The position numbers and the translations under genes are program-made. From positions 1 through 64,000 of the forward strand of contig NZ_VIRM01000029.1 of the NCBI RefSeq assembly GCF_006874475.1: a stretch of 64,000 nt of DNA, in the 5' to 3' direction. Position 1 is the stretch's first letter; every line of letters starts with the position of its first letter. The notes under the pieces were generated by a model. It worked only from the letters and a program-made list of their open reading frames with translations, had not been told where the DNA came from and made no database searches. Shown in pieces: positions 1-64,000 of the stretch. This stretch comes from Microbispora hainanensis (GTDB lineage Bacteria; Actinomycetota; Actinomycetes; Streptosporangiales; Streptosporangiaceae).

Positions 1-264
1 CTGACCCCGGCCGCCAAGCAGCTGCTGGCCGACCGCGGGTACGACCCGGTGATGGGCGCCCGTCCGCTGCGGCGGACGATCCAGCGCGAGCTGGAGGACA
101 CGCTGTCGGAGAAGATTCTCTACGGCGAGCTGCGGCCGGGCCAGGTCGTCAAGATCGACATCGAGGGCGAAGGCGACGCCGCGAAGTTCACCTTCGTCGG
201 CGAGACGAAGAGCCCGGCGGTCCCGGACTCGGCGGCCTCCATCGCGGAGGCGGTCCAGCGCTGA
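1..264 (+). CDS. clpC: ATP-dependent Clp protease ATPase ClpC, C-terminal end (partial)
   Basis: This is the last 87 codons of a Clp/Hsp100 AAA+ unfoldase, cut by the left edge of the window. The tail carries the D2-small (ClpB_D2-small) signature RGYDPVMGARPLRRTIQRE followed by LEDTLSEKIL, which is diagnostic for ClpC/ClpB/ClpA proteins. ClpC unfolds proteins and feeds them to ClpP. ClpC is preferred over ClpB because the protein ends soon after this domain with a short acidic/polar tail, as in actinobacterial ClpC, and because clpC commonly lies near mutY, disA and radA in these genomes. A strong hairpin follows the stop codon. Confidence 0.93.
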   Translation: MTPAAKQLLADRGYDPVMGARPLRRTIQRELEDTLSEKILYGELRPGQVVKIDIEGEGDAAKFTFVGETKSPAVPDSAASIAEAVQR

Positions 265-288
265 CCCGCCTGCGATAATCCGTTCCAC

Positions 289-326
289 CCGAGGGGCGCT
301 CCGTGAGGGGCGCCCCTCGGCGTTTT
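289..326 (+). terminator. Rho-independent terminator after clpC
   Basis: Perfect 11-bp inverted repeat CCGAGGGGCGC (289-299) / GCGCCCCTCGG (310-320) with a 10-nt loop, followed by CGTTTT. It sits 25 nt after the clpC stop and is a convincing intrinsic terminator. Confidence 0.85.
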
Positions 327-637
327 CCGGCCTACCTGGGTCACGGTGCGATCACCTTCCCGCCGAGAGGGTGAGAACAGGTATCGCACCACCGCACGTA
401 GTACTACACTTTGTAGAGCCGCCTCCGGTATGTCTGGGCGCGGGCGGATGGAATGTCATCCCTGCGGCGTACCGGACAATCCGCTGCGGGGCGGACGCGG
501 AGGACCGGGCGTACGGGGGAAGCTCGGTCAGCCCGGGAGAGATCCCGGCGGTAGGAGGACCGGAGTCCCAACGCGGTCGGGACACGCCCTGTGGGCGAAT
601 TGGCGGTCCGGAAGTGCACAAGCCTTGGAGGCACCTG
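327..637. promoter_or_regulatory. Long intergenic region with a palindromic operator candidate (398-416)
   Basis: No convincing gene lies between the clpC terminator and the EboE-like gene. The stretch contains the perfect palindrome GTAGTACTAC (398-407), which overlaps an inverted repeat CTACA-CTT-TGTAG (404-416). TACnnC/TGTA-type arms resemble BlaI/MecI-family operators, but no blaI-like gene is in the window, so the assignment is only a suggestion. The rest is GC-rich and featureless by eye. Confidence 0.4.
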
Positions 638-1573
638 ATGCGCCTGCTGCACGACGACGGGACGCTGGTTCACCTGGCCTACAACGCGGGCGTCCATCCC
701 GCGGAGGATCTGGAGAACCTGATCGCCCACCTCACGCGCTACGCCGTGCCGGTGCGCAGGAAGCTGGGAGTCGACCGGCTGGGCGTCGGCCTGTGGCTCG
801 CTCCCGCCGTTGCGGACCACCTCGTCGCCGATCGCATCGAGCTCGTACGGCTGCGCCGGTCGCTGGAGGAGCGCGGCCTGGAGTGCGTCAGCCTGAACGG
901 CACCGGCGGGCGCAACCAGGAGGTTCCCGGACCCGACTGGGCCAAGCCCGAGCGCTACCGCTACACCATGGCGCTGGCCAAGATCCTCGCGTTCCTGCTG
1001 CCGGACGACGTTCAGTCGGGCAGTATCTCCACGATCCCCATCGGCTGGCGCCGCGACTGGCCGGCCGACCTGCACACCATCGCCTCCCGCCGCCTCGAAC
1101 GGCTCTCGCGTGAGCTGCGCGGCCTCTACAGCGTCACCGGCAAGATCATCAGGGTCGGCTTCGAGCCCTGGCCCGGCTGCGTGCTGGAGACCACCGAGCA
1201 GGCTCTTGAGCGGGTCTGCGACATCGACTCCGATCACCTCGGCGTCTGCCTGGACGCCTGCCACCTGTCGTGCGGCGCCGAGGAGCCCGACGCGGCGCTG
1301 CGCGGGCTGGCCCTCGCCGGGGCCCCCGTGGTCAAGCTCAGCCACGTGCACAACCACAGCCAGGAGATCCCCAGCACCCAGCCGGTGATCGCCGACACGC
1401 TCACCGCGATCCTGTCCGGCGCGGTGAACGGCACCGCGCACGTCGAGGTGGAGGCCCACGACGGGACCTCGCCGAAGGCGAAGGGGCCCGCGGCCCTGGT
1501 GGCCAAGCTCGCCGACGAGCTCGACTGGACGCGCCGCAACCTCACCGCGCTCGGCCTCAAGCTCGCCGCCTGA
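638..1573 (+). CDS. EboE-like TIM-barrel protein (metabolite traffic protein family)
   Basis: 311 residues with a xylose-isomerase-like TIM barrel. The N terminus HLAYNAGVHPAEDLENL matches the start of EboE proteins (usual form HLTYCTNIHPGE), and GSISTIPIGW and FEPWPGC are further family motifs. Histidine-rich loops (CLDACHLSCG, KLSHVHNHSQ) probably bind metal. In cyanobacteria and others, eboABCDEF moves a precursor across a membrane, as in scytonemin formation. Here no EboA, EboB, EboC or EboD partner is adjacent, so the role is unknown. The ATG at 638 is chosen because GGAGG lies 6 nt upstream and because the family homology begins there. Confidence 0.72.
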   Translation: MRLLHDDGTLVHLAYNAGVHPAEDLENLIAHLTRYAVPVRRKLGVDRLGVGLWLAPAVADHLVADRIELVRLRRSLEERGLECVSLNGTGGRNQEVPGPDWAKPERYRYTMALAKILAFLLPDDVQSGSISTIPIGWRRDWPADLHTIASRRLERLSRELRGLYSVTGKIIRVGFEPWPGCVLETTEQALERVCDIDSDHLGVCLDACHLSCGAEEPDAALRGLALAGAPVVKLSHVHNHSQEIPSTQPVIADTLTAILSGAVNGTAHVEVEAHDGTSPKAKGPAALVAKLADELDWTRRNLTALGLKLAA

Positions 1574-1582
1574 CAAGCATCC

Positions 1583-1637
1583 GAGGCGGGAGCGCCCGGG
1601 CAGGCCGCCATCGACTGCCACCCGGGCGCCCGCTCGG
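1583..1637. terminator. Hairpin between convergent genes
   Basis: GCGCCCGGG (1592-1600) pairs with CCCGGGCGC (1621-1629), and flanking CCGAG/CTCGG bases extend the stem imperfectly. It lies between the stop codons of the convergent EboE-like gene and the membrane protein gene. There is no T-tract, so it is probably a bidirectional, GC-rich terminator. Confidence 0.5.
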
Positions 1638-1641
1638 ACGG

Positions 1642-2304
1642 TCAGTCGTCCCAGCCCGCCGGGGGGCCGAGCGGGGCCTCGTCGCTGTCCACGAGTGTGC
1701 AGGGCGCGACGGGCCCGTTGGAGATGTTCGCCCAGATGCCCGCGGTTTTCCCGATCCCGTCGTCGGAGACGCTGAACTCCAGCACCGCCGTCTGCCCCGG
1801 CTTGACCGCGGCCGGGTCGATGCGGAACGCCGGCTCGTCCGTGTTGGGCGGCCAGATCAGGAACGGCCTGCCGTCGGCGGGGTGCTCCGACTCCTTCCGG
1901 GACAGGAAGCTCGTGCTGCGGGGCTGAGGCGAGCATCGCTTCCCCGAGGGGATGTAGTCGACGACCGCGTTCACTCCCATGCTGCGGAGTGTGGCCTCCA
2001 GCGGCTCGGGGTCCTTGGCCTGATTGATGGTGATCGTGAGCGTCCCGTCCGGGTTCCTCGACACGGCGTACGCCGGCGTGCCGCTGCCGAGAAGCACCGG
2101 GACGCTCACGGCCGCCGCGACCCCCAGGGCCAGCGCCGAGGCCAGGAGGGCGGGGCGCGGCGGGCGCCGCCGGGGGTGCCCGGCCGGCCTACGGATTTCC
2201 GACATGACAAACTCCTTGAGCAGGCGACGCCGGCCGTCCGGGAGTCGTGGTTCCGCCTCGAACGGCAGCAACCCGGCCAGCGCCTCGCGCTCGCCTTTGT
2301 TCAT
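1642..2304 (-). CDS. Sigma-factor-associated single-pass membrane protein
   Basis: 220 residues. After about 50 basic, proline-rich cytoplasmic residues there is one transmembrane segment (about 52-70, ALLASALALGVAAAVSVPVL) followed by an extracytoplasmic domain of unknown family. That domain includes a repeated-secretion-protein-like TLTITINQAKDPEPLEATLR segment. The start overlaps the end of the upstream ECF sigma gene by 4 nt (ATGA), so the two are translationally coupled. Position and topology match actinobacterial ECF partner proteins that act as anti-sigma or surface sensors. No zinc-binding HxxxCxxC motif was seen, so it is not a classical ZAS anti-sigma factor. Confidence 0.6.
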   Translation of the reverse strand: MNKGEREALAGLLPFEAEPRLPDGRRRLLKEFVMSEIRRPAGHPRRRPPRPALLASALALGVAAAVSVPVLLGSGTPAYAVSRNPDGTLTITINQAKDPEPLEATLRSMGVNAVVDYIPSGKRCSPQPRSTSFLSRKESEHPADGRPFLIWPPNTDEPAFRIDPAAVKPGQTAVLEFSVSDDGIGKTAGIWANISNGPVAPCTLVDSDEAPLGPPAGWDD

Positions 2305-2909
2305 CGTTTCGCCTCCCTCACGGACCGGACCACGCTGTCGTGGTCACCCTTTACCTGTCGCCACCCGCCGGCCTGTTGCCGTTCCGCGGCGAGTTTCTCC
2401 AGCTTCCTGCGCGCCCTGGACAGGCGGGACCTGACGGTCCCGACCGCGACGCCCAGCGCCTCGGCCGCCTCGGCGTGGTCGAGCCCGGACCACACGCAGA
2501 GCGCGAACACCTCCTGCTCCTCGCGGCGCAGCGAGCCGAACGCCTGCCGGATCGCGGCCAACTTCTCGGCGGCGTCGATGCGTCCGGCGATCTCGTCGCT
2601 GAAGTCGGGGACGGGATGGCCTCTGGGCATCCTGGCCAGCGCGTCGTGATATCGCCTCGACGCCCGGCGCAGATTCCGCGCCACGTTGGTCGCGATCCCG
2701 AGCACCCAGGGCCGCAGGGACCCGCCGTCGGCGTCGATCCGGTGCCGCAGCCGCCAGGCCTCCAGAAAGGTCAGCGACAGCACGTCCTCGGCGGCCGACC
2801 AGTCCCCGGTCAATCGGAAGGCGTGGCTGAATACCGGCCGTTCCATCTCCTCGAAGAGCGCCCCGAACGCCTCGGCATCCCCGTCACGTATCCGGGCGCG
2901 CAGTGACAT
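2301..2909 (-). CDS. ECF RNA polymerase sigma factor
   Basis: About 202 residues. Region 2 (DAEAFGALFEEMERPVFSHA, then WSAAEDVLSLTFLEAW) recognises the -10 element. Region 4 (LRREEQEVFALCVW, then HAEAAEALGVAVGTVRSRLS) is a sigma-70 region 4 helix-turn-helix. Four codons of extension are possible (start at 2921), but MSLRARIRDGDAEAFG is the usual family N terminus. It forms an operon with the membrane protein downstream (4-nt overlap) and is likely controlled by it. Confidence 0.9.
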   Translation of the reverse strand: MSLRARIRDGDAEAFGALFEEMERPVFSHAFRLTGDWSAAEDVLSLTFLEAWRLRHRIDADGGSLRPWVLGIATNVARNLRRASRRYHDALARMPRGHPVPDFSDEIAGRIDAAEKLAAIRQAFGSLRREEQEVFALCVWSGLDHAEAAEALGVAVGTVRSRLSRARRKLEKLAAERQQAGGWRQVKGDHDSVVRSVREAKR

Positions 2910-3040
2910 GTCCACACACAAGCACTGTCCGGCCGGCCGTCCTCATTCCCGCCGGCTTCTCCGGAGCGCCGGACGGGACGCCGCTGTGCCCGTCCCGGGC
3001 GGGGTCAGGAGGGCGGCCGAGGTCAGGAAGGCGGCCGGGG

Positions 3041-3928
3041 TCAGGAGGGCAACTGGTAGGTGCCGTCGGGGAGGACCTCGGCCAGACCGTCGTCCAGGAG
3101 GCCGTCCAGTGCGCGTTCGCGCTGCACGTGGTCGGCCCAGACGGCGTCCAGCGCCTCCTTGGGCACCGGTCCGTGCGCCTCGCGGAGCACGGCGAGCAGG
3201 CGTCCCCGGCACTGCCGGTCGGTCCCCGCGTACGTCTGGCCCTGCCGCGCCGGGCCGTCGTGGGCCGGACGTCCGGCCAGCCGCCACGCGCACTGCGCGG
3301 TGACCGGGCAGCGCTCGCAGCGGGGCGCCCTGGCCGTGCACACCAGTGCGCCCAGCTCCATCACGGCCACGGCCCAGCGGGGCGCGCCCACCGGGGGCAC
3401 CAGCGACTCCGCGAGCCGCCGCTCGGCCGCCGTGGTCGCCTTCGGCGGATACTCCTCGCCGCGCACCGCTCGCGCCAGCACCCGCCGCACGTTGGTGTCG
3501 AGCACCGCGTGGCTGCCGCCGTACGCGAAGCTGGCGACGGCCGCCGCCGTGTAGTCGCCGATCCCGGGCAGGGCCCGCAGTTCGTCGTAGGTGGACGGCA
3601 CGCGGCCGTCATGGCCGGCCGTGATGGCCCGCGCGCACGCGTGCAGGTTGAGTGCCCTGCGTGGGTAGCCGAGCCGCCCCCAGTGGCGTACGGCCTCGCC
3701 GGGCGACTCCTTCGCGAGCGCCTCGGGAGTCGGCCAGCGCTCCATCCACTCGGTCCAGATCGGCAGCACCCGGGCGACGGGCGTCTGCTGGAGCATGATC
3801 TCGCTCACCAGGATGCCCCACGGGGTCGCGTCGGGACGCCGCCAGGGCAGGTCGCGGTTGTGCTCGGCGTACCAGTCGAGGATGGGCTCACGCAAGGAGG
3901 CGGACACGCTCCCGACTGTACCGAGCAT
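3041..3928 (-). CDS. mutY: A/G-specific adenine DNA glycosylase MutY
   Basis: About 295 residues. The enzyme removes adenine opposite 8-oxoguanine. Seen in order: HhH-GPD fold with substrate-entry motif PWGILVSEIMLQQT; helix-hairpin-helix LPGIGDYTAAAVASFAYG; catalytic Asp in LDTNVRRVL; and the [4Fe-4S] loop C-x6-C-x2-C-x5-C (CTARAPRCERCPVTAQC). The C-terminal part is short, so a full NUDIX-like 8-oxoG recognition domain is not obvious, as in many actinobacterial MutY proteins. ATG 3928 is used; a GTG at 3907 is also possible. The longer frame to 4048 would overlap the divergent gene and lacks homology. Confidence 0.9.
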   Translation of the reverse strand: MLGTVGSVSASLREPILDWYAEHNRDLPWRRPDATPWGILVSEIMLQQTPVARVLPIWTEWMERWPTPEALAKESPGEAVRHWGRLGYPRRALNLHACARAITAGHDGRVPSTYDELRALPGIGDYTAAAVASFAYGGSHAVLDTNVRRVLARAVRGEEYPPKATTAAERRLAESLVPPVGAPRWAVAVMELGALVCTARAPRCERCPVTAQCAWRLAGRPAHDGPARQGQTYAGTDRQCRGRLLAVLREAHGPVPKEALDAVWADHVQRERALDGLLDDGLAEVLPDGTYQLPS

Positions 3929-4034
3929 GTGCGGCGCCCGATTGCGCAAAGACCCGGCGAGGCTGTGATCTGGGAACGGGCAAGGATCAGCGAGGCGTTC
4001 CCGCCGGGCCCCCAGGGCTCCCCATACTGTCCGT

Positions 4035-4733
4035 ATGGATCCGGACACTTTCCGTGGTGACGTGGGCGTCGAGGGGGCGGACGTCTACTGGCGCCGCCGG
4101 GTGTCGGTGCTCACGGGGATGCTCGTCGTGGTGGCGGTCGTGGCATGGGCGTGCAGCAGCGCCTCCGGACGGCCTGACGAGACCGCCGCCGCCGTCAAGA
4201 CGACGCCCTCCGACCGGCTGGTCGTCTCGCTGCCCGCCGGGCTGGCCCCGAAGACGCCCGCCGTCACCGGCGCGGTCGCGGGACAGCCGTCGCCGTCCGC
4301 CTCCGCGGGCGTCTCGCCCTCGCCCGGCAAGCCGCGGCGCCCCGGCGACCCGTGTGACGAGAAGGACCTCGTGCTCGCGCTGCAGACCGGCCAGGACGTG
4401 TACGGCAAAGGAGTCACGCCGTCCTTCCTGCTGACGGTGGTGAGCACGAGCAAGGTCGAATGCACGGTGGACGTCGGGCCGCGCACCCTGGAGATGCGGG
4501 TGCTGTCGGGCGGCGATCGCGTGTGGTCGACGGCCGACTGCGTCGCGGGCGACGGCGTGGACAGGCAGTTGCTGGAGCGCGGCATCCCCTACGTCCGCTC
4601 GATCAAATGGGACCGCCACCGCTCGGGCAGCACGTGCGCCGGCAAGCGGCCGGCCGCCGACCCCGGCACGTACATCGCGACCGCCCACTCGGGCCGGCTG
4701 AAGAGCCCGAAGATCGTTTTTCATCTGCGCTGA
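4035..4733 (+). CDS. Membrane-anchored hypothetical protein with Pro/Ser linker
   Basis: 232 residues. A short cytoplasmic N terminus is followed by one transmembrane segment (about 23-39, VSVLTGMLVVVAVVAWA), then a Pro/Ser/Ala-rich linker (about 60-105), then a compact extracellular domain beginning DPCDEKDLVLALQTGQDVYG. Four cysteines in that domain (DPC, VEC, ADC, STC) could form two disulfides. Such proteins recur next to mutY/disA in actinomycetes. The fold resembles small beta-sandwich secreted domains, but no function is known. The start is divergent from mutY, with about 106 nt between them. Confidence 0.65.
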   Translation: MDPDTFRGDVGVEGADVYWRRRVSVLTGMLVVVAVVAWACSSASGRPDETAAAVKTTPSDRLVVSLPAGLAPKTPAVTGAVAGQPSPSASAGVSPSPGKPRRPGDPCDEKDLVLALQTGQDVYGKGVTPSFLLTVVSTSKVECTVDVGPRTLEMRVLSGGDRVWSTADCVAGDGVDRQLLERGIPYVRSIKWDRHRSGSTCAGKRPAADPGTYIATAHSGRLKSPKIVFHLR

Positions 4734-4848
4734 GAGAGGGCGTTGGTCATCCGGCCCCTCGATCGCCGGCTGACCGGGCATCCCGGCCGGCAAATCTGGT
4801 AGCACTTCGCAACTGGTCGTGTTAGTGTCACGTCAACCGATTTCATTC

Positions 4849-5010
4849 TGCAACCAGTTTTTCGGAAGCGTGGTGGTCTACTCCCACACCGGCGGCACCG
4901 AGGTGAAGCACGACAACCTCCAGGCCGATCCGCACGTGCTCGTGCTTGCCGGCGACACCACCCGGGACCGCGGGCTCGCCGTCGTCGTGGAGGGATCGCC
5001 GTGCCGGTGA
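4849..5010 (+). pseudogene. Remnant of a PPOX/flavin-binding (F420-type) enzyme gene
   Basis: A stretch of about 50 codons encodes VVVYS, KHDNLQADPHVLVLAGD and GLAVVVEG. This is the order seen in split-barrel PPOX-class enzymes (IYSRP...KLRNLRANPRV...GDIVVVEGTA). No full-length barrel precedes or follows it, and the frame stops after about 60 codons beside a tandem repeat. It is therefore read as a decayed gene fragment; a real small protein is less likely. Confidence 0.45.
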
Positions 5011-5012
5011 CC

Positions 5013-5087
5013 GGCGCTTCTGACACAGGCGCTTCTGACATAGGCGCTTCTGACACAGGCGCTTCTGACACGGGCGCTTCTGACACA
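5013..5087 (+). repeat. Five tandem copies of a 15-bp repeat
   Basis: The unit GGCGCTTCTGACACA occurs five times without spacers at 5013, 5028, 5043, 5058 and 5073, with single changes in copies 2 and 4. It lies between the PPOX remnant and the peptidase E-like gene, about 30 nt before that gene's start. Period 15 preserves the reading frame, suggesting it arose by slippage inside a now-broken coding region. Confidence 0.9.
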
Positions 5088-5119
5088 GGGCAGCGACAGA
5101 GCGCTCAGGAAAGGGCATC

Positions 5120-5788
5120 ATGCGGCTCCTTCTCACATCTGCCGGCATCGCGAACACGAGCATCCACGACGCGCTGGTCGACCTCCTGGGCAAGCCGATC
5201 GCCGAGTCTCACGCCCTCTGCATCCCCACCGCGGCATATGGGCACCCCCAGAGCAATCCCGTCCGCGCATGGCGTTTCATCAGTGGACAGTCCGGCCTAC
5301 CCATGTGCGAGCTGGGGTGGAAGTCCGTGGGAGTGCTGGAGCTCACCGCGCTGCCCAGCATCGGTGCGGAGCGCTGGGTCCCCTGGGTCCGGGAGGCGGA
5401 CGTCCTGCTGGTGAACGGCGGCGATGCGCTGTACCTGTGTCACTGGATGCGGCAGTCGGGGCTGGCGGATCTGTTGCCATCGCTGAGCGAGACGGTCTGG
5501 GCGGGACTGAGCGCCGGGAGCATGGTGATGACTCCCCATATCGGGGAGACCTTCGTCCAGTGGAAGCCGCCGTCCGGTGACGACAGCGCCCTGGGTGTCG
5601 TCGACTTCTCGATCTTCCCGCACCTGGATCACGAACTCCTGCCCGAGAACACCATGGCCGAGGCGGAAAGGTGGGCGGCCGGCGTCCCGAATCAGGCGTA
5701 CGCGATCGACGATGAGACCGCCATCAAGGTGATCGACGGGCATGTCGAGGTCGTCTCCGAGGGGCACTGGAAGCTGTTCACCCCCTAG
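5120..5788 (+). CDS. Peptidase E-like protein (peptidase S51 / type 1 glutamine amidotransferase fold)
   Basis: 222 residues. It contains the S51 core: a strand/turn at VLLVNGGDALYLCHWMR and the nucleophile elbow GLSAGSMVM with the catalytic Ser, followed by a distal His (PHLDHELLPE). Dipeptidase E cleaves Asp-Xaa dipeptides in the cytoplasm; actinobacterial homologues are usually annotated as Type 1 glutamine amidotransferase-like. The RBS GAAAGG is 6-11 nt before ATG 5120. The gene is convergent with disA and looks like an isolated housekeeping gene. Confidence 0.85.
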   Translation: MRLLLTSAGIANTSIHDALVDLLGKPIAESHALCIPTAAYGHPQSNPVRAWRFISGQSGLPMCELGWKSVGVLELTALPSIGAERWVPWVREADVLLVNGGDALYLCHWMRQSGLADLLPSLSETVWAGLSAGSMVMTPHIGETFVQWKPPSGDDSALGVVDFSIFPHLDHELLPENTMAEAERWAAGVPNQAYAIDDETAIKVIDGHVEVVSEGHWKLFTP

Positions 5789-5891
5789 ATCATGAGCGTC
5801 GGCGACCTCTCCGTCCTCGTGCTCGCACCGCCGTGACCGAGCGCTCCCCAGCCGCTCCGGCAGGTCATCGAGTCGACCAGCCGCGCACCGA

Positions 5892-6986
5892 TCAGAGGTA
5901 GCGCTCCAGGATGGACGACTCGGCGAGCCGCGACAGGCCCTCGCGGACGCTGCGTGCCCGGGTCTCGCCCACCCCGCCGACCGCCTGGAGATCGTCGGTG
6001 CTGGCCGCGAGCAGCTTCTGCAGGCCGCCGAAGTGGCTCACGAGCCGGTCGACGATCGCCCCGGGAAGGCGGGGGACCTTGGTGAGCAGCCGGAAGCCGC
6101 GTGGGCTGACCGGCGTGTCGAGCGCCTCGCCGCCGTGGTGACCCAAGATCTGCGCCACCTTCGACAGGTCGAGCAGGTCGCTCGACGACAGCTCGTCCAG
6201 CTCCCGCATGGCGTCGGCGTCCCCGTAGGGCCGCGCGCCCAGCCAACCGGGCGCGTAGTCGCGGATGATCTGCACCCGGTCGGTCTCCACGCCCGCGAAC
6301 AGCTCGTCGAGCTGGAGGGACAGCAGCCGCCCGTCGGTGCCGAGCTCGACGACGTATCCCTCGATCTCGCGGGCGATGCGGCGGACCATCTCCAGGCGCT
6401 GGACGACGACGGCCACGTCGCGGACCGTGACGAGGTCCTCGATCTCCAGGGCCGACAGATTGCCGGAGACCTCGTCGAGCCGCTTCTTGTAGCGTTCGAG
6501 CGTCGCCAGGGCCTGGTTGGCCTTGGACAGGATCGCGGCCGACTCCTCCAGCACATAGCGGATGCCGTCGAGGTAGAGCGCGATGATCCGCATCGACTTG
6601 CTGATCGCGATGACCGGGAGCGAGGTCTGCCTGGCCACCCGCTGCGCCGTACGGTGCCGGGTGCCGGACTCGTCGGTGGGGATGGCCGGGTCGGGCACGA
6701 GGTGGACGGCGGCCCGCACGATCCTCTGGTGGGCCGTGTCGAGCACGATCGCGCCGTCCATCTTGGCCAGCTCCCGCAGCCGGGTGGCGGAGAACTCGAC
6801 GTCGAGCGTGAACCCGCCGGTGCAGATGTCCTCGACCGTGCGGTCGTACCCGAGGACGATCAGGCCGCCGGTGTGGCCGCGCAGGATGCGCTCCAGCCCG
6901 TCACGCAGCGCCGTCCCCGGGGCGACCGCGGCGAGCACGGCCCTTCTGCGGTCGTCGATCGCCTTGTCGTTGTCCAGCACATGCAC
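5892..6986 (-). CDS. disA: DNA integrity scanning protein / diadenylate cyclase DisA
   Basis: 364 residues. It makes cyclic di-AMP from two ATP and scans DNA for branched structures. The N-terminal DAC domain has the catalytic DGA (residues 77-79) and RHR (110-112) motifs. A helical spine follows (about 150-310), and a C-terminal HhH domain ends the protein ([16 protein letters not shown], then [17 protein letters not shown]). Length equals the family norm. It lies directly downstream of radA on the same strand, a pairing conserved across actinobacteria and functional, since RadA modulates DisA activity. Confidence 0.96.
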
Positions 6987-7175
6987 CCCAGTGGGCTCGC
7001 CCGGTCGTTATCCGTCAGATCGTCTTCCCACCGATCCCGTGTCGCGGCGAGATCCGCGAGGCGCTCCGCAGGCGCCCTGTGAAGCCCGTCGGGGGCGCGG
7101 GGGCGAGGCCACGGCCGACCGGGCAGGCAACAGAGTTTACCGGCGTGTTGCCGTGCTTACCGGTGTGACGAGGGA

Positions 7176-8609
7176 TCACCTCGCGGATCCCATGAGGTTG
7201 AGGGCGTCCCACACGTTCTCCACCTCCGTGACCTCGAACCCCGGCGCGAACGGCGTCGTGCGGCCGGCCGGCGAGCGCAGTGCCACGAGCCGGCCGCGGC
7301 CCGCCGACGTCTCCGGGCGCGGCTCCTCCTCCAGCGAGCCGGTGGGCACCAGCGCCCTGGTGAAGCCGAGCCGGGCCGCCTCGGCCAGCCGCCGCCGGAC
7401 GTCCCGCACGGGCCGCAGCTCGCCGGCCAGGCCGACCTCGCCCAGCGCGACGAGCCCGGGGGGCAGGGCCTGGTCGCCGGCCGCGCTGACCACCGACAGC
7501 ATCAGCGCGAGGTCCACGGCGGGATCGGTCAGGCGGATGCCGCCCACGGTGGCCGTGAAGACGTCGCACTTGCCGATCTTGGCGCGGAGTCGCCGCTCGA
7601 TGACGGCGAGCACCATCGCCACCCGGTAGGAGTCGAGCCCGGAGGACGTGCGGCGGGGCTGGGGAGCCTCGGTCGGGCCGACCAGGGCCTGCAACTCGGC
7701 CGGGATCGGCCGGGTGCCCTCGATGGTCACGGTGATGCAGGTGCCCGGCATCGGCTCGGGATGGCGGGAGACGAACAGCCCGCTGGGGTCGGCGATCCCC
7801 GTGATGCCGCGCTCGTGCAGGTCGAAGCAGCCCACCTCGTCGATCGGGCCGAACCGGTTCTTCACCGCGCGCACCAGGCGCAGCCGCGAGTTGCGGTCGC
7901 CCTCGAAGTGGAGCACGACGTCGACCAGGTGCTCCAGCACCCGGGGGCCGGCGATCGTGCCGTCCTTGGTCACGTGGCCGACGAGCACGGTGGACATGGC
8001 CCGATCCTTGGCCAGGCGGACCAGGTTGCCGGCGACCTCCCTGACCTGGGTCACGCCGCCGGGCACTCCGGTCGCGTCGGCCGAGCCGATCGTCTGGACC
8101 GAGTCGACGATGAGCAGGGTCGGCTGCACCTTCTCGACGTGCGCCACCAACGCCGACAGGTCGGTCTCCGCGGCCAGGTAGAGCCTGTCTTCGATCGCGC
8201 CGATGCGGTCGGCGCGCATGCGCACCTGGGCGGCCGACTCCTCGCCGGTCACGTAGAGGACGGTCTCGCCCCGCGCGGTGCGGGCGGCGGCCTCCAGCAG
8301 CAGCGTCGACTTGCCGATGCCCGGCTCTCCCGCCAGGAGCACGACCGCGCCGGGGACGAGACCGCCGCCGAGCACGCGGTCGAGCTCGGGGACTCCGGTC
8401 GTCCGTGCGCTGACGACCTCGGCCTTCACCTGGCCGATCGGGACGGCGGGGGCGGAGACGGCGCCCGGCTTGACCACGTGGACGCCCTGCCGGGCGCCGG
8501 CCTCCTCGACCGTGCCCCACGCCTGGCACTCCCCGCACCTGCCGACCCACTTGACCGTGGTCCAGCCGCACTCGCCGCACCGGTACGCCGGTTTCGCTGC
8601 CTTGCTCAC
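7176..8609 (-). CDS. radA: DNA repair protein RadA
   Basis: 477 residues. RadA is a RecA-like branch-migration ATPase in recombinational repair. Seen: an N-terminal C4 zinc finger (Cys 11, 14, 25, 28); Walker A GEPGIGKSTLL; the RadA-specific KNRFG motif (KNRFGPIDEVG); and a C-terminal Lon-like domain (GGIRLTDPAVDLAL, then GEVGLAGELRPV). GTG 8609 is chosen because it gives the normal length and starts just before the zinc finger; the frame stays open upstream but is not conserved-looking there. It is followed on the same strand by disA after 189 nt. Confidence 0.95.
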   Translation of the reverse strand: MSKAAKPAYRCGECGWTTVKWVGRCGECQAWGTVEEAGARQGVHVVKPGAVSAPAVPIGQVKAEVVSARTTGVPELDRVLGGGLVPGAVVLLAGEPGIGKSTLLLEAAARTARGETVLYVTGEESAAQVRMRADRIGAIEDRLYLAAETDLSALVAHVEKVQPTLLIVDSVQTIGSADATGVPGGVTQVREVAGNLVRLAKDRAMSTVLVGHVTKDGTIAGPRVLEHLVDVVLHFEGDRNSRLRLVRAVKNRFGPIDEVGCFDLHERGITGIADPSGLFVSRHPEPMPGTCITVTIEGTRPIPAELQALVGPTEAPQPRRTSSGLDSYRVAMVLAVIERRLRAKIGKCDVFTATVGGIRLTDPAVDLALMLSVVSAAGDQALPPGLVALGEVGLAGELRPVRDVRRRLAEAARLGFTRALVPTGSLEEEPRPETSAGRGRLVALRSPAGRTTPFAPGFEVTEVENVWDALNLMGSAR

Positions 8610-8755
8610 GTGCGGGAGGTTACCGGCCGCCGCCGACAATCCCGCCGGAAACCGCGGCGGCCCTTCCGGGAGACGGCGGTCCTGCCGTGGAACGGCGCCC
8701 CTTCCGGGAAGCGGTGAGCCTTCCGGAAGCGGCGAGCCTTGCGGGGGACCGGGAA

Positions 8756-9913
8756 CTAGCCTTGCGGCTTCTCCGGCACGTAGAAGGCGGTGGTGCCGGC
8801 CACGGCCGCGTTCACCACGTCGTCGGGCGCGCCGGAGGCCCGGTATGCCTCGCCCCACAGGCTGCTGCTGAGCCTCATGAGCTCGCGCGCCTCCTCCGAC
8901 TGCTCCCACGCGGAGGGGTCGTCGAGCATCTCGCCGCGCAGGTGCAGCCCGAGCCCGAGCAGCGCCAGGTCCCAGCCGACGCCCGTGGCCCCCGGACCGA
9001 ACTGGTCCCAGAACTCGGGCGGGACGACGGCGACGTGCTCCAGCTCGAACACGGTGCGCCCCTCGCCCTCCGGGCTCAGCCGCACCTCGACCTCGCTGAA
9101 GCCGGGGTTCTCGCCGAACAGCCAGCTCACCCGCAGCAGCCGCGGCGGCTCGCAGCGCAGGATCTCCCCGCCCGCGTTGCCCTGGAGCTGGTAGTGCCCG
9201 CCGAGCTTCAGCTCGCCGCTCACCGGGAGGAACCAGCGGCTGATCCGCTCGGGGTCGGTGCAGGCGTCCCACACGTCCTCGATGCCGGCGTCGTAGGTGC
9301 GCCGCAGCAGCACCGTGCGGGCGTCGCCTTCCGGCAGGTCGCGCGTGCCGACCGCGCGGTGGACTTGGTTGATCATGTCGATGAAGTCGCTCATTTGGCC
9401 GTTCTTCCTCGTCGGTCCGTCCGTCGTGGGCTGCGTGCTGGGCAGCGTGACGGCTGTGTCAGCGGCCGCGTTGATGGCCGCGTTGATGGCCGCGTTGATG
9501 GCCGCGGTGATGGCCGCGGTGATGGCCGCGTTGGTTGCCGCGTCATGGGCTGCGTCATGGGCATCGCCGCCGGCGTGCCGCCGTCCGAGCCGCAGCTCCC
9601 GTCTGCCCCGCGCCAGTTCGGTGCCGAGCGCGTCGCTCCGCTGCCCCCAGAAGCCGCGGAACCGCTCCAGCCAGGCGTCGGCCTCCCGCAGCGGCGCGGT
9701 TTCGAGGGCGTACAGCCGCCGCGTGCCCTCGGCGCGTACGGACGCGAGTCCGCACTCGCGGAGCACCCGCAGATGCTGGGAGATGGCCGGCTGTGAGATC
9801 CCGAACTCGGCACGGATGGCCGAGGTGAGCGCGCCCGACGTCTGCTCGCCATCGGAGAGCAGCTCCAGGATCCGGCGTCGCACCGGATCCCCCAGCGCGT
9901 CGAATGCGTGCAC
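8756..9913 (-). CDS. ArsR-family regulator fused to an SRPBCC (AHSA1-like) domain
   Basis: About 385 residues. The N-terminal 95 residues are an ArsR winged helix (FDALGDPVRRRILELL, ISQPAISQHLRVLRE, TRRLYALET). The last 200 residues are an SRPBCC/AHSA1 hydrophobic-ligand domain (FIDMINQVHRAVGTRDLP, DVWDACTDPERISRWFLP). In most actinomycetes these are two adjacent, overlapping genes. Here they are one frame joined by an Ala/Ile/Asn linker encoded by 12-bp repeats. The internal MSDFID is the usual SRPBCC start, so internal initiation is possible. GTG 9913 is preferred over TTG 9949: it matches family starts and lies 6 nt after a -10 box. Confidence 0.8.
   Translation of the reverse strand: MHAFDALGDPVRRRILELLSDGEQTSGALTSAIRAEFGISQPAISQHLRVLRECGLASVRAEGTRRLYALETAPLREADAWLERFRGFWGQRSDALGTELARGRRELRLGRRHAGGDAHDAAHDAATNAAITAAITAAINAAINAAINAAADTAVTLPSTQPTTDGPTRKNGQMSDFIDMINQVHRAVGTRDLPEGDARTVLLRRTYDAGIEDVWDACTDPERISRWFLPVSGELKLGGHYQLQGNAGGEILRCEPPRLLRVSWLFGENPGFSEVEVRLSPEGEGRTVFELEHVAVVPPEFWDQFGPGATGVGWDLALLGLGLHLRGEMLDDPSAWEQSEEARELMRLSSSLWGEAYRASGAPDDVVNAAVAGTTAFYVPEKPQG
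9459..9566 (-). repeat. 12-bp tandem repeat encoding the ArsR-SRPBCC linker
   Basis: Nine consecutive 12-nt units; the five central ones (9471-9530) are TTGATGGCCGCG or GTGATGGCCGCG and the outer ones are degenerate. Read on the minus strand they encode repeating NAAI/TAAI tetrapeptides that bridge the two domains. Confidence 0.9.
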
Positions 9914-9919
9914 GCGCCC

Positions 9920-9963
9920 ACTATGCCGGGAGCCGCTTATAAAAGTCAACGCTTATATAAGCG
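9920..9963 (-). promoter_or_regulatory. Promoter and ArsR-type operator of the fused regulator
   Basis: On the minus strand a -35 box TTGACT (9949-9944) and a -10-like CATAGT (9925-9920) are separated by 18 nt, and GTG 9913 follows the -10 by 6 nt, so the transcript may be leaderless. The perfect 14-bp palindrome CGCTTATATAAGCG (9950-9963) abuts the -35, and a second half site TTATAAGCG lies in the spacer. This arrangement fits autorepression by the ArsR domain. Confidence 0.65.
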
Positions 9964-9984
9964 ACTCCCGGCGGACGGACGTGT

Positions 9985-10299
9985 CTAGAAGTGGCCCGCG
10001 AGGTCGGCGAGCAGCAGGCGCTTGGGCTTGGCGCCCCTGATCTGCTGGACGATCTCGCCGTCTCGGTAGAGGTTCAGCGTGGGAAAGCCCAGGACGTTGT
10101 AGCGCTGGGCGATCTCGGGGTGCTCGTCGGCATTGATCTTGGCGACCGTGAGGCGGTCGCCGTACTCGGCGGCGATCTCCTCCAGGATCGGGGCGATCAT
10201 CTTGCACGGCGGGCACCAGTCGGTCCAGAAGTCCACCAGCACGGGCTTGTCGCTGTGCAGCACCTGCTCGTCGAAATTCTCCGCGGTCAGCGTGATCAT
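9985..10299 (-). CDS. trxA: Thioredoxin with WCPPC active site
   Basis: 104 residues, the length of a free thioredoxin. It reduces protein disulfides in the cytoplasm. The active site is FWTDWCPPCKMIAP (Cys 29 and 32), with Pro replacing the usual Gly of WCGPC. This change alters redox potential in studied variants and is common in a second actinobacterial thioredoxin. The cis-Pro loop GFPTLNLY is intact. It follows the MerR regulator on the same strand (56 nt), suggesting co-transcription and redox control. Confidence 0.93.
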   Translation of the reverse strand: MITLTAENFDEQVLHSDKPVLVDFWTDWCPPCKMIAPILEEIAAEYGDRLTVAKINADEHPEIAQRYNVLGFPTLNLYRDGEIVQQIRGAKPKRLLLADLAGHF

Positions 10300-10355
10300 G
10301 ACTCTCCTCGTCGGGTGAGAAAGGAGTGCCGGACAAATGCTGCCTGCTTGATTTG

Positions 10356-10724
10356 TCAGGCACGACTAAGGCAGCCGGGGCAGGCGTCGGCGAATTGGGC
10401 GGCGACCTCCGCGCGGCGGGCGAGCAGGTCGCGGATCTCCCGGTCGATCTCCGCGAGCTTGCGCCGATAGACGGCCACAGACTCCGGGCAGGAGCCTCCG
10501 GACGGGTGTCCGGACCGCAGGCAGTCCACGAACGGGCGGGCGTCCTCCAGCGTGAAGCCGACCGACATCAGCTCCCGGATCTCGGTGACGATCCGGACGT
10601 CCGACTCGTCGTACTCGCGATATCCGTTTGCCGAGCGGCGCGACCGGATGAGCCCCCGCTGCTCGTAGTAGCGCAGCGCGCGGGTGCTCACTCCCACGCG
10701 CCGGGCCAGCTCGCCGATCCGCAT
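10356..10724 (-). CDS. MerR-family transcriptional regulator
   Basis: 122 residues. The N-terminal winged helix (MRIGELARRVGVSTRALRYY, then EQRGLI) is followed by a dimerisation helix and an effector region with Cys 68, 79, 115 and 118 (GGSCPES, ACPGCL). Four cysteines suggest metal or redox sensing, but the spacing is not that of SoxR or ZntR. It lies immediately upstream of the WCPPC thioredoxin gene and probably controls it. The RBS GAGGAGG is well placed before ATG 10724. Confidence 0.88.
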   Translation of the reverse strand: MRIGELARRVGVSTRALRYYEQRGLIRSRRSANGYREYDESDVRIVTEIRELMSVGFTLEDARPFVDCLRSGHPSGGSCPESVAVYRRKLAEIDREIRDLLARRAEVAAQFADACPGCLSRA

Positions 10725-10757
10725 CGGCCCCTCCTCGGCTGTCCTGGCACGACGCTA

Positions 10758-10784
10758 AAGCTTGACGCCGGTGACAAGGTCAAG
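10758..10784 (-). promoter_or_regulatory. MerR-type promoter/operator
   Basis: Inverted repeat CTTGAC (10761-10766) / GTCAAG (10779-10784) with a 12-nt centre, upstream of the MerR-thioredoxin pair. On the minus strand TTGACC can act as a -35, with TTAGCG/TAGCGT 19-20 nt downstream. That overlong spacer is typical of MerR-activated promoters. Confidence 0.55.
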
Positions 10785-10791
10785 CCCCGAT

Positions 10792-11490
10792 TCAGAATTC
10801 CCGCCAGCGGAGGACGTTCGGATAGCCGATCTCCAGGCCCTCGATCTCCCGCAGCGCCTCGCCGGCCACCTCGGGCGTGAACTCGATGCGCAGCACCGCC
10901 TCCAGGTCGGCCCGGGAGCGGAACGTCATCCGCAGGTCCAGCTCCTCGCGCCGCCAGCCGTGCCGGGACCAGAAGCGTTCCACGGTCTCCGGGGAGTACG
11001 ACGGCAGCGAGCGGCGGAACCAGCGGCCGAACGCCCCGCGCGCGGCGTCCACGTCCACGACGAAGGCCGCGCCGCCCCGGCGCAGCACCCGCCCCAGCTC
11101 GCGCAGGCCGGGCTCGCAGCCGGGCCCGAAGAAGTACGCCCAGCGCGCGATCGCCACGTCGGCCGACGCGTCGGGAAGGGGCAGCGCCTGCGCGGTGCCC
11201 GTACGCACGGAGACGTTGGGCAGCGACGCGCAGCGGGCGTCGGCCTGCGCGGCCAGGCCGACGTGCGGCTCGACGCCCACGACGCGCCCGGCGGACGCGG
11301 CGAGCGCGGGCAGGTGGAAGCCGCTGCCACAGCCGATCTCGACCACGGTCGCGCCGTCCCAGGGCCGTACGGCCCGCATCGCCGCCTCGGTCGCGCCCGC
11401 GGGCCCGACGGCGAGGTTCTCCAGCTCGTAGATCTGGGGAGTGTTCCAGATGTTCGGACTGGGTACGGCCCCGCTCACGATCCGTGCCAT
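10792..11490 (-). CDS. Class I SAM-dependent methyltransferase
   Basis: 232 residues. The Rossmann methyltransferase motif I is VVEIGCGSGFHLPAL. Motif II acidic residue is in VVGVEPH, and motif IV region is ADVAIARWAYFFGPG. Substrate is unknown; it is a small-molecule-type (UbiE/COQ5-like) enzyme with a C-terminal beta region. The ATG at 11490 is chosen because MARIVSGAVPSPNIWNTP is the family-like start; the frame continues upstream without homology. The next gene is divergent. Confidence 0.82.
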   Translation of the reverse strand: MARIVSGAVPSPNIWNTPQIYELENLAVGPAGATEAAMRAVRPWDGATVVEIGCGSGFHLPALAASAGRVVGVEPHVGLAAQADARCASLPNVSVRTGTAQALPLPDASADVAIARWAYFFGPGCEPGLRELGRVLRRGGAAFVVDVDAARGAFGRWFRRSLPSYSPETVERFWSRHGWRREELDLRMTFRSRADLEAVLRIEFTPEVAGEALREIEGLEIGYPNVLRWREF

Positions 11491-11653
11491 GCGCCCCACA
11501 TTAGTTGGCGACCTTGGGTAGTTGATTGTGGCGAAGCGGCGCAGGGCGCGGGTGCGGCTTAGGCTGGATCCGTGAACGGGCGCATGGAGCGAACGGACGG
11601 CCACGGCCACGGCACTGGAACGTGCCCGCGGGCCGCCAGGGGAGGCTGGCCTC

Positions 11654-12469
11654 ATGAGTGACATCCGCGTGCCCAGCGGCAAGGTGGCGCTGTCGACGGC
11701 GTCGGTGTACCCGGAGCGGACGCCGGACGCCTTCGAACTGGCCGCCCGGCTCGGGTACGACGGCGTAGAGATCATGGTGGGACAGGACCCGGTCAGCCAG
11801 GACATCGAGGTCCTCGAACGGCTGCGTGACCACTATGAGATCCCCATCCTGGCAGTGCACGCGCCCTGTCTGCTGGTGACCCAGCGGGTGTGGGGCCGCG
11901 ACCCGTGGCTGAAGCTGCGCAGGGCCCGCGAGGCGGCCGAGCGGCTGGGCGCGCAGACGGTCGTCGTGCATCCGCCCTTCCGGTGGCAGCGCGACTACGC
12001 CAGGGATTTCGAGAAGGGGCTGGCCCGGATGCGCGAGGAGACGGACGTCGTCTTCGCGGTGGAGAACATGTTCCCGCTGCGGGCCAGGGGCAACGAGGTC
12101 GTGCCGTACGCGCCGGACTGGAACCCCGTCGACTTCGACTTCCCCCAGGTGACGCTCGACCTGTCCCATACGGCGGTGTCCGGGTCCGACGCGATGGAGA
12201 TGGCGACCAAGCTGGGCGACCGGCTGGCCCACCTGCACCTGGCCGACGGTGTGGGCACCACCAACAAGGACGAGCACCTGGTGCCCGGCCGGGGGACGCA
12301 GCCCTGCGGGCCGATCCTGGAACGCCTGGCCGGCAACGATTATCAGGGCCTTGTCGTTCTGGAGATCAACACGCGCAAGGCCACCAGCCGCAGCGAGCGG
12401 ATCGAGGACCTGACCGAGGCCCTCGCCTTCGCGCGGCTCCACTTCGCCGCCTCATCGACGGCCTCATGA
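11654..12469 (+). CDS. Sugar phosphate isomerase/epimerase-like TIM-barrel protein
   Basis: 271 residues of the AP endonuclease 2 / xylose isomerase-like TIM barrel (PF01261). Metal-ligand motifs appear in order: [21 protein letters not shown] (Glu), [11 protein letters not shown] (Asp/His), HLHLADGVG and VLEIN (Glu). Substrate is not evident. The stop codon overlaps the start of the following methyltransferase (ATGA), so the two are translationally coupled. Confidence 0.82.
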
Positions 12470-13236
12470 ACGAGCGGATCGCGGACAGCCACCGGGTCTT
12501 CGACCGCGTCTCGGAGGAGTACGACGCGGCGAGGCCGCACTACCCCGAGGCCCTCTACGTCGCGCTGGAGACCCTGTCGGGGGTCCGGCTCGCGGGGGCG
12601 ACCGTGATCGACGTCGGGGCCGGCACGGGCATCTCGACGCGGGGGCTGCTCGACCGCGGCGCCCGGGTCGTCGCCGTCGACCGCGGCGAGCGGATGCTGG
12701 CCCGGCTGCGCGCCCGCACGGCCTGCCCCGCCCTGCTCGCCGACGGGAACGACCTGCCCTTCCGCGCGGGCGCGGCCGACCTTGTGACGTACGCGCAGTC
12801 GTGGCACTGGCTCGACCCGGCCCTGTCGGTGGCCGAGGCCGTACGCGTGATCGCGGACGGCGGCGCGATCTCGGGCTGGTGGAACAGCGTGGATCCCGGC
12901 AAGGCCGACTGGCTGGCGGCCAACCAGGTGCGGCTCGCCGAGTCGTGCCCCGGTTACATCGGGCCCGTGCTGCCCGGGTGGAGCATGCCGCCGATCGCCG
13001 CGGCCATGTCCGACGCCGGTCTCGCCGTCGCCGACACCTGGGTCGGCTGGACCAGGTCGGTGCGGCTGGAGGACTTCCTGACCGACCTGCGCTCCCACTC
13101 GTACATGGCGAGTATGGACGGCGACGTGGTGACGGAGCTGCTCGCCAGGGAGCGTGCCGAGCTCGGCCGGGTGTTTCCCGACGGGCGGCTGACCGTTCCG
13201 ATGCGCGTGTATCTTGCGGTGGGTCGCAGGGGCTGA
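12466..13236 (+). CDS. SAM-dependent methyltransferase
   Basis: 256 residues. The N-terminal [19 protein letters not shown] and motif [17 protein letters not shown] place it with UbiE/TAM-like class I methyltransferases. QSWHWLDP is a common motif of actinobacterial members. The start is set by the 4-nt overlap with the isomerase-like gene. A TetR regulator follows after 18 nt on the same strand, so a three-gene unit is plausible. Substrate is unknown. Confidence 0.84.
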
Positions 13237-13254
13237 ACTGGAGCGGGGATCGAT

Positions 13255-13872
13255 GTGACGACGGAGGTGCCGGAGGTCTCGGGCGGCAGGCGGCGGCCGG
13301 GGCGCCGGCCCGGCCGGCGTCCGGGCTCGGCGGATACCCGGGGCGAGATCCTCGCCGCGGCGCGCAAGGTCTTCGCGGAGAAGGGGTTCGACAAGGCGAC
13401 GATCCGCGGCATCGCCCGGGAGGCCGGTGTCGATCCGGCCCTCGTCCACCACTATTTCGACACCAAGGAGGGCGTGTTCGTCGCGGCCATGCGGCTGCCG
13501 CTGGACCCTTCGACGGTGCTTCCCCCCATCCTGGCGGGGCCGCGTGAGCAGGTCGGCGAGCGTGTCGTCCGCTTCGTCCTGACGATGACGGCGGACCCGG
13601 CGGCCAGGGAGCCGATGCTGGGGCTGGTGCGGTCGGCGATGGTGAACGAGCAGGCCGTCGGCATGGTCAGGGAGTTCTTCGCGACGGCCGTCCTCGGGCG
13701 GGTGGCCAAGGCGCTGGACGTTCCGCCGCTGCGGATGGAGGCCGCCTTCGGGCAGTTGTTCGGCCTGGTGATGACGCGGTACATCCTCAGGTTCGAGCCG
13801 CTGGCCTCCGCCGACATCGAGGAGATCGTCGCGCTGGTCGGCCCCACCGTGCAGCGCTACCTGGCCGGATAG
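13255..13872 (+). CDS. TetR-family transcriptional regulator
   Basis: 205 residues, GTG start. An unusual Arg/Pro/Gly-rich N-terminal tail (RRRPGRRPGRRPG) precedes a canonical TetR HTH (TRGEILAAARKVFAEKGF, ATIRGIAREAGVDPALVHHY). The ligand domain matches the TetR_C group with the EQAVGMVREFF segment. It sits before an EtfD-like gene, and a palindrome lies between them, so control of that gene or of fatty-acid metabolism is possible. Confidence 0.88.
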   Translation: MTTEVPEVSGGRRRPGRRPGRRPGSADTRGEILAAARKVFAEKGFDKATIRGIAREAGVDPALVHHYFDTKEGVFVAAMRLPLDPSTVLPPILAGPREQVGERVVRFVLTMTADPAAREPMLGLVRSAMVNEQAVGMVREFFATAVLGRVAKALDVPPLRMEAAFGQLFGLVMTRYILRFEPLASADIEEIVALVGPTVQRYLAG

Positions 13873-13901
13873 ATTACGGCCGCCCCGCGCATACCCTCTT
13901 A

Positions 13902-13916
13902 TAGAGCTTTGTTCTA
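13902..13916. promoter_or_regulatory. Imperfect palindrome, TetR operator candidate
   Basis: TAGAGCTTTGTTCTA is an imperfect palindrome with outer arms TAGA/TCTA, in the 225-nt gap between the TetR gene and the EtfD-like gene. Proximity makes it a candidate site for that TetR protein. No strong -35/-10 pair was recognised beside it. Confidence 0.35.
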
Positions 13917-14097
13917 GTATCGTGCCGTCGGCGGGAAACGCAGTGACGAGCGCCACTCGCCGAGCGTGACGCAGGATAAGTTACTCGCCGGTACCATTCG
14001 GGAAGCGCAGGCGTTATCCACAGGGCGGGGCACAACCGCCCTCGCGAGGGCGCCGCGCCCCTACGCTGGCCGCCGACGTTCGATATTGGAGGGACTC

Positions 14098-16221
14098 GTG
14101 CTCTGGGTAGCGATTGCAGGCCTCATCGCGACCGCCGTGGCGGTCGGGTTGGCGGGCCGTCGCGTGCTGTTCCTCTATCGGCTGGCCACCAGCGGCCAGC
14201 CGGCCCCGGAGCGGATCGAGTACGCCAAACAGCACGCCGGCGCCGAGATCAAGGCCCAGCTGGTGGAGGTCTTCGGCCAGCGCAAGCTGCTGAAGTGGAC
14301 GCCGTCCGGCACCGCCCACTTCTTCGTCATGTGGGCGTTCTTCATCCTGCTGACCGTCTACATCGAGGCGTACGGCGCGATCATCCAGGGAGCGATCACC
14401 GGGCACTCGGACTTCCACATCCCGCTCATCGGGACCTGGCCGGTGCTGGGCTTCCTGCAGGACTTCATCGCGGTCGCCTGTCTGCTCGGGCTGGTCGCGT
14501 TCACGGCCATCCGGATCAAGAACTCGCCGAAGAAGCTCGGACGCGGCTCCCGGTTCTCCGGTTCGCACCTGGGCGGGGCCTGGCTGGTCCTGTTCATGAT
14601 CTTCAACATCATCTGGACGCTGTTCCTCGCCCGGGGGGCGGCGGCGGCCAACGGCAACTTCCCCTATGAGTCCGGCGCCTTCGTCAGCCTGGCCATCGGG
14701 AAGGTGTTGCCGCACAGCGAGCTGCTGGAGCAGATCGCCCTGCTGCTGCACATCGGCCTCATGCTGGTGTTCCTGGTCATCGTGGTGAACAGCAAGCACC
14801 TGCACATCTTCACCGCGCCGCTGAACGTGTTGTTCTCCCGCCGTCCGGACGGGCTGGGCCCCGCCCAGCCGATGCGCAGCGGCGGCAAGGTGCTCGACTT
14901 CGAGGAGGCCGACCCCGAGGTCGACGTGTTCGGCCGCGGCAAGATCACCGACACGACCTGGAAGGGCTTCCTCGACTTCTACACCTGCACCGAGTGCGGC
15001 CGCTGCCAGTCCCAGTGCCCGGCCTGGAACACCGACAAGCCGCTGTCGCCCAAGATGCTCATCCTCGACCAGCGCGACCACGCCTTCGCGGTCGCGCCCT
15101 ACCTGCTGGCCGGGGAGAAGGAGAAGGAGAGCTTCTCCGAGGACGTGCTGGCCCTGCTCGACAAGCCGCTGGTGGGCGAGGACGGGGTCATCCACCCCGA
15201 CGTGTTGTGGTCGTGCACCAACTGCGGCGCCTGCGTCGAGCAGTGCCCGGTCGACATCGAGCACATCGACCACATCCTCGACATGCGCCGCTACCAGGTG
15301 ATGATCGAGTCGTCGTTCCCGTCCGAGGCGGGCGTGATGCTCAAGAACCTGGAGAACAAGGGCAACCCGTGGGGCATGTCCGAGATGAAGCGGGCCGAGT
15401 GGATCGAGGAACTTGCCACCTCCGTGGACGGACAACACTTCGAGGTCCCGATCATCGACGGGAAGATGCCCGAGGACGTCGAGTATCTGTTCTGGGTCGG
15501 CTGCGCCGGCGCGCTGGAGGACCGGGCCAAGAAGACCACCAAGGCGGTGGCGGAGCTGCTGCACATCGCCGGGGTCAAGTTCGGCGTGCTCGGCCCGATG
15601 GAGGCGTGCACGGGCGACCCGGCCCGCCGCCTGGGCATGGAGTTCCTGTTCAACATGCTCGCCCAGCAGAACATCGAGACGCTCAACGAGGCCGGGGTCA
15701 AGAAGATCGTGGCCACCTGCCCTCACTGCTTCAACACCCTCGCCAACGAATACCCCCAGCTCGGTGGCACGTACGAGGTCGTGCACCACACCCAGCTGCT
15801 GGCGCATCTGGTGGAGGAGGGCAGGCTCACCCCGATCACGCCGATCGAGGAGAAGATCACCTATCACGACCCGTGCTTCCTCGGCCGGCACAACAAGGTG
15901 TACGCCCAGCCGCGCGACATCATGGCCAAGGTGCCGGGTGTCCAGACTCAGGAGATGCACCGCTGCAAGGAGCGCGGATTCTGCTGCGGCGCCGGCGGCG
16001 CGCGCATGTGGATGGAGGAGCGAATCGGAAAGCGCATCAACACCGAGCGCGTCGACGAGGCGCTGACCACCGATCCCGACACCGTCTCCACCGCCTGCCC
16101 GTTCTGCCTGGTGATGCTCGGCGACGCGATCAACGAGAAGAAGAACGCCGGTCAGGCCAAGGAGTCGCTGGAGGTCGTGGACGTCGCCCAGCTCCTCATC
16201 AAATCCATCAAGCAGGGGTAA
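14098..16221 (+). CDS. EtfD-like membrane iron-sulfur oxidoreductase
   Basis: 707 residues. About six N-terminal transmembrane segments form a NarI/GlpC-like haem/quinone module (for example FFVMWAFFILLTVYI and IALLLHIGLMLVFLVIVV). Next come two [4Fe-4S] motifs, CTECGRCQSQCP and CTNCGACVEQCP, and two CCG (heterodisulfide-reductase) domains ending CPHCFNTLANEYP and ERGFCCGAGGARMW. This layout matches mycobacterial EtfD (Rv0338c), which passes electrons from ETF in beta-oxidation to the quinone pool; the match is by architecture only. GTG 14098 is chosen for its GGAGGG RBS; the frame extends to 13966 without homology. Confidence 0.85.
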   Translation: MLWVAIAGLIATAVAVGLAGRRVLFLYRLATSGQPAPERIEYAKQHAGAEIKAQLVEVFGQRKLLKWTPSGTAHFFVMWAFFILLTVYIEAYGAIIQGAITGHSDFHIPLIGTWPVLGFLQDFIAVACLLGLVAFTAIRIKNSPKKLGRGSRFSGSHLGGAWLVLFMIFNIIWTLFLARGAAAANGNFPYESGAFVSLAIGKVLPHSELLEQIALLLHIGLMLVFLVIVVNSKHLHIFTAPLNVLFSRRPDGLGPAQPMRSGGKVLDFEEADPEVDVFGRGKITDTTWKGFLDFYTCTECGRCQSQCPAWNTDKPLSPKMLILDQRDHAFAVAPYLLAGEKEKESFSEDVLALLDKPLVGEDGVIHPDVLWSCTNCGACVEQCPVDIEHIDHILDMRRYQVMIESSFPSEAGVMLKNLENKGNPWGMSEMKRAEWIEELATSVDGQHFEVPIIDGKMPEDVEYLFWVGCAGALEDRAKKTTKAVAELLHIAGVKFGVLGPMEACTGDPARRLGMEFLFNMLAQQNIETLNEAGVKKIVATCPHCFNTLANEYPQLGGTYEVVHHTQLLAHLVEEGRLTPITPIEEKITYHDPCFLGRHNKVYAQPRDIMAKVPGVQTQEMHRCKERGFCCGAGGARMWMEERIGKRINTERVDEALTTDPDTVSTACPFCLVMLGDAINEKKNAGQAKESLEVVDVAQLLIKSIKQG

Positions 16222-16380
16222 AGCAATCCTTGCCGTGATCGTGAACTATTTGTGGAAAACATCGGTCAAGGCGATGGAATGAATCGTGTTTCACGGAACA
16301 GTGACAAAGGCTTTCTCCACATAACAGGAAAATCACGGTAACCTCAACGTTGGCTCAATCGACGGGGAGGGGGCTGGACG

Positions 16381-17328
16381 GTGGGCGTGGTCGTCATCGA
16401 CGCGGAGGTCACCCTGGCGGACGTCCTCTCCCTGCGTCTGTCCATCGCCGAGCCGCTGGCGGACGGCACCCGCCTGGTCCTGCGGCAACGCGGCACGGGT
16501 GAGGAACGGCAGGTGCCGCTCGGCGCATCGGGCGGGCGGACGAGGGACGCCGGCGTCGCGGTCTCCCTGGCGCCCCTCGACCTCGGCCCCGGCCGCTGGG
16601 ACACCTACCTCGAACAGGGCGGCGCCCGCACCCGCATCCAGAGCGCCGATCCCGGGTTCTCGCTCGACCGTCTCGACGCGTACGCGCTGGGCCGGCGGAC
16701 GCTGGCCTACCGGGCCTACCGCACGCGCAACGGATTCCTGGCCCTCAAGATAGATCCGGCGGAGCCGGTCGCCGACGTCCGCGCGGTGTGGTTCCGCGAG
16801 GGACGCTTCGAGGTGACCGGGCTGCTGGCCTACACCGGCCTGGACGACGACGACCGGCACCGCCACGCCACGCTCGCGCTGCGTCACAGCAACCCGGGCC
16901 TCAACAACCCGGGCAACAGCAACTCGGGCCACAGCCACCCCGGCCACGACGACCCGGGTGTCGGCGCCGCGGTGCCCGGTGACAGCGGTGACAGCGGTGA
17001 CAGCGGTGACAACGAGCCGGGGCACGGCGATCCGGGGCGCGATGATCCGGCCGCCACCGTGCGGGTCGCCGCCACCGTCCAGGGGGTCCGGTTCCACGCC
17101 GCGCTCTCACTGTGCGACGTGCTGGCCGCCACCCCGGACTCGCAGGGCTCCTGGGAGCCCTATCTGGAGGTGGACGGCGTCGACCGCGCGCTGCCGCTGG
17201 GCGCCAGGCTCGACGACGTCGAGGGCAAGCGCCGCCGCGTCCACTATCCCCACGCGCTCGTGGACGGCGTGCCGATCCGGCCCAGCTTCACGCCCGCCGA
17301 CGAGCTGCTGCTGGAGGTGGGGGCGTGA
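16381..17328 (+). CDS. Glycosyltransferase-associated hypothetical protein with Gly/Ser/Asp linker
   Basis: 315 residues, GTG start with a GGGGAGGG RBS. Two similar beta-rich modules are visible: about 1-165 (VTLADVLSLRLSI, WDTYLEQ, FSLDRLDAYALG) and about 225-315 (WEPYLEVDGVDRALPLG). They are joined by a low-complexity linker of NPG/HPG and GDS repeats. No catalytic motif was found. Such modules occur as accessory domains beside cell-wall polymer and capsule glycosyltransferases. It overlaps the downstream GT4 gene by 4 nt and probably works with it. Confidence 0.5.
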   Translation: MGVVVIDAEVTLADVLSLRLSIAEPLADGTRLVLRQRGTGEERQVPLGASGGRTRDAGVAVSLAPLDLGPGRWDTYLEQGGARTRIQSADPGFSLDRLDAYALGRRTLAYRAYRTRNGFLALKIDPAEPVADVRAVWFREGRFEVTGLLAYTGLDDDDRHRHATLALRHSNPGLNNPGNSNSGHSHPGHDDPGVGAAVPGDSGDSGDSGDNEPGHGDPGRDDPAATVRVAATVQGVRFHAALSLCDVLAATPDSQGSWEPYLEVDGVDRALPLGARLDDVEGKRRRVHYPHALVDGVPIRPSFTPADELLLEVGA

Positions 17329-18404
17329 GGATCGCGTTCCTGCTCCCGTCGGCGTACGGCATGCGGGGCGACGTGCGGGCGATGCTCAACCTCGCGGGCG
17401 GGCTGGCCGCGCGGCACGAGGTGGAGGTCGTGAGCGTCCGGCGCACCCGGGAGACGCCGTTCTTCCCGGTCGACCGCCGGGTGACGCTGCGCTGGCTCGT
17501 GGACGCCCGGCCCGGTGTCCACCGCCTGCTGCCCCGGGGACAGGTGCGCACGGAGGTCGCGCTCTGGCGGACGCTGCGGGGACTGCAGGCCGACGTCCTG
17601 GTCACCACCCGGCCGTCGCTGAGCGTCCAGGCCGCCCGGTATGCGCCGCGAGACGTCGTCCGCATCGCGCGGGAGTGGAGCAGACCGTCGGTGCCCGGCC
17701 CGGTGCGCCGGTTCTATCCCCGCCTCGACGCGGTGGTGGCGAGCACGGCCGGCCGGCGGGACGAATGGGTGCGGCTGCTCGACGACGACCTGTCGGTCCA
17801 CGTCATCCCCGACGCCCTGCCCGCGACGCCCTGGCCGCGCTCCCGCATGGACAACCGGATCGTCAGCGCCGGGGGCAGGCTGGTGCCCGGCAAGTCGTAC
17901 GACCAGCTCGTGCGGGCCTTCGCGATCGTCGCCGACAAACGGCCCGACTGGCGGCTGCGGTTGTACGGCGGGGGCCCGGAGGAGCGGCGGCTGCGCGCCC
18001 TCGTCCGCGACCTCGACCTGCACAACCACGTCTACTTCATGGGCACCACTCCCGACCTGCCCGGCGAGTTCGCCAAGGCGTCCATCGTCGCGGTGCCGGC
18101 GCGCCACGAGGTGCTGGGCATGACCGTGATCGAGGCGCTGAGCTGCGGGGTGCCGATCGTGGGCTTCGCCGGATCGCGCGGGCCCGCCGAGTTTCTCCGG
18201 CCGGGGCACGACAGTGTGCTGGTCCAGGAGGGGGAGAGCGGTGACGCCGAGCCGCTGGCCTGTGCGCTGCTCGCCCTCGTCGACGACGAACGCCGCCGCA
18301 TGAAGCTGGCGGCCGGGGCGCTGGAGAGCGCGTCCGCCCACGCCGCGACGGCCGTCGCGGTCCGCTGGGAGGAGCTCATGTACGGCCTGCGCTCCCGCCC
18401 CTGA
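17325..18404 (+). CDS. GT4-family glycosyltransferase
   Basis: 359 residues, GT-B fold. The N-terminal domain begins IAFLLPSAYGMRGDVRAMLN. The C-terminal nucleotide-sugar domain has GRLVPGKSYDQLVRAF, RLYGGGPEERRLRALV and the E-x7-E motif (PARHEVLGMTVIEALSCGVP). It probably adds a hexose to a cell-envelope glycan or glycopolymer in the cytoplasm; the acceptor is unknown. GTG 17325 overlaps the stop of the upstream gene, so the pair is translationally coupled. Confidence 0.88.
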   Translation: MRIAFLLPSAYGMRGDVRAMLNLAGGLAARHEVEVVSVRRTRETPFFPVDRRVTLRWLVDARPGVHRLLPRGQVRTEVALWRTLRGLQADVLVTTRPSLSVQAARYAPRDVVRIAREWSRPSVPGPVRRFYPRLDAVVASTAGRRDEWVRLLDDDLSVHVIPDALPATPWPRSRMDNRIVSAGGRLVPGKSYDQLVRAFAIVADKRPDWRLRLYGGGPEERRLRALVRDLDLHNHVYFMGTTPDLPGEFAKASIVAVPARHEVLGMTVIEALSCGVPIVGFAGSRGPAEFLRPGHDSVLVQEGESGDAEPLACALLALVDDERRRMKLAAGALESASAHAATAVAVRWEELMYGLRSRP

Positions 18405-18410
18405 CCGGCG

Positions 18411-20966
18411 TCAGCGGACGGATGCCCCCGTGCTGTCCCCCGGCCCGTCCAGGAGGGCGGCGAGGGCGGTGCGGTCGCTGACGCCTGTCTTGTCGTAGAC
18501 GGCGTACAGCGTGTTGGCCACGGTGCGGACGGACACGACGAGCCGCTCGGCGATCTCGCGGTTCGTCAGCCCTTGGGCGGCCAGCACGGCGATCTCGCGC
18601 TGCCTCGGCGTCAGACCGGGGACGTCGAGGTCCATCAGCGCGAGCGTGCGGGCACCCTGGCAGCGCTGGGAGAGCCGCCAGGCCCGCGTTTCCGCGGTCC
18701 GCGCGCCGCGCCGCAGCCCGGACTCGCGGTGGCGGACGGCCGCCTGCGCCGCCGCCTCGGCCGCGTAGAGCAGCAGGCCGAGCCGTTCGAAGCCTTCCGA
18801 GACCGCGTCGAGCTCCCCGCCGTCGCGGGCGGCGGCGTGCCGCGCGAAGAGGGCGACCAACGGACTGTCCACGTCGAGCGTGGCGAGCCGTGCGGAAACG
18901 AGGTCGGGACGGCCCAGTCTGACGACGTCGTGCAGCGCGAACGGCACGTCGCACGGCAACGCGCTCTCGGCGGTCTCCAGGCAGATCTCGACAGCCCCGG
19001 CGACGTCGCCGCGCGCGGCCAGGGTCCATGCCGTGGCGAAGCGGAGGGGCAGGACGACGTACGGGCCGATGGGCACGCCTGTGGCCTCCGCGCGCGCCTG
19101 GGCCTCCTCGGCCGCTGCGGCGTCACCGAGCAGCGCGTACGCGTGCGCGAGCTCGCCCAGGCAGGCTCCGGCCAGCACGCTGCGGGCGGGCAGCCGCACG
19201 ACGGTGTCGCGGGCACAGGCGAGGGCGTCGGCGAGCCGGCCGCGCAGCCGCAGCACGCGGGCCTTCGCCGCGCCGAACTCCAGGATCGCCCGCGTCCAGC
19301 TGCCGAACCGGCCTCCCAGGCCGTATCCCTCGTCGGCGAGCCGCTCGGCGGTGTCCAGGTCACCGAGCAGCAGCGCGGCGTTCGTGGCATTGCCGGTCAG
19401 AGCGGCGGACAGGCTGCGCATGGCGTCGGGTTCCCGCGCGAGCCGGGCGCCGGCCTCCTCCACCCGGGCCAGGCATTCCACGGCCCGGCCCCGCGCCAGC
19501 AGGACGGCCGCCTCGGCCCCGCCGATCATGCGTTCGCCGTGCGGGCTGAGCGGGCCCATGTCGCGCGTGCGCGCCAGCAGGTCCTCGGCGGCGGCGACGT
19601 CGCCGGTGAGGGCGGCCAGGACGGCGCGCATGATGAAGACGCCCTGCCGTCCGTCGACACCGCGGGCCAGCCGGGTGGTCTCCTCCAGGACGGCTCGTGC
19701 CCGCGTAACGTCCCCGAGCCCGACGGTCAGGTTGAGCGCGCGCTGCACCCCGAGGTCGATCCGGGCCGTCTCGCCCATCTCCACCGCCCAGGCGGTGGCG
19801 TACGTCTCCTCGGCCTCGGCGTGCCGGTCGGTGTAGAACAGCACGGTGCCGAGCGCGGCCAGCGCGGGGCCTCCGCCGCCGGCCGCCACGGCCGCGCGGC
19901 CAAGCCGTACGGCCAGCTCCAGGTCGCGGATGACCGTGGCGCGCTCGCACCCGGCCAGTAAGAGCCCGGGGTCACCGGTCATGCCGCCGTCCAGCCGCCA
20001 GACCGCCACCCTGAGCACGTCCTCGCGCCGTCGCAGCCCGGCCGCGGTGACCGCCTGAGCCAGCCGGCGCGTCACCGCGCGGGTGCGCAGCACCCCACAA
20101 CCGTCCCTGATGACCTCGCCGTAGAGGGGGTGCGCGAGCCGCACCTGGAGCCGCCGGCCGTCCTGCTGCACGGTGACGAGCTGCCGGTCCTCCAGATGCC
20201 GGACGGCGTCGAGGGACCCGAGGACGGCCAGCAGGTCGGCGCCGAGCGGCTCGCCGTAGGCCAGGAGCTCCAGCGCCTCCCGCTCGTGCACGGTCAGTTC
20301 GCCGATGCGGCCGGCGACGGTCTCACGCAGCGTGGGCGTGATCGTCAGCGGCCCGCGCCAGCGCCACACGTCCCCGTCCTCGGTGAGGATCCCGGACAGC
20401 ACGAGCTCGTGCAGGTAGAGCGCGTTGCCCTGGCTGGCGTGCCACAGCCTGGCCACGGTCGCGGCCTCCACCCGGCCGCCCACGGCGGCCTCCAGGACGG
20501 CCGCGGTCTCCTCCGGGGAGAACGGCTCCAGCTCCAGCCGCGGCACCAGGCCGTCCTTCCACAGCGCGTGCACCGCGTCGGGCGCCCGTGTCCGGCTGCG
20601 CAGCGTCGCGATCACGCGGGTGCCGCCGCTCGTCACGAGGTGGTGGACGAGCGCGGCCGAGGCCGGGTCGAGCAGGTGGGCGTCGTCCACCACCAGCACC
20701 GGCGCGCGCAGCGCGGCGGCGGCCCAGCCCAGCGGGTTGCCGGCGGGCGGTGTGGCGGGCAGCAGCGGGGCGAAGGCGCCGAGGGGGAGCTCTCCCGCGG
20801 CCGCGGTGGCCCGCACCCACGCGACCGGTTCGAGATCGTGGACGGCCTGCGCCACCAGGCGGCTCTTGCCCGTCCCCGGCGGGCCGGCGACGACCATGCC
20901 GCGCCCGGCCGACCTGATCGCCGCCAGTTGCGCCGCACGACCGACGAACGGCCAGGAGGCTGCCAC
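18411..20966 (-). CDS. LAL-type LuxR-family regulator with N-terminal ATPase
   Basis: About 851 residues, normal size for large ATP-binding LuxR regulators. The N-terminal STAND-type ATPase has Walker A GMVVAGPPGTGKSRLV and Walker B VLVVDDAHLLDP. A long TPR-like helical middle follows (about 350-770), and the C-terminal LuxR HTH is LTPRQREIAVLAAQGLTN, then REIAERLVVSVRTVANTL. LAL proteins often activate secondary metabolism or sugar use after binding an inducer. GTG 20966 (ASWPFVGRAAQL) matches family starts. It is divergent from an aminoglycoside phosphotransferase-like gene. Confidence 0.9.
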   Translation of the reverse strand: MAASWPFVGRAAQLAAIRSAGRGMVVAGPPGTGKSRLVAQAVHDLEPVAWVRATAAAGELPLGAFAPLLPATPPAGNPLGWAAAALRAPVLVVDDAHLLDPASAALVHHLVTSGGTRVIATLRSRTRAPDAVHALWKDGLVPRLELEPFSPEETAAVLEAAVGGRVEAATVARLWHASQGNALYLHELVLSGILTEDGDVWRWRGPLTITPTLRETVAGRIGELTVHEREALELLAYGEPLGADLLAVLGSLDAVRHLEDRQLVTVQQDGRRLQVRLAHPLYGEVIRDGCGVLRTRAVTRRLAQAVTAAGLRRREDVLRVAVWRLDGGMTGDPGLLLAGCERATVIRDLELAVRLGRAAVAAGGGGPALAALGTVLFYTDRHAEAEETYATAWAVEMGETARIDLGVQRALNLTVGLGDVTRARAVLEETTRLARGVDGRQGVFIMRAVLAALTGDVAAAEDLLARTRDMGPLSPHGERMIGGAEAAVLLARGRAVECLARVEEAGARLAREPDAMRSLSAALTGNATNAALLLGDLDTAERLADEGYGLGGRFGSWTRAILEFGAAKARVLRLRGRLADALACARDTVVRLPARSVLAGACLGELAHAYALLGDAAAAEEAQARAEATGVPIGPYVVLPLRFATAWTLAARGDVAGAVEICLETAESALPCDVPFALHDVVRLGRPDLVSARLATLDVDSPLVALFARHAAARDGGELDAVSEGFERLGLLLYAAEAAAQAAVRHRESGLRRGARTAETRAWRLSQRCQGARTLALMDLDVPGLTPRQREIAVLAAQGLTNREIAERLVVSVRTVANTLYAVYDKTGVSDRTALAALLDGPGDSTGASVR

Positions 20967-21031
20967 GGCGCGAGCGTATTCGAGTAGCCCATGCTCATGC
21001 GAGGACGATTTCCGGGCGGCAGGCTGGGCCC

Positions 21032-22129
21032 ATGATCCTGACACCGGCCACCGATCTGACGGACCTGGTCCGCGAGAGCCTCGGCGATCCCCTGGCCGAG
21101 ATCGCGGAGCAGCAGGTCGAGCCCTTTCACTTCGGCTTCGGGGCGCTGTCGACGGCCTCGCTCCATCGCGTGCGCGGCACGACGACGACCGGTGTGACCT
21201 GGTCGTTCTTCGTCAAGTCGATCCACTCGATCAAGCACTCGGCCTGGTTCGAGAAGATGCCCGAGCAGATGCGGGCCGTCGCGCCGGCGCGGTTCCCCTG
21301 GCGGGCCGACGCGGACGTCTACCTCGCCCGCCCCCCGCTTCCCGGCGGGCTGCGGCTGCCCCGCATGTATCGGCTGGACGACCTGGGAGACGACCGGCTC
21401 GTCATGTGGCTGGAGGACGTGCCGGTCGCGCCCGCCACGTGGGACCTGGACCGCTACCGCGCCGCCGCCCGCCTGCTCGGCGCTCTGGCCGCCGCACGGC
21501 CCGTGGCGGGCCGGTCCTCGGCGCCGCGCGAGCCGCTGAACCGTGGACTCCACTGGTTCTGCACGGGTCCGGTCGCCGACCTGTTCCTGCCGGTCCTGCG
21601 GGACCCGGCGACGTGGCGCCACCCTCTCGTCGCCCGGCACGCCGACCCCCTGCTCAAGGCCGACCTGCTCGCGCTCACCGAGCGGATCGGCCCGCTGCTC
21701 GACGCGCTCGACCGCCTCCCGCACACCCTCGTGCACGGCGACGCCGGCCCGGCGAACCTGTTGATCCCCTCCGACGGCTCGGCCGAGTTCGTGGCCGTCG
21801 ACTGGAGCTGGCCATATCCGGCGGCCGTGGGCTTCGATCTCGGCCAGCTCCTGGTCGGCCGGGCGCACACCGGCGAACTCGACCCCGCCGATCTGCCCGC
21901 CGTCCACGAGGCGATCGAGGCCGCGTACGCCGCCGCGGCGGCCGGGATCGCGGACCCCTGCGAGATCTCCCGCGGCTACGTCGCCGCGCTCGTGCTGCGC
22001 AGCGCGTGGACCGCGATCCCCATCGAGCTCCTCGACCGGGAGCCCACCCCCGAGCTGCACGACCTGTTCCGCAAACGGGTCGCGCTCGCCCGGTTCATCG
22101 TGGACCTGGGGCGGTCGTTCCGCCCCTGA
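21032..22129 (+). CDS. Aminoglycoside phosphotransferase (APH)-family protein
   Basis: 365 residues. The kinase-like core has the Brenner motif LVHGDAGPANLL (His 235, Asp 237) and the metal-binding Asp in FVAVDWSWP. The N-terminal lobe is divergent, with FFVKSIHSIKHS supplying the ATP-binding Lys. Such proteins phosphorylate small molecules; there is no evidence for a resistance role here. It is divergent from the LAL regulator, 65 nt apart, which may control it. Confidence 0.8.
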   Translation: MILTPATDLTDLVRESLGDPLAEIAEQQVEPFHFGFGALSTASLHRVRGTTTTGVTWSFFVKSIHSIKHSAWFEKMPEQMRAVAPARFPWRADADVYLARPPLPGGLRLPRMYRLDDLGDDRLVMWLEDVPVAPATWDLDRYRAAARLLGALAAARPVAGRSSAPREPLNRGLHWFCTGPVADLFLPVLRDPATWRHPLVARHADPLLKADLLALTERIGPLLDALDRLPHTLVHGDAGPANLLIPSDGSAEFVAVDWSWPYPAAVGFDLGQLLVGRAHTGELDPADLPAVHEAIEAAYAAAAAGIADPCEISRGYVAALVLRSAWTAIPIELLDREPTPELHDLFRKRVALARFIVDLGRSFRP

Positions 22130-22147
22130 GACGGACGGCGGGCCCAG

Positions 22148-22186
22148 GTCAGTCGGCGGGGTCAGTCGGCGGGGTCAGTCGGCGGG
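22148..22186. repeat. Three tandem copies of a 13-bp repeat at the 3' end of the STAS gene
   Basis: GTCAGTCGGCGGG occurs at 22148, 22161 and 22174. The third copy covers the last codons and stop of the STAS gene (minus strand), so the other two look like duplications of that gene end. Confidence 0.85.
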
Positions 22187-22576
22187 TTTGTCGAGGTGTG
22201 CGGTGGCGGCGGCGACGGAGTCGTGGATCGGCAACTCCGTGTCGAGGCCGGTGATCCGGAGCATCCGGGCGAAGCGCCCGTGGGCGCCGCTGAGCGCCAG
22301 GCGCCCGCCGGCCGCCCTGACGGCGGCCAGGCCTCCCATGAGGACGCTCAGCCCGGTCGAGTCGCAGAACTTGAGCCCTTCGGCGTCGACCACGATCCGG
22401 GGCGGTGTCCGCAGCCCGACCGCCTCGGCCAGGCAGGTACGCAGGGAAGCGGCGGAGCCCAGGTCAAGGTCGCCGAACAGCCGGATGACGACGACGTCCT
22501 GGTCCAGGACGGTGAGCATGGAGAAGATGTCGGGCTGTCCGTGCCTTTCCGGTTCCACCGTGCTCGCCCCTGCCAC
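22175..22576 (-). CDS. STAS-domain anti-sigma factor antagonist (RsbV/SpoIIAA-like)
   Basis: 133 residues. The STAS core includes DVVVIRLFGDLDLGSAA and the phosphorylation site FCDSTGLSVLMGG (Ser 73). When unphosphorylated such proteins bind an anti-sigma kinase and free its sigma factor. The upstream gene on the same strand is a PP2C phosphatase that could dephosphorylate Ser 73. No RsbW-like kinase or sigma factor is adjacent, so the partner is encoded elsewhere. The N-terminal 15 residues are uncertain; a later start at Met 20 is possible. Confidence 0.87.
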   Translation of the reverse strand: MAGASTVEPERHGQPDIFSMLTVLDQDVVVIRLFGDLDLGSAASLRTCLAEAVGLRTPPRIVVDAEGLKFCDSTGLSVLMGGLAAVRAAGGRLALSGAHGRFARMLRITGLDTELPIHDSVAAATAHLDKPAD

Positions 22577-22666
22577 TGGCCCTGCCGCCGGGCCGTCGCC
22601 TCACGGCCCGCCGGAGCTGCTGTCCGTCCATGATTGCATATGGCAAATGATGCCGGGGCCGCACAG

Positions 22667-23743
22667 TCAGGGTCGTTCCCTGCGGACGAGCAGCATGGCG
22701 GCGTCGTCCGGAACGGGCCCGCCGACGTGCTCGACCAGGTCGCGTTCGAGCAGGTCGAGAGCGTCCTGCGGCTCGCGGTCGCGCAGCAGGCGAGGCGCCC
22801 GGTCGCCCAGGGGATAGAAGCTCCCGCCCCGATCGCGCGCCTCGCACACGCCGTCGGTGTAGAAGAGGATCTCGTCGCCCTCGCGGAACTCGCATCCGTA
22901 CGGCTCGGGGGCGGCGCGGGCGAGCCCGGCCAGGCCGAGCGGCGGCGCATCCCGAGGCGGTTCGAGCCACTGGACGCGGCCGTCGCGGCCGAGCAGGAGC
23001 GGCGGCGGGTGGCCGTAGTTGAGCAGCTCGATCTCGTGCTCGCGCACCTCCGCGAGCACGGCGGTGACGAACTCCTCCCCGCCCAGCCCGCGCGCGAGGT
23101 GCTCCTCCAGATGCCGGCCGACGTCGGCCAGCGTCGGCTCGTCGTAGGCGGCCTCCCGGAAGGCGCCGACCACCGAGGCGGCCGTCTCCACCGCGTCCAG
23201 CCCCTTGCCCTGCACGTCGGCGACGATCAGCCGGATGCCGCCCGGCCCTCTGGCGATGTCGTACAGGTCCCCGCCGATGCGGGCGTCCAGCGTGGCGGAG
23301 GTGTACGAGAGGGCGATGCGCAGGTCGCCCGCACGGCGGGGCACCGGGTGGAGCAGCACGCGCTGGGCCGCCTCGGCGACGAGGCGGACGTCCGCCAGCT
23401 TGCGCTGCCCCTCGGCCCGGAGCCGGCTGGCCAGCATGGCGGCCGCGGTGACCCCGACGATCGCGACCAGCGTCACGGTGATCCGCGGATGACTGAGCAG
23501 GTGGTCGTGGTAGGCCAGCGGCGCGGACAGGACGAGCGCGACCAGCCCGGCCAGCGCGGTGTGGCGCGGGCCGCCCGTCACCGCGGCGAACGCGGGCCCG
23601 AGGGTCAGCAACGGCAGCAGGCCCAGGGACGGTCCGACGAGCAGGTCGAACACCACCACCGCCGCCATGGCGGCGAACGGCAGCGTACGGAGGACAGCCT
23701 GGGTTCCCATCCGCGACTCCAGCGTCGCCACGAGCCGGTTCAT
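22667..23743 (-). CDS. Membrane PP2C-type phosphatase (SpoIIE/RsbU-like)
   Basis: 358 residues. Residues 1-105 hold about four hydrophobic segments (for example FAAMAAVVVFDLL and TALAGLVALVLSAPLA). The C-terminal domain is a SpoIIE-type PP2C phosphatase (ARIGGDLYDIA, LIVADVQGKGLDAVETA, EILFYTDGVCEARD, PDDAAMLLV), with the metal-binding Asp residues in place. It likely acts on the STAS protein encoded 90 nt downstream, linking a membrane signal to a sigma factor. ATG 23743 starts just before the first membrane segment. Confidence 0.9.
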   Translation of the reverse strand: MNRLVATLESRMGTQAVLRTLPFAAMAAVVVFDLLVGPSLGLLPLLTLGPAFAAVTGGPRHTALAGLVALVLSAPLAYHDHLLSHPRITVTLVAIVGVTAAAMLASRLRAEGQRKLADVRLVAEAAQRVLLHPVPRRAGDLRIALSYTSATLDARIGGDLYDIARGPGGIRLIVADVQGKGLDAVETAASVVGAFREAAYDEPTLADVGRHLEEHLARGLGGEEFVTAVLAEVREHEIELLNYGHPPPLLLGRDGRVQWLEPPRDAPPLGLAGLARAAPEPYGCEFREGDEILFYTDGVCEARDRGGSFYPLGDRAPRLLRDREPQDALDLLERDLVEHVGGPVPDDAAMLLVRRERP

Positions 23744-23796
23744 GGATGCATTCCCGCGCCCGCCCGCCCTACCCCCCGTATCGGGACGGCGACGCG

Positions 23797-23817
23797 CGAT
23801 ACCGGTTCTGGGTATCG
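23797..23817. promoter_or_regulatory. Inverted repeat upstream of CsoR gene
   Basis: CGATACC (23797-23803) and GGTATCG (23811-23817) with a 7-nt centre end 7 nt before the CsoR start. GGTAT/ATACC arms resemble CsoR-family boxes (type GTATACCCCC...), so this is a plausible autoregulatory operator. Confidence 0.5.
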
Positions 23818-23824
23818 TTGGAGG

Positions 23825-24106
23825 ATGCACGGGTACAGCGGGGACAAGCAGGCCTACCTCACCCGCCTGCGCCGGATCGAGGGACAGATCCGGGGACTGC
23901 AGCGAATGGTCGACGAGGAGGTCTACTGCATCGACATCCTCACTCAGGTCTCGGCGGCCACCCGCGCTCTCCAGGCGGTGGCGCTCGGGCTGCTGGAGGA
24001 CCACATCGCCCACTGCGTGGCCGACGCCGTCAAGACCGGAGGCCCGGAGGCGAACGAGAAGGTGAAGGAGGCCTCGGCGGCCATCGCCCGGCTCGTCAGG
24101 TCGTGA
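23825..24106 (+). CDS. csoR: CsoR-family metal-sensing repressor
   Basis: 93 residues, all-helical DUF156 fold. The Cu(I) ligand triad C-H-C is present as Cys 35 (EVYCIDILTQ), His 60 (LEDHIAHC) and Cys 64, matching copper-sensing CsoR rather than formaldehyde-sensing FrmR. DNA-contact residues lie in RLRRIEGQIRGLQRM. No copper ATPase or CopZ gene is next to it, so its targets are elsewhere or it acts only on itself. Confidence 0.9.
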   Translation: MHGYSGDKQAYLTRLRRIEGQIRGLQRMVDEEVYCIDILTQVSAATRALQAVALGLLEDHIAHCVADAVKTGGPEANEKVKEASAAIARLVRS

Positions 24107-24202
24107 TTCCGGCTCGTCGCCGTCGGTCCGCCACCGTGTGTGCGTGACCGCTTTGTCGCCAGTCGCCCGTACGGGCGAGTGGACGGATCATTTCGGTGAG
24201 CA

Positions 24203-24235
24203 ACCGTCCCGGGCCCACCAGATGCCCGGGACGGT
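24203..24235. terminator. Strong hairpin between csoR and a small convergent ORF
   Basis: Perfect 12-bp stem ACCGTCCCGGGC (24203-24214) / GCCCGGGACGGT (24224-24235) with a 9-nt loop. No T-run follows on either strand, but the position between convergent genes supports a bidirectional terminator. Confidence 0.65.
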
Positions 24236-24252
24236 CCGTGCCCTCAGTGCCT

Positions 24253-24447
24253 TCAGCGGCTCGCCGAAGTCCGCAATCCGAGCGCGTTGTCGAGCTCTTC
24301 CAAGGTCAGTCGGTTCTCCGTGATGTTCACGGCCTCCAGCACCTCGGCGTAGAGCGCGATTTCGTCCAACGCGACACGGTCGTGGACCCGAGAGTCCAGG
24401 TCATCGTGCCCCACCGCGTCGTCCTTCCTTCCGCAGCCCACACCCAT
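24253..24447 (-). CDS. Small hypothetical protein
   Basis: 64 residues from ATG 24447 (a GTG one codon earlier is also possible). The C-terminal part (DEIALYAEVLEAVNITE, then RLTLEELDNALGL) resembles short actinomycete proteins of unknown function with an amphipathic two-helix region. No RBS is obvious and no known domain is recognised. It is kept because the helix pattern and the flanking hairpin suggest a real gene. Confidence 0.5.
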   Translation of the reverse strand: MGVGCGRKDDAVGHDDLDSRVHDRVALDEIALYAEVLEAVNITENRLTLEELDNALGLRTSASR

Positions 24448-24588
24448 CACGAGGTTACGTCCGGGTACCCTGCCGCGACATGGCCCATCGTGACCATTCC
24501 GACCCGCACCCCTCGTCCCTCCGGGACCATTTCCCCGATACTGAGATCACAATTCGATGAAAAAGGCGGTGATGGGGGGAAGGGATTG

Positions 24589-26037
24589 CTAAAGCGGAGG
24601 TAACGACGAAATATCCGAATTGGAGGTTTCGAACAGCCAACTGCCCGACTCGTCCAGGTCGGGTTTGCGCCGATCCGCCGCCTCCTGCGGACGCGGGTCG
24701 TCCCGCTGGTGGATCAGGCACTTCACGACCGCGGAGCATACCGCGAAGCCCTCGGACGGCGCGGGCGTGCCGGTCAGGGCGCACCAGGCCAGGCCGGTCG
24801 CGTACGCGGAGCCGAGCAGGGCGGCGGCCGTCCCCCGATCGGGCGGGACCAGCCCCGGCGGCAGCTCGCCGCCGGCCGGCCAGCAGCCCCGCAGCGGATG
24901 GGCGGGGTCGGCGAGCGCGAGATAGAGGGCCTGCCGGAGTTCGTCGTCCATCCACGGATAGAGCGCGGTGACCACCTGCGCGGTGTACGAGCTGCCCGGC
25001 ACCGCCCAGGCGGGCTCGGACACGCCGCACACGCCGGCCACGTCGGCGGCGAGCAGCGAGGCCGCCACGGCCCGCGGATCCATCCCGCGCGCGGCCGTGT
25101 AGCCCAGGGCCTCGACCAGGTCGTACAGCGTGTGGCGGAAGTGCTCGCCCGGCGCCCATTCGGGGAGCGTGGCCGGCACGAGGTGCGGCGGGCAGCGCGT
25201 CAGCCAAACCTGCCGTACGGCGCCGCCGGGCATGGCGTGCTGGTCCAGCCAGGGGCTGCCGAGCAGCGGCTCGGCCATCGCGATCAGCGCGTCGGCGCGC
25301 GGGCGGAACCGGGGGTCGGCGCGCAGCACGGTGGCGGTCTCGGCCATCAGCCCGGCCAGCCGCAGGCCCGCCTCCCGCGCGCCGGAGCGCATCCGCTCGG
25401 CGTAGAGGGCCACGAGCGCGTCGAGCGAGCCCATGGGCAGCCAGCGCACCCAGTCGTCCCCGGGCAGCGGGCGGGCCAGGAACTCGCCGAACATCGACAG
25501 CATGACCTCGTTGCCGTCGAAGGCGGGCGCGTAGGCGCACCACATGATCGTGCCCCACACGGCGGCCACGGTCGAGGCCACGTCGCGGGCGAAGACCTGC
25601 TGGTAGACACTGCCGTTGAGAGGGAAGTCCTCCCGGCGCAGCCCGCGGTGGGCGAGCAGCAGCGCGCGGAGCCGTTCGGTGATCTCGTGCGGGACGTCCG
25701 GGCCGACGAACCCCTGGGTGGACCCGCGGTCGTACGCGAAGTCGGGACCGGTGGGGATCAGCGCGGGCGGGATCGCCACGCCCGGCGGGCTCGGCCGCGC
25801 GCCGGAGCGGAGGGCGGGATGCACCGGGGGAGCGGACAGGTGCCAGCGGCCGTCGACGCGGTCGAGGCGATACCAGCGGGCGTGCGCGCCGAACAGCCAT
25901 CGGGCGCCGTCGGGAGTGACCAGAGCCCGCTGGGCCAGGGTGTGCGCCCGGGTGACCGGGGGGAGCAGCGTCCACCGGGGGTCGCCGACGACGGCGCGCA
26001 CGTCGCGCTCCATCGTGGTGAACCCGTCCCAGTGCAC
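24589..26037 (-). CDS. Hypothetical protein, large, actinobacterial
   Basis: 482 residues, GTG start. No signal peptide or clear membrane segment. The N-terminal 60 residues (WTLLPPVTRAHTLAQRALVT, then ARWYRLDRVDGRWHLS) look like a beta-rich recognition domain. The rest is helical with repeated hydrophobic helices and Trp-rich motifs (WGTIMWCAYAPAFDGNEVML, GSPWLDQHAMPGG). It resembles uncharacterised actinomycete proteins associated with peptide or toxin clusters, but no catalytic motif is seen and no function is proposed. No adjacent gene gives a clear operon partner. Confidence 0.6.
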   Translation of the reverse strand: MHWDGFTTMERDVRAVVGDPRWTLLPPVTRAHTLAQRALVTPDGARWLFGAHARWYRLDRVDGRWHLSAPPVHPALRSGARPSPPGVAIPPALIPTGPDFAYDRGSTQGFVGPDVPHEITERLRALLLAHRGLRREDFPLNGSVYQQVFARDVASTVAAVWGTIMWCAYAPAFDGNEVMLSMFGEFLARPLPGDDWVRWLPMGSLDALVALYAERMRSGAREAGLRLAGLMAETATVLRADPRFRPRADALIAMAEPLLGSPWLDQHAMPGGAVRQVWLTRCPPHLVPATLPEWAPGEHFRHTLYDLVEALGYTAARGMDPRAVAASLLAADVAGVCGVSEPAWAVPGSSYTAQVVTALYPWMDDELRQALYLALADPAHPLRGCWPAGGELPPGLVPPDRGTAAALLGSAYATGLAWCALTGTPAPSEGFAVCSAVVKCLIHQRDDPRPQEAADRRKPDLDESGSWLFETSNSDISSLPPL

Positions 26038-26367
26038 GCGGCAGTGTCCTCCGTCCTCGGAGAGGACGACCTTCGCTTATCCCGGATGAGGCGGCCGGAG
26101 CAGGCGGCGGCCAGGCCCTGACCGATGCCCTCCGGGGCACACGATGCCGGGACGAACCCGGCGGTCCCCTCGCTGGATCCGATGGTAGCCCCCCGGTCAG
26201 GGAGGCGGCGGGAGCGCGGTGGGGTGGAGGAGGGGCCGGCGGAGGCCGTTGGTGAAAGTTTCACGCGCCGGGAGGCGTTGAGCAGCACATATGCGTATTT
26301 CTCAGGGTTGGGGGTATCTCGGGGAGCGCCCGCCACTTGGCATGGGCAGCCGTGACGGGTTCCATAG
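26038..26367. promoter_or_regulatory. Divergent intergenic region with palindrome GTGAAAGTTTCAC
   Basis: 330 nt between divergent genes, no ORF supported. A perfect inverted repeat GTGAAA-G-TTTCAC lies at 26252-26264, about 100 nt before the mannosyltransferase start, and is a good operator candidate for an unknown regulator. A weak stem-loop (GTCCTC/GAGGAC) lies near 26044-26066. No standard promoter was recognised. Confidence 0.4.
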
Positions 26368-27618
26368 GTGCTCGTGACGGAGATCCAGGAGGCCGGGGCA
26401 GCCCGAGAGCGGGACGCGGACGAGGCATCGGAGAAGATGACGCCCGTGGACACCTCTGGCGGCACGGCGACCGGCGAGCAGACGGGGCCGCACGCGCGCA
26501 GGGAACGCTGGGCGGTGTGGTGGCTCATGCGGTCGTCCGACCGCACGGCCCTGCTCATCTGGTTCTTCTGGCAGGTCGCGTCGTACATCTACCTGATCCT
26601 CGCGGCGCCGGGCCGTACGGAGGACGCGATCCTCGACCGGTTCAACCGGTACGACTCCTACAACTTCATGGACATCGCGCAGTACGGCTACGACGGCCGG
26701 CCGGAGGACCAGGACTCGCCGCGGCTCGTCGCGTTCTTCCCCGGCCTGCCGCTGCTGCTGCGCGCCCTGCACCTGGTCATCCCGGACATGAGGCTCGCCC
26801 TCGTCCTGATCTCGTTCGTCGCGAGCGCCGTCGTGGCGGTGGCGCTGTCGCGGCTGAGCGAGTCCTACCGGGAGGGCAGCGGTCACTGGACCGTGCTGGC
26901 GTTCTTCCTCAGCCCGTTCGCGGTGTTCCTGATGGCCGGCTACACGGAGGCGCCGTTCCTCGCGCTGGCGATCCCCGCGTGGCTGCTGGCCCGTCGCGGC
27001 CGGTGGGAGGCCGCCGCCGTGTGCGCCGCCTTCGCGGCGTCGATGCGCATCTCCGGGCTCTTCCTCGCCCTCGGCCTGGTCGTGATGTTCCTCGTCTCGC
27101 GCGACGGCCTGCGCGCCCCGCGGGGATGGCGGAAGGCGCCGTGGCTGGTGCTGCCGGGTGTGCCGGTGCTGGCCTACATGATCTACCTCTGGAACCGTAC
27201 GGGCGACCTCATGGCCTGGAAGTCGGCGGAGGCGCAGTATTGGGGCCGTTATCCCGAGCTGCCGTGGAACGTCTTCATCGACACCTGGCACAGGTCGCTC
27301 AACGAGCCCATCCTGGCGACGTCGTATCGCGAGGAGATCCTGTCGGCGCTCGTGCTGGTTTTGCTGATCATCGCGCGGCTGGTGCGGCGCAACTGGCCCG
27401 ACCTCGCCTATCTGGCGCCGCAGGCGGTGGCGCTGCTGGCGATGTCGTCGTTCTACATGTCGGTGGGCCGGGCCTCGTTGCTGTGGTGGCCGCTCTACAT
27501 CTCGGTGGGCGTCGTCGGCAGCCGAAGGCCCTGGGTCATGATGGCCTACCTCGCGGTGGCCGCGCCGATCTGGGCAATCAATGTCGGAAATTTCACCACA
27601 GGCGCCTGGGTGGGTTGA
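26368..27618 (+). CDS. PIG-V-like integral membrane mannosyltransferase
   Basis: 416 residues. A hydrophilic N terminus (about 1-65) is followed by about eight to nine transmembrane segments. The loop FNRYDSYNFMDIAQYGYDG corresponds to the FxxWDxxxYxxIAxxGY motif of GT-C PIG-V/GPI mannosyltransferase 2 relatives, and VAFFPGLPLLLR is the second conserved loop. Such enzymes transfer a sugar from polyprenyl-phosphate-mannose on the outer face of the membrane. The start is uncertain (GTG 26368, GTG 26374 or ATG 26437); the protein core is unaffected. Confidence 0.82.
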   Translation: MLVTEIQEAGAARERDADEASEKMTPVDTSGGTATGEQTGPHARRERWAVWWLMRSSDRTALLIWFFWQVASYIYLILAAPGRTEDAILDRFNRYDSYNFMDIAQYGYDGRPEDQDSPRLVAFFPGLPLLLRALHLVIPDMRLALVLISFVASAVVAVALSRLSESYREGSGHWTVLAFFLSPFAVFLMAGYTEAPFLALAIPAWLLARRGRWEAAAVCAAFAASMRISGLFLALGLVVMFLVSRDGLRAPRGWRKAPWLVLPGVPVLAYMIYLWNRTGDLMAWKSAEAQYWGRYPELPWNVFIDTWHRSLNEPILATSYREEILSALVLVLLIIARLVRRNWPDLAYLAPQAVALLAMSSFYMSVGRASLLWWPLYISVGVVGSRRPWVMMAYLAVAAPIWAINVGNFTTGAWVG

Positions 27619-27644
27619 TCCACCTCTGACTAGCTTCTCCGTGT

Positions 27645-28625
27645 ATGGGGGTATTTATCGCAGGAGTGGCGGTTGTTGCGGTTGTGGTGGCCGGTCTTCC
27701 ATCGGTGGCGGTCACCTACCGGGTGAACGTCCTCACCTACAACGTCTGCGCGGCGGGCAACAGCGCCGGCACCTGCGTACGCGACCTCACCCCCGAGCGC
27801 CGGAAGACCTGGGCGGGTCAGGTCTCCACGTTGATCCGGTCGCGAGACGTGGACGTCGCCTCGTTCACCGAGATGTGCTACGCCCAGGTGGGCCTGCTCC
27901 GGAATGCTCTGCCCGGCTATCGGCTGGTCTGGTACGGCTACGCGAAGGGCGGCGGGCCGGGCCGCGAAGACCGGTGCCGCACGCTGTGGAGCGACCTCAC
28001 CCCGGACACGGTCCCGCCGGACGGCAAGACCTTCGGCATGGCACTGGCGCTGAAGAACGGCGTCGAGGGCCCGCCGCCGCTGCGGCGGCTGCTGCGCGCC
28101 GACCACGCCCCGTCGGCACCGGGTGAGACGATCCACCCGCGCGGCCTGCTGTGCGCCACCGGCCGGGTCGGCCCGCGCCGCTCGGTCTGCTGCGTGACCC
28201 ACATCTCCGACACCGAGACCCCGCGCCAGGTCGTCGATCTGGTGTCGGCGTACGCCGGGGACGCCCCGGTGATCCTCACCGGCGACTTCAACCGGGAGCC
28301 CGGCCACAACCAGCTCACCGACGTGTACGGCATGGGCCTGGGCCAGGGCGGCTACACCGAGGTCGACGCCGAGCCGTGCGGGGTCGCGCGCCGGGGCGGC
28401 GAGCACACCACACGCGGCGGCCGGAAGATCGACTACATCTTCGCGAGCGAGGCCGACTACCGTCCGGGCGGCGCCGAGGTCGTCAGAACCGACCCGGAGC
28501 TGTCGGACCACCTGGCGCTGGCCGGCACGCTCATCGGGACCGAACCGAGGCCGCGGCGTGACGGCGCGCCTTGGCGAGGTAGTTATCCGGCGTACGCGCG
28601 AAGGAGGCGCGGTCGTCGTCGGTGA
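27645..28625 (+). CDS. Secreted or membrane-tethered endonuclease/exonuclease/phosphatase-family protein
   Basis: 326 residues. The N terminus is a signal peptide or anchor (GVFIAGVAVVAVVVAGLPSV). The EEP (DNase I-like) core follows: VNVLTYNVC, Glu in VASFTEMCY, VILTGDFNREPG, and KIDYIFAS with final SDHLAL. These supply the Asn, Glu, Asp-Asn and Asp-His ligands of metal-dependent phosphodiesterases. Its last 95 nt overlap the convergent gamma carbonic anhydrase gene, and the C-terminal tail (RRRRGRRR) is therefore basic and unconserved-looking. Confidence 0.82.
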   Translation: MGVFIAGVAVVAVVVAGLPSVAVTYRVNVLTYNVCAAGNSAGTCVRDLTPERRKTWAGQVSTLIRSRDVDVASFTEMCYAQVGLLRNALPGYRLVWYGYAKGGGPGREDRCRTLWSDLTPDTVPPDGKTFGMALALKNGVEGPPPLRRLLRADHAPSAPGETIHPRGLLCATGRVGPRRSVCCVTHISDTETPRQVVDLVSAYAGDAPVILTGDFNREPGHNQLTDVYGMGLGQGGYTEVDAEPCGVARRGGEHTTRGGRKIDYIFASEADYRPGGAEVVRTDPELSDHLALAGTLIGTEPRPRRDGAPWRGSYPAYARRRRGRRR

Positions 28626-29061
28626 GCTCGCGGACGACCTTCCCCGGCACGCCCGCGACCAGCACGCCGGCCGGGATGCGGCGGCCGGGCGGCACGACGG
28701 CCCCGGCCGCGATCAGGGACCCGGCCCCGACTACCGCCCCGCCGAGCACGACCGCCCCGATGCCCACCAGCGCGCCGGTCTCGACGTGCGCGCCGTGCAC
28801 CATCGCCCGGTGACCGAGGCTCACCCGGTCTTCCAGGATCGCGGGCTCCCCGGGATCGGCGTGCAGGCAGCACAGGTCCTGGATGTTGACCTCGTCGCCG
28901 ACCTCGATGCGTTCGTCGTCGCCGCGCAGCACCGAGCCGTACCAGACGTTCGCGCCGCGACCGAGCCGCACCCTGCCGACGACCACCGCCCCCGGGGCCA
29001 CCCACGCCTCGGGGTGGATGATCGGCGTGGCGTCGTCGTCCAGGTCGGCGATGTACGGCAT
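28531..29061 (-). CDS. Gamma-class carbonic anhydrase-like protein
   Basis: 176 residues of left-handed beta-helix hexapeptide repeats. The three zinc ligands are His 67 (CCLHADPG), His 84 and His 89 (GHRAMVHGAHV), in the spacing of the gamma-CA/PaaY/YrdA family. Active hydration of CO2 is likely but not certain because many family members are inactive. It overlaps the convergent EEP-family gene at its 3' end by 95 nt. Confidence 0.92.
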   Translation of the reverse strand: MPYIADLDDDATPIIHPEAWVAPGAVVVGRVRLGRGANVWYGSVLRGDDERIEVGDEVNIQDLCCLHADPGEPAILEDRVSLGHRAMVHGAHVETGALVGIGAVVLGGAVVGAGSLIAAGAVVPPGRRIPAGVLVAGVPGKVVRELTDDDRASFARTPDNYLAKARRHAAASVRSR

Positions 29062-29214
29062 GCGCCCATGATCCCACGAGGCTCCGCACCGGGTTCGGCG
29101 TGGCGCCCGGTTTCGCCGGCCGCTCGGGGCGGTCAGGTTGCGATGTGCGACGGATAGCAGGAAAGTCGTGTCCTGGCTGCGTTACCGTCGTTATCTCCAA
29201 CCCCAGGGTTTCTC

Positions 29215-30414
29215 ATGACGAATCAGACCGACAACTTCCCCGACCTGATGAGTGACGACTCCTTCGAAGTCGTGATGCGCGGCTACAGCCGCAGGCAGGT
29301 CCACGACTACATGGTCCGGACCCGCAACCAGATCCGGGACCTGGAGGAACGGCTCGCCCGCACGATCGACCAGGCGGAGCAGACCCGCCTGGAGCTGGCC
29401 GAGGCGCGGCGGAGGATGGCGGAGTCGCCGCAGAACCCCGACGAGCTGGGGGAGCGCCTGAGCCAGATACTCAAGCTGGCGCAGGAGGAGGCGGCGGCCA
29501 ACAAGGAGGCGTCCGAGGCGGAGGCCAGGCGGGTGCGCGAGACCTCGATGGCCGAGGCCGAGCGGCTGGTGACGTCGGCGCGTGAGCAGGCCGACGCGAT
29601 CAGGGCCGCCGCGCAGGAGGAGGCCGAGCGCCGCGTCGCCGACGCAAGCGCCACGTCCGAGCGGCTGCTGGCGCAGGCGGGCGCGGAGGCGGAGCAGACG
29701 CTGGGCACGGCCCGCGCGGAGGCGGAGGAGACCCTGCGCACCGCCCGCGCGGAGGGGGAGCGGCAGCTCACCGCCGCCCGGATGGAGGCGGAGCGGCTGC
29801 TCGTCGAGGCGCGCGGGCAGGCCGAGGCCATGCTGGCGGCGGCGCAGCAGCGGGTGAACGCGCTGGACGAGCACACCGGCCGCCGGGTGGCCTACCTCAC
29901 CGACACCCACGCGGAGGTCGTGCGCCGGCTCAACGAGATCGGCTCGGTGCTCGGCGACCTGATGCACCGTGAGAGCGCGGCGGGCCCGCTTATCGACGAG
30001 GCCGCCGTGCTGCCGCCCCCGCAGCAGGTGCACGCCATCGCCGCGGGCGCGCCCGACCAGCGGCACGACCAGCGGCCCGACCAGCACCGGCCCGACCAGT
30101 CGCACGAGCAGCAGCCGCACGACCACGCGCACGGGCAGCAGCCGCACGGGCCGGTCGAGGACCCGCAGCAGGCCCTGGAGGCCGCGCCGTCCGGGCCCGA
30201 GGCGCATGACGCCGCCGCAGGTCAGGGGCACATGGACGGCGACGAGGACGACGCGGTCCTGATCGTGGACGACGGACGCCACGCCAACGGTCACAACGGA
30301 CATCACGAGAACGAGAACGGTCACGGTGTGCCGTCGTCGCCCGAGGACACCGACGTCAACCTCGGCCGGGTGCGGCGCGCCTTGCCGAACGGAGAGCCGG
30401 TCACCGGCCAGTGA
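29215..30414 (+). CDS. DivIVA-domain coiled-coil protein
   Basis: 399 residues. The N terminus (about 15-55) has the DivIVA motif FEVVMRGYSRRQVHDYMVR. A long Ala/Glu-rich coiled coil follows (about 45-255) with heptads of the form AEAERL. The tail (about 280-399) is disordered and rich in His, Gln, Pro, Asp and Gly (QPHDHAHGQQPHG). Related proteins (Wag31, Scy and FilP types) organise polar growth and the cytoskeleton in filamentous actinomycetes. It is monocistronic, with a strong terminator downstream. Confidence 0.85.
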   Translation: MTNQTDNFPDLMSDDSFEVVMRGYSRRQVHDYMVRTRNQIRDLEERLARTIDQAEQTRLELAEARRRMAESPQNPDELGERLSQILKLAQEEAAANKEASEAEARRVRETSMAEAERLVTSAREQADAIRAAAQEEAERRVADASATSERLLAQAGAEAEQTLGTARAEAEETLRTARAEGERQLTAARMEAERLLVEARGQAEAMLAAAQQRVNALDEHTGRRVAYLTDTHAEVVRRLNEIGSVLGDLMHRESAAGPLIDEAAVLPPPQQVHAIAAGAPDQRHDQRPDQHRPDQSHEQQPHDHAHGQQPHGPVEDPQQALEAAPSGPEAHDAAAGQGHMDGDEDDAVLIVDDGRHANGHNGHHENENGHGVPSSPEDTDVNLGRVRRALPNGEPVTGQ

Positions 30415-30509
30415 GCCGGATGTGAGCCGGCAAGTGAGCCGGACCTGAGCCCACCAGTGAGCCCGGCCCGGCCGTGGCGACGCAGGTGAGGACTCGTAGC
30501 GAACTGGTA

Positions 30510-30548
30510 GCGGAAGCCCCCGCCCCCGATCGGGTCGGGGGCTTCCGC
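30510..30548. terminator. Strong bidirectional terminator
   Basis: Perfect 12-bp stem GCGGAAGCCCCC (30510-30521) / GGGGGCTTCCGC (30537-30548) with a 15-nt loop that can itself pair. It separates the DivIVA-type gene from the convergent small ORF and ends 2 nt from that ORF's stop. Confidence 0.8.
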
Positions 30549-30550
30549 GC

Positions 30551-30763
30551 TCATGGATCGGCGGCGTGCGCCTCCTGCCGGCGCAGCAGCTCACGCAGCC
30601 CGTCGGGCTCGTCGGCGTCGATGGTCATCGCGCATCCCGCCGCGCGCTGCGCCGAGGTGAGCGGGTGGTGCCGGGTCGCCCACCACCGGCCCGCGTCGCT
30701 CCGCCAGATCGTCCACTCCGGAAACTCCCGGGCTATCTCGGCGAGGCGTCGGTCCAAGGACAT
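30551..30763 (-). CDS. Small conserved-looking hypothetical protein
   Basis: 70 residues from ATG 30763, preceded by GGAAGG. Sequence features include EFPEWTIWRSDAGRWWATRH and a charged C terminus with LRELLRRQEAH. It is soluble and Trp-rich. Similar small proteins lie next to GntR regulators in Streptosporangiaceae-type genomes, as here (GntR gene upstream on the same strand). Function is unknown. The frame extends upstream to 30916, but that part overlaps the GntR gene and lacks a protein-like pattern. Confidence 0.65.
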   Translation of the reverse strand: MSLDRRLAEIAREFPEWTIWRSDAGRWWATRHHPLTSAQRAAGCAMTIDADEPDGLRELLRRQEAHAADP

Positions 30764-30823
30764 CCGTACACCTTCCCTCGCCTCATGCCCGGGTGCTCTT
30801 AGTGCTCTTGACCTCTCCACCTC

Positions 30824-30846
30824 AAGGTGCGGGACATCTCTAGAGA
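30824..30846 (-). promoter_or_regulatory. Palindromes upstream of the 70-residue ORF
   Basis: CACCT-CA-AGGTG and, next to it, TCTCTAGAGA (30837-30846, perfect 10-bp palindrome) lie between the GntR gene and the 70-residue ORF. They are candidate operators, possibly for the adjacent GntR protein. The AGAG/CTCT arms are only weakly informative. Confidence 0.35.
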
Positions 30847-30887
30847 AATCAATGATCGGGACAGTCAGGTCAACGTTGCCTCTTGAC

Positions 30888-31643
30888 CTAGGCGTCGAAG
30901 TCGTATTGGAGTACATACGACGCCGCGTCCAGGATCATCTCGTTGACCTCGACAGGCACGCCTCCCTCCGCGAAGGCGACCCGGGTGACGGAGATCACCG
31001 GCGTCCCGGCCGGGAGGTTCAGCGACTCGGCCTCCCCGGGCAGGGGCATCCGGGCCCGCACCTCCTCACTGAAGTGGACGGGAGGCCGGCCGAGCTCGCC
31101 AAGCCGGGCGTACACGCCGCCCGGACCCGTGTCGGGCAGGACGACCGCCGTGCCCTCCACGAGGTCGGCGGGAAAATGGGAGGCCGCGAGCTGCACCGGA
31201 CGGCCGTCCACCGAGTAGCGGCGGCGGCGCACCCACACCTCGCCGGTGCCGAGCACGCGGGCGACCTGCTCGTTCGCCGGCTCGCGCAGGATGGTCACCT
31301 CGTCCACGACGTACGAGCGGCCCCGGGTGTCGGAGTCCCAGATGGCCAGGCCCTGGGCCCACTGCTCGCGGGAGAGCCGGCGCGACCCGTGGCGGCGGAT
31401 GGGGCGGAACAGCCGCACGTAGACGCCCGATCCCCGCTTCGGCACGGCGAGCCCTTCGTTGATGAGCACGGCGAGCGCCTGCCGTGCCGTGGCCCGTGCG
31501 ACCCCGTGCTCCTTCATGAGCGCGTTCTCGCCCGGTAGCCGGTCGCCGTCACCGAGTGCTCCGGACAGGATCTTATCGCGCAGCCTGTCGGCGATGCGGC
31601 GATAGATCGGGGACTCGTGATGCACCGACGGGGATTCCGTCAC
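30888..31643 (-). CDS. GntR-family regulator with UTRA domain (HutC subfamily)
   Basis: 251 residues, GTG start. The winged helix (YRRIADRLRDKILSGAL, DRLPGENALMKEHGVARATA, then RQALAVLINEGL) is followed by a UTRA ligand domain. UTRA members sense small sugars, amino acids or their phosphates. The gene is divergent from kynureninase with 262 nt between, so kynureninase is a possible target. The small 70-residue gene downstream may also be in its regulon. Confidence 0.9.
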   Translation of the reverse strand: MTESPSVHHESPIYRRIADRLRDKILSGALGDGDRLPGENALMKEHGVARATARQALAVLINEGLAVPKRGSGVYVRLFRPIRRHGSRRLSREQWAQGLAIWDSDTRGRSYVVDEVTILREPANEQVARVLGTGEVWVRRRRYSVDGRPVQLAASHFPADLVEGTAVVLPDTGPGGVYARLGELGRPPVHFSEEVRARMPLPGEAESLNLPAGTPVISVTRVAFAEGGVPVEVNEMILDAASYVLQYDFDA

Positions 31644-31905
31644 GTTTGATCACCCTCTGTCACCAACGGGGGTTTGGCGTCTCCAGAGAACTTGCCCCGT
31701 CTTGTCCACGATCGCACAGAGTCTTGGGTGCGTCTTGTGCTTACTTTTGGCTGATCGTGCCGGTGTGGCGATCTCTGGGGGTTATAGCCGTCCGCATCGG
31801 TGGAACGGTCCCTTCCGGTATTGCCGGTGCCGGGAACGCTCCGTCATCATGACTACGACAAGATCGGATATTTCGGTACATAATGCGGTGACGAAGGAGT
31901 TGCCG

Positions 31906-33144
31906 ATGGTACTCAGCCGGGCCGAATGCCAGGACCTCGACGCCAAGGACCCGCTCCGGGAGTTCCGGGACGAGTTCTCGCTGCCTCCCGGGGTCGTCTA
32001 CCTGCTGGGCAACTCGCTCGGCGCGCTGCCGCGACGTACGCCGGAGCGGGTGGCGCACACGGTCGAGACCGAGTGGGGGGTGCATCTCGGGGCGAGCTGG
32101 AACACGGCCGGCTGGTGGGACATGCCGCAGAGCACCGGCGACCGCATCGCGCCCCTCATCGGCGCGCGTCCCGGCGACGTGCTGGCGGGCGACTCCACCT
32201 CGGTGAACATCTTCAAGGTGGTCACGGCCGCCCTCCCGCTGCGGCCCGGCCGCCGCGTGATCGTCTCCGACCTCGACAACTTCCCCACGGACCGGTACGT
32301 CGTGGAGGGCGCCGCCCGGGCGCTCGGCGCGTACGAGATCCGGGACATCGGCGAGACCGGCCCTTCGCTGGAGGACGCCCTCGGCGACGACGTGGCGCTC
32401 GTGCTGCTGTCGCACGTGGACTACCGGACCGGCGCGGCCAGGGACATGGCGGCGGTGACGGAGCTGGTGCGGGCGGCCGGCGCGCTCATGGTCTGGGACC
32501 TGTGCCACAGCGCCGGGGCGCTGCCCGTGCGGGTGGGCGAGGCCGACTTCGCCGTCGGCTGCACCTACAAGTACCTCAACGGCGGTCCGGGCGCCCCCGC
32601 CTACCTGTACGTCGCGCCACGTCACCAGGACGGCGTCCAGAACGTGCTGTCGGGCTGGCACGGGCACGCCGCGCCGTTCGACTTCGAACCGCACTATCGC
32701 CCCGCGCCCGGTGTGCGGCGTTTCGCCACCGGCAGCCCGCCGATCCTGTCGTACGCCGCGCTGAACGCGTCACTCGACATCTGGGAGCGGGTGGACCTCG
32801 ACGAGGTCAGAGCCAAGAGCGTGGCCCTGACCTCGCTGTTCGTCGACCTGCTCGACGATCTCGTCGACCCGGGGCTCGGGCTCGCCCTGGCCTCCCCACG
32901 CGACCCGGAGCGGCGGGGAAGCCAGGTCAGCTACCGTCACCCGCAGGGCTACCCGGTGGTGCGCGCGCTCGCGGACCGGGGGGTGGTGGGCGACTACCGC
33001 GAGCCGGACTTCGTCCGGTTCGGCTTCGCCCCGCTCTACCTGCGCTATGCCGACGTGCACGACGCGGCGACGACGCTGGCGGAGGTGCTCCGCGAGGAGC
33101 TGTGGCGGGACGAGCGCTACGCGCGGCGGCTCACCGTCACCTGA
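31906..33144 (+). CDS. kynU: Kynureninase
   Basis: 412 residues, fold type I PLP enzyme. Converts kynurenine (or 3-hydroxykynurenine) to anthranilate (or 3-hydroxyanthranilate) and alanine. Seen: YLLGNSLGALPRRT, the phosphate-binding GDSTSVNIFK, VIVSDLDNFPTD, the PLP Asp in WDLCHSAGALPV, the PLP Lys 222 in GCTYKYLNGGPG, and the C-terminal VRFGFAPLYLRYADV. The ATG at 31906 has an AAGGAG RBS 7 nt upstream. Tryptophan dioxygenase and kynurenine formamidase genes are not adjacent, so it stands apart from a full tryptophan catabolic operon. Confidence 0.93.
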   Translation: MVLSRAECQDLDAKDPLREFRDEFSLPPGVVYLLGNSLGALPRRTPERVAHTVETEWGVHLGASWNTAGWWDMPQSTGDRIAPLIGARPGDVLAGDSTSVNIFKVVTAALPLRPGRRVIVSDLDNFPTDRYVVEGAARALGAYEIRDIGETGPSLEDALGDDVALVLLSHVDYRTGAARDMAAVTELVRAAGALMVWDLCHSAGALPVRVGEADFAVGCTYKYLNGGPGAPAYLYVAPRHQDGVQNVLSGWHGHAAPFDFEPHYRPAPGVRRFATGSPPILSYAALNASLDIWERVDLDEVRAKSVALTSLFVDLLDDLVDPGLGLALASPRDPERRGSQVSYRHPQGYPVVRALADRGVVGDYREPDFVRFGFAPLYLRYADVHDAATTLAEVLREELWRDERYARRLTVT

Positions 33145-33150
33145 GGTGTG

Positions 33151-33582
33151 TCAGCGGCCGCGGCGGGCCAGCCCGGCGACGATGTCGCCGGCCAGGGCCA
33201 CGCAGCGGTCGCAGATGCGCCCGCCCTCGCCGTGGACCATGTGGACGCGCGGACCCGGCGGCCTGCGGCAGAAGGAGCAGGCGGCGTCGCGCTTGATGCG
33301 GCGGTTGACCAGGTGCCGGTGGGCGAAGGCGGGCGTGAAGCGCCTGCGCGAGCTTCGCCTGATGAACCCGAACCGCTCACCGATGGCGGTCCAGGACGCG
33401 CCGGCCTCGCGGGCCCGGCACACCGCGAGATCGAGCAGGGCGTCCACCTCGCCGCCCGATTCGCCGGCGAGGTCCCGGCATAGGGCGATCGCGGCGGACA
33501 GGATTTCCAGAGGGTCTTCGGGGTCGGATGCGCGCGAGCGGGCCCGCTCGAGTAACTCAGATGCCTCCATGGCCGACACCAT
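33151..33582 (-). CDS. ClpX C4-type zinc finger-like protein
   Basis: 143 residues. The C-terminal part carries CSFCRRPPGPRVHMVHG and ICDRCVALAGDIV, a C4 zinc finger like that at the N terminus of ClpX but without the ATPase. The N-terminal half is helical (SELLERARSRASDP) with a wing-like segment GASWTAIGERFGF typical of small HTH repeats. It may be a regulatory or adaptor protein. ATG 33582 and ATG 33570 are both possible. The 3' end is 6 nt from the kynureninase stop (convergent). Confidence 0.75.
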   Translation of the reverse strand: MVSAMEASELLERARSRASDPEDPLEILSAAIALCRDLAGESGGEVDALLDLAVCRAREAGASWTAIGERFGFIRRSSRRRFTPAFAHRHLVNRRIKRDAACSFCRRPPGPRVHMVHGEGGRICDRCVALAGDIVAGLARRGR

Positions 33583-33641
33583 AGGCCGCAGTATTTAAAC
33601 GATCAAGCGATGCGGGCGTTCACCCTGCGTAGGCTGGCCAG

Positions 33642-34076
33642 GTGAGAATGCCCGAGGAGCGGGCGAGGGAGCTGTTCGCGCAGGCGCGCGTGGCCCGCCT
33701 CGCGACGGTCGGGGCCGGGGGTGCGCCGCGGCTCGTCCCGGTCACGTTCGCCGTGCTGCCGCACGGCGAGAAGGGCACCGTGGTGACGGCGGTGGACCAC
33801 AAGCCGAAGGCCACCACCGACCTGCGACGGCTGCGCGACATCCGCGACAATCCCCGCGTCTGCCTGCTGGCCGACCACTACGAGGAGGACTGGGAACGGC
33901 TGTGGTGGGTGCGCGCCGACGGGCACGCCCGCGTCGTGGAGGGCGGCGACGAGCGCGAGCGGGCCGTGGCGTGGCTGGTGCGCAAGTATGCCCAGTATCG
34001 CGAACGGCCCCCGGCCGGGCCCGCGATCCTCGTCGGGGTCGAGCGCTGGTCGGGCTGGTCGTACGGCGAGCTGTAG
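33642..34076 (+). CDS. PPOX-class F420-dependent oxidoreductase (TIGR03668-like)
   Basis: 144 residues, split beta-barrel flavin/F420-binding fold. Motifs include LFAQARVARLATVG, PRLVPVTFAVL, KPKATTDLRRLRDIRDNPRV and the C-terminal VERWSGWSYGEL typical of TIGR03668. These enzymes usually use the deazaflavin cofactor F420 to reduce small molecules; the substrate is unknown. GTG start; it runs divergent from the C4-zinc-finger gene. Confidence 0.88.
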   Translation: MRMPEERARELFAQARVARLATVGAGGAPRLVPVTFAVLPHGEKGTVVTAVDHKPKATTDLRRLRDIRDNPRVCLLADHYEEDWERLWWVRADGHARVVEGGDERERAVAWLVRKYAQYRERPPAGPAILVGVERWSGWSYGEL

Positions 34077-34090
34077 GCGGGCCGGCGTGG

Positions 34091-34867
34091 TCAGGCGGAC
34101 GGGAAGGGGTCGTCTCCCCGGGCGATGGCGTCCAGCATGCGGGTGGTGAACGCCTGGGCCGCGCGGTGGATGCCGGGGCCGAAGCTGACCCTGGCGACGC
34201 CGAGGGCCGCGAGGTCGCGGATGGGCGGCACGCCGGGCCGCATCAGCACGTTGATCGGGCCGCCGATCTCCCGGGCGAGCGCGCCGATCACCTCGGGATC
34301 GCCCGCGAGGATGGGGTAGACGCAGTCGGCGCCGGCCGTGAGGTAGCGACGGCCCCGCTCGACCGCCTCCGCGAGCCTCTCGTCGGGGGTTCCGGAGCCG
34401 TGGATGAAGGTGTCCACGCGGGCGTTGACCACAAGACCGCTGCCGGCCTCGGTCGCCGCCGCCCGCACGGCGGCCAGGAAGTCCGCCTGCTCGGCGGCGT
34501 CGACCAACGCCCCGGTCGCCGGGTCGGAGTCCTCCAGGTTGCAGCCCACGGCGCCCGCGGCGGCGAGCCGCTCGACGAGCTCGGCGGGCTTCAGCCCGTA
34601 GCCGCGCTCCACGTCGGCGGTGACGGGGACGGTCACGACCCGGCTGATGCGGGCCACGGCCGCGAACATCTCGTCCGCGGGCGTGTCGTGCCCGTCCTCG
34701 TAGCCCAGGACGTCGGCGACGGCGGCGCTTCCGGTGGCGACGGCGGGGAACCCGGCCGCCTCGACGGCGCGGGCGGACGCGGCGTCCCAGGCGTTGGGCA
34801 GCACGACGGGGTCGCCGGGCACGTGCAGCGCCCGCAGGGCGGCCGCCTTCTTCTGCAACTCGGTCAC
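34091..34867 (-). CDS. Isocitrate lyase/PEP mutase-family protein
   Basis: 258 residues, TIM-barrel of the ICL/PEPM superfamily (PF13714). Seen: VLPNAWDAASARAVEAAG, TGSAAVADVLGYEDG, the metal-binding VTADVERGYG and CNLEDSDP. The Cys-bearing catalytic loop of true isocitrate lyase (KKCGH) is absent, so the enzyme is probably a C-C or P-C lyase with unknown substrate, such as carboxyphosphonoenolpyruvate-type or oxaloacetate hydrolase-type. GTG start. Convergent with the PPOX gene. Confidence 0.85.
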   Translation of the reverse strand: MTELQKKAAALRALHVPGDPVVLPNAWDAASARAVEAAGFPAVATGSAAVADVLGYEDGHDTPADEMFAAVARISRVVTVPVTADVERGYGLKPAELVERLAAAGAVGCNLEDSDPATGALVDAAEQADFLAAVRAAATEAGSGLVVNARVDTFIHGSGTPDERLAEAVERGRRYLTAGADCVYPILAGDPEVIGALAREIGGPINVLMRPGVPPIRDLAALGVARVSFGPGIHRAAQAFTTRMLDAIARGDDPFPSA

Positions 34868-35030
34868 GAGGCCACCCTAGAGAGCCGGGTGGGCGGGAAC
34901 GCCACCGGCTGCCCGGAAATGAGGGGAAGCCGGTCGTGGCTTAAGGGGTCGAGACCGGTGTCGTGGCCTTCCCATCATTGGATACGCTCGCGAAACCGGC
35001 CCCCCCACCCCGTGCGTCAGGAGAGTTTTC

Positions 35031-35678
35031 ATGAGCGACATCGACAGCGCCGCCGACCAGGCCGGAGCGGGCAGCCGTCCCCGAGTGGACTTCTACTTCG
35101 ACCCCGTCTGCCCGTTCGCGTGGGTCACGTCGCGGTGGATTCTGGAGGTCGAGAAGCAGCGCGACATCGACCTGCGGTTCCGGGTGATGAGTCTTTCGGT
35201 GCTGAACGAGGGCAAGGAGGACCTGTCCGACTTCTACCGCGAGGCGGTGCCCCGGTGGCGCGGCCCGGTCCGCGTGTGCGTCGCCGCCGCGCAGCAGCAC
35301 GGTGAGGGCGTGCTGCGCGACCTGTACACCGCGATGGGCACCCGCATCCACAACCAGGACAACAAGGACTACGGAGTCGTCGCCAAGGAGGCGCTCGCCG
35401 AGGCCGGCCTGCCGGTCGAACTGGCCGACGCCGCCGGCACCGACGAGTACGACGAGGCCCTGCGCCGCATGCACCACGAGGGCATGGACCCGGTCGGCGA
35501 CGAGGTGGGCACGCCCACGATCCACATCGACGGTGTCGCGTTCTTCGGCCCGGTCATGACCCGCATCCCGCGGGGTGAGGAGGCCGTCCGCATCTTCGAC
35601 GGCGCCCTGGCCATGGCGAAGTTCCCGTACTTCTACGAGATGAAGCGCAGCCGCACCACCGACCCCGAGTTCGACTGA
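35031..35678 (+). CDS. DsbA-family thioredoxin-fold protein (mycothiol-dependent type)
   Basis: 215 residues. The first strand and active-site loop read [18 protein letters not shown], so there is a single N-terminal active-site Cys (CPFA) rather than CxxC. The insert is helical, and the cis-Pro loop is GTPTIHIDG. The length and layout match Rv2466c-like mycothiol-dependent nitroreductase/oxidoreductase proteins, which have CPWC; here the second Cys is Ala. It probably handles mixed disulfides or S-transferase chemistry. It stands alone. Confidence 0.83.
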
Positions 35679-35693
35679 CCCGCGTCTCTTCCC

Positions 35694-36632
35694 TCACCTC
35701 GGCGGCTCCTCGTGGGGCCGCCGGGGCGGGGCCTTGCCGGTGTTCCTGAACAGCGATCGCATGGTCGCCAGCGCCGGAGACCTGTCGTCGGACCGCCAGG
35801 CCAGGCTGATCGTCCGGTGCAGGCCCGGCGGGGCGAGCCGCCGTACGCTGAGGGGGTTTTCGGCCAGGTCGGCCACGGTCCTCGGCACGAGGGCGAGGCC
35901 CATGCCCCCGCTGGCGAGGGCGCAGGACATGCCGTAGTTGCCCGTCTCGTACGCCACGATCGGCGGCGCCAGCCCCTCGCGGCGAAACAGCGCCTCGAGC
36001 GCCTCCCGGTTGGCCAGCCCGCGTGAACCGCTGATCAGCGGTCGTCCCGCGAGCTCGGGCCACGGCAGCGGCTCGGCCGGATCGGTGAGCGCGTGCCCGG
36101 GGGCGGCCACCAGCACCAGCTCCTCCACCAGCAGCGCCTCGACGGTGACCCCGGAGGGCAGCGTGGGCGCGGGCTGATGCTCGTAGGTGTGGGTGAGCAC
36201 GAGATCCGCCTCGCCCGTGGCCAGCGCGGGCAGCCCCGACGGGGGTTCGTACTCCCGCACATTCACCTCCACGGCGGGGTGAGCCCGCCGGAACGCCGCG
36301 AGGACCGGCGGTAACAGGTGGATTCCGGCGGTTGTGAAGGTGCCGATCGTGATGTGGCCGCCGGACAGGCCGGCGAGCGCGGACAGGCCGTGCCGGGCCC
36401 GTTCGAGCTCGTCGAGCACCCGCCGGGCGTGCTCCACCAGCAGCTCGCCCGCCGCCGTGAGCGTGGCGCCGCGGCGGTGCCGGATCACGAGGGTGGCTCC
36501 CGCCTCCCGCTCCAGCTTGGCGATCTGCTGCGACAGCGCGGGCGGCGTGTAGCCGAGGCGGGCCGCCGCCCGGGTGATCGAACCGGCTTCGGCGACCGCC
36601 ACCAGCGCCGCGAGCCGTGTCACGTCGTGCAT
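35694..36632 (-). CDS. LysR-family regulator, divergent from nitrosuccinate-type operon
   Basis: 312 residues. The HTH (LAALVAVAEAGSITRAAARL, then GYTPPALSQQIAKLERE) is followed by a type 2 periplasmic-binding ligand domain (HITIGTFTTAGIHLLPPVL). ATG 36632 matches the family start. It is transcribed away from the FAD-oxygenase operon (113 nt between starts), and the shared gap contains two AATGCTT-centred palindromes, so it is the likely regulator of that operon and of itself. Confidence 0.9.
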   Translation of the reverse strand: MHDVTRLAALVAVAEAGSITRAAARLGYTPPALSQQIAKLEREAGATLVIRHRRGATLTAAGELLVEHARRVLDELERARHGLSALAGLSGGHITIGTFTTAGIHLLPPVLAAFRRAHPAVEVNVREYEPPSGLPALATGEADLVLTHTYEHQPAPTLPSGVTVEALLVEELVLVAAPGHALTDPAEPLPWPELAGRPLISGSRGLANREALEALFRREGLAPPIVAYETGNYGMSCALASGGMGLALVPRTVADLAENPLSVRRLAPPGLHRTISLAWRSDDRSPALATMRSLFRNTGKAPPRRPHEEPPR

Positions 36633-36633
36633 G

Positions 36634-36686
36634 AAGCAATGCTTAACACCGCCTCGCCAAATGTGACATACCTCACGAATGCTTCG
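36634..36686. promoter_or_regulatory. Two palindromes between LysR and the FAD-oxygenase gene
   Basis: AAGCA-A-TGCTT (36634-36644) and CGAA-TGC-TTCG (36676-36686) both contain AATGCTT, 40 nt apart. The first abuts the LysR start codon. Paired sites four helical turns apart suit LysR tetramer binding (recognition and activation sites). Confidence 0.5.
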
Positions 36687-36745
36687 CTCCCGCATCCTCG
36701 TCTCACGACCTGATCGGAACTGCCCGAGGGGAACCGGAGGAGCGG

Positions 36746-38767
36746 ATGAACACGACGACACGATCGACCCGGACGTTCGAGGTGTGCGTGATCGGAGCGG
36801 GACCGCGCGGCATGTCGGTGATCGAGCGGCTGTGCGCCAACGCGCGGCGGCTGCCGCCGCGGGCACGCGTCCTGCTGCACGTCGTGGATCCGTACCCGCC
36901 GGGGGCGGGCCAGGTGTGGCGCACCGACCAGCCGGGCCAGCTCCTGATGAACACCGTCGCCTCCCAGGTCACGCTCTTCACCGACCCCAGCGTCGACATC
37001 CGGGGGCCGCTGGAGACCGGCCCGAGCCTGTACGAGTGGGCGCGCCACCTGGTGCTCTTCCCGGACGGCGTCGAGGAGCACGTGCTCGCCGAGGCGCGGC
37101 GGCTCGGGCCCGACATCTATCCCACCCGCGCCTTCTACGGCCGCTATCTGCGCTGGGTGTTCGAGCGGGTGGTCGCGCGGGCGCCCCGGCAGGTGGAGGT
37201 GCGGGTGCACGCCACCCGGGCGACCGCGCTCGACGACGTGCCCGGCACCGGCGCGCAGCGGGTGGTGCTTGAGGACGGCACCGTGCTCGGCTCGCTCGAC
37301 GCGGTGGTCCTGGCGCAGGGACACCTGCCGGTCGAGCCCACGGACGCCGAGCGGGAGGCCGCCGCGTACGCCGCCGCCCACAACCTGGTCCATGTGCCGC
37401 CCGCCAACCCGGCCGACGTCGACCTGAGCGACGTGCGTCCCGGGGAGGCGGTGCTGCTGCGCGGCCTCGGGCTCAACTTCTTCGACCACATGGCGCTGCT
37501 GACGATCGGGCGCGGCGGCCGGTTCGAGCGGGGTGAGGCGGGCCGCCTCGTCTACCGGCCCTCCGGCCACGAGCCCCGCCTGTACGCCGGATCACGCCGG
37601 GGCATCCCCTACCAGTCGCGGGGCGAGAACGAGAAGGGTGTCGAGGGCAGGCACGAGCCGCTGCTGCTCACGCCGGGCAGGATCGCGTCGCTGGCCGCGC
37701 GCTCGGCCGCCCGCGGCGGGCTCGACTTCCGCGCCGACCTGTGGCCGCTGATCGCCAAGGAGGTGGAGACCGTCTACTACGCCACCCTGCTGGCCCGGCG
37801 GGAGTGCGAGTGCATCGCCGGCCGCTTCCGCGCCGCGTACCTCGCCTGCTCCTGGGGCGACCCGGGGGAGGCCACGGTGCTCGACGCCTTCGGCATCGGC
37901 GAGGCGGTCCGGTGGGACTGGGAGAGCGTGGCCGAGCCCTACCGGGGCATCGGCTTCACCGGGCCGGACGACTGGCGCGAGTGGCTGACCGCCTATCTGC
38001 GCACCGACCTGACCCAGGCCCGCGCGGGCAACGTGAGCGGGCCGCTGAAGGCCGCCCTCGACGTGCTGCGCGACCTGCGCAACGAGGTCAGGCAGGTGGT
38101 CGACCACGGCGGGCTCACCGGGCGCTCCCACCGCGACGACCTCGACCGGTGGTACACGCCGCTCAACGCGTTCCTGTCCATCGGGCCGCCGGCCGAGCGG
38201 GTGGAGCAGATGATCGCGCTCATCGAGGCCGGTGTGCTCACCGTCATCGGTCCCGGCATGCGGGTGCACGCCCGCGACGGCGTCTTCGAGGCCGAGTCGG
38301 CCGCCGTGCCGGGCTCGGCCGTACGGGCCAGGGTGCTCGTCGAGGCGCGGCTGCCCGAGATCGACCTGCGGCGCACGGCCGACCCCCTGCTGCGTCACCT
38401 GCTGCGGACCGGCCAGTGCCGGGCGTACGTGATCGGCGGGCGGCGTGGCGACACCGGCTACGAGACGGGCGGTCTCGCGGTGACCCGCCGGCCCTACCGG
38501 CTGCTCGACGCGGACGGGCGGGCCCACCCGCGGCGGTTCGCGTACGGCGTGCCCACCGAGTCGGTCCACTGGGTGACGGCCGCGGGCGTGCGGCCGGGGG
38601 TGAACTCCGTGATCCTGGGCGACTCCGACGCCATCGCCCGCAGCGTGCTCACGCTGACGCCTGCCCGGGCCCTCCCGGCCCGCCGCCGCGTCGCGCACGT
38701 GGCCGCCGGACCCCGTACGGCTCTCGCCGCCTCCGCGTGCGGCGCGACCCGGGCGGGTGTGCGATGA
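36746..38767 (+). CDS. FAD/NAD(P)-binding monooxygenase, CreE/FzmM-like candidate
   Basis: 673 residues. The N-terminal PF13454-type Rossmann fold has GAGPRG (residues 17-22) followed by PPGAGQVWRTDQPGQLLMN. A second nucleotide motif and a C-terminal GGRRGDTGYETGGLAV follow. CreE (cremeomycin) and FzmM (fosfazinomycin) oxidise L-aspartate to nitrosuccinate and are paired with a fumarase-superfamily lyase, as here: the next gene overlaps by 4 nt. Family-level assignment to an FAD oxygenase is firm; the CreE/FzmM role rests on size, motif and gene pairing. The RBS GGAGGA precedes ATG 36746. It heads a three-gene operon. Confidence 0.72.
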   Translation: MNTTTRSTRTFEVCVIGAGPRGMSVIERLCANARRLPPRARVLLHVVDPYPPGAGQVWRTDQPGQLLMNTVASQVTLFTDPSVDIRGPLETGPSLYEWARHLVLFPDGVEEHVLAEARRLGPDIYPTRAFYGRYLRWVFERVVARAPRQVEVRVHATRATALDDVPGTGAQRVVLEDGTVLGSLDAVVLAQGHLPVEPTDAEREAAAYAAAHNLVHVPPANPADVDLSDVRPGEAVLLRGLGLNFFDHMALLTIGRGGRFERGEAGRLVYRPSGHEPRLYAGSRRGIPYQSRGENEKGVEGRHEPLLLTPGRIASLAARSAARGGLDFRADLWPLIAKEVETVYYATLLARRECECIAGRFRAAYLACSWGDPGEATVLDAFGIGEAVRWDWESVAEPYRGIGFTGPDDWREWLTAYLRTDLTQARAGNVSGPLKAALDVLRDLRNEVRQVVDHGGLTGRSHRDDLDRWYTPLNAFLSIGPPAERVEQMIALIEAGVLTVIGPGMRVHARDGVFEAESAAVPGSAVRARVLVEARLPEIDLRRTADPLLRHLLRTGQCRAYVIGGRRGDTGYETGGLAVTRRPYRLLDADGRAHPRRFAYGVPTESVHWVTAAGVRPGVNSVILGDSDAIARSVLTLTPARALPARRRVAHVAAGPRTALAASACGATRAGVR

Positions 38768-40143
38768 ACGAGCTGGATATGGGGTTGCTCTCCCCGGTCA
38801 GGGTGGGTTCGGCGGCGGAGCGGGCGACCGGCGACGGCGCGTGGCTGCGCGCGATGCTCGACGCGGAGGCCGCCCTGGTCCGCGCGCAGGCCCGGCTGGG
38901 CGTCGTCCCGGCGGAGGCCGCGGAGACGATCGGCAATGTGGCGGAGGCGGGCGCCCTCGACCTGGCGGCCCTGGCCCTGCGCGCCCGCGAGGCGGCCAAC
39001 CCGGTCGTGGCGCTGGTCGAGGACCTGACGGCGGCCGTGGCGGTGGTGGACCCGGCCGCGGCCGAATATGTGCACCGCGGCTCGACGAGCCAGGACATCA
39101 TGGACACGGCCGCCATGCTGGTGGCCGCGCGGACCCTGGGTCTGATCACCGCCGACCTCGATCGGGCCGCGACCGCGCTCGCGGGGCTCGCGGCACGGCA
39201 CCGCGACACGCTGATGCCGGGCCGCACGCTGACCCAGCAGGCGGTGCCCACGACGTTCGGCCTGAAGGCGGCCGGGTGGCTGCACGCCGTACGCGAGGCC
39301 GCGATCCGGCTGCGCCGGGTGCGCGCGGAGCTGCCCGCCGAGCTCGGCGGCGCGGCCGGCACGCTGGCGGGCTACGTGGAGTACGCACGGATGGCGGCAG
39401 TGCCCGACCCGGAGTCGTATCCGGAGCGGCTGATCGCGGCGTTCGCCGCCGAGGTGGGGCTGGCCGAGCCGATGGTCCCCTGGCACGTCCTGCGCGTTCC
39501 GGTCGCCGACCTCGCCGGGGCGCTGGCCCTCACCTCGGGGGTGCTCGGGAAGATCGCGGTGGACGTGCAGTCGCTGTCGCGCACCGAGGTGGCCGAGGTC
39601 GTGGAGCCGGCCGCCCCCGGCCGGGGCGTGTCGTCCGCGATGCCCCACAAGCGCAACCCGGTCCTCGCCACCCTCGTGCGGTCCGCGGCGATCCAGGTGC
39701 CCGCGCTCGCCGCGAGTCTCCACCAGTGCCTGCTCGCCGAGGACGAACGGCCCGCGGGCGCCTGGCACGCCGAGTGGCAGCCGCTGCGCGAGTGCCTGCG
39801 GCTGGTTGGCGGGGCCGCCGCCGTGACGGCCGAACTGGCCGAGGGACTGGTCGCCTTCCCCGAGCGCATGCGGGCCAACCTCACGCTCACCGGCAGCTTG
39901 ACCGTCACCGAACGGGCGGCGGCCGTACTCGCGCCGTTGTTGGGGAAGGTCGCCGCCAAGCGGCTGCTCGGGGAGGCGTCCGCGGAGGCCGCCGCGTCCG
40001 GGCGTCCCGTGGCCGAGGTGCTGGAGGAGCTCCTGCCCGTGCCCGAAGGGCTCGACCTGGCCCGGTTGTTCGACCCGGCCGATTACACGGGGGCCGCCGG
40101 AGCGCTCGTCGACCGCGTTCTACGCTGCTGTCCAGACGAGTGA
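38764..40143 (+). CDS. Fumarase/aspartase-superfamily lyase, CreD/FzmL-like nitrosuccinate lyase candidate
   Basis: 459 residues. The superfamily motifs are intact: HRGSTSQDIMDTA (His 104 region), TLTQQAVPTTFGLKAAG and the mobile catalytic loop GRGVSSAMPHKRNP (Ser 290/291). It resembles PcaB-type carboxymuconate cycloisomerase as well as CreD, which splits nitrosuccinate into fumarate and nitrite. No other pca genes are nearby, while the partner upstream is a CreE-like oxygenase (ATGA overlap), so nitrosuccinate lyase is preferred. The alternative is adenylosuccinate lyase-like enzyme of unknown substrate. Confidence 0.72.
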   Translation: MNELDMGLLSPVRVGSAAERATGDGAWLRAMLDAEAALVRAQARLGVVPAEAAETIGNVAEAGALDLAALALRAREAANPVVALVEDLTAAVAVVDPAAAEYVHRGSTSQDIMDTAAMLVAARTLGLITADLDRAATALAGLAARHRDTLMPGRTLTQQAVPTTFGLKAAGWLHAVREAAIRLRRVRAELPAELGGAAGTLAGYVEYARMAAVPDPESYPERLIAAFAAEVGLAEPMVPWHVLRVPVADLAGALALTSGVLGKIAVDVQSLSRTEVAEVVEPAAPGRGVSSAMPHKRNPVLATLVRSAAIQVPALAASLHQCLLAEDERPAGAWHAEWQPLRECLRLVGGAAAVTAELAEGLVAFPERMRANLTLTGSLTVTERAAAVLAPLLGKVAAKRLLGEASAEAAASGRPVAEVLEELLPVPEGLDLARLFDPADYTGAAGALVDRVLRCCPDE

Positions 40144-40152
40144 GGAGGTCCC

Positions 40153-41229
40153 GTGACCGGTCGCGCCCTTCCCTTCGGGCCGTCGAGCCCGATCATCCAG
40201 GCGCCCATGGCGGGCGGCGCCTCTACCCCGGCCCTGGCGGCGGCGGTGTCCGGGGCGGGCGGCCTCGGGTTCCTCGCGGCGGGTTACCGTACGGCGGAGG
40301 ACGTGCGCCGGGACATCGCGGCGGTGCGCGAGCGGACGGACCGGCCGTTCGGGGTGAACGTCTTCGTCCCCGATTTCGCGGCGCGGCGGGAGCCGGGTGA
40401 CGACGCGGCGGTGGCCCGCTATCGCGAGGAGCTCGCCCCCGAGGCCGAGCGGTACGGCGTGACGCTGCCGGAGGCCCCCGCCTGGGACGACGACGGGTGG
40501 GACGCCAAGATCGACGTGCTGGTGGACGAACGGGTGCCGGTGGCCTCCTTCACCTTCGGCTGCCCGCCGCCCGAGGTGACGGCCCGTCTCCACGACACGG
40601 GAGCCGTGATCATGGTCATGGTGAACACCCCGTGGGAGGCGGTCGCGGCGGCCGAGGCCGGCGCCGACGCGGTGGTGGTGCAGGGCCCCGGAGCGGGCGG
40701 GCACCAGGCGGCCTTCCTGGCCCCGCCACCGTCCTGGCCGAGCTCCTGGACGGCCCCGGACGACCTGCCGGAACTCGTGCGGCGCGTGCGCGAGGCGACC
40801 GGCGTGCCGATCGTCGCGGCCGGGGGGATCATGGACGGCGCGGACATCGCCGCCGTCCTCGCCGCGGGCGCGGTCGCCGCGCAACTGGGCACGGCGTTCC
40901 TGCGCACCCCGGAGAGCGGGGCGCACCCCGTGCACAAGGCCGCCCTCGCCGACCCCCGCTTCATCCGCACCGCGTTCACCCGGGCCTTCTCCGGACGTAC
41001 GGCGCGCGGCCTGGCCAACCGGTTCATGGCGGAGCACGAGGCGTCGGCGCCCGCGTACTACCCGCAGGTGCACCACCTGACGAAGGGCCTCCGCCGGGCG
41101 GCGGCCGAGCACGGCGACCCCGAGGCGATGGCGCTGTGGTGCGGCCACGGTTACCGCCGCTGCCGCGACCTCCCCGCCGCGGCCCTCGTCGGCACCCTCA
41201 TGAAGGAACTCGCGACCGCCCGCGCCTGA
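40153..41229 (+). CDS. Nitronate monooxygenase
   Basis: 358 residues, FMN TIM barrel of the 2-nitropropane dioxygenase family. Seen: IIQAPMAGGASTPALAAAV, GGLGFLAAGYRT, the active-site His 184 in QGPGAGGHQAAF, VPIVAAGGIMDG and AQLGTAFLRTPE. The enzyme oxidises toxic alkyl nitronates to carbonyls and nitrite. Placed 9 nt after the nitrosuccinate lyase-like gene (RBS GAGGAGGT overlapping its stop), it would suit clearing nitronates formed by that pathway and feeding more nitrite. Confidence 0.87.
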   Translation: MTGRALPFGPSSPIIQAPMAGGASTPALAAAVSGAGGLGFLAAGYRTAEDVRRDIAAVRERTDRPFGVNVFVPDFAARREPGDDAAVARYREELAPEAERYGVTLPEAPAWDDDGWDAKIDVLVDERVPVASFTFGCPPPEVTARLHDTGAVIMVMVNTPWEAVAAAEAGADAVVVQGPGAGGHQAAFLAPPPSWPSSWTAPDDLPELVRRVREATGVPIVAAGGIMDGADIAAVLAAGAVAAQLGTAFLRTPESGAHPVHKAALADPRFIRTAFTRAFSGRTARGLANRFMAEHEASAPAYYPQVHHLTKGLRRAAAEHGDPEAMALWCGHGYRRCRDLPAAALVGTLMKELATARA

Positions 41230-41238
41230 CGGCCGGAG

Positions 41239-42162
41239 TCACAGCGTGACCACGATCTTGCCGTGGACGTGGCGTCCGGCCTGCAGCGTCACGGCGTCGC
41301 GGATCCGCTCGATCGGGAAGGTCGCGGCGATGGGCACGGTGATCGCGCCGGCGAGGACCGCGTCGGTGATCCGCTCCAGGTCGGCCGGGGTGGCCTGCTC
41401 GCCACCGGTCGCGCGTACGCCGCCGGGAGGGTTCGGGCCCGCGGCGATCGTGGAGATCCGCTCGGGCGGCACGCCGAGCGCGAGCGCCGCCTCGGCCGTC
41501 TCGGTGCCGAACAGGTCCGTCGCGGCGGTCACACCGCCGGGAGCCAGCGCCCGCACCCGATCGGCGAGCCCCGGGCCGTAGGTCACCGGCTCCGCGCCCA
41601 GTTGCCGCAGGAAATCGAACGTGCCCTCCGAGGCGGTCCCGATCACCCTGGCGCCCGCGAGCCGCGCGAGCTGTACGGCGAACACGCCGACGCCGCCGGC
41701 CGCGCCGCCGACCAGGAGGGTGTCGCCGGATCGCAGGCCGATCGCGTCCAGAGCGGCGGCGGCGGTCAGACCGGCCACCGGGAGCGTGGCCGCCACCTCG
41801 TCGCCGATGCCGTCCGGCGTGTGGAACAACGCGCCGGGCGTCGGAGCCTTCATCACCAGGAAGTCGGCGGCGGCCTTCGCCATCGCGCCTCCGTAGACGC
41901 GGTCGCCCACGGCGAAACCGTCGGCCCCTTCGCCGGCCTCGTCGACGACGCCGGCGAAGTCGTAGCCGAAGCCGGACGGCAGGGTGAGGCCGAACACCGT
42001 CGCCGCCTCGGGGGTCGAGGTGATGATCCAGTCCATCGGGTTCAGGCCGGCGGCCGTCACACGGACGCGTACCTCGCCCGGACCGGCGTGCGGCTCCGGA
42101 ACATCGCGCAGCTCCAGCACCTCGGGACCTCCGAACGTCTCGTAAACGACGGCTCGGCTCAT
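41239..42162 (-). CDS. Zinc-independent quinone oxidoreductase/alcohol dehydrogenase (MDR family)
   Basis: 307 residues. GroES-like N terminus (VRVRVTAAGLNPMDWIITST) and Rossmann domain with GDTLLVGGAAGGVGVFAVQL. The catalytic zinc ligands of alcohol dehydrogenases are absent, so it belongs to the NADPH:quinone reductase group. It is divergent from a TetR regulator with a clear operator in the 81-nt gap and is presumably repressed by it, inducible by an electrophile. Confidence 0.92.
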   Translation of the reverse strand: MSRAVVYETFGGPEVLELRDVPEPHAGPGEVRVRVTAAGLNPMDWIITSTPEAATVFGLTLPSGFGYDFAGVVDEAGEGADGFAVGDRVYGGAMAKAAADFLVMKAPTPGALFHTPDGIGDEVAATLPVAGLTAAAALDAIGLRSGDTLLVGGAAGGVGVFAVQLARLAGARVIGTASEGTFDFLRQLGAEPVTYGPGLADRVRALAPGGVTAATDLFGTETAEAALALGVPPERISTIAAGPNPPGGVRATGGEQATPADLERITDAVLAGAITVPIAATFPIERIRDAVTLQAGRHVHGKIVVTL

Positions 42163-42182
42163 GGGGAACCTCCGACAGATCT

Positions 42183-42223
42183 GATGGGACTTGGTCCCAT
42201 CACCATACATGAGTGATGGGACC
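42183..42223. promoter_or_regulatory. TetR operator between the quinone reductase and TetR genes
   Basis: GATGGGAC-TTG-GTCCCATC (42183-42201) is a perfect 8+3+8 inverted repeat, and a further half site GATGGGACC lies at 42215-42223. It sits in the divergent gap of the two genes and would allow both to be repressed together. Confidence 0.75.
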
Positions 42224-42243
42224 AACTCCCGTACACTTGCCTC

Positions 42244-42813
42244 ATGGCCCGCTGGCAGCCCAACGCATCGGAACGACTGATCCTCGCCGCCCTCGAACTC
42301 TTCGAGGAGCGGGGCTACGAGAACACGACCGTGATCGAGATCGCGGAGCGTGCCGGGCTGACGAAGAGCACCTTCTTCCGGCACTTCCCGGACAAGCGGG
42401 AAGTGCTCTTCGGCGGGGACACGATGGCCGGGCTGCTCGCCAAGGGCATCGCCGAGGCTCCCGCGACCGCCACGCCGTTGGACGCGGTGGCGCACGCTCT
42501 CGACGTGGTCGGGAAGGAGGTCTTCACCCCCGACCGCCGCGAATTCGCCGCCCGCAGGCTGGCGGTGATCGCCGCCCACCCTGAGCTGCAGGAACGCGAG
42601 GCGCTGAAGGGCCTCGGCCTCACCGCCTCGATGGCCGACGCGCTCACGCGGCGCGGAGTGCCCGGCCTGACCGCGTCCGTGGCCGCGCAACTGGGCGCGC
42701 TGGCCATGAAAATCGCCTACGAGCGCTGGAGCGCCACGACCGGCGGCGACGACTTCGGCGAGCTCGCCCGCCAGACGATCACCGACCTCCGCGCCGCCGG
42801 CACCCTGTGCTGA
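42244..42813 (+). CDS. TetR-family transcriptional regulator
   Basis: 189 residues. The HTH (RLILAALELFEERGYENTTV, then IAERAGLTKSTFFRHFPDKR) is typical. The ligand domain is unassigned. Divergent from the quinone oxidoreductase, with a shared operator, so it probably represses both and responds to a quinone or similar electrophile. Confidence 0.92.
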   Translation: MARWQPNASERLILAALELFEERGYENTTVIEIAERAGLTKSTFFRHFPDKREVLFGGDTMAGLLAKGIAEAPATATPLDAVAHALDVVGKEVFTPDRREFAARRLAVIAAHPELQEREALKGLGLTASMADALTRRGVPGLTASVAAQLGALAMKIAYERWSATTGGDDFGELARQTITDLRAAGTLC

Positions 42814-43000
42814 CGGGGTCTTCCTGCTGACGCCGCCCGGTAGCCGCCGTCAGGCTCAGAGGAGCCGCGGAGAGGCGCATGCTGTGTCAGTTCACGGTCT
42901 GGAAGAAGGGTGGGGACGACACCGCCTCGTAATGGACGGGTAACCGGGAGATGGCACGGTGAAGAGGCCGGAGAGGGGCGGAGGTGCTTGTTTTCGCCTC

Positions 43001-43009
43001 TGAACTAAG
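43001..43009 (+). promoter_or_regulatory. ROK-type operator half site TGAACTAAG (upstream of ROK gene)
   Basis: TGAACTAAG lies 24 nt before the ROK start and recurs exactly at 44491-44499 upstream of the secreted beta-helix protein gene. GAACTAA resembles the arms of XylR/ROK operators. A shared 9-mer in both promoters suggests autoregulation plus control of the downstream target. Confidence 0.5.
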
Positions 43010-43032
43010 ATGACCGTGTCGCGACGGGGAGG

Positions 43033-44223
43033 GTGGTCATGGCGAGGCCTCAGCGCAGGACGGTTCGGGATATCCGCAGAGGCAACCGGGCCGTGTTGCT
43101 GCGCGCGCTCTACTTCTCCGGCCCGACCAGCAGAAACGACCTCACCGCGCGCACCGGGCTGAGCGCCGCCACGGTCAGCACGATGACCGCCGACCTGCTG
43201 GGCGAGAACATCGTCGTCGAGGCGGGCCAGGTGGAGTCGGACGGCGGCCGGCCTCGCGTGCTGCTGCGGGTCAACCCCGAGTATGGCTTCGCGGTCGGCG
43301 TCGACGTGGCGGAGACGCACGTCCGGGTCGGGCTGTTCGACCTGGAGATGACCGAGCGGGCCAAGGTGGACTACATGCTGCGGCCGGCCCGCCACGATCC
43401 CGAGCTGATCGCCCGGCACATCCTCGCCGGGGTCGACGTCGTGCTGTCGGACGCCGGGGTGTCCCCGGAGCAGGTGCTCGGCATCGGCGTGGGGGTTCCC
43501 GGCATAGTCGAGCCGGGCGCCGACGGCGTCATCCACGCCAAGACCTTCGGCTGGGACGGTGTGCCGCTTGGAGCGCTCCTGCGTCGCGGGACCTCGCTCC
43601 CGCTGTACGTGGACAACGGCGCCAAGACGATGGGCCAGGCCGAGCTGTGGTTCGGCTCGGGCCGGGGCGCCTCGGAAGCGGTCATCGTGCTGCTCGGCGT
43701 GGGGGTGGGCGCGACCATCGTGGCCGACGGCACCACGTTCCGCGGGGTCAGCAGCAGCGCCGGGGAGTGGGGCCACACCAAGATCGTGGCGAACGGGCGG
43801 CCCTGCCGCTGCGGCGGCCGCGGCTGTCTGGAGGCGTACGTCGGGATCGAGGCCATCCTCGACCGGGCGGGCGTCGCCTCGCGGGGCGACTGGGAGGAGG
43901 ACCTCGCGGGTGTGCTGGCCTCGAAGTCCCCGGTGGTCGAGGAGACCGTCACCTACCTGGGCGTGGGCCTGGCCAACCTGGTCAACCTGATCAACCCCGA
44001 GAAGATCGTGATCGGTGGCTGGGTGGGGGTGCAGCTCGGCGAGAGCCTGCTGCCCGACATCCGCCGCGCCACCGCCGCCAACTCGCTGGCCGAGCCGTAC
44101 GCCGCGACGTCGATCGTGCTGGGCCGCCTCGGCCCCGACGCGGTCGCGCTGGGGGCCGCCACGCTCGTGCTGGAGGAGTTCCTGAACGCGCCGCAGGTCG
44201 CGAGGATCACCGCCGCCGGCTGA
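43033..44223 (+). CDS. ROK-family transcriptional repressor
   Basis: 396 residues. The N-terminal winged helix (VLLRALYFSGPTSRNDLTAR, then TGLSAATVSTMTADLL) is joined to a ROK sugar-kinase-like domain. The zinc site is GEWGHTKIV (His 248) and CRCGGRGCLEAY (Cys 258, 260, 265). The ATP/phosphate motif is GVDVAETHVRVGLF. Such proteins sense sugars or sugar phosphates; kinase activity is unlikely with the HTH domain present. It precedes the secreted beta-helix gene, with which it shares an operator-like 9-mer. Confidence 0.9.
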   Translation: MVMARPQRRTVRDIRRGNRAVLLRALYFSGPTSRNDLTARTGLSAATVSTMTADLLGENIVVEAGQVESDGGRPRVLLRVNPEYGFAVGVDVAETHVRVGLFDLEMTERAKVDYMLRPARHDPELIARHILAGVDVVLSDAGVSPEQVLGIGVGVPGIVEPGADGVIHAKTFGWDGVPLGALLRRGTSLPLYVDNGAKTMGQAELWFGSGRGASEAVIVLLGVGVGATIVADGTTFRGVSSSAGEWGHTKIVANGRPCRCGGRGCLEAYVGIEAILDRAGVASRGDWEEDLAGVLASKSPVVEETVTYLGVGLANLVNLINPEKIVIGGWVGVQLGESLLPDIRRATAANSLAEPYAATSIVLGRLGPDAVALGAATLVLEEFLNAPQVARITAAG

Positions 44224-44596
44224 CGACACGGCCGGGTTTCGCGGGAAGGCCCCGCGCGTGGCGAGGGGGATGAGGCACGCCTTACGGGACCTCCTTGTGC
44301 ATACCGGGACCGACTCGCGCGCCGAAGCGTCCCGAGGCAGGCGCCGCGAGAGGGGCAGGGCGCGGCGGCCAGGGGTGATCCGGCAGGTGTTCCGGCGGGC
44401 GGGGAATCGGTCGGATCAGTGACGTTGGAGAGCGCTCTCCCGGAGACTAACATCCGCCGGGGCGCCGGAGTCAATGGATAATTCTGATCGTGAACTAAGT
44501 CTTGACATAAGCGATCAGGGGGCGCACGCTCATGCCGCTGGACCTCTCTCATCCCCCACACCCTCGCCCGAGGGGCTCCGCACCGAGGAGACGTAC
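44224..44596 (+). promoter_or_regulatory. Long regulatory region of the secreted protein gene with two operators
   Basis: 373 nt with no supported ORF. A perfect palindrome GGAGAGCGCTCTCC (44427-44440) is a LacI/CebR-type operator. A -10-like GATAAT lies at 44477-44482. CTGATCG (44484-44490) and CGATCAG (44512-44518) form an inverted repeat that encloses TGAACTAAG (44491-44499) and a related TGACATAAG (44503-44511). The layout suggests joint control by a LacI-type repressor and the adjacent ROK protein. Confidence 0.6.
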
Positions 44597-47233
44597 ATGC
44601 CTCCATCCTCCCCGCCTCACCCCGCCCACGGACGGCCGCGCAGGCGGCGCGGGCGCTCCGGCCTGGTCGCGGCCGGGCTCGTGGCGCTGTCGACCTTCGC
44701 GGCCGTGACCGGCGTCGTCCCCGCCACCTACACCGCCGCGGCGGCGGCCTGCGGCACCGCCAACGTCGCGCAGGGCAAGACCGCGTCGGCCTCCTCCACC
44801 GAGAACGCCGCGTCCCCGGCGTCGGCGGCGTTCGACGGTGACGCCGGCACTCGATGGTCGAGCGCGTTCAGCGACCCGCAGTGGATCCAGGTGGATCTCG
44901 GCAGCTCGCAGCAGATCTGCCGGGTCGTGCTCAGCTGGGAGACCGCCCGCGCCCAGACGTTCAAGATCCAGGTCTCGGCCAACGGCTCCACGTGGTCGGA
45001 CGCGACCGCGACCGTCAACGGCGTCGCAGGGACGCAGTCGCTCGACGTATCGGCGACGGGCCGCTATGTCCGGATGTACGGCCTGACCAGGGCCACGGCG
45101 TACGGCTACTCGCTCTGGGAGTTCGCCGTCAACACGGAGACGGGTGGCGGCGGGACCACCTGCGGCACCGCCAACGTCGCGCAGGGCAAGACCGCGTCGG
45201 CCTCCTCCACCGAGAACGCCGCGTCCCCGGCGTCGGCGGCGTTCGACGGTGACGCCGGCACTCGATGGTCGAGCGCGTTCAGCGACCCGCAGTGGATCCA
45301 GGTGGATCTCGGCAGCTCACAGCAGATCTGCAAGGTGATCCTGAACTGGGAGACCGCTCGCGCCCAGACGTTCAAGATCCAGGTCTCGGCCAACGGCTCC
45401 ACGTGGTCGGACGCGACCGCGACCGTCAACGGCGTCGCAGGGACGCAGTCGCTCGACGTATCGGCGACGGGCCGCTATGTCCGGATGTACGGCCTGACCA
45501 GGGCCACGGCGTACGGCTACTCGCTCTGGGAGTTCGCCGTCAACACGACCGGCGGCGGTGACGACGGCGGCCCGGGTCTGCCGGGCGGCGGCGACCTCGG
45601 GCCGAACGTGAAGATCTTCGACCCGTCGATGTCGAGCGCGAGCATCCAGAACACGCTCGACACGATCTTCGACCAGCAGGAGTCGAACCAGTTCGGCAGC
45701 CAGCGCTACGCGCTGCTGTTCAAGCCGGGCACCTACAGCGGGCTCAACGCCCAGATCGGCTTCTACACGTCGATCTCCGGCCTTGGCCAGTCGCCCGACG
45801 ACGTGACGATCAACGGTGACATCACCGTCGACGCCGGATGGTTCAACGGCAACGCCACCCAGAACTTCTGGCGGTCGGCGGAGAACCTGGCCGTCGTGCC
45901 GGTCAACGGCACCGACCGGTGGGCCGTGGCCCAGGCCGCGCCGTTCCGGCGGATCCACGTGCGCGGCGGGCTGAACCTCGCCCCCAACGGGTACGGCTGG
46001 GCCAGCGGCGGCTACATCGCCGACAGCAAGATCGACGGCACGGTCGGCCCGTACTCCCAGCAGCAGTGGTTCACCCGCGACAGCACCATCGGCGGCTGGA
46101 CCAACGCGGTGTGGAACATGGTGTTCTCCGGCGTCGTCGGCGCTCCGGCGCAGAGCTTCCCCAACCCGCCCTACACGACGCTCGCGACCAGCCCCGTCAC
46201 CCGCGAGAAGCCGTACCTGTACGTGGACTCGGGCGGCGCCTACCGCGTGTTCGTCCCGTCGCCGCGGACGAACTCCAGCGGCGTGAGCTGGGCGAACGGC
46301 CCGACCCCCGGCACCTCGATCCCGCTGACGCAGTTCTACGTCGCCAAGCCGTCCGACAGCGCCGCGACGCTCAACCAGGCGCTGAGCCAGGGCCTCAACC
46401 TGCTGTTCACGCCCGGCATCTATCACCTCAGCCAGACGCTCAACGTGACCAGGGCGAACACGGTGGTGCTCGGGCTCGGCTACGCCACGCTGATCCCGGA
46501 CAACGGGGTCGTCGCGATGAACGTCGCGGACGTCGACGGCGTGAAGATCGCCGGTCTGCTCTTCGACGCCGGCACGGTCAACTCGCCGGTGCTGCTGCGG
46601 GTCGGCCCCGACGGCGCCTCGGGGAGCCACGCCGCCAACCCGATCTCGGTGCAGGACGTGTTCTTCCGGATCGGCGGCGCGGGACCCGGCTCGGCCACGA
46701 CGAGCCTGGTGGTGAACAGCGACAACACGATCATCGACCACATCTGGGCGTGGCGGGCCGACCACGGCGCGGGCGTGGGCTGGAACACCAACCCGGCCGA
46801 CACCGGTGTGATCGTCAACGGCGACAACGTCATCGCGTACGGCCTGTTCGTCGAGCACTACAAGAAGTACGAGGTGATCTGGAACGGCGAGGGCGGCAGG
46901 ACGATCTTCTTCCAGAACGAGCTGCCCTACGACCCGCCGAACCAGGCGTCCTGGATGAACGGCTCGACGCGGGGCTACGCCGCCTACAAGGTGGCCGACA
47001 ACGTGAACACGCACGAGGCCTGGGGCATGGGCAGCTACTGCAACTTCAGCACCGACCCCTCCATCGTCGCCGAGCGCGGCTTCGAGGCCCCCAACAAGAC
47101 GGGCGTGAAGTTCCACGACCTGCTCACGGTGTCGCTGGGCGGCGTCGGAACGATCGCCCACGTCATCAACGACACGGGCGGCGCGGCCCAGGGCACGGCC
47201 ACCGTCCCGGTCTACGTGGTCAGCTACCCCTGA
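44597..47233 (+). CDS. Secreted two-discoidin, beta-helix protein (GH55-like fold candidate)
   Basis: 878 residues. A signal peptide with a long basic n-region (to about residue 50) is followed by two F5/8 type C (CBM32-like) domains (about 52-180 and 189-317), a Gly/Asp-rich hinge, and a large parallel beta-helix body (about 330-878; IHVRGGLNL, DSKIDGTVG, NVADVDGVKIAGLLF, NTIIDHIWAWRADHG). Homologues are often mislabelled adenylyl cyclase. Twin beta-helix halves resemble GH55 beta-1,3-glucanases, but catalytic residues were not confirmed. ATG 44597 has GAGGAG 6 nt upstream. It is under LacI/ROK-like operators, suggesting use of a polysaccharide. Confidence 0.8.
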   Translation: MPPSSPPHPAHGRPRRRRGRSGLVAAGLVALSTFAAVTGVVPATYTAAAAACGTANVAQGKTASASSTENAASPASAAFDGDAGTRWSSAFSDPQWIQVDLGSSQQICRVVLSWETARAQTFKIQVSANGSTWSDATATVNGVAGTQSLDVSATGRYVRMYGLTRATAYGYSLWEFAVNTETGGGGTTCGTANVAQGKTASASSTENAASPASAAFDGDAGTRWSSAFSDPQWIQVDLGSSQQICKVILNWETARAQTFKIQVSANGSTWSDATATVNGVAGTQSLDVSATGRYVRMYGLTRATAYGYSLWEFAVNTTGGGDDGGPGLPGGGDLGPNVKIFDPSMSSASIQNTLDTIFDQQESNQFGSQRYALLFKPGTYSGLNAQIGFYTSISGLGQSPDDVTINGDITVDAGWFNGNATQNFWRSAENLAVVPVNGTDRWAVAQAAPFRRIHVRGGLNLAPNGYGWASGGYIADSKIDGTVGPYSQQQWFTRDSTIGGWTNAVWNMVFSGVVGAPAQSFPNPPYTTLATSPVTREKPYLYVDSGGAYRVFVPSPRTNSSGVSWANGPTPGTSIPLTQFYVAKPSDSAATLNQALSQGLNLLFTPGIYHLSQTLNVTRANTVVLGLGYATLIPDNGVVAMNVADVDGVKIAGLLFDAGTVNSPVLLRVGPDGASGSHAANPISVQDVFFRIGGAGPGSATTSLVVNSDNTIIDHIWAWRADHGAGVGWNTNPADTGVIVNGDNVIAYGLFVEHYKKYEVIWNGEGGRTIFFQNELPYDPPNQASWMNGSTRGYAAYKVADNVNTHEAWGMGSYCNFSTDPSIVAERGFEAPNKTGVKFHDLLTVSLGGVGTIAHVINDTGGAAQGTATVPVYVVSYP
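44750..45545 (+). repeat. Near-identical tandem duplication of the F5/8C domain
   Basis: The segment 44750-45135 is repeated at 45161-45546 (offset 411 nt) with about nine mismatches by eye, most of them clustered in a 30-nt stretch near 44930/45341. Such conservation at synonymous sites points to recent duplication or gene conversion. Confidence 0.92.
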
Positions 47234-47256
47234 TGTAGACGACCCCGGAAAGCCGG

Positions 47257-47289
47257 GCGCGGCGGGAGGCGCATCGCCTCCCGCCGCGC
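47257..47289. terminator. Bidirectional terminator between convergent genes
   Basis: Perfect 15-bp stem GCGCGGCGGGAGGCG (47257-47271) / CGCCTCCCGCCGCGC (47275-47289) with a 3-nt loop. It separates the beta-helix gene from the convergent ATP-grasp gene and marks the left boundary of the proposed gene cluster. Confidence 0.75.
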
Positions 47290-47308
47290 TCCGCGCGTCC
47301 ACAGGGAA

Positions 47309-48652
47309 CTACATCCGCACGCCGGCGGTCTCCAGCAGGTGGATCCGTACGGCGTCCCGCACGCGCATCTCCAGCTCGTCCAGCTCGGCCGGGGTGGCCG
47401 CGTCGATGAGGAACGTCACCGCGCGGTCGTCGGAGCTGTGCAGCGGCCCGAGCTCGGCGCCGCGGTCCTTGAGCACGAGCACGGCGCGCAGCGTGGGCGG
47501 GTCGTCAGGGGCGCTCGGCTCGACCTCGGGCCACAGGCCGCCCTCGCCCACCCAGGCCGGTGAGACGCCCGGCCAGTCCACCGTGACGTCGCCGAGCCGT
47601 CCGGGCTCGTGCTCCAGGTAGACCTGGCGGGCGTACCGGCGCGGCGCGGGATAGGCCGCGGGCTCCCCGAGGGCGATGCGGATGATCTCCGGCTCCATCG
47701 GGGCGCCGGTCGCGAGCGAGTAGAGGATCGACAGGCCGTCGCCGGGAGTGCGCGCGGCCACCTCCATGAGACAGGGACGGCCCTCGCCGTCCACCCGCCA
47801 CTCGGCGTGCGCGATGCCGTCGGCGAAGGCCAGCCGTTCGAGCATGCGCCGGTTGGCGTCGAGGATGATCCGGTTCACGCCCTCCAGCTCGTTCGGCACC
47901 GAGTGGGACAGCTCGACGAAGGTGCGGGCGCCCGACTCGGTCGTCTCCTTGCGGGTCACCGAGGCGAACAGGACCCGGCCGTCCTGCACCAGGCTCTCCA
48001 CGGAGAATTCCTGGCCGGTCACCTTCTCCTCCACCAGCACCGTCTCGTGCGGCAGGTACGCGTCGAGCTGGGCGCGCAGCTCGGCGGCGTCGTGCACGGT
48101 CTCCACACCCGAGCTGGAGTGCCGGCTCGCGGGCTTGACCACGGCGGGGAACGACACGCCGTCGGCGGTGAACGCGGCGCGCCCGGCCGCGGGGACGACC
48201 ACAGAGGCCGGGCTGAACTCCGGCAGATACCACCGCTGCAGATACTTGCTGCGGCAGGCGCGGGTGGCCCGCAGGCCGGGGGAGGGCAGCCCGAGAGCGT
48301 CGGCGACCAGGCCGGTCGGCTCGACCAGGGTCTCGCCGACCGCGTAGACGCCGGTGATGTCGTAGCGGTCCCGCCACGCCCGTACGCCGGAGATCACGCC
48401 GGCGGTGAACGAGTTGTCGGTGTTGACGTCGCCGTCGGTGAAGGCGATCTCCTCGATGACCGAGGCCGGGTGCGCCGGGTCGCGCATCTGGGCCAGGGCC
48501 TGCTCCCGCCAGGAGGCCGGCGTGACCACGAGGATCTTGAGCCCCCGGCGGGACAGTTCGCGCAGATAAAGAGGGGCCCGGCAGATCACCAGGAATGATC
48601 CGGTAAGTACGAATGCTCGAGGTTTCACTTTCGCCACCGCCGTTTCTCGCAC
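47309..48652 (-). CDS. ATP-grasp ligase (amino-acid ligase type)
   Basis: 447 residues. ATP-grasp fold: an N-terminal Rossmann-like lobe (PRAFVLTGSFLVICRAPLYL), the ATP-binding FPAVVKPASRHSSSGVETV, ETVLVEEKVTGQEFSVES, and the metal-binding LMEVAARTPGD. It makes an amide or peptide bond via an acyl phosphate; the family includes BacD-type dipeptide and carnosine synthase-like enzymes. Start uncertain (GTG 48652, 48637 or 48628). It is divergent from the papB-papA-papC genes, and its closest functional link is the second ATP-grasp gene at 61141. Confidence 0.85.
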   Translation of the reverse strand: MRETAVAKVKPRAFVLTGSFLVICRAPLYLRELSRRGLKILVVTPASWREQALAQMRDPAHPASVIEEIAFTDGDVNTDNSFTAGVISGVRAWRDRYDITGVYAVGETLVEPTGLVADALGLPSPGLRATRACRSKYLQRWYLPEFSPASVVVPAAGRAAFTADGVSFPAVVKPASRHSSSGVETVHDAAELRAQLDAYLPHETVLVEEKVTGQEFSVESLVQDGRVLFASVTRKETTESGARTFVELSHSVPNELEGVNRIILDANRRMLERLAFADGIAHAEWRVDGEGRPCLMEVAARTPGDGLSILYSLATGAPMEPEIIRIALGEPAAYPAPRRYARQVYLEHEPGRLGDVTVDWPGVSPAWVGEGGLWPEVEPSAPDDPPTLRAVLVLKDRGAELGPLHSSDDRAVTFLIDAATPAELDELEMRVRDAVRIHLLETAGVRM

Positions 48653-48714
48653 GTGCTCACAGGCACTTCGCGAACGGAGATTAGTTCCGCCATTTTCGGA
48701 CGGTCAACGAAATT

Positions 48715-48730
48715 TCCCGATCATTCGGGA
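48715..48730. promoter_or_regulatory. Inverted repeat in the divergent cluster promoter
   Basis: TCCCGA-TCAT-TCGGGA (48715-48730), with a further TTTCCCGATA at 48738-48747, lies between the divergent ATP-grasp and papB genes. It is a candidate operator for the cluster. A weak -35 TTGTCC lies near 48825. Confidence 0.45.
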
Positions 48731-48939
48731 TGACCGGTTTCCCGATAGGGGTGGACCGGGGTCGCCGGCCACCCGCTGCCTGCCCTGCCTCGGGGTTCCG
48801 AGAAGTCCGAGGTCGTCCTGGATTGTCCGGCCGCGCTGTGGGGCCGTTAGGGGTTGTGAGAAATGTGCGCCCGACCGAATCCTGAATTCGTCCCGACAGG
48901 GCCGGAACATCCGTGAACCCCCGATTGGAGGGCTGTTCA

Positions 48940-51379
<2,440 letters not shown>

Positions 51380-51381
51380 CG

Positions 51382-52593
51382 ATGACCCGCGGGGACCACA
51401 CGACGGCCGGGGACCGCCCGACGGCGGACCACGCGGACCACGCGGACCACGCGGACCGTGGGGACCACGGGGACACGGGCCTGCTGCGGCGCTGCGTCGT
51501 CGTCGGCGGCGCGGGCGCCGTGGGCGGCCTGTTCGCCGGGCACCTGCTGCGGTCCGGCGCCGAGGTGCTCGTCGTCGACCCCGCGCCCGGCCCAGCCACC
51601 GCCACCGCCACCGGCACCGGCACCGGCACCGGCACCGAGGCAGGGACCACCCCCACCCGGTCCGTGCCGGCCGTGAACGTCGCCTCGCAGGAATCCACGG
51701 CCGGGAGCCCCGCCGGGGCTCCTCCGGCCGGTGAGGCGAGGGTCCTGCGGGGCGACATCACGGACATCGGGCCCGAGCTCGCCGAAGAGCTCGGGCGGGC
51801 CGACCTGGTCCTGCTCGCGGTGCCCGAGCAGGTGGCGCTGACGGCGGTGAAGCAGGTGGCCGCGGCGATGCGGCCGGGCGCGCTGCTCGCCGACACGCTC
51901 TCGGTCAAGGGCCCGATCGCCGACGAGATCCTGGCCCACGCCGGGGACGTCGAGGCGGCCGGCCTCAACCCGATGTTCGCCCCGTCGCTCGGCTTCGCGG
52001 GGCGGCCGGTCGCCGCGGTCGTGGTCCACGACGGTCCCCGCACCCAGGCGCTGCTGCGGCTGGTCGAGAGCTGGGGCGGCCGTACCGTACGGCTCGGCGC
52101 GCACGAGCACGACCGGCTGGCCGCGGCGACGCAGGCGCTCACCCACGCGGCGGTGCTGTCGTTCGGGCTGGCGCTGGCCGGCCTCGGCGTCGGCGTCGCC
52201 GAACTGGCCGCCGTCGCCCCGCCGCCCCACGCCACGATGCTCGCGCTGCTGGCCCGGATCGCCTCGGGCACCCCGGAGGTCTACTGGGACGTCCAGTCGG
52301 CCAACCCGCAGGCCGCCGCCGCCCGCGCGGCGCTGGCCGACGGCGTGCGCACGCTCGCCGGCCTCCTCGACGGCCGGGCGGACGGGGAGGCGAACGGGGA
52401 GGCAGAGTTCGCGGCGGCCCTGGGCGGGCTGCGCGACCTCCTCGGCCCCGATCTCGGCTTCTACCGCGACACCTGCGCCGTGATGTTCGGCGCGCTGCCC
52501 TCCTACGAGCCCCGATCCTCCTACGAGCCCCGATCCCCCCACCAGCCCGGCCCCACCACGAGCACCTCATCTCCCGCCACTACCGAAAGGTGA
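51382..52593 (+). CDS. papC: Prephenate-dehydrogenase-like enzyme (PapC)
   Basis: 403 residues. NAD(P) motif [20 protein letters not shown], then [24 protein letters not shown] and [16 protein letters not shown], all of the prephenate dehydrogenase family. In the pap pathway it decarboxylates and oxidises 4-amino-4-deoxyprephenate to p-aminophenylpyruvate. Unusual low-complexity insertions are present: an ADH/ADR-repeat N terminus, an AT/GT repeat loop after the Rossmann fold, and a repeated SYEPRS tail. They do not break the motifs. ATG 51382 lies 2 nt after the papA stop. Confidence 0.83.
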
Positions 52594-52598
52594 GATCG

Positions 52599-54290
52599 AT
52601 GACCATCTCCATCTCCCACGAGACCGTCCTCACGACGGAGCAGCGCGCCAGGTTCGCCGCGGACCCCGACCTCGGCGGCGGCAACCTGCTGACGAAGGCC
52701 ATCGAGGCCAACCCCCACCCGGAGCTGCCGTTCATCCACCTGGGCAGGCCGCTGACCAACACCAAGGGCGAGCAGCAGACCGAGTGGAGCCTGCTGGAGC
52801 TGGACGAGCTGGCCCAGAGCTGGTCGGTGTGGTATCTGCGCCAGGGCGTGCGGCCCCGCGACCGCGTGGCCATCTACCTGGAGGACTCCTTCGCCTACTC
52901 CCTGCACTTCTACGCGCTGGCCCAGATCGGCGCGGTCGCGGTGCTGGTCAACAGCAAGGCCTCGCGCTACATCGCCACCGAGCTGTGCCGCCAGACCAAC
53001 CCGGTCGGCATGTACACCGACCTCGCCCACCTGGAGATCCTCGGCGAGGAGTTCCACCTGCTGCCCGGCCTGCGGTGGACGCAGGTGGCCGAGGAGCTGC
53101 CCGCGCCCCCGGCGGCGAAGCTGCCGCAGGAGGCCCGCTTCCGCCACGTCGGCGAGGACCCGGTCTCGATCCTGCACTCGTCCGGCACCACCGGGCGGCC
53201 CAAGCCGGTCATCCAGACCCACCGCTCGTGCGTGGCCGGTCCCCGGTTCCGTCTCGTGGACCACCACGAGCAGCCGGGCGCCGTGATGATGACCGCGCTG
53301 CCGCAGTCGCACCTCGGCTGCATCGCCTACACGACGTACGCCGTGCTCGGCGGCACGCCGATCGTGCCCTGGTTCGACACGAGCGGTCCCGAGCTGGCCA
53401 AGGCCGTCGAGAAGTACCGCCCGACGACCGTCATGGCCTTCGGCCACGCGTACGCCGAGCTGGCCGCCGCGGACCTGCCGGCCGGGGCGATCGACTCGGT
53501 CAACGTCTGGATCTCCATCGGCGACGCGGTCCACGAGAAGCACATCAAGGGCATCCTGGCCAAGCGCGACTCCTCGCTGCCGCCGGCCGCGTTCTTCGAC
53601 CGTCTCGGCACCACCGAGCTGGGCTGGGGCGTGCTGCTGAAGGTCCGTACGCTCGCCGACGAGCGCAACGACCGCTGCGTGGGCAAGCCGGTCGGCGTCG
53701 CCGAGGTCGCCGTGCTGCGCAGGGACGGCACGATCGCCGAGGTCAACGAGGTCGGGCTGCTCGGCGCGAAGGGCCCGGCGATCACCGCCGGATACTGGAG
53801 CGACTCCGACACGACCTACCGCAGCAAGCTGTCGGGCTACTGGCTGACCGGCGACATGGCCTACCGCGACGAGGCGGGCAACTACTTCCAGGTCGACCGG
53901 GCGGTGGACGCGATCGAGACCCCGACCGGCACCGGCTACTCGGTCTTCATGGAGGAGCTGCTGCTCAACGAGCTGCCCGAGGTCCTCGACTGCGCCGTGG
54001 TGGCGGGCATCCACCGCGGCCGCACGGTCCCGGTGGCGGTCGTGACGTCCAGCGCCGAGAGGCCGGACGCGCAGAGGCTGCTCAACGAGGCGAACGAGAA
54101 GCTGAAGGCCGCCGGTCACCCCGAGCTGACCATGCTGGAGGTCGCGCGGAACGAGGAGGACTTCCCGGTCGGCGTCACCGGCAAGGTCCTCAAGCGCCGG
54201 CTGCGGGAGAAGTACAGCTCGCTGTCCACCTATATCCGTGAGAACGGCGGCAAGACGCTCGGCACGATCCTCAACGACGTCTTCGTCTGA
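52599..54290 (+). CDS. ANL-superfamily ATP-dependent ligase/adenylating enzyme
   Basis: 563 residues. ATP P-loop SSGTTGRPKPV (about 194-204), GTTELGWGV, the adenylation YWLTGDMAYRD and the C-terminal catalytic Lys 529 (GVTGKVLKR) are intact. It activates a carboxylate (or, in CreM-like members, nitrite for diazotisation) with ATP. No CoA-specific or carrier-protein partner is evident. It follows papC by 5 nt (RBS AAGG overlapping the papC stop), so it acts on a product of the p-aminophenylalanine branch. Substrate cannot be told from the sequence alone. Confidence 0.85.
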   Translation: MTISISHETVLTTEQRARFAADPDLGGGNLLTKAIEANPHPELPFIHLGRPLTNTKGEQQTEWSLLELDELAQSWSVWYLRQGVRPRDRVAIYLEDSFAYSLHFYALAQIGAVAVLVNSKASRYIATELCRQTNPVGMYTDLAHLEILGEEFHLLPGLRWTQVAEELPAPPAAKLPQEARFRHVGEDPVSILHSSGTTGRPKPVIQTHRSCVAGPRFRLVDHHEQPGAVMMTALPQSHLGCIAYTTYAVLGGTPIVPWFDTSGPELAKAVEKYRPTTVMAFGHAYAELAAADLPAGAIDSVNVWISIGDAVHEKHIKGILAKRDSSLPPAAFFDRLGTTELGWGVLLKVRTLADERNDRCVGKPVGVAEVAVLRRDGTIAEVNEVGLLGAKGPAITAGYWSDSDTTYRSKLSGYWLTGDMAYRDEAGNYFQVDRAVDAIETPTGTGYSVFMEELLLNELPEVLDCAVVAGIHRGRTVPVAVVTSSAERPDAQRLLNEANEKLKAAGHPELTMLEVARNEEDFPVGVTGKVLKRRLREKYSSLSTYIRENGGKTLGTILNDVFV

Positions 54291-54355
54291 TCCCGCCCGC
54301 CGCCCCCGATTCCCGCCGTCCCCACGCGGATCAACGGCGATCCGCACCCGATCCG

Positions 54356-54398
54356 CGCCGCCGGGCCGGACATCCCCCCCAGGACCGGCCCGGCGGCG
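54356..54398 (+). terminator. Strong hairpin after the ANL ligase gene
   Basis: Perfect 14-bp stem CGCCGCCGGGCCGG (54356-54369) / CCGGCCCGGCGGCG (54385-54398), 15-nt loop, no T-tract. Either a terminator or an attenuator splitting the cluster into two transcription units before the DAHP synthase gene. Confidence 0.55.
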
Positions 54399-54430
54399 CA
54401 CAGGGCGGACACCACCCCGTCGCGATCCCC

Positions 54431-54481
54431 CGCACAGACCCGACACCCGCACAGACCCGACACCCGCACAGATCCGATACC
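54431..54481 (+). repeat. Three 17-bp tandem repeats upstream of the DAHP synthase gene
   Basis: CGCACAGACCCGACACC occurs at 54431 and 54448 and, with two changes, at 54465. They lie 36-86 nt before the DAHP synthase start and could be regulator binding sites or slippage products. Confidence 0.85.
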
Positions 54482-54516
54482 ACGAAGACCCGACCACATG
54501 GATGTGGAGGACTCCC

Positions 54517-55599
54517 ATGACCGACGCCGAGCTGTTGCTGGTGTTCGACTCGACGATCGATCCGTCCGGCATCGCCGGATGGGCCCAGCACTTCGACTCC
54601 ACCGGCACCACGGCCACGACGTACCGGCTGGGCGGGGCGCACGTGATGGTCGCCCAGGGGCCCGGCGCCCTGCTGCCCCTCCCGGCCGACCTGCCCGGGC
54701 CCCGGCAGACGGCGCGGGCGAGCGGCGGCTTCCGGCTCGGCCGGCGTGAGCTGTTCCCCTCGGGCACGGCCGTGACCATCGGCTCCGCGGTGATCGGGGA
54801 CGGGGACATCGCCGTCTTCGCCGGACCCTGCGCCGTCGAGAACCCCGGGCAGATGATGTCCACGGCCGGGGCCGTCGCCCGGCACGGCGCGGTCGGCCTG
54901 CGCGGCGGCGCGTTCAAGCCGCGCACCACGCCCTACTCCTTCCAGGGCCTCAAGTGGGCGGGCCTCGACCTGCTGGTGCGGGCCAGGGAGGAGACCGGCC
55001 TGCCGATCCTCACCGAGGTGGTCGACCCCCGGCACGTCGATCGGATGGCCGAGGTGGTCGACGGCTTCCAGATCGGCACCCGCAACATGCAGAACTTCGA
55101 GCTGCTGACCGAGGTGGGCCGCAGCGGCATGCCGGCCGTGCTCAAGCGCGGCTTCGGCTGCACGGTCGACGAGCTGCTCACCGCCGCCGAGTATCTCCTG
55201 GCGGAGGGCAACAACCAGGTCGTGCTGTGCGAGCGGGGGATCAGGACGTTCGAGGGGGCCACCCGCTTCACGCTCGACCTGTCGGCGGTGGCGCTGCTCA
55301 AGCGGCGCACCCACCTGCCGGTGATGGTCGACCCCAGCCACTCCCTCGGCATCCCCGAGCTCATCGAGCCGCTCACGCTGGCCGCCGTCGCGGCGGGCGC
55401 GGACGCCCTGCTGATCGACGTGCACGTCCAGCCCGACCAGGCGCTGTGCGACGGCAAGCAGGCGCTGCTCCCCGAGGACTTCGCCCGGCTGATGAGCCGC
55501 CTGGAGATGCTCGCGCTCGGCGTCGGCCGCCGGCTGGCCCCGGCCCCGGCCGCCGACTACTCCGAGATCCACGACGCCCTCACCTCCGACGTCGTCTAG
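54517..55599 (+). CDS. 3-deoxy-7-phosphoheptulonate (DAHP) synthase, class I beta type
   Basis: 360 residues. An N-terminal ferredoxin-like regulatory domain (VFDSTIDPSGIAGWAQHF, GGAHVMVAQGPG) precedes the barrel: FAGPCAVEN, GLRGGAFKPRTTPYSFQGL, VLKRGFGCTV, LPVMVDPSHSLG. It condenses PEP and erythrose-4-phosphate at the entry of the shikimate pathway, so it boosts chorismate for papA. ATG 54517 has GGAGG 6 nt upstream. A duplicated DAHP synthase inside a pap cluster is typical of pathways that divert chorismate. Confidence 0.92.
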   Translation: MTDAELLLVFDSTIDPSGIAGWAQHFDSTGTTATTYRLGGAHVMVAQGPGALLPLPADLPGPRQTARASGGFRLGRRELFPSGTAVTIGSAVIGDGDIAVFAGPCAVENPGQMMSTAGAVARHGAVGLRGGAFKPRTTPYSFQGLKWAGLDLLVRAREETGLPILTEVVDPRHVDRMAEVVDGFQIGTRNMQNFELLTEVGRSGMPAVLKRGFGCTVDELLTAAEYLLAEGNNQVVLCERGIRTFEGATRFTLDLSAVALLKRRTHLPVMVDPSHSLGIPELIEPLTLAAVAAGADALLIDVHVQPDQALCDGKQALLPEDFARLMSRLEMLALGVGRRLAPAPAADYSEIHDALTSDVV

Positions 55600-55632
55600 C
55601 CGCGTACGAGTGCCGGTCGAGGAGGTGGAGCG

Positions 55633-57833
<2,201 letters not shown>

Positions 57834-57837
<4 letters not shown>

Positions 57838-59312
57838 CTACCAGGGTGGTGATCGCCGGCTACGGCATGGCCGGCGCCCGGCTGGCGGAGGAGATCCGCC
57901 GCCGTGATCCGGCGGGAGAGCGCGTCGCGATCGTCGCGATCGGCGACGAGCCGCACCTGCCGTACAACCGGGTCCTGCTGTCGAACGTGCTGGCGGGCGC
58001 GATGTCCGCCGCGTCGGTGCGGCTGCAGGAGGAGGGCTGGGCCGCCGCGCACGGCGTCGAGGTGCACCGGGGCCGCGAGGTCGTCTCGCTCGACCGCGCC
58101 GGGCGCGGCGTCACGCTGGACGACGGCACGCGGGTCGGCTACGACGTGCTCGTGCTGGCGACCGGCGCGCGTGCGTGGGTGCCGCCCGTGGAAGGGCTGA
58201 CCGGCGACGACGGCGGGCTCGCCCCCGGCGTGGCGACGTTCCGCACGCTGGACGACTGCGCCGCGATCACGGCCGGAACGCGCGGCGGCGTGCGGGTGGC
58301 CGTGCTCGGCGGCGGCCTGCTCGGCCTGGAGGCGGCGCGGGGCCTGGCGGAGCGCGGCAACGCGGTCACCGTCGTCCATCCGCGCCGCCACCTGATGGAG
58401 CGCCAGCTCGACGACGGCGCGGGCGAGGTGCTCGCCCAGGTCCTGCGCGGCCTCGGCGTGCGGGTGCTGGTGAACTCGCGCGCGGCCCGCTACCTGCCCG
58501 GCGACGGGCTGAAGCTGGACGACGGCCGGCTGGTCGAGGCCGACCTCGTCGTCGTGGCGGCGGGGGTGCGTCCGCAGACGGCGCAGGCGTCGGCCGCCGG
58601 GCTCGCCGTCGACGGCGGCGTGCTGGTGGACGACGACCTGCGCACGAACGACCCGCTGATCCACGCCATCGGCGACTGCGCCCGGCATCCCGGCACGGTC
58701 ACCGGCCTGGTGCAGCCCGCCTGGGAGCAGGCCGCCGCGCTGGCCGCGCTGCTCACCGGCACCCGCTCGCCCTACCGCGGCACGAAGGTGGTGACCCGGC
58801 TCAAGGCGAACGGGGTGGACCTGGCCGCGCTCGGCGACGTGCACGCCGGGCCGGACGACCCGCGCGCCGAGGTGCTGTGGCTCAGCGAGCCGGCCCGGGG
58901 CCGCTACGCGAAGCTCGTCGTCCGCGACGAGCGGGTCGCGGGAGCCATCGCGCTCGGCGTGCCCGACGCCGCCGCCACGATCACCCAGTTCTACGACCGC
59001 GGCCTGCCCGTGCCGCCCGACCGGCTCGCGCTGCTGCTCGGCCGGGCCATGCCGTACGGCGAGGGCGGGGCGCCCGGCGGCGGCGACGCGGCGGCGCTGC
59101 CGGAGACGAGCGTGGTGTGCCGCTGCAACGCGGTCAGCAAGAACACGCTGGTCGCCGCGTGGCGGTCCGGAGCCCGCGACCTGACCGCCCTCGCCTCGGC
59201 CACCCGGGCGACCACCGGCTGCGGCACCTGCACCGACACCGTGTGCGGCATCGCCCGCTGGCTGGCCCGGGCCGACAAGGAGGAAGCCGCGGGGGTGGCG
59301 CATGCCCGATGA
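57834..59312 (+). CDS. FAD-dependent electron-transfer protein with BFD-like [2Fe-2S] domain (NasB-like)
   Basis: 492 residues. N-terminal FAD motif VVIAGYGMAGARLAEEI, PYNRVLLS, second NAD(P) motif VAVLGGGLLGLEAARGL, and FAD-contact ATGARAWVPP / IHAIGDCARHPG of pyridine nucleotide-disulfide oxidoreductases. The C terminus has a BFD-like Fe-S domain (CRCNAVSKNTL, TTGCGTCTDTVC). This is the layout of NasB and of the N-terminal part of NirB, which pass electrons from NAD(P)H to nitrate reductase. The siroheme domain of NirB is absent. GTG 57834 overlaps the nitrate reductase stop. Confidence 0.87.
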
Positions 59313-59345
59313 GATCCCGGCGACGACGCTGACGAGGAGACCCGC

Positions 59346-60839
59346 ATGAGCGAGACCACGGCGGCCGCCCGGCGCGGCCGCGGCTGGATCGAACACTGGA
59401 ACCCGGAGGACGAGGAGTTCTGGGAGACCACCGGCCGCAGGGTGGCACGGCGCAACCTGATCTTCTCGGTCTTCACCGAGCACCTGGGTTTCGCGATCTG
59501 GGTGCTGTGGTCGGTGGTGGTGCTGAGCCTGCCCGCCGCCGGGCTGCCGATGAGCGTGTCGGAGTCGTTCTGGCTCGTCTCCGCGCCCAACCTGGTCGGC
59601 GCGGCGATCCGGATCCCGTACACGTTCGCGGTGCCGCGCTTCGGCGGCCGGTTGTGGACGGTGATGTCGGCGGCGCTGCTGCTGGTGCCGTCATCGCTGC
59701 TGGCGTTCGTCGTGCCGAGCGGGTGGCTGGCCGCGCAGGACCACGACACGACGTTCTGGATCCTGCTCGCCTGCGCCGCCGTGGCGGGCGTCGGCGGCGG
59801 CAACTTCTCCTCCTCGATGGCGAACATCTCGTTCTTCTATCCGGAGCGGCGCAAGGGCTTCGCGCTCGGCCTCAACGCGGCCGGCGGCAACCTCGGCGTC
59901 GCCGTCGTCCAGCTCCTGGTGCCGCTGGTGGTCGTCGCCGGCGTGCCCGTGGCGGCGTCGGGCACACAGGTCCACCTCGCGTACGCCGGGCTCATCTGGA
60001 TGCCGTTCATCGTGATCGCCGCGCTCGGCGCCTGGCTGTTCATGGACAGCCTGGCCGAGGCCAAGGCCGACCCCCGGTCGTACGCCTCGGCGCTGCGGCA
60101 CGGGCAGACCTGGGTCGTGTCGCTGCTCTACATCGGCACGTTCGGCTCGTTCATCGGGTTCTCCTTCGCGCTGCCGCTGGTGATCAGGACGACGTTCCCG
60201 GAGTTCCTGGCCCAGCATCCGTTCATCCGCGACTACCTCGCCGGGCTGGGCTTCGTCGGGGCGCTGGTCGGCTCCGTCGCCCGTCCGCTCGGGGGCCGGC
60301 TGTCCGACCGGTGCGGCGGGGCCCGGGTCACGCTGGCCGTCTTCGCCGGGATGGTGGCGGCGACGGTCGCGGCGGCGGGCGGGGTGATCCGTCACGACTT
60401 CGGCCTGTTCTTCTGCTCCTACCTGGTCGTCTTCGCCTGCTCCGGGGTGGGCAACGGCTCGACGTACCGGATGATCCCGGTGATCTTCGGCGAGCTGGGG
60501 CGCAGGGAGGCGGCCATGCGCGGTCTCGACCCGGCGCTGACCGCGCCGGACTACAAGCGCAAGGCGGCGGCCGTGATCGGCATCGCCGGGGCGATCGGCG
60601 CGTTCGGCGGGTTCCTGATCCAGCAGGTGTTCCGCCTGGCGAGCACCGAGGCGGCGAGCGCGATGAAAGGCGTGACCGGCGCCGCGGCGGCCCGCGTCGC
60701 CCAGGAGCACGCGGGCTGGTCGCTGCCCGCCCTGTGGATCTTCGTCGGTTCCTACGTGCTGCTCGCCGGGCTCACGTGGTGGACCTACCTGCGGCGCGGG
60801 CCGAGCCGCGCGCCGAGCTTCGCCTACGCCCGGGTGTGA
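59346..60839 (+). CDS. narK: NarK-family nitrate/nitrite MFS transporter
   Basis: 497 residues, 12 transmembrane segments. The two nitrate-signature loops are present: GVGGGNFSSSMANISFFYPE and CSGVGNGSTYRMIP. The Arg residues that bind nitrate lie in ARRNLIFSVFTEH and KRKAAAVIGIAGA regions. It imports nitrate or exports nitrite. It follows the NasB-like gene by 33 nt, giving a complete nitrate uptake and reduction-to-nitrite set, without a siroheme nitrite reductase in the window. Confidence 0.93.
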   Translation: MSETTAAARRGRGWIEHWNPEDEEFWETTGRRVARRNLIFSVFTEHLGFAIWVLWSVVVLSLPAAGLPMSVSESFWLVSAPNLVGAAIRIPYTFAVPRFGGRLWTVMSAALLLVPSSLLAFVVPSGWLAAQDHDTTFWILLACAAVAGVGGGNFSSSMANISFFYPERRKGFALGLNAAGGNLGVAVVQLLVPLVVVAGVPVAASGTQVHLAYAGLIWMPFIVIAALGAWLFMDSLAEAKADPRSYASALRHGQTWVVSLLYIGTFGSFIGFSFALPLVIRTTFPEFLAQHPFIRDYLAGLGFVGALVGSVARPLGGRLSDRCGGARVTLAVFAGMVAATVAAAGGVIRHDFGLFFCSYLVVFACSGVGNGSTYRMIPVIFGELGRREAAMRGLDPALTAPDYKRKAAAVIGIAGAIGAFGGFLIQQVFRLASTEAASAMKGVTGAAAARVAQEHAGWSLPALWIFVGSYVLLAGLTWWTYLRRGPSRAPSFAYARV

Positions 60840-60997
60840 ATTTTCGTAGCACCCCGGCGTAACCAAAGTTGTAGGCCGTCTGCCTCTTACGTCATCCGGC
60901 CTGGTCATTAGGGTGCGCGGCCGTTGTGGCGGCCATACGCGCGTGCCAGCGTGCTGGTCAGAGGGCCCGCGAAACGGTTCACCCGGGAGGGATTTCG

Positions 60998-61093
60998 ATG
61001 GCACGTCGCATTCAAGTCGGCAAGCCGGCCAGGAAGCCCCAGTCGAACGCGCCCGACCTGCGCACCCCGTCGGGCCGCCGGCTGCCCTACTGA
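60998..61093 (+). CDS. 31-residue peptide ORF, candidate precursor or leader peptide
   Basis: ATG 60998 is preceded by GGGAGGG with 6-7 nt spacing, among the best RBS sites in the window. The 31-residue product starts MARRIQVGKPARKPQSNAP and ends SGRRLPY, so it is basic, Pro/Arg-rich, and has a C-terminal Tyr. It lies 47 nt before an ATP-grasp ligase gene. In pheganomycin an ATP-grasp enzyme joins a nonproteinogenic amino acid to a ribosomal peptide, so a substrate role is an attractive idea. A translational leader for the ligase gene is the main alternative. Confidence 0.5.
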   Translation: MARRIQVGKPARKPQSNAPDLRTPSGRRLPY

Positions 61094-61140
61094 CCTATCC
61101 GCTGAACACCCGCGTCCAGGAGAAAGAAGGGAGGGACCCG

Positions 61141-62376
61141 GTGAGCGACCTCGTCATGGTCATGCCCTACCGGGCGTTCGTCATCAAGGCCCGTGAGGAG
61201 GGGCACCGGATCTGCGCGGTCTGGGATCCCACCCTGCAGACGCCGGACTATCTGGCCGGCATCGCCGACCTGGCCGACGCCTTCGTGCTGACGGACTTCT
61301 CCGACCCCGTCGCGTTCGACCGGACCGTACGGCAGGCGGTGCGCGACTTCGACCCCGATTTCGTCTACCACATCGGCGCCGAGGAGAGCATGCTCGCGAC
61401 CTACCGCATCGCGGAGGAACTCGGCAAGGCGGTCAACCCCGCGCGCTCGATCGAGCTGCTCAACGACAAGCTGCGGCTCCGGCGGCTGCTCGCCGAGCAC
61501 GACCTGTCGCCGGTGCGCTTCGCCCACGCGGCGCGCTGGCAGGACGTGCCCGCCCTGCTCGACGGCTTCGAGCTGCCCATGGTGGTCAAGCCGACGGAGC
61601 TGGCCGGCAGCCGGGGCGTCTACCTGCTGCGCGAGCCCGGCCAGGTCGCCGAATGGGGCGCGCTGCTCGACTCGTACGGCTACGCCGGGCCGGTGCTGGT
61701 GGAGGAGTATCTGCGCGGTCCCGAATACAGCGTGGAGTCGCTCAGCGACCACGGCCGCCACCAGGTGGTGGGCGTCACCCGCAAGGTGCTCGGCCCGCCG
61801 CCGCTGTTCGTGGAGGCCGGGCACGTGCACCCCGCGCCGGCCGGGCCGGACACCGAGGCGATGGCCGAGCTGACGATCGAGATGCTGCGGCTGACCGGCT
61901 ACCAGACCGGCCCGGCCCACACCGAGATCATCTGGACCGCGGCCGGTCCCCGGATCGTCGAGTCGCAGGCGCGGCTCGGCGGCGACCAGATCCCGCGCCT
62001 GGTGCAGCTCGCCACCGGGCTCGACATCGAGCGGGCCGTGTTCCGGATCCTCGACGGAAGGGCGCCGGGCACGGTGGAGCGCCGTGCGGTCGCCCACATC
62101 TCCTACTTCAGCCTGACCCCCGGCGAGGTCCGCGCCGTCTCCGGGGTGGAGGAGGCCAGGGCGCTCGACTACGTCGACATGCTGGAGTTCCCGTTCCGGC
62201 CGGGTGACCGGATCCCGGAGACGGTGGACTGGCGCACCCGGCACGGCTTCGTCGTCGTGACCGGGGAGACCGAGGAGCAGGCCGTCGCGCGGGCGCGGCA
62301 CGTCCACTCGCTCGTCCGGGCCGAGGCGGGCGAGCCGGTCGGGGCCGTCGCGGCCGGAGCGGGCGTGACGTCGTGA
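61141..62376 (+). CDS. ATP-grasp ligase (second copy in cluster)
   Basis: 411 residues. Pre-ATP-grasp lobe (VMPYRAFVIKAREEGHRICAV), ATP-binding LPMVVKPTELAGSRGVYLL, VLVEEYLRGPEYSVES, the metal motif IVESQARLGGDQIPRLV. It is the BacD/peptide ligase type. GTG 61141 is selected because GGGAGGG lies 6 nt upstream and homology begins with SDLVMVMPYR; the frame extends upstream but contains the 31-codon ORF in another frame. It overlaps the following MFS gene by 4 nt (GTGA), so the two are translationally coupled, as bacD-bacE are in bacilysin clusters. Confidence 0.87.
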   Translation: MSDLVMVMPYRAFVIKAREEGHRICAVWDPTLQTPDYLAGIADLADAFVLTDFSDPVAFDRTVRQAVRDFDPDFVYHIGAEESMLATYRIAEELGKAVNPARSIELLNDKLRLRRLLAEHDLSPVRFAHAARWQDVPALLDGFELPMVVKPTELAGSRGVYLLREPGQVAEWGALLDSYGYAGPVLVEEYLRGPEYSVESLSDHGRHQVVGVTRKVLGPPPLFVEAGHVHPAPAGPDTEAMAELTIEMLRLTGYQTGPAHTEIIWTAAGPRIVESQARLGGDQIPRLVQLATGLDIERAVFRILDGRAPGTVERRAVAHISYFSLTPGEVRAVSGVEEARALDYVDMLEFPFRPGDRIPETVDWRTRHGFVVVTGETEEQAVARARHVHSLVRAEAGEPVGAVAAGAGVTS

Positions 62377-63695
62377 ATCTGGCCGCACTCCACCCGGCAG
62401 TGCTTCATCCCAACCTGCGCATCCGCATCGCGGTCGGCTTCCTGCAGCGCCTGCTCGACTCGATGGTCATGTCGTTCATGGCCATCTATCTCGCCTTCGA
62501 GTACGGCGTGGCGGTCGCGGGCGTGCTGGTCGTGACCGTCATGGTGCTCGGCGTCGTGGGCACGCTGGCGGGCGGGCACATGTCCGACTCCCGCGGGCGG
62601 CGGCGCACGCTGCTGCTCGGCGAGACCGGCGTCTGCCTGACGTTCGCGCTCATGGCCGTCGCCGACTCGCCCTCCTGGCACAGCCCGGCGATCGTCTACT
62701 GCGGCTACCTCGTCAACAAGTTCGCCGCGAGCTTCGCGATGCCGGCGAACGACGCGATGATCCTCGACGTCACGACCCCCGAGAGCCGCAAGCTCGTCTA
62801 CACGATCAACTACTGGTCGATCAACCTCGCGCTGGCCGTCGGCGCGCTGCTCGGCGGCTTCCTCTACAACGGGCACTTCACGCTGCTGCTGGCCCTGGCC
62901 GCCACGGGCACGGTCGCGATCGCCGCGGCCACGTACTTCTTCATCGCGGAGACCAAGCCGGAGGACACCGAGCCGGAGGACAACGAGCCGGAGGACAACG
63001 AGCCGACCGAGCCGGGGGAGAGCGAGCCGCGCGGGTCGATCCTGCGGGACTTCGCCAACGGCTACCGGCTGGTGCTCCAGGATCGCGCCTTCGGCCGGCT
63101 GCTGATCGCCGCCACGCTGTTCATGTCCATCGAGCTGCAACTGATCAACTACATCGGCGTACGGCTGGCCAGCGACCTGCCGGCGCAGAACCTGCTGTCG
63201 ATCGGCTCGTGGTCGATCCGCGTGGACGGCGTGGAGATGCTCGGCATCCTCCGCGCGGAGAACACCGTGCTGGTCGTGGCGCTCGCGCTCGTCGCCCACG
63301 TCGTGCTGCGCCGGGTGCCCGACCGGGTCCGGATGTACGCCGGGGCGGGGCTGTTCACCGCCGGATACATGGTGCTGGCCGTCAGCGACACCGGGTGGGT
63401 GCTGCTCGTGGCCGCGCTGGTGCTCACCGTGGGCGAGCTGATGGACGTGCCGGTGCGGCAGGCGCTGCTCGCCGACATGGTGCCGGCCGCGTCCCGCACC
63501 CGCTACATGGCGGTCTACAACCTCAACATCCGGGTGGCCCTGGTGGTCGCGTCGCTGTGCATCACGGTCGGCTCGGTGCTTCCCCCGTGGGGCATGGCCG
63601 CGCTGTACGGCGTCTTCGGCCTGGTGATCATCTGGCAGTACCACGCGATCCTCACCCCCTCCGCCGCCCGTGCCGAACAACTCGCGCGGGCGTGA
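62373..63695 (+). CDS. MFS transporter, probable product exporter
   Basis: 440 residues, about 12 transmembrane segments. The A-motif between TM2 and TM3 is GGHMSDSRGRRRTLLLGE. A repeated PEDNE-type acidic loop (62955-63014) follows TM6. Linked by a 4-nt overlap to the ATP-grasp ligase, it is probably the export and self-resistance protein of the peptide product, by analogy with BacE. Confidence 0.88.
   Translation: MNLAALHPAVLHPNLRIRIAVGFLQRLLDSMVMSFMAIYLAFEYGVAVAGVLVVTVMVLGVVGTLAGGHMSDSRGRRRTLLLGETGVCLTFALMAVADSPSWHSPAIVYCGYLVNKFAASFAMPANDAMILDVTTPESRKLVYTINYWSINLALAVGALLGGFLYNGHFTLLLALAATGTVAIAAATYFFIAETKPEDTEPEDNEPEDNEPTEPGESEPRGSILRDFANGYRLVLQDRAFGRLLIAATLFMSIELQLINYIGVRLASDLPAQNLLSIGSWSIRVDGVEMLGILRAENTVLVVALALVAHVVLRRVPDRVRMYAGAGLFTAGYMVLAVSDTGWVLLVAALVLTVGELMDVPVRQALLADMVPAASRTRYMAVYNLNIRVALVVASLCITVGSVLPPWGMAALYGVFGLVIIWQYHAILTPSAARAEQLARA
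62955..63014 (+). repeat. 15-bp in-frame repeat in the MFS central loop
   Basis: Units near GAGCCGGAGGACAAC at 62955 (variant), 62970 and 62985, then degenerating, encode an EPEDN-repeat acidic cytoplasmic loop. Confidence 0.8.
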
Positions 63696-63708
63696 CCAGG
63701 GAGACGCC

Positions 63709-64000
63709 ATGAATGTGACCGTGCAAGAGGCCGTGCAGGAGACCCGGCAGGAGACCCGGCGGGAGACCGGCGTGGTGCTGCGGGGCGCGGAGCTGGAGTA
63801 TCGGCGGCACGGCGACTGCTGGGTGAGCCCGGTGGCCGGCCCGCACATCGGCGCGTGGCACTCCACGGTCGAGGCGGTCCGCATCCCCGCGGGCCGCCAA
63901 TGGTCGCCGCCCGGCGCGGCGGCGGCCGAGCAGGTCGCGGTCGTGCTGGCCGGCGCGGGCGTCGGCACCGTGGGCTACGAGATCACCAGGATGCGCGCCG
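63709..64000 (+). CDS. Cupin-like protein, N-terminal part (partial)
   Basis: 97 codons before the right edge. The N terminus has an ETR-rich low-complexity stretch. VEAVRIPAGRQWSPPG and QVAVVLAGAGVGTVGYEI look like the first half of a cupin beta-barrel. The His/Glu metal ligands would lie partly beyond the edge. It starts 13 nt after the MFS stop (RBS GGGAGA). If real, it could be a tailoring enzyme of the cluster, as in BacB-type isomerases. Confidence 0.55.
   Translation, partial: MNVTVQEAVQETRQETRRETGVVLRGAELEYRRHGDCWVSPVAGPHIGAWHSTVEAVRIPAGRQWSPPGAAAAEQVAVVLAGAGVGTVGYEITRMRA

Follow-up and report, generated by a model that had tools for sequence, protein, structure and literature searches.

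A candidate aspartate-nitrosuccinate operon with a nitronate monooxygenase lies upstream of a diazotase-like gene cluster in Microbispora hainanensis

Aspartate-nitrosuccinate (ANS) enzyme pairs are widespread, and many of them are orphans. The 64,000-nucleotide stretch of M. hainanensis DNA analyzed here (the window) carries what the first-pass annotation proposed to be such a pair, followed by a nitronate monooxygenase (NMO) gene, raising the question of whether the three genes make nitrite and, if so, for what. From sequence comparisons that cover gene identities, placement in clades, co-occurrence and joint gains or losses, we find it likely that the three genes form a nitrite generator of the ANS type together with a repair enzyme, which would supply nitrite to an AvaA6-like diazotase encoded 11 kb downstream (Table 1).

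Table 1. Features of the operon, its flanks and the downstream cluster (window coordinates)
Feature	Position	Strand	Basis
LysR-family regulator, 312 aa, divergent from operon	35694..36632	-	LysR family matches; start at 36632
LysR/oxygenase intergenic region	36633..36745		two mostly conserved blocks
L-aspartate N-oxygenase (nitrosuccinate synthase, CreE/FzmM type), predicted, 673 aa	36746..38767	+	PF13454, phmmer to 8cp2, Asp-site residues, tree
Nitrosuccinate lyase (CreD/FzmL type), predicted, 459 aa	38764..40143	+	NF052556, CreD 5xny best PDB match, tree
Class I-type NMO, predicted, 358 aa	40153..41229	+	PF03060, 3bw2 and 4q4k matches, active-site residues
Quinone-reductase-like oxidoreductase, accessory	41239..42162 (start approximate)	-	family matches
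TetR regulator, accessory	42244..42813	+	also in G073
ATP-grasp ligase	47309..48652	-	59-61% homologue in ANS clusters of G382, G893, G1068
Chorismate mutase-like (PapB-like)	48913..49248	+	PF01817; TIGR01803 102.5 bits vs cut-off 73.35
Fused aminodeoxychorismate synthase (PabAB/PapA-like)	49232..51379	+	TIGR00553 353.3 bits vs cut-off 328.4
Prephenate dehydrogenase-like (PapC-like)	51382..52593	+	PF02153 30.8 bits vs cut-off 26.5
AvaA6-like, ANL-superfamily diazotase-like enzyme, 566 aa	52590..54290	+	best NCBIfam NF058622 361.6 bits; co-occurrence
DAHP synthase I-type	54502..55599 (start 54502 or 54517)	+	PF00793; 61-63% homologue by oxygenase in G382, G893, G1068
NasC-like molybdopterin nitrate reductase	55633..57837	+	best NF047855 724.2 bits, below cut-off 1100
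NasB-like FAD/BFD reductase	57834..59312	+	TIGR02374 positions 1-466 of 794; Pfam domains
MFS transporter, NarK-like	59346..60839	+	PF07690; 45% homologue after ANS lyase in L022
Second ATP-grasp ligase (L-amino acid ligase type)	60913..62376	+	LAL_C2, ATP-grasp_4
Transporter-like protein (MFS by inspection)	62373..63695	+	conserved in G066, G068, G071, G073 (four examined)

The operon is laid out as first annotated, with a 4-nt overlap between the oxygenase and lyase genes, a 9-nt gap between the lyase and NMO genes, and a divergent LysR gene. The three enzymes match PF13454 (E = 3.7e-43), Lyase_1 (E = 8e-37) and PF03060 (E = 1.9e-96), respectively. The gene order LysR–oxygenase–lyase–NMO is identical in all six named Microbispora loci, and the oxygenase, lyase and NMO genes look to be under purifying selection, with dN/dS values of 0.28, 0.23 and 0.27 by a simple count between the window and M. 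corallina only. The conserved order and the apparent purifying selection together argue that the operon is not a product of chance. In Microbispora the operon sits as an island within a core region of the chromosome. A LysR orthologue of 86–100% identity is found in 10 of 15 genomes, the same 10 that carry the oxygenase. An alignment of seven Microbispora sequences shows two blocks in the LysR/oxygenase intergenic region, near ATGAAGCAATGCTTAACAC and GACATACCT, that are conserved for the most part and may be regulatory elements; a repeat search of this region returned weak inverted repeats and nothing else. Promoter and terminator scans each gave zero sites, and no tRNA was found in the window.

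The oxygenase is, by its sequence, an L-aspartate N-oxygenase of the FzmM/CreE type. Its sole match in a PDB search extended to E = 10 was 8cp2 (phmmer, 729.7 bits, E = 3.8e-218), the solved L-Asp N-hydroxylase of Streptomyces sp. V2. Ten residues (R13, W51, N62, R266, R276, R409, R412, N413, R416 and R577) are all present in the window enzyme and conserved in 96–97 of 97 near rows, and N413, R276 and R409 are substituted in 16–21 of 24 distant rows; 9 duplicate loci and short rows were left out of this alignment. The ten include every reported residue of the L-Asp entry chamber (R13, R276, N413, R416 and R577) and of the N62/W51 flavin site (PMC10404684), and the similarity to 8CP2 and FzmM is full-length. 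These Asp-site residues argue against the oxygenase being PcxL, a 2-aminoethylphosphonate N-oxygenase. The predicted enzyme differs from 8CP2 in its length (673 residues against 601 in the crystallized chain) and at the periphery of the Asp site, where Arg593 is retained but Arg597 is Thr. Because only 3 of the 97 near rows have Arg at position 597, it is no family-defining residue. The analysis covered 80 of the 361 relatives found. In a tree of 35 of the oxygenase loci and 8cp2, a 98/97 branch separates 26 rows and 8cp2 from the rest. CreE and FzmM were absent from our trees, with the 8cp2 enzyme (54% to FzmM) and CreD as stand-ins; the window oxygenase falls with the solved L-Asp N-hydroxylase, and the distant placement that the first-pass annotation had named as refuting was not found.

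Profile and tree support the lyase as a nitrosuccinate lyase of the CreD/FzmL type. It passes the NCBI nitrosuccinate lyase model NF052556 (703.7 bits; cut-off 650), which the genome's own PcaB fails (488.6 bits), and its best PDB match is CreD (5xny). In a tree of all 18 rows from the PcaB side and 23 of the 84 from the ANS side, the lyase groups with CreD and the oxygenase-linked lyases, apart from PcaB (support 97/94; 98% of bootstrap trees); the CreD-side grouping has a support of only 0.64 in the larger FastTree. The 83 rows counted for the larger lyase tree include L143, which duplicates the window gene; 32 duplicate or short-overlap locus identifiers were excluded from this tree, and each row had to reach 120 bits and 300 aa. 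Leu170, which is Trp in the PcaB structure 1re5, agrees with CreD. The lyase also carries E49, H118, D125, H253 and R341 and the SSxMPxKRNP loop, but PcaB 1re5 has the same five residues, so they do not discriminate. Adenylosuccinate lyase was rejected as an identity, with NF006500 and TIGR00928 far under their cut-offs.

The likeness to PcaB raises the alternative that the lyase is a 3-carboxymuconate cycloisomerase and that the operon serves the degradation of aromatics. The lyase shares 62% identity with the PcaB of its own genome and barely passes the PcaB model TIGR02426 (365.9 against 355.75), the LysR regulator weakly matches PcaQ, and an AU test in which Microbispora lyases were forced together with Microbispora PcaB gave p = 0.265 and did not reject that grouping. 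The first-pass annotation had argued against this alternative from the lack of other protocatechuate genes, which holds locally but not genome-wide, since a separate pobA–pcaG–pcaB operon lies elsewhere in the same genome. That operon, however, houses the true PcaB, and together with the NF052556 split, the lyase tree and the overlap with the Asp N-oxygenase gene it makes a cycloisomerase exceedingly improbable. The core of the annotation, a nitrosuccinate-forming oxygenase paired with its lyase, is supported by profile and tree, with the PcaB grouping unrejected by the AU test.

The third enzyme carries the class I NMO active-site set (M19, N69, H184, Y303 and K311), following the residue list (Met, Asn, His, Tyr and Lys) in PMC11510023, mapped here onto PaNMO. 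Its PDB matches are PaNMO (4q4k) and the S. ansochromogenes protein 3bw2, class I enzymes that it resembles in this site. It differs from them in having an ANS pair as operon partner, and from 3bw2 also because the latter has Ser at the Lys position and belongs to a group whose NMOs lie apart from ANS pairs in the loci examined. At the position of Asn69, M. corallina has Ser and G076 has Gly. The oxygenase alone is reported to give 3-nitropropionate as sole product (PMC10404684), and nitrosuccinate to give a nitronate and nitropropanoate, the nitronate inhibiting aspartase and fumarase (PMC13411527). Most likely the predicted NMO would destroy propionate-3-nitronate leaking from nitrosuccinate, a reading that also draws on the 9-nt spacing from the lyase gene, the shared island and the dN/dS of 0.27. 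Our search of the open-access literature found nothing joining nitronate monooxygenase with nitrosuccinate.

It is somewhat unlikely that the NMO is instead a passenger, or another FMN enzyme such as a quinone or enoyl reductase, with no part in scavenging propionate-3-nitronate. Such a reading draws on a weak FabK match (144 against a cut-off of 453), on G076, which retains the NMO without the ANS pair, and on NMO-family proteins, 55–58% identical, that occur once in each of the 11 f5 genomes listed, away from ANS pairs in the loci examined; these genomes are probably Streptomyces, as their NMO proteins group with 3bw2. It sits poorly with the class I active-site set, with the third position of the NMO in every intact Microbispora island examined, and with L011, where an NMO apparently of another lineage in the NMO tree stands beside an ANS pair. 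A common origin of the Microbispora and L011 associations was rejected on their different places in this tree, and a separate origin is only likely, because the placement of L011 lacks support. In the stretches analyzed of three ANS clusters from another family (G382, G893 and G1068), no NMO was found.

The leak could also be the purpose of the operon, with 3-nitropropionate from the oxygenase as the end product and with the lyase and NMO protecting the producer. Spontaneous decarboxylation of nitrosuccinate would permit this, and at 10 of 80 named loci a related oxygenase has no lyase within 3 kb (a further one, cut by a contig end, is uncounted). Yet both downstream enzymes would remove the compound or its precursor, and the operon is linked to a diazotase; we regard 3-nitropropionate as a highly improbable end product.

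The first-pass annotation saw no diazo-forming partner adjacent to the operon. This is correct for the immediate neighbors, but the diazotase-like gene lies 11 kb downstream. Its product falls far short of the equivalog cut-off of NF058622 (975), which is nevertheless its best family by 212 bits (the next scores 149 bits), and for this reason we term it AvaA6-like only. A scan of genes from 47.3 to 62.4 kb turned up no 3,4-AHBA synthase genes and no KS-CLF, the scanned genes being of pap, ATP-grasp, nas and transport types instead. The NasB-like reductase matches only the N-terminal part of NirB, with no siroheme nitrite reductase domain matched, and the following transporter, named without a family model, is presumably NarK-like. 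The probable output of the cluster is a reactive diazo compound derived from an aromatic amine. In the open-access literature we found no work pairing a diazotase with aminophenylalanine; aminodeoxychorismate and 4-aminophenylalanine were absent among the matches listed, and the one match for Microbispora and diazo compounds, judged by its abstract, was unrelated.

The operon and the diazotase are inherited together. Of 15 Microbispora genomes, 10 carry the orthologous oxygenase, and precisely these 10 also carry the diazotase; in 9 of them the diazotase and the NMO share a contig, 9.4–17.5 kb apart. The other five (G065, G070, G076, G077 and G078) have neither, G070 carrying only two distant oxygenases (38–41%). 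Oxygenase and diazotase change together, at least twice, on a flanking-gene tree of 14 rows (G069 is not among them, and row L002 is apparently G074 by its coordinates). Furthermore, in the three other-family genomes, homologues of PapB, PabAB, PapC, the diazotase, ATP-grasp ligase, DAHP synthase, oxygenase and lyase form one cluster on one strand. The two enzymes are no obligate partners, since six other genomes of the order have the diazotase (60–67%) without an ANS oxygenase, one fragment aside.

Because the diazotase and arylamine-type genes lie 11 kb downstream and co-occur with the operon, this is probably no stand-alone nitrite operon, and the co-occurrence led us to reject a fully isolated one. 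A stand-alone generator whose nitrite (or NO) serves in signalling, competition or nitrogen turnover, and whose proximity to the diazotase cluster is coincidental, would fit a LysR-controlled island at a core site, separated from the diazotase segment by core genes (ROK and an F5/8-type protein), and ANS pairs outside clusters are reported in PMC11429834 and PMC11705231. The agreement of orthologous oxygenase and diazotase in presence or absence across 15 of 15 Microbispora genomes, their joint changes on the flanking-gene tree and the single clusters in the other family nonetheless render it decidedly unlikely.

A nitrite supply from the ANS pair to the diazotase has a competitor inside the cluster itself. 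The NasC-like and NasB-like genes directly follow the DAHP synthase gene, no siroheme nitrite reductase domain was matched, at L022 an ANS pair again adjoins NarK-like, NasC-like and NirB-like genes, and for alanosine PMC11705231 argues for a nitrogen that comes from nitrate. On this reading the diazotase might be fed chiefly by the NasC/NasB-like/NarK-like nitrate reductase, with the ANS pair as a back-up in nitrate-poor soil. We consider this quite unlikely, as the three other-family clusters contain the ANS pair and no Nas genes were found in the stretches of them analyzed.

The scheme below, with its reactions, its arylamine, its sequence of steps and its product, is inferred from these comparisons. 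With FAD, NADPH and O2, the oxygenase would oxidize L-Asp three times to nitrosuccinate, which the lyase would split into nitrite and fumarate. Escaped nitrosuccinate would decarboxylate spontaneously to propionate-3-nitronate/3-nitropropionate, and the NMO would convert this to a semialdehyde and nitrite or nitrate. The arylamine would be made from chorismate via DAHP synthase, PabAB and the PapB-like and PapC-like enzymes, the simplest candidates being 4-aminophenylpyruvate and 4-aminophenylalanine. The ANL-type diazotase would activate nitrite with ATP and then diazotize the arylamine, the ATP-grasp ligases would couple the product to another amino acid, and the NasC/NasB-like/NarK-like set may be a second nitrite source. 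We tentatively suggest, as a possibility somewhat short of an even chance, that the whole is a new aryl-diazonium pathway, combining an amine of the 4-aminophenylpyruvate/4-aminophenylalanine type, a divergent ANL diazotase, two co-inherited nitrite sources (aspartate through ANS and nitrate through NasC) and a dedicated NMO that repairs the leak and recovers its nitrite.

The predicted route from Asp N-oxygenase and nitrosuccinate lyase through nitrite to an ANL-type arylamine diazotase is that of the cremeomycin, avenalumic acid and p-coumaric acid clusters (CreE–CreD–CreM, AvaE–AvaD–AvaA6 and CmaE–CmaD–CmaA6). Unlike these, the window has PabAB, PapB-like, PapC-like and DAHP synthase genes rather than 3,4-AHBA synthase genes, its cluster includes ATP-grasp ligases and a nitrate reductase set, and its ANS island is LysR-flanked, lies apart from the diazotase and has an NMO in the operon. 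Alanosine clusters also contain nitrate/nitrite reductase genes, and whether ANS or nitrate reductase provides their nitrite is debated in PMC11705231; in the window, by contrast, the two possible sources occur together and are co-inherited along with a homologue of an aryl-type diazotase. New here are ANS genes as a core-site island followed by an AvaA6-like diazotase cluster with arylamine-type genes, ATP-grasp ligases and a nitrate reductase. Three observations link the ANS pair to one particular diazotase-like enzyme and to arylamine-type genes, namely co-occurrence, gain or loss in common, and a single cluster uniting them in another family. The product class to expect would be aryl diazo compounds, or others arising by diazotization, made from 4-amino-phenyl precursors. 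The NMO suggests an answer to a question left by the enzymology, namely how a producer handles nitronate from escaped nitrosuccinate; if it does clear nitronate, the operon would be a compact, self-protected nitrite source useful for biocatalysis. Just downstream of the NMO, the quinone-reductase-like gene, not seen at that place in the six named Microbispora loci, is present in G073.

We found that the oxygenase, lyase and nitronate monooxygenase (NMO) genes of this 8.7-Mb genome have the coordinates and spacing proposed in the first-pass annotation, and that a GGAGGA stretch lies upstream of the oxygenase ATG. Among the best 80 of 361 relatives, the nearest named ones are Microbispora, with oxygenase identities of 80–95% in six named Microbispora loci. 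In the single comparison of the window with M. corallina, dN/dS is 0.28 for the oxygenase, 0.23 for the lyase and 0.27 for the NMO. A mycothiol-dependent nitroreductase of the Rv2466c type adjoins the island; it was found in 15/15 Microbispora genomes searched and is therefore probably a core gene outside the nitrite system.

Coordinates of the genes discussed (window positions unless a locus is named)
Feature	Position	Strand	Remarks
Rv2466c-like nitroreductase	35031–35678		PF22234
LysR gene	35694–36632	-	312 aa; divergent from operon
Oxygenase	36746–38767	+	673 aa
Lyase	38764–40143	+	459 aa; 4-nt overlap with oxygenase
NMO	40153–41229	+	358 aa; GTG start; 9-nt gap after lyase
Scanned genes, first part	47.3–62.4 kb (both parts)		ATP-grasp ligase, chorismate mutase-like, fused aminodeoxychorismate synthase, prephenate dehydrogenase-like, ANL enzyme
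Scanned genes, remainder			DAHP synthase, NasC-like nitrate reductase, NasB-like reductase, MFS transporter, second ATP-grasp ligase
Transporter-like gene			after second ATP-grasp ligase
ANL enzyme (diazotase)	52590–54290		
NMO of G076 (Microbispora)	L111 (G076:C215), 1702–2769		lone NMO; Asn69 equivalent is Gly
Aminotransferase-fold gene	L217, 18095–19321		between PapC and diazotase; by inspection
Aminotransferase-fold gene	L250, 8022–9269		between PapC and diazotase; PF00155
Asp N-oxygenase homologues	L008, L009, L012, ~10001–11920		Actinokineospora; 64–66% identity
Oxygenase–lyase row	L022, 10001–19478		Streptomyces sp. RPT161
Lyase-superfamily gene set	L174, G000:C172:96000–112000		by inspection

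PF13454 covers oxygenase residues 15–193. Up to E = 10 a search of the PDB gave a single match, 8cp2/8cp5 (729.7 bits, residues 12–637), which PMC10404684 describes as an L-aspartate N-hydroxylase with 54% identity to FzmM. With the numbering of the Asp-site residues verified on the 8cp2 chain, the window enzyme has the complete set (R13, W51, N62, R266, R276, R409, R412, N413, R416 and R577), and each of the ten is conserved in 96 or in all of the 97 rows with 55% identity or more. The 24 more distant rows have N413 in 3 cases, R409 in 7 and R276 in 8, while R13, W51, N62 and R577 are mostly retained even there. The window enzyme retains one of the two peripheral arginines, R593, and has Thr in place of the other, R597, as do most relatives; 3 of the 97 near rows have Arg there. 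In the oxygenase tree a 98/97 branch sets apart 26 rows, the window protein and 8cp2 among them, and from sequence L-Asp is a well-supported predicted substrate.

Actinobacterial PcaB resembles the lyase so closely that the assignment called for caution: the PcaB of this genome, which sits elsewhere after PobA-like and PcaG-like genes, is 62% identical over 369 residues. The nitrosuccinate lyase model NF052556 (cut-off 650) is passed by the window lyase (703.7) and failed by the own PcaB (488.6), although the window lyase also narrowly passes the PcaB model TIGR02426 (365.9 versus 355.75). Its top PDB match is CreD (5xny; 524.9 bits), against 249.4 for PcaB 1re5, and its Leu170 fits CreD, the residue being Trp in 1re5. 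The five-residue fingerprint of PMC13411527 is present in the lyase and equally in PcaB 1re5, and thus does not discriminate. In a FastTree analysis of 103 sequences, CreD and 83 oxygenase-linked lyases (including a duplicate entry of the window gene) form one clade with 0/17 PcaG-linked rows inside (support 0.64), and IQ-TREE recovered the identical CreD/PcaB split from 41 rows (97/94 support, 98% of bootstrap trees). The trees support the earlier call of a CreD-type lyase apart from PcaB, but an AU test of Microbispora lyases joined to Microbispora PcaBs gave p = 0.265 and so does not reject that joining.

The third protein belongs to PF03060, with 3bw2 and 4q4k (PaNMO) as top PDB matches. 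The active site of one class I NMO is described as containing Met, Asn, His, Tyr and Lys, and a tyrosine of the class is replaced by His in a quarter of sequences (PMC11510023); mapped onto PaNMO, the window protein has M19, N69, H184, Y303 and K311, and we take the variable position to be His307. The class I set is not constant: in place of the Lys, 3bw2 and the NMO of L011, an uncultured actinobacterial MAG locus, have Ser, and the Asn position holds Ser in M. corallina and Gly in G076. PMC13411527 describes nitrosuccinate decarboxylating to nitropropanoate within minutes, with a transient nitronate that inhibits aspartase and fumarase strongly and competitively. The L-Asp N-hydroxylase by itself gave 3-nitropropionate as sole product (PMC10404684), and the conjugate base of that compound is a substrate from which NMO enzymes liberate nitrite (PMC9552603). 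We infer from this leak and its clearance that an NMO beside the ANS (aspartate-nitrosuccinate) pair would remove a poison and recover nitrogen as nitrite or nitrate.

Among the best 80 of 361 relatives' named loci, a lyase lies within 3 kb of the oxygenase in 69; one of the other 11 is explained by a contig end. Within the flanks examined, an NMO occurs in 7 of these 80 (six Microbispora and L011, where it is convergent after the lyase), and none was found in 17 further wider loci, 13 with a lyase. Because the L011 NMO stands apart from Microbispora in the NMO tree, where its own placement is without support, the two associations likely arose separately. NMOs of 55–58% identity occur once per genome in 11 listed genomes of family f5, probably Streptomyces because these NMOs group with 3bw2.

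Downstream, the ANL enzyme best matches the AvaA6 diazotase family NF058622 at 361.6 bits (next family, 149), far below the 975 bits required of the equivalog. On this model the M. corallina orthologue reaches 362, and six of seven homologues from other organisms' ANS loci score 342–505, that of L022 giving no match. Within the flanks examined of the best 80 of 361 ANS loci, a diazotase homologue reaches at least 100 bits in 40 and at least 200 bits in 18. In the Actinokineospora loci it lies, by inspection, amid ketosynthase-like and carrier-protein-like genes, a setting shared with the ava and cma clusters. The Asp N-oxygenase homologues of L008, L009 and L012 lie in such clusters; a lyase sought within 10 kb gave no match, and nitrosuccinate would arise there without an adjacent lyase. 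In L022 a NarK-like, a NasC-like (66%) and a NirB-like gene stand in a row directly behind the oxygenase–lyase pair, and a PabAB homologue lies ~8 kb upstream. The Microbispora NasB-like reductase matches NirB over the N-terminal part of NirB only; NarK and NasB are presumed names for cluster genes. A dedicated aminotransferase had no match among the scanned Microbispora cluster genes.

The diazotase (92–100% identity) is present in 10/15 Microbispora genomes, exactly those with an orthologous oxygenase (79–100%) and LysR. The NMO occurs in these ten plus G076, and distant oxygenases occur in G070 (two; 41 and 38%) and G068 (one; 43%). Diazotase and NMO lie 9.4–17.5 kb apart on one contig in 9/10, and on different contigs in G071. 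A 14-row tree built from four flanking core proteins requires at least two changes in the presence of module and diazotase, and its starred branches force them: both are present in M. corallina, absent from the next branch (G065, G077, G078) and present in the main clade. G076, without the pair or the diazotase, would add one change.

Genomes with the module carry LysR, oxygenase, lyase and NMO between the Rv2466c-like and ROK genes; in G065, G077 and G078 the matched parts of these flanking genes are ~204–216 bp apart. ROK, which lies between the island and the diazotase cluster, is retained in the three empty genomes, and the F5/8-type gene in G077, the one genome looked at. In the stretch examined, G070 lacks both the module and this flank. 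In G076 (810 contigs; contig of 3.7 kb) the NMO lies between the same flanks with the last ~55 bases of the lyase; barring assembly error, 4.4 kb with LysR, oxygenase and lyase appear to have been deleted.

In another family, 3/401 genomes carry the diazotase at 60–61%, on one strand in the order PapB, PabAB, PapC, diazotase, ATP-grasp, DAHPS, oxygenase and lyase homologues (the order in G382 was pieced together from two stretches; in G893 PabAB and PapC are separated by other genes). MFS and aminotransferase-fold genes also occur in the G1068 cluster and, by inspection, in G382; no counterpart of the aminotransferase-fold gene was seen in Microbispora, which suggests a related yet different product. 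Six genomes of the order (G212, G205, G291, G292, G027, G293) have a diazotase at 60–67% without an ANS oxygenase, save one short fragment, which counts against an obligate link. Pap-like genes and DAHPS accompany it in G027; the 12–19.5 kb examined in the other five held no further cluster gene above 34% identity.

On the account we favour, the oxygenase would convert Asp to nitrosuccinate and the lyase would split this into nitrite and fumarate, with the NMO repairing the leak; the ANL enzyme would carry out ATP-dependent diazotization of a chorismate-derived arylamine, and the ATP-grasp enzymes ligation. The arylamine would be 4-aminophenylpyruvate or 4-aminophenylalanine, because the cluster genes are of the pap type, which we take to mark that route. 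Both the ANS pair and the ANL diazotase belong to known kinds. ANS-fed ANL-type diazotases are described in PMC10777205 and PMC11705231, and the former notes numerous orphan clusters with ANS genes. For alanosine clusters, nitrogen is proposed to come possibly via nitrate and nitrite reductases (PMC11705231), whereas in Microbispora the ANS pair and nitrate reductase genes, both candidate sources, belong to one co-inherited set; L022 likewise combines the two. The papers listed by our open-access literature searches included no NMO within an ANS operon and no PabAB/Pap-type diazotase cluster; the available main text of PMC13061610, which compiles diazo clusters, contains neither 'aminodeoxychorismate' nor 'ATP-grasp'. 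CreD/CreE homologues outside clusters are reported for several Streptomyces (PMC11429834), so such a location is not new. Separately, L174 holds an unusual gene set, a fumarase/aspartase-superfamily protein beside genes that by inspection appear AIR-synthase-like, radical-SAM-like and carbamate-kinase-like.
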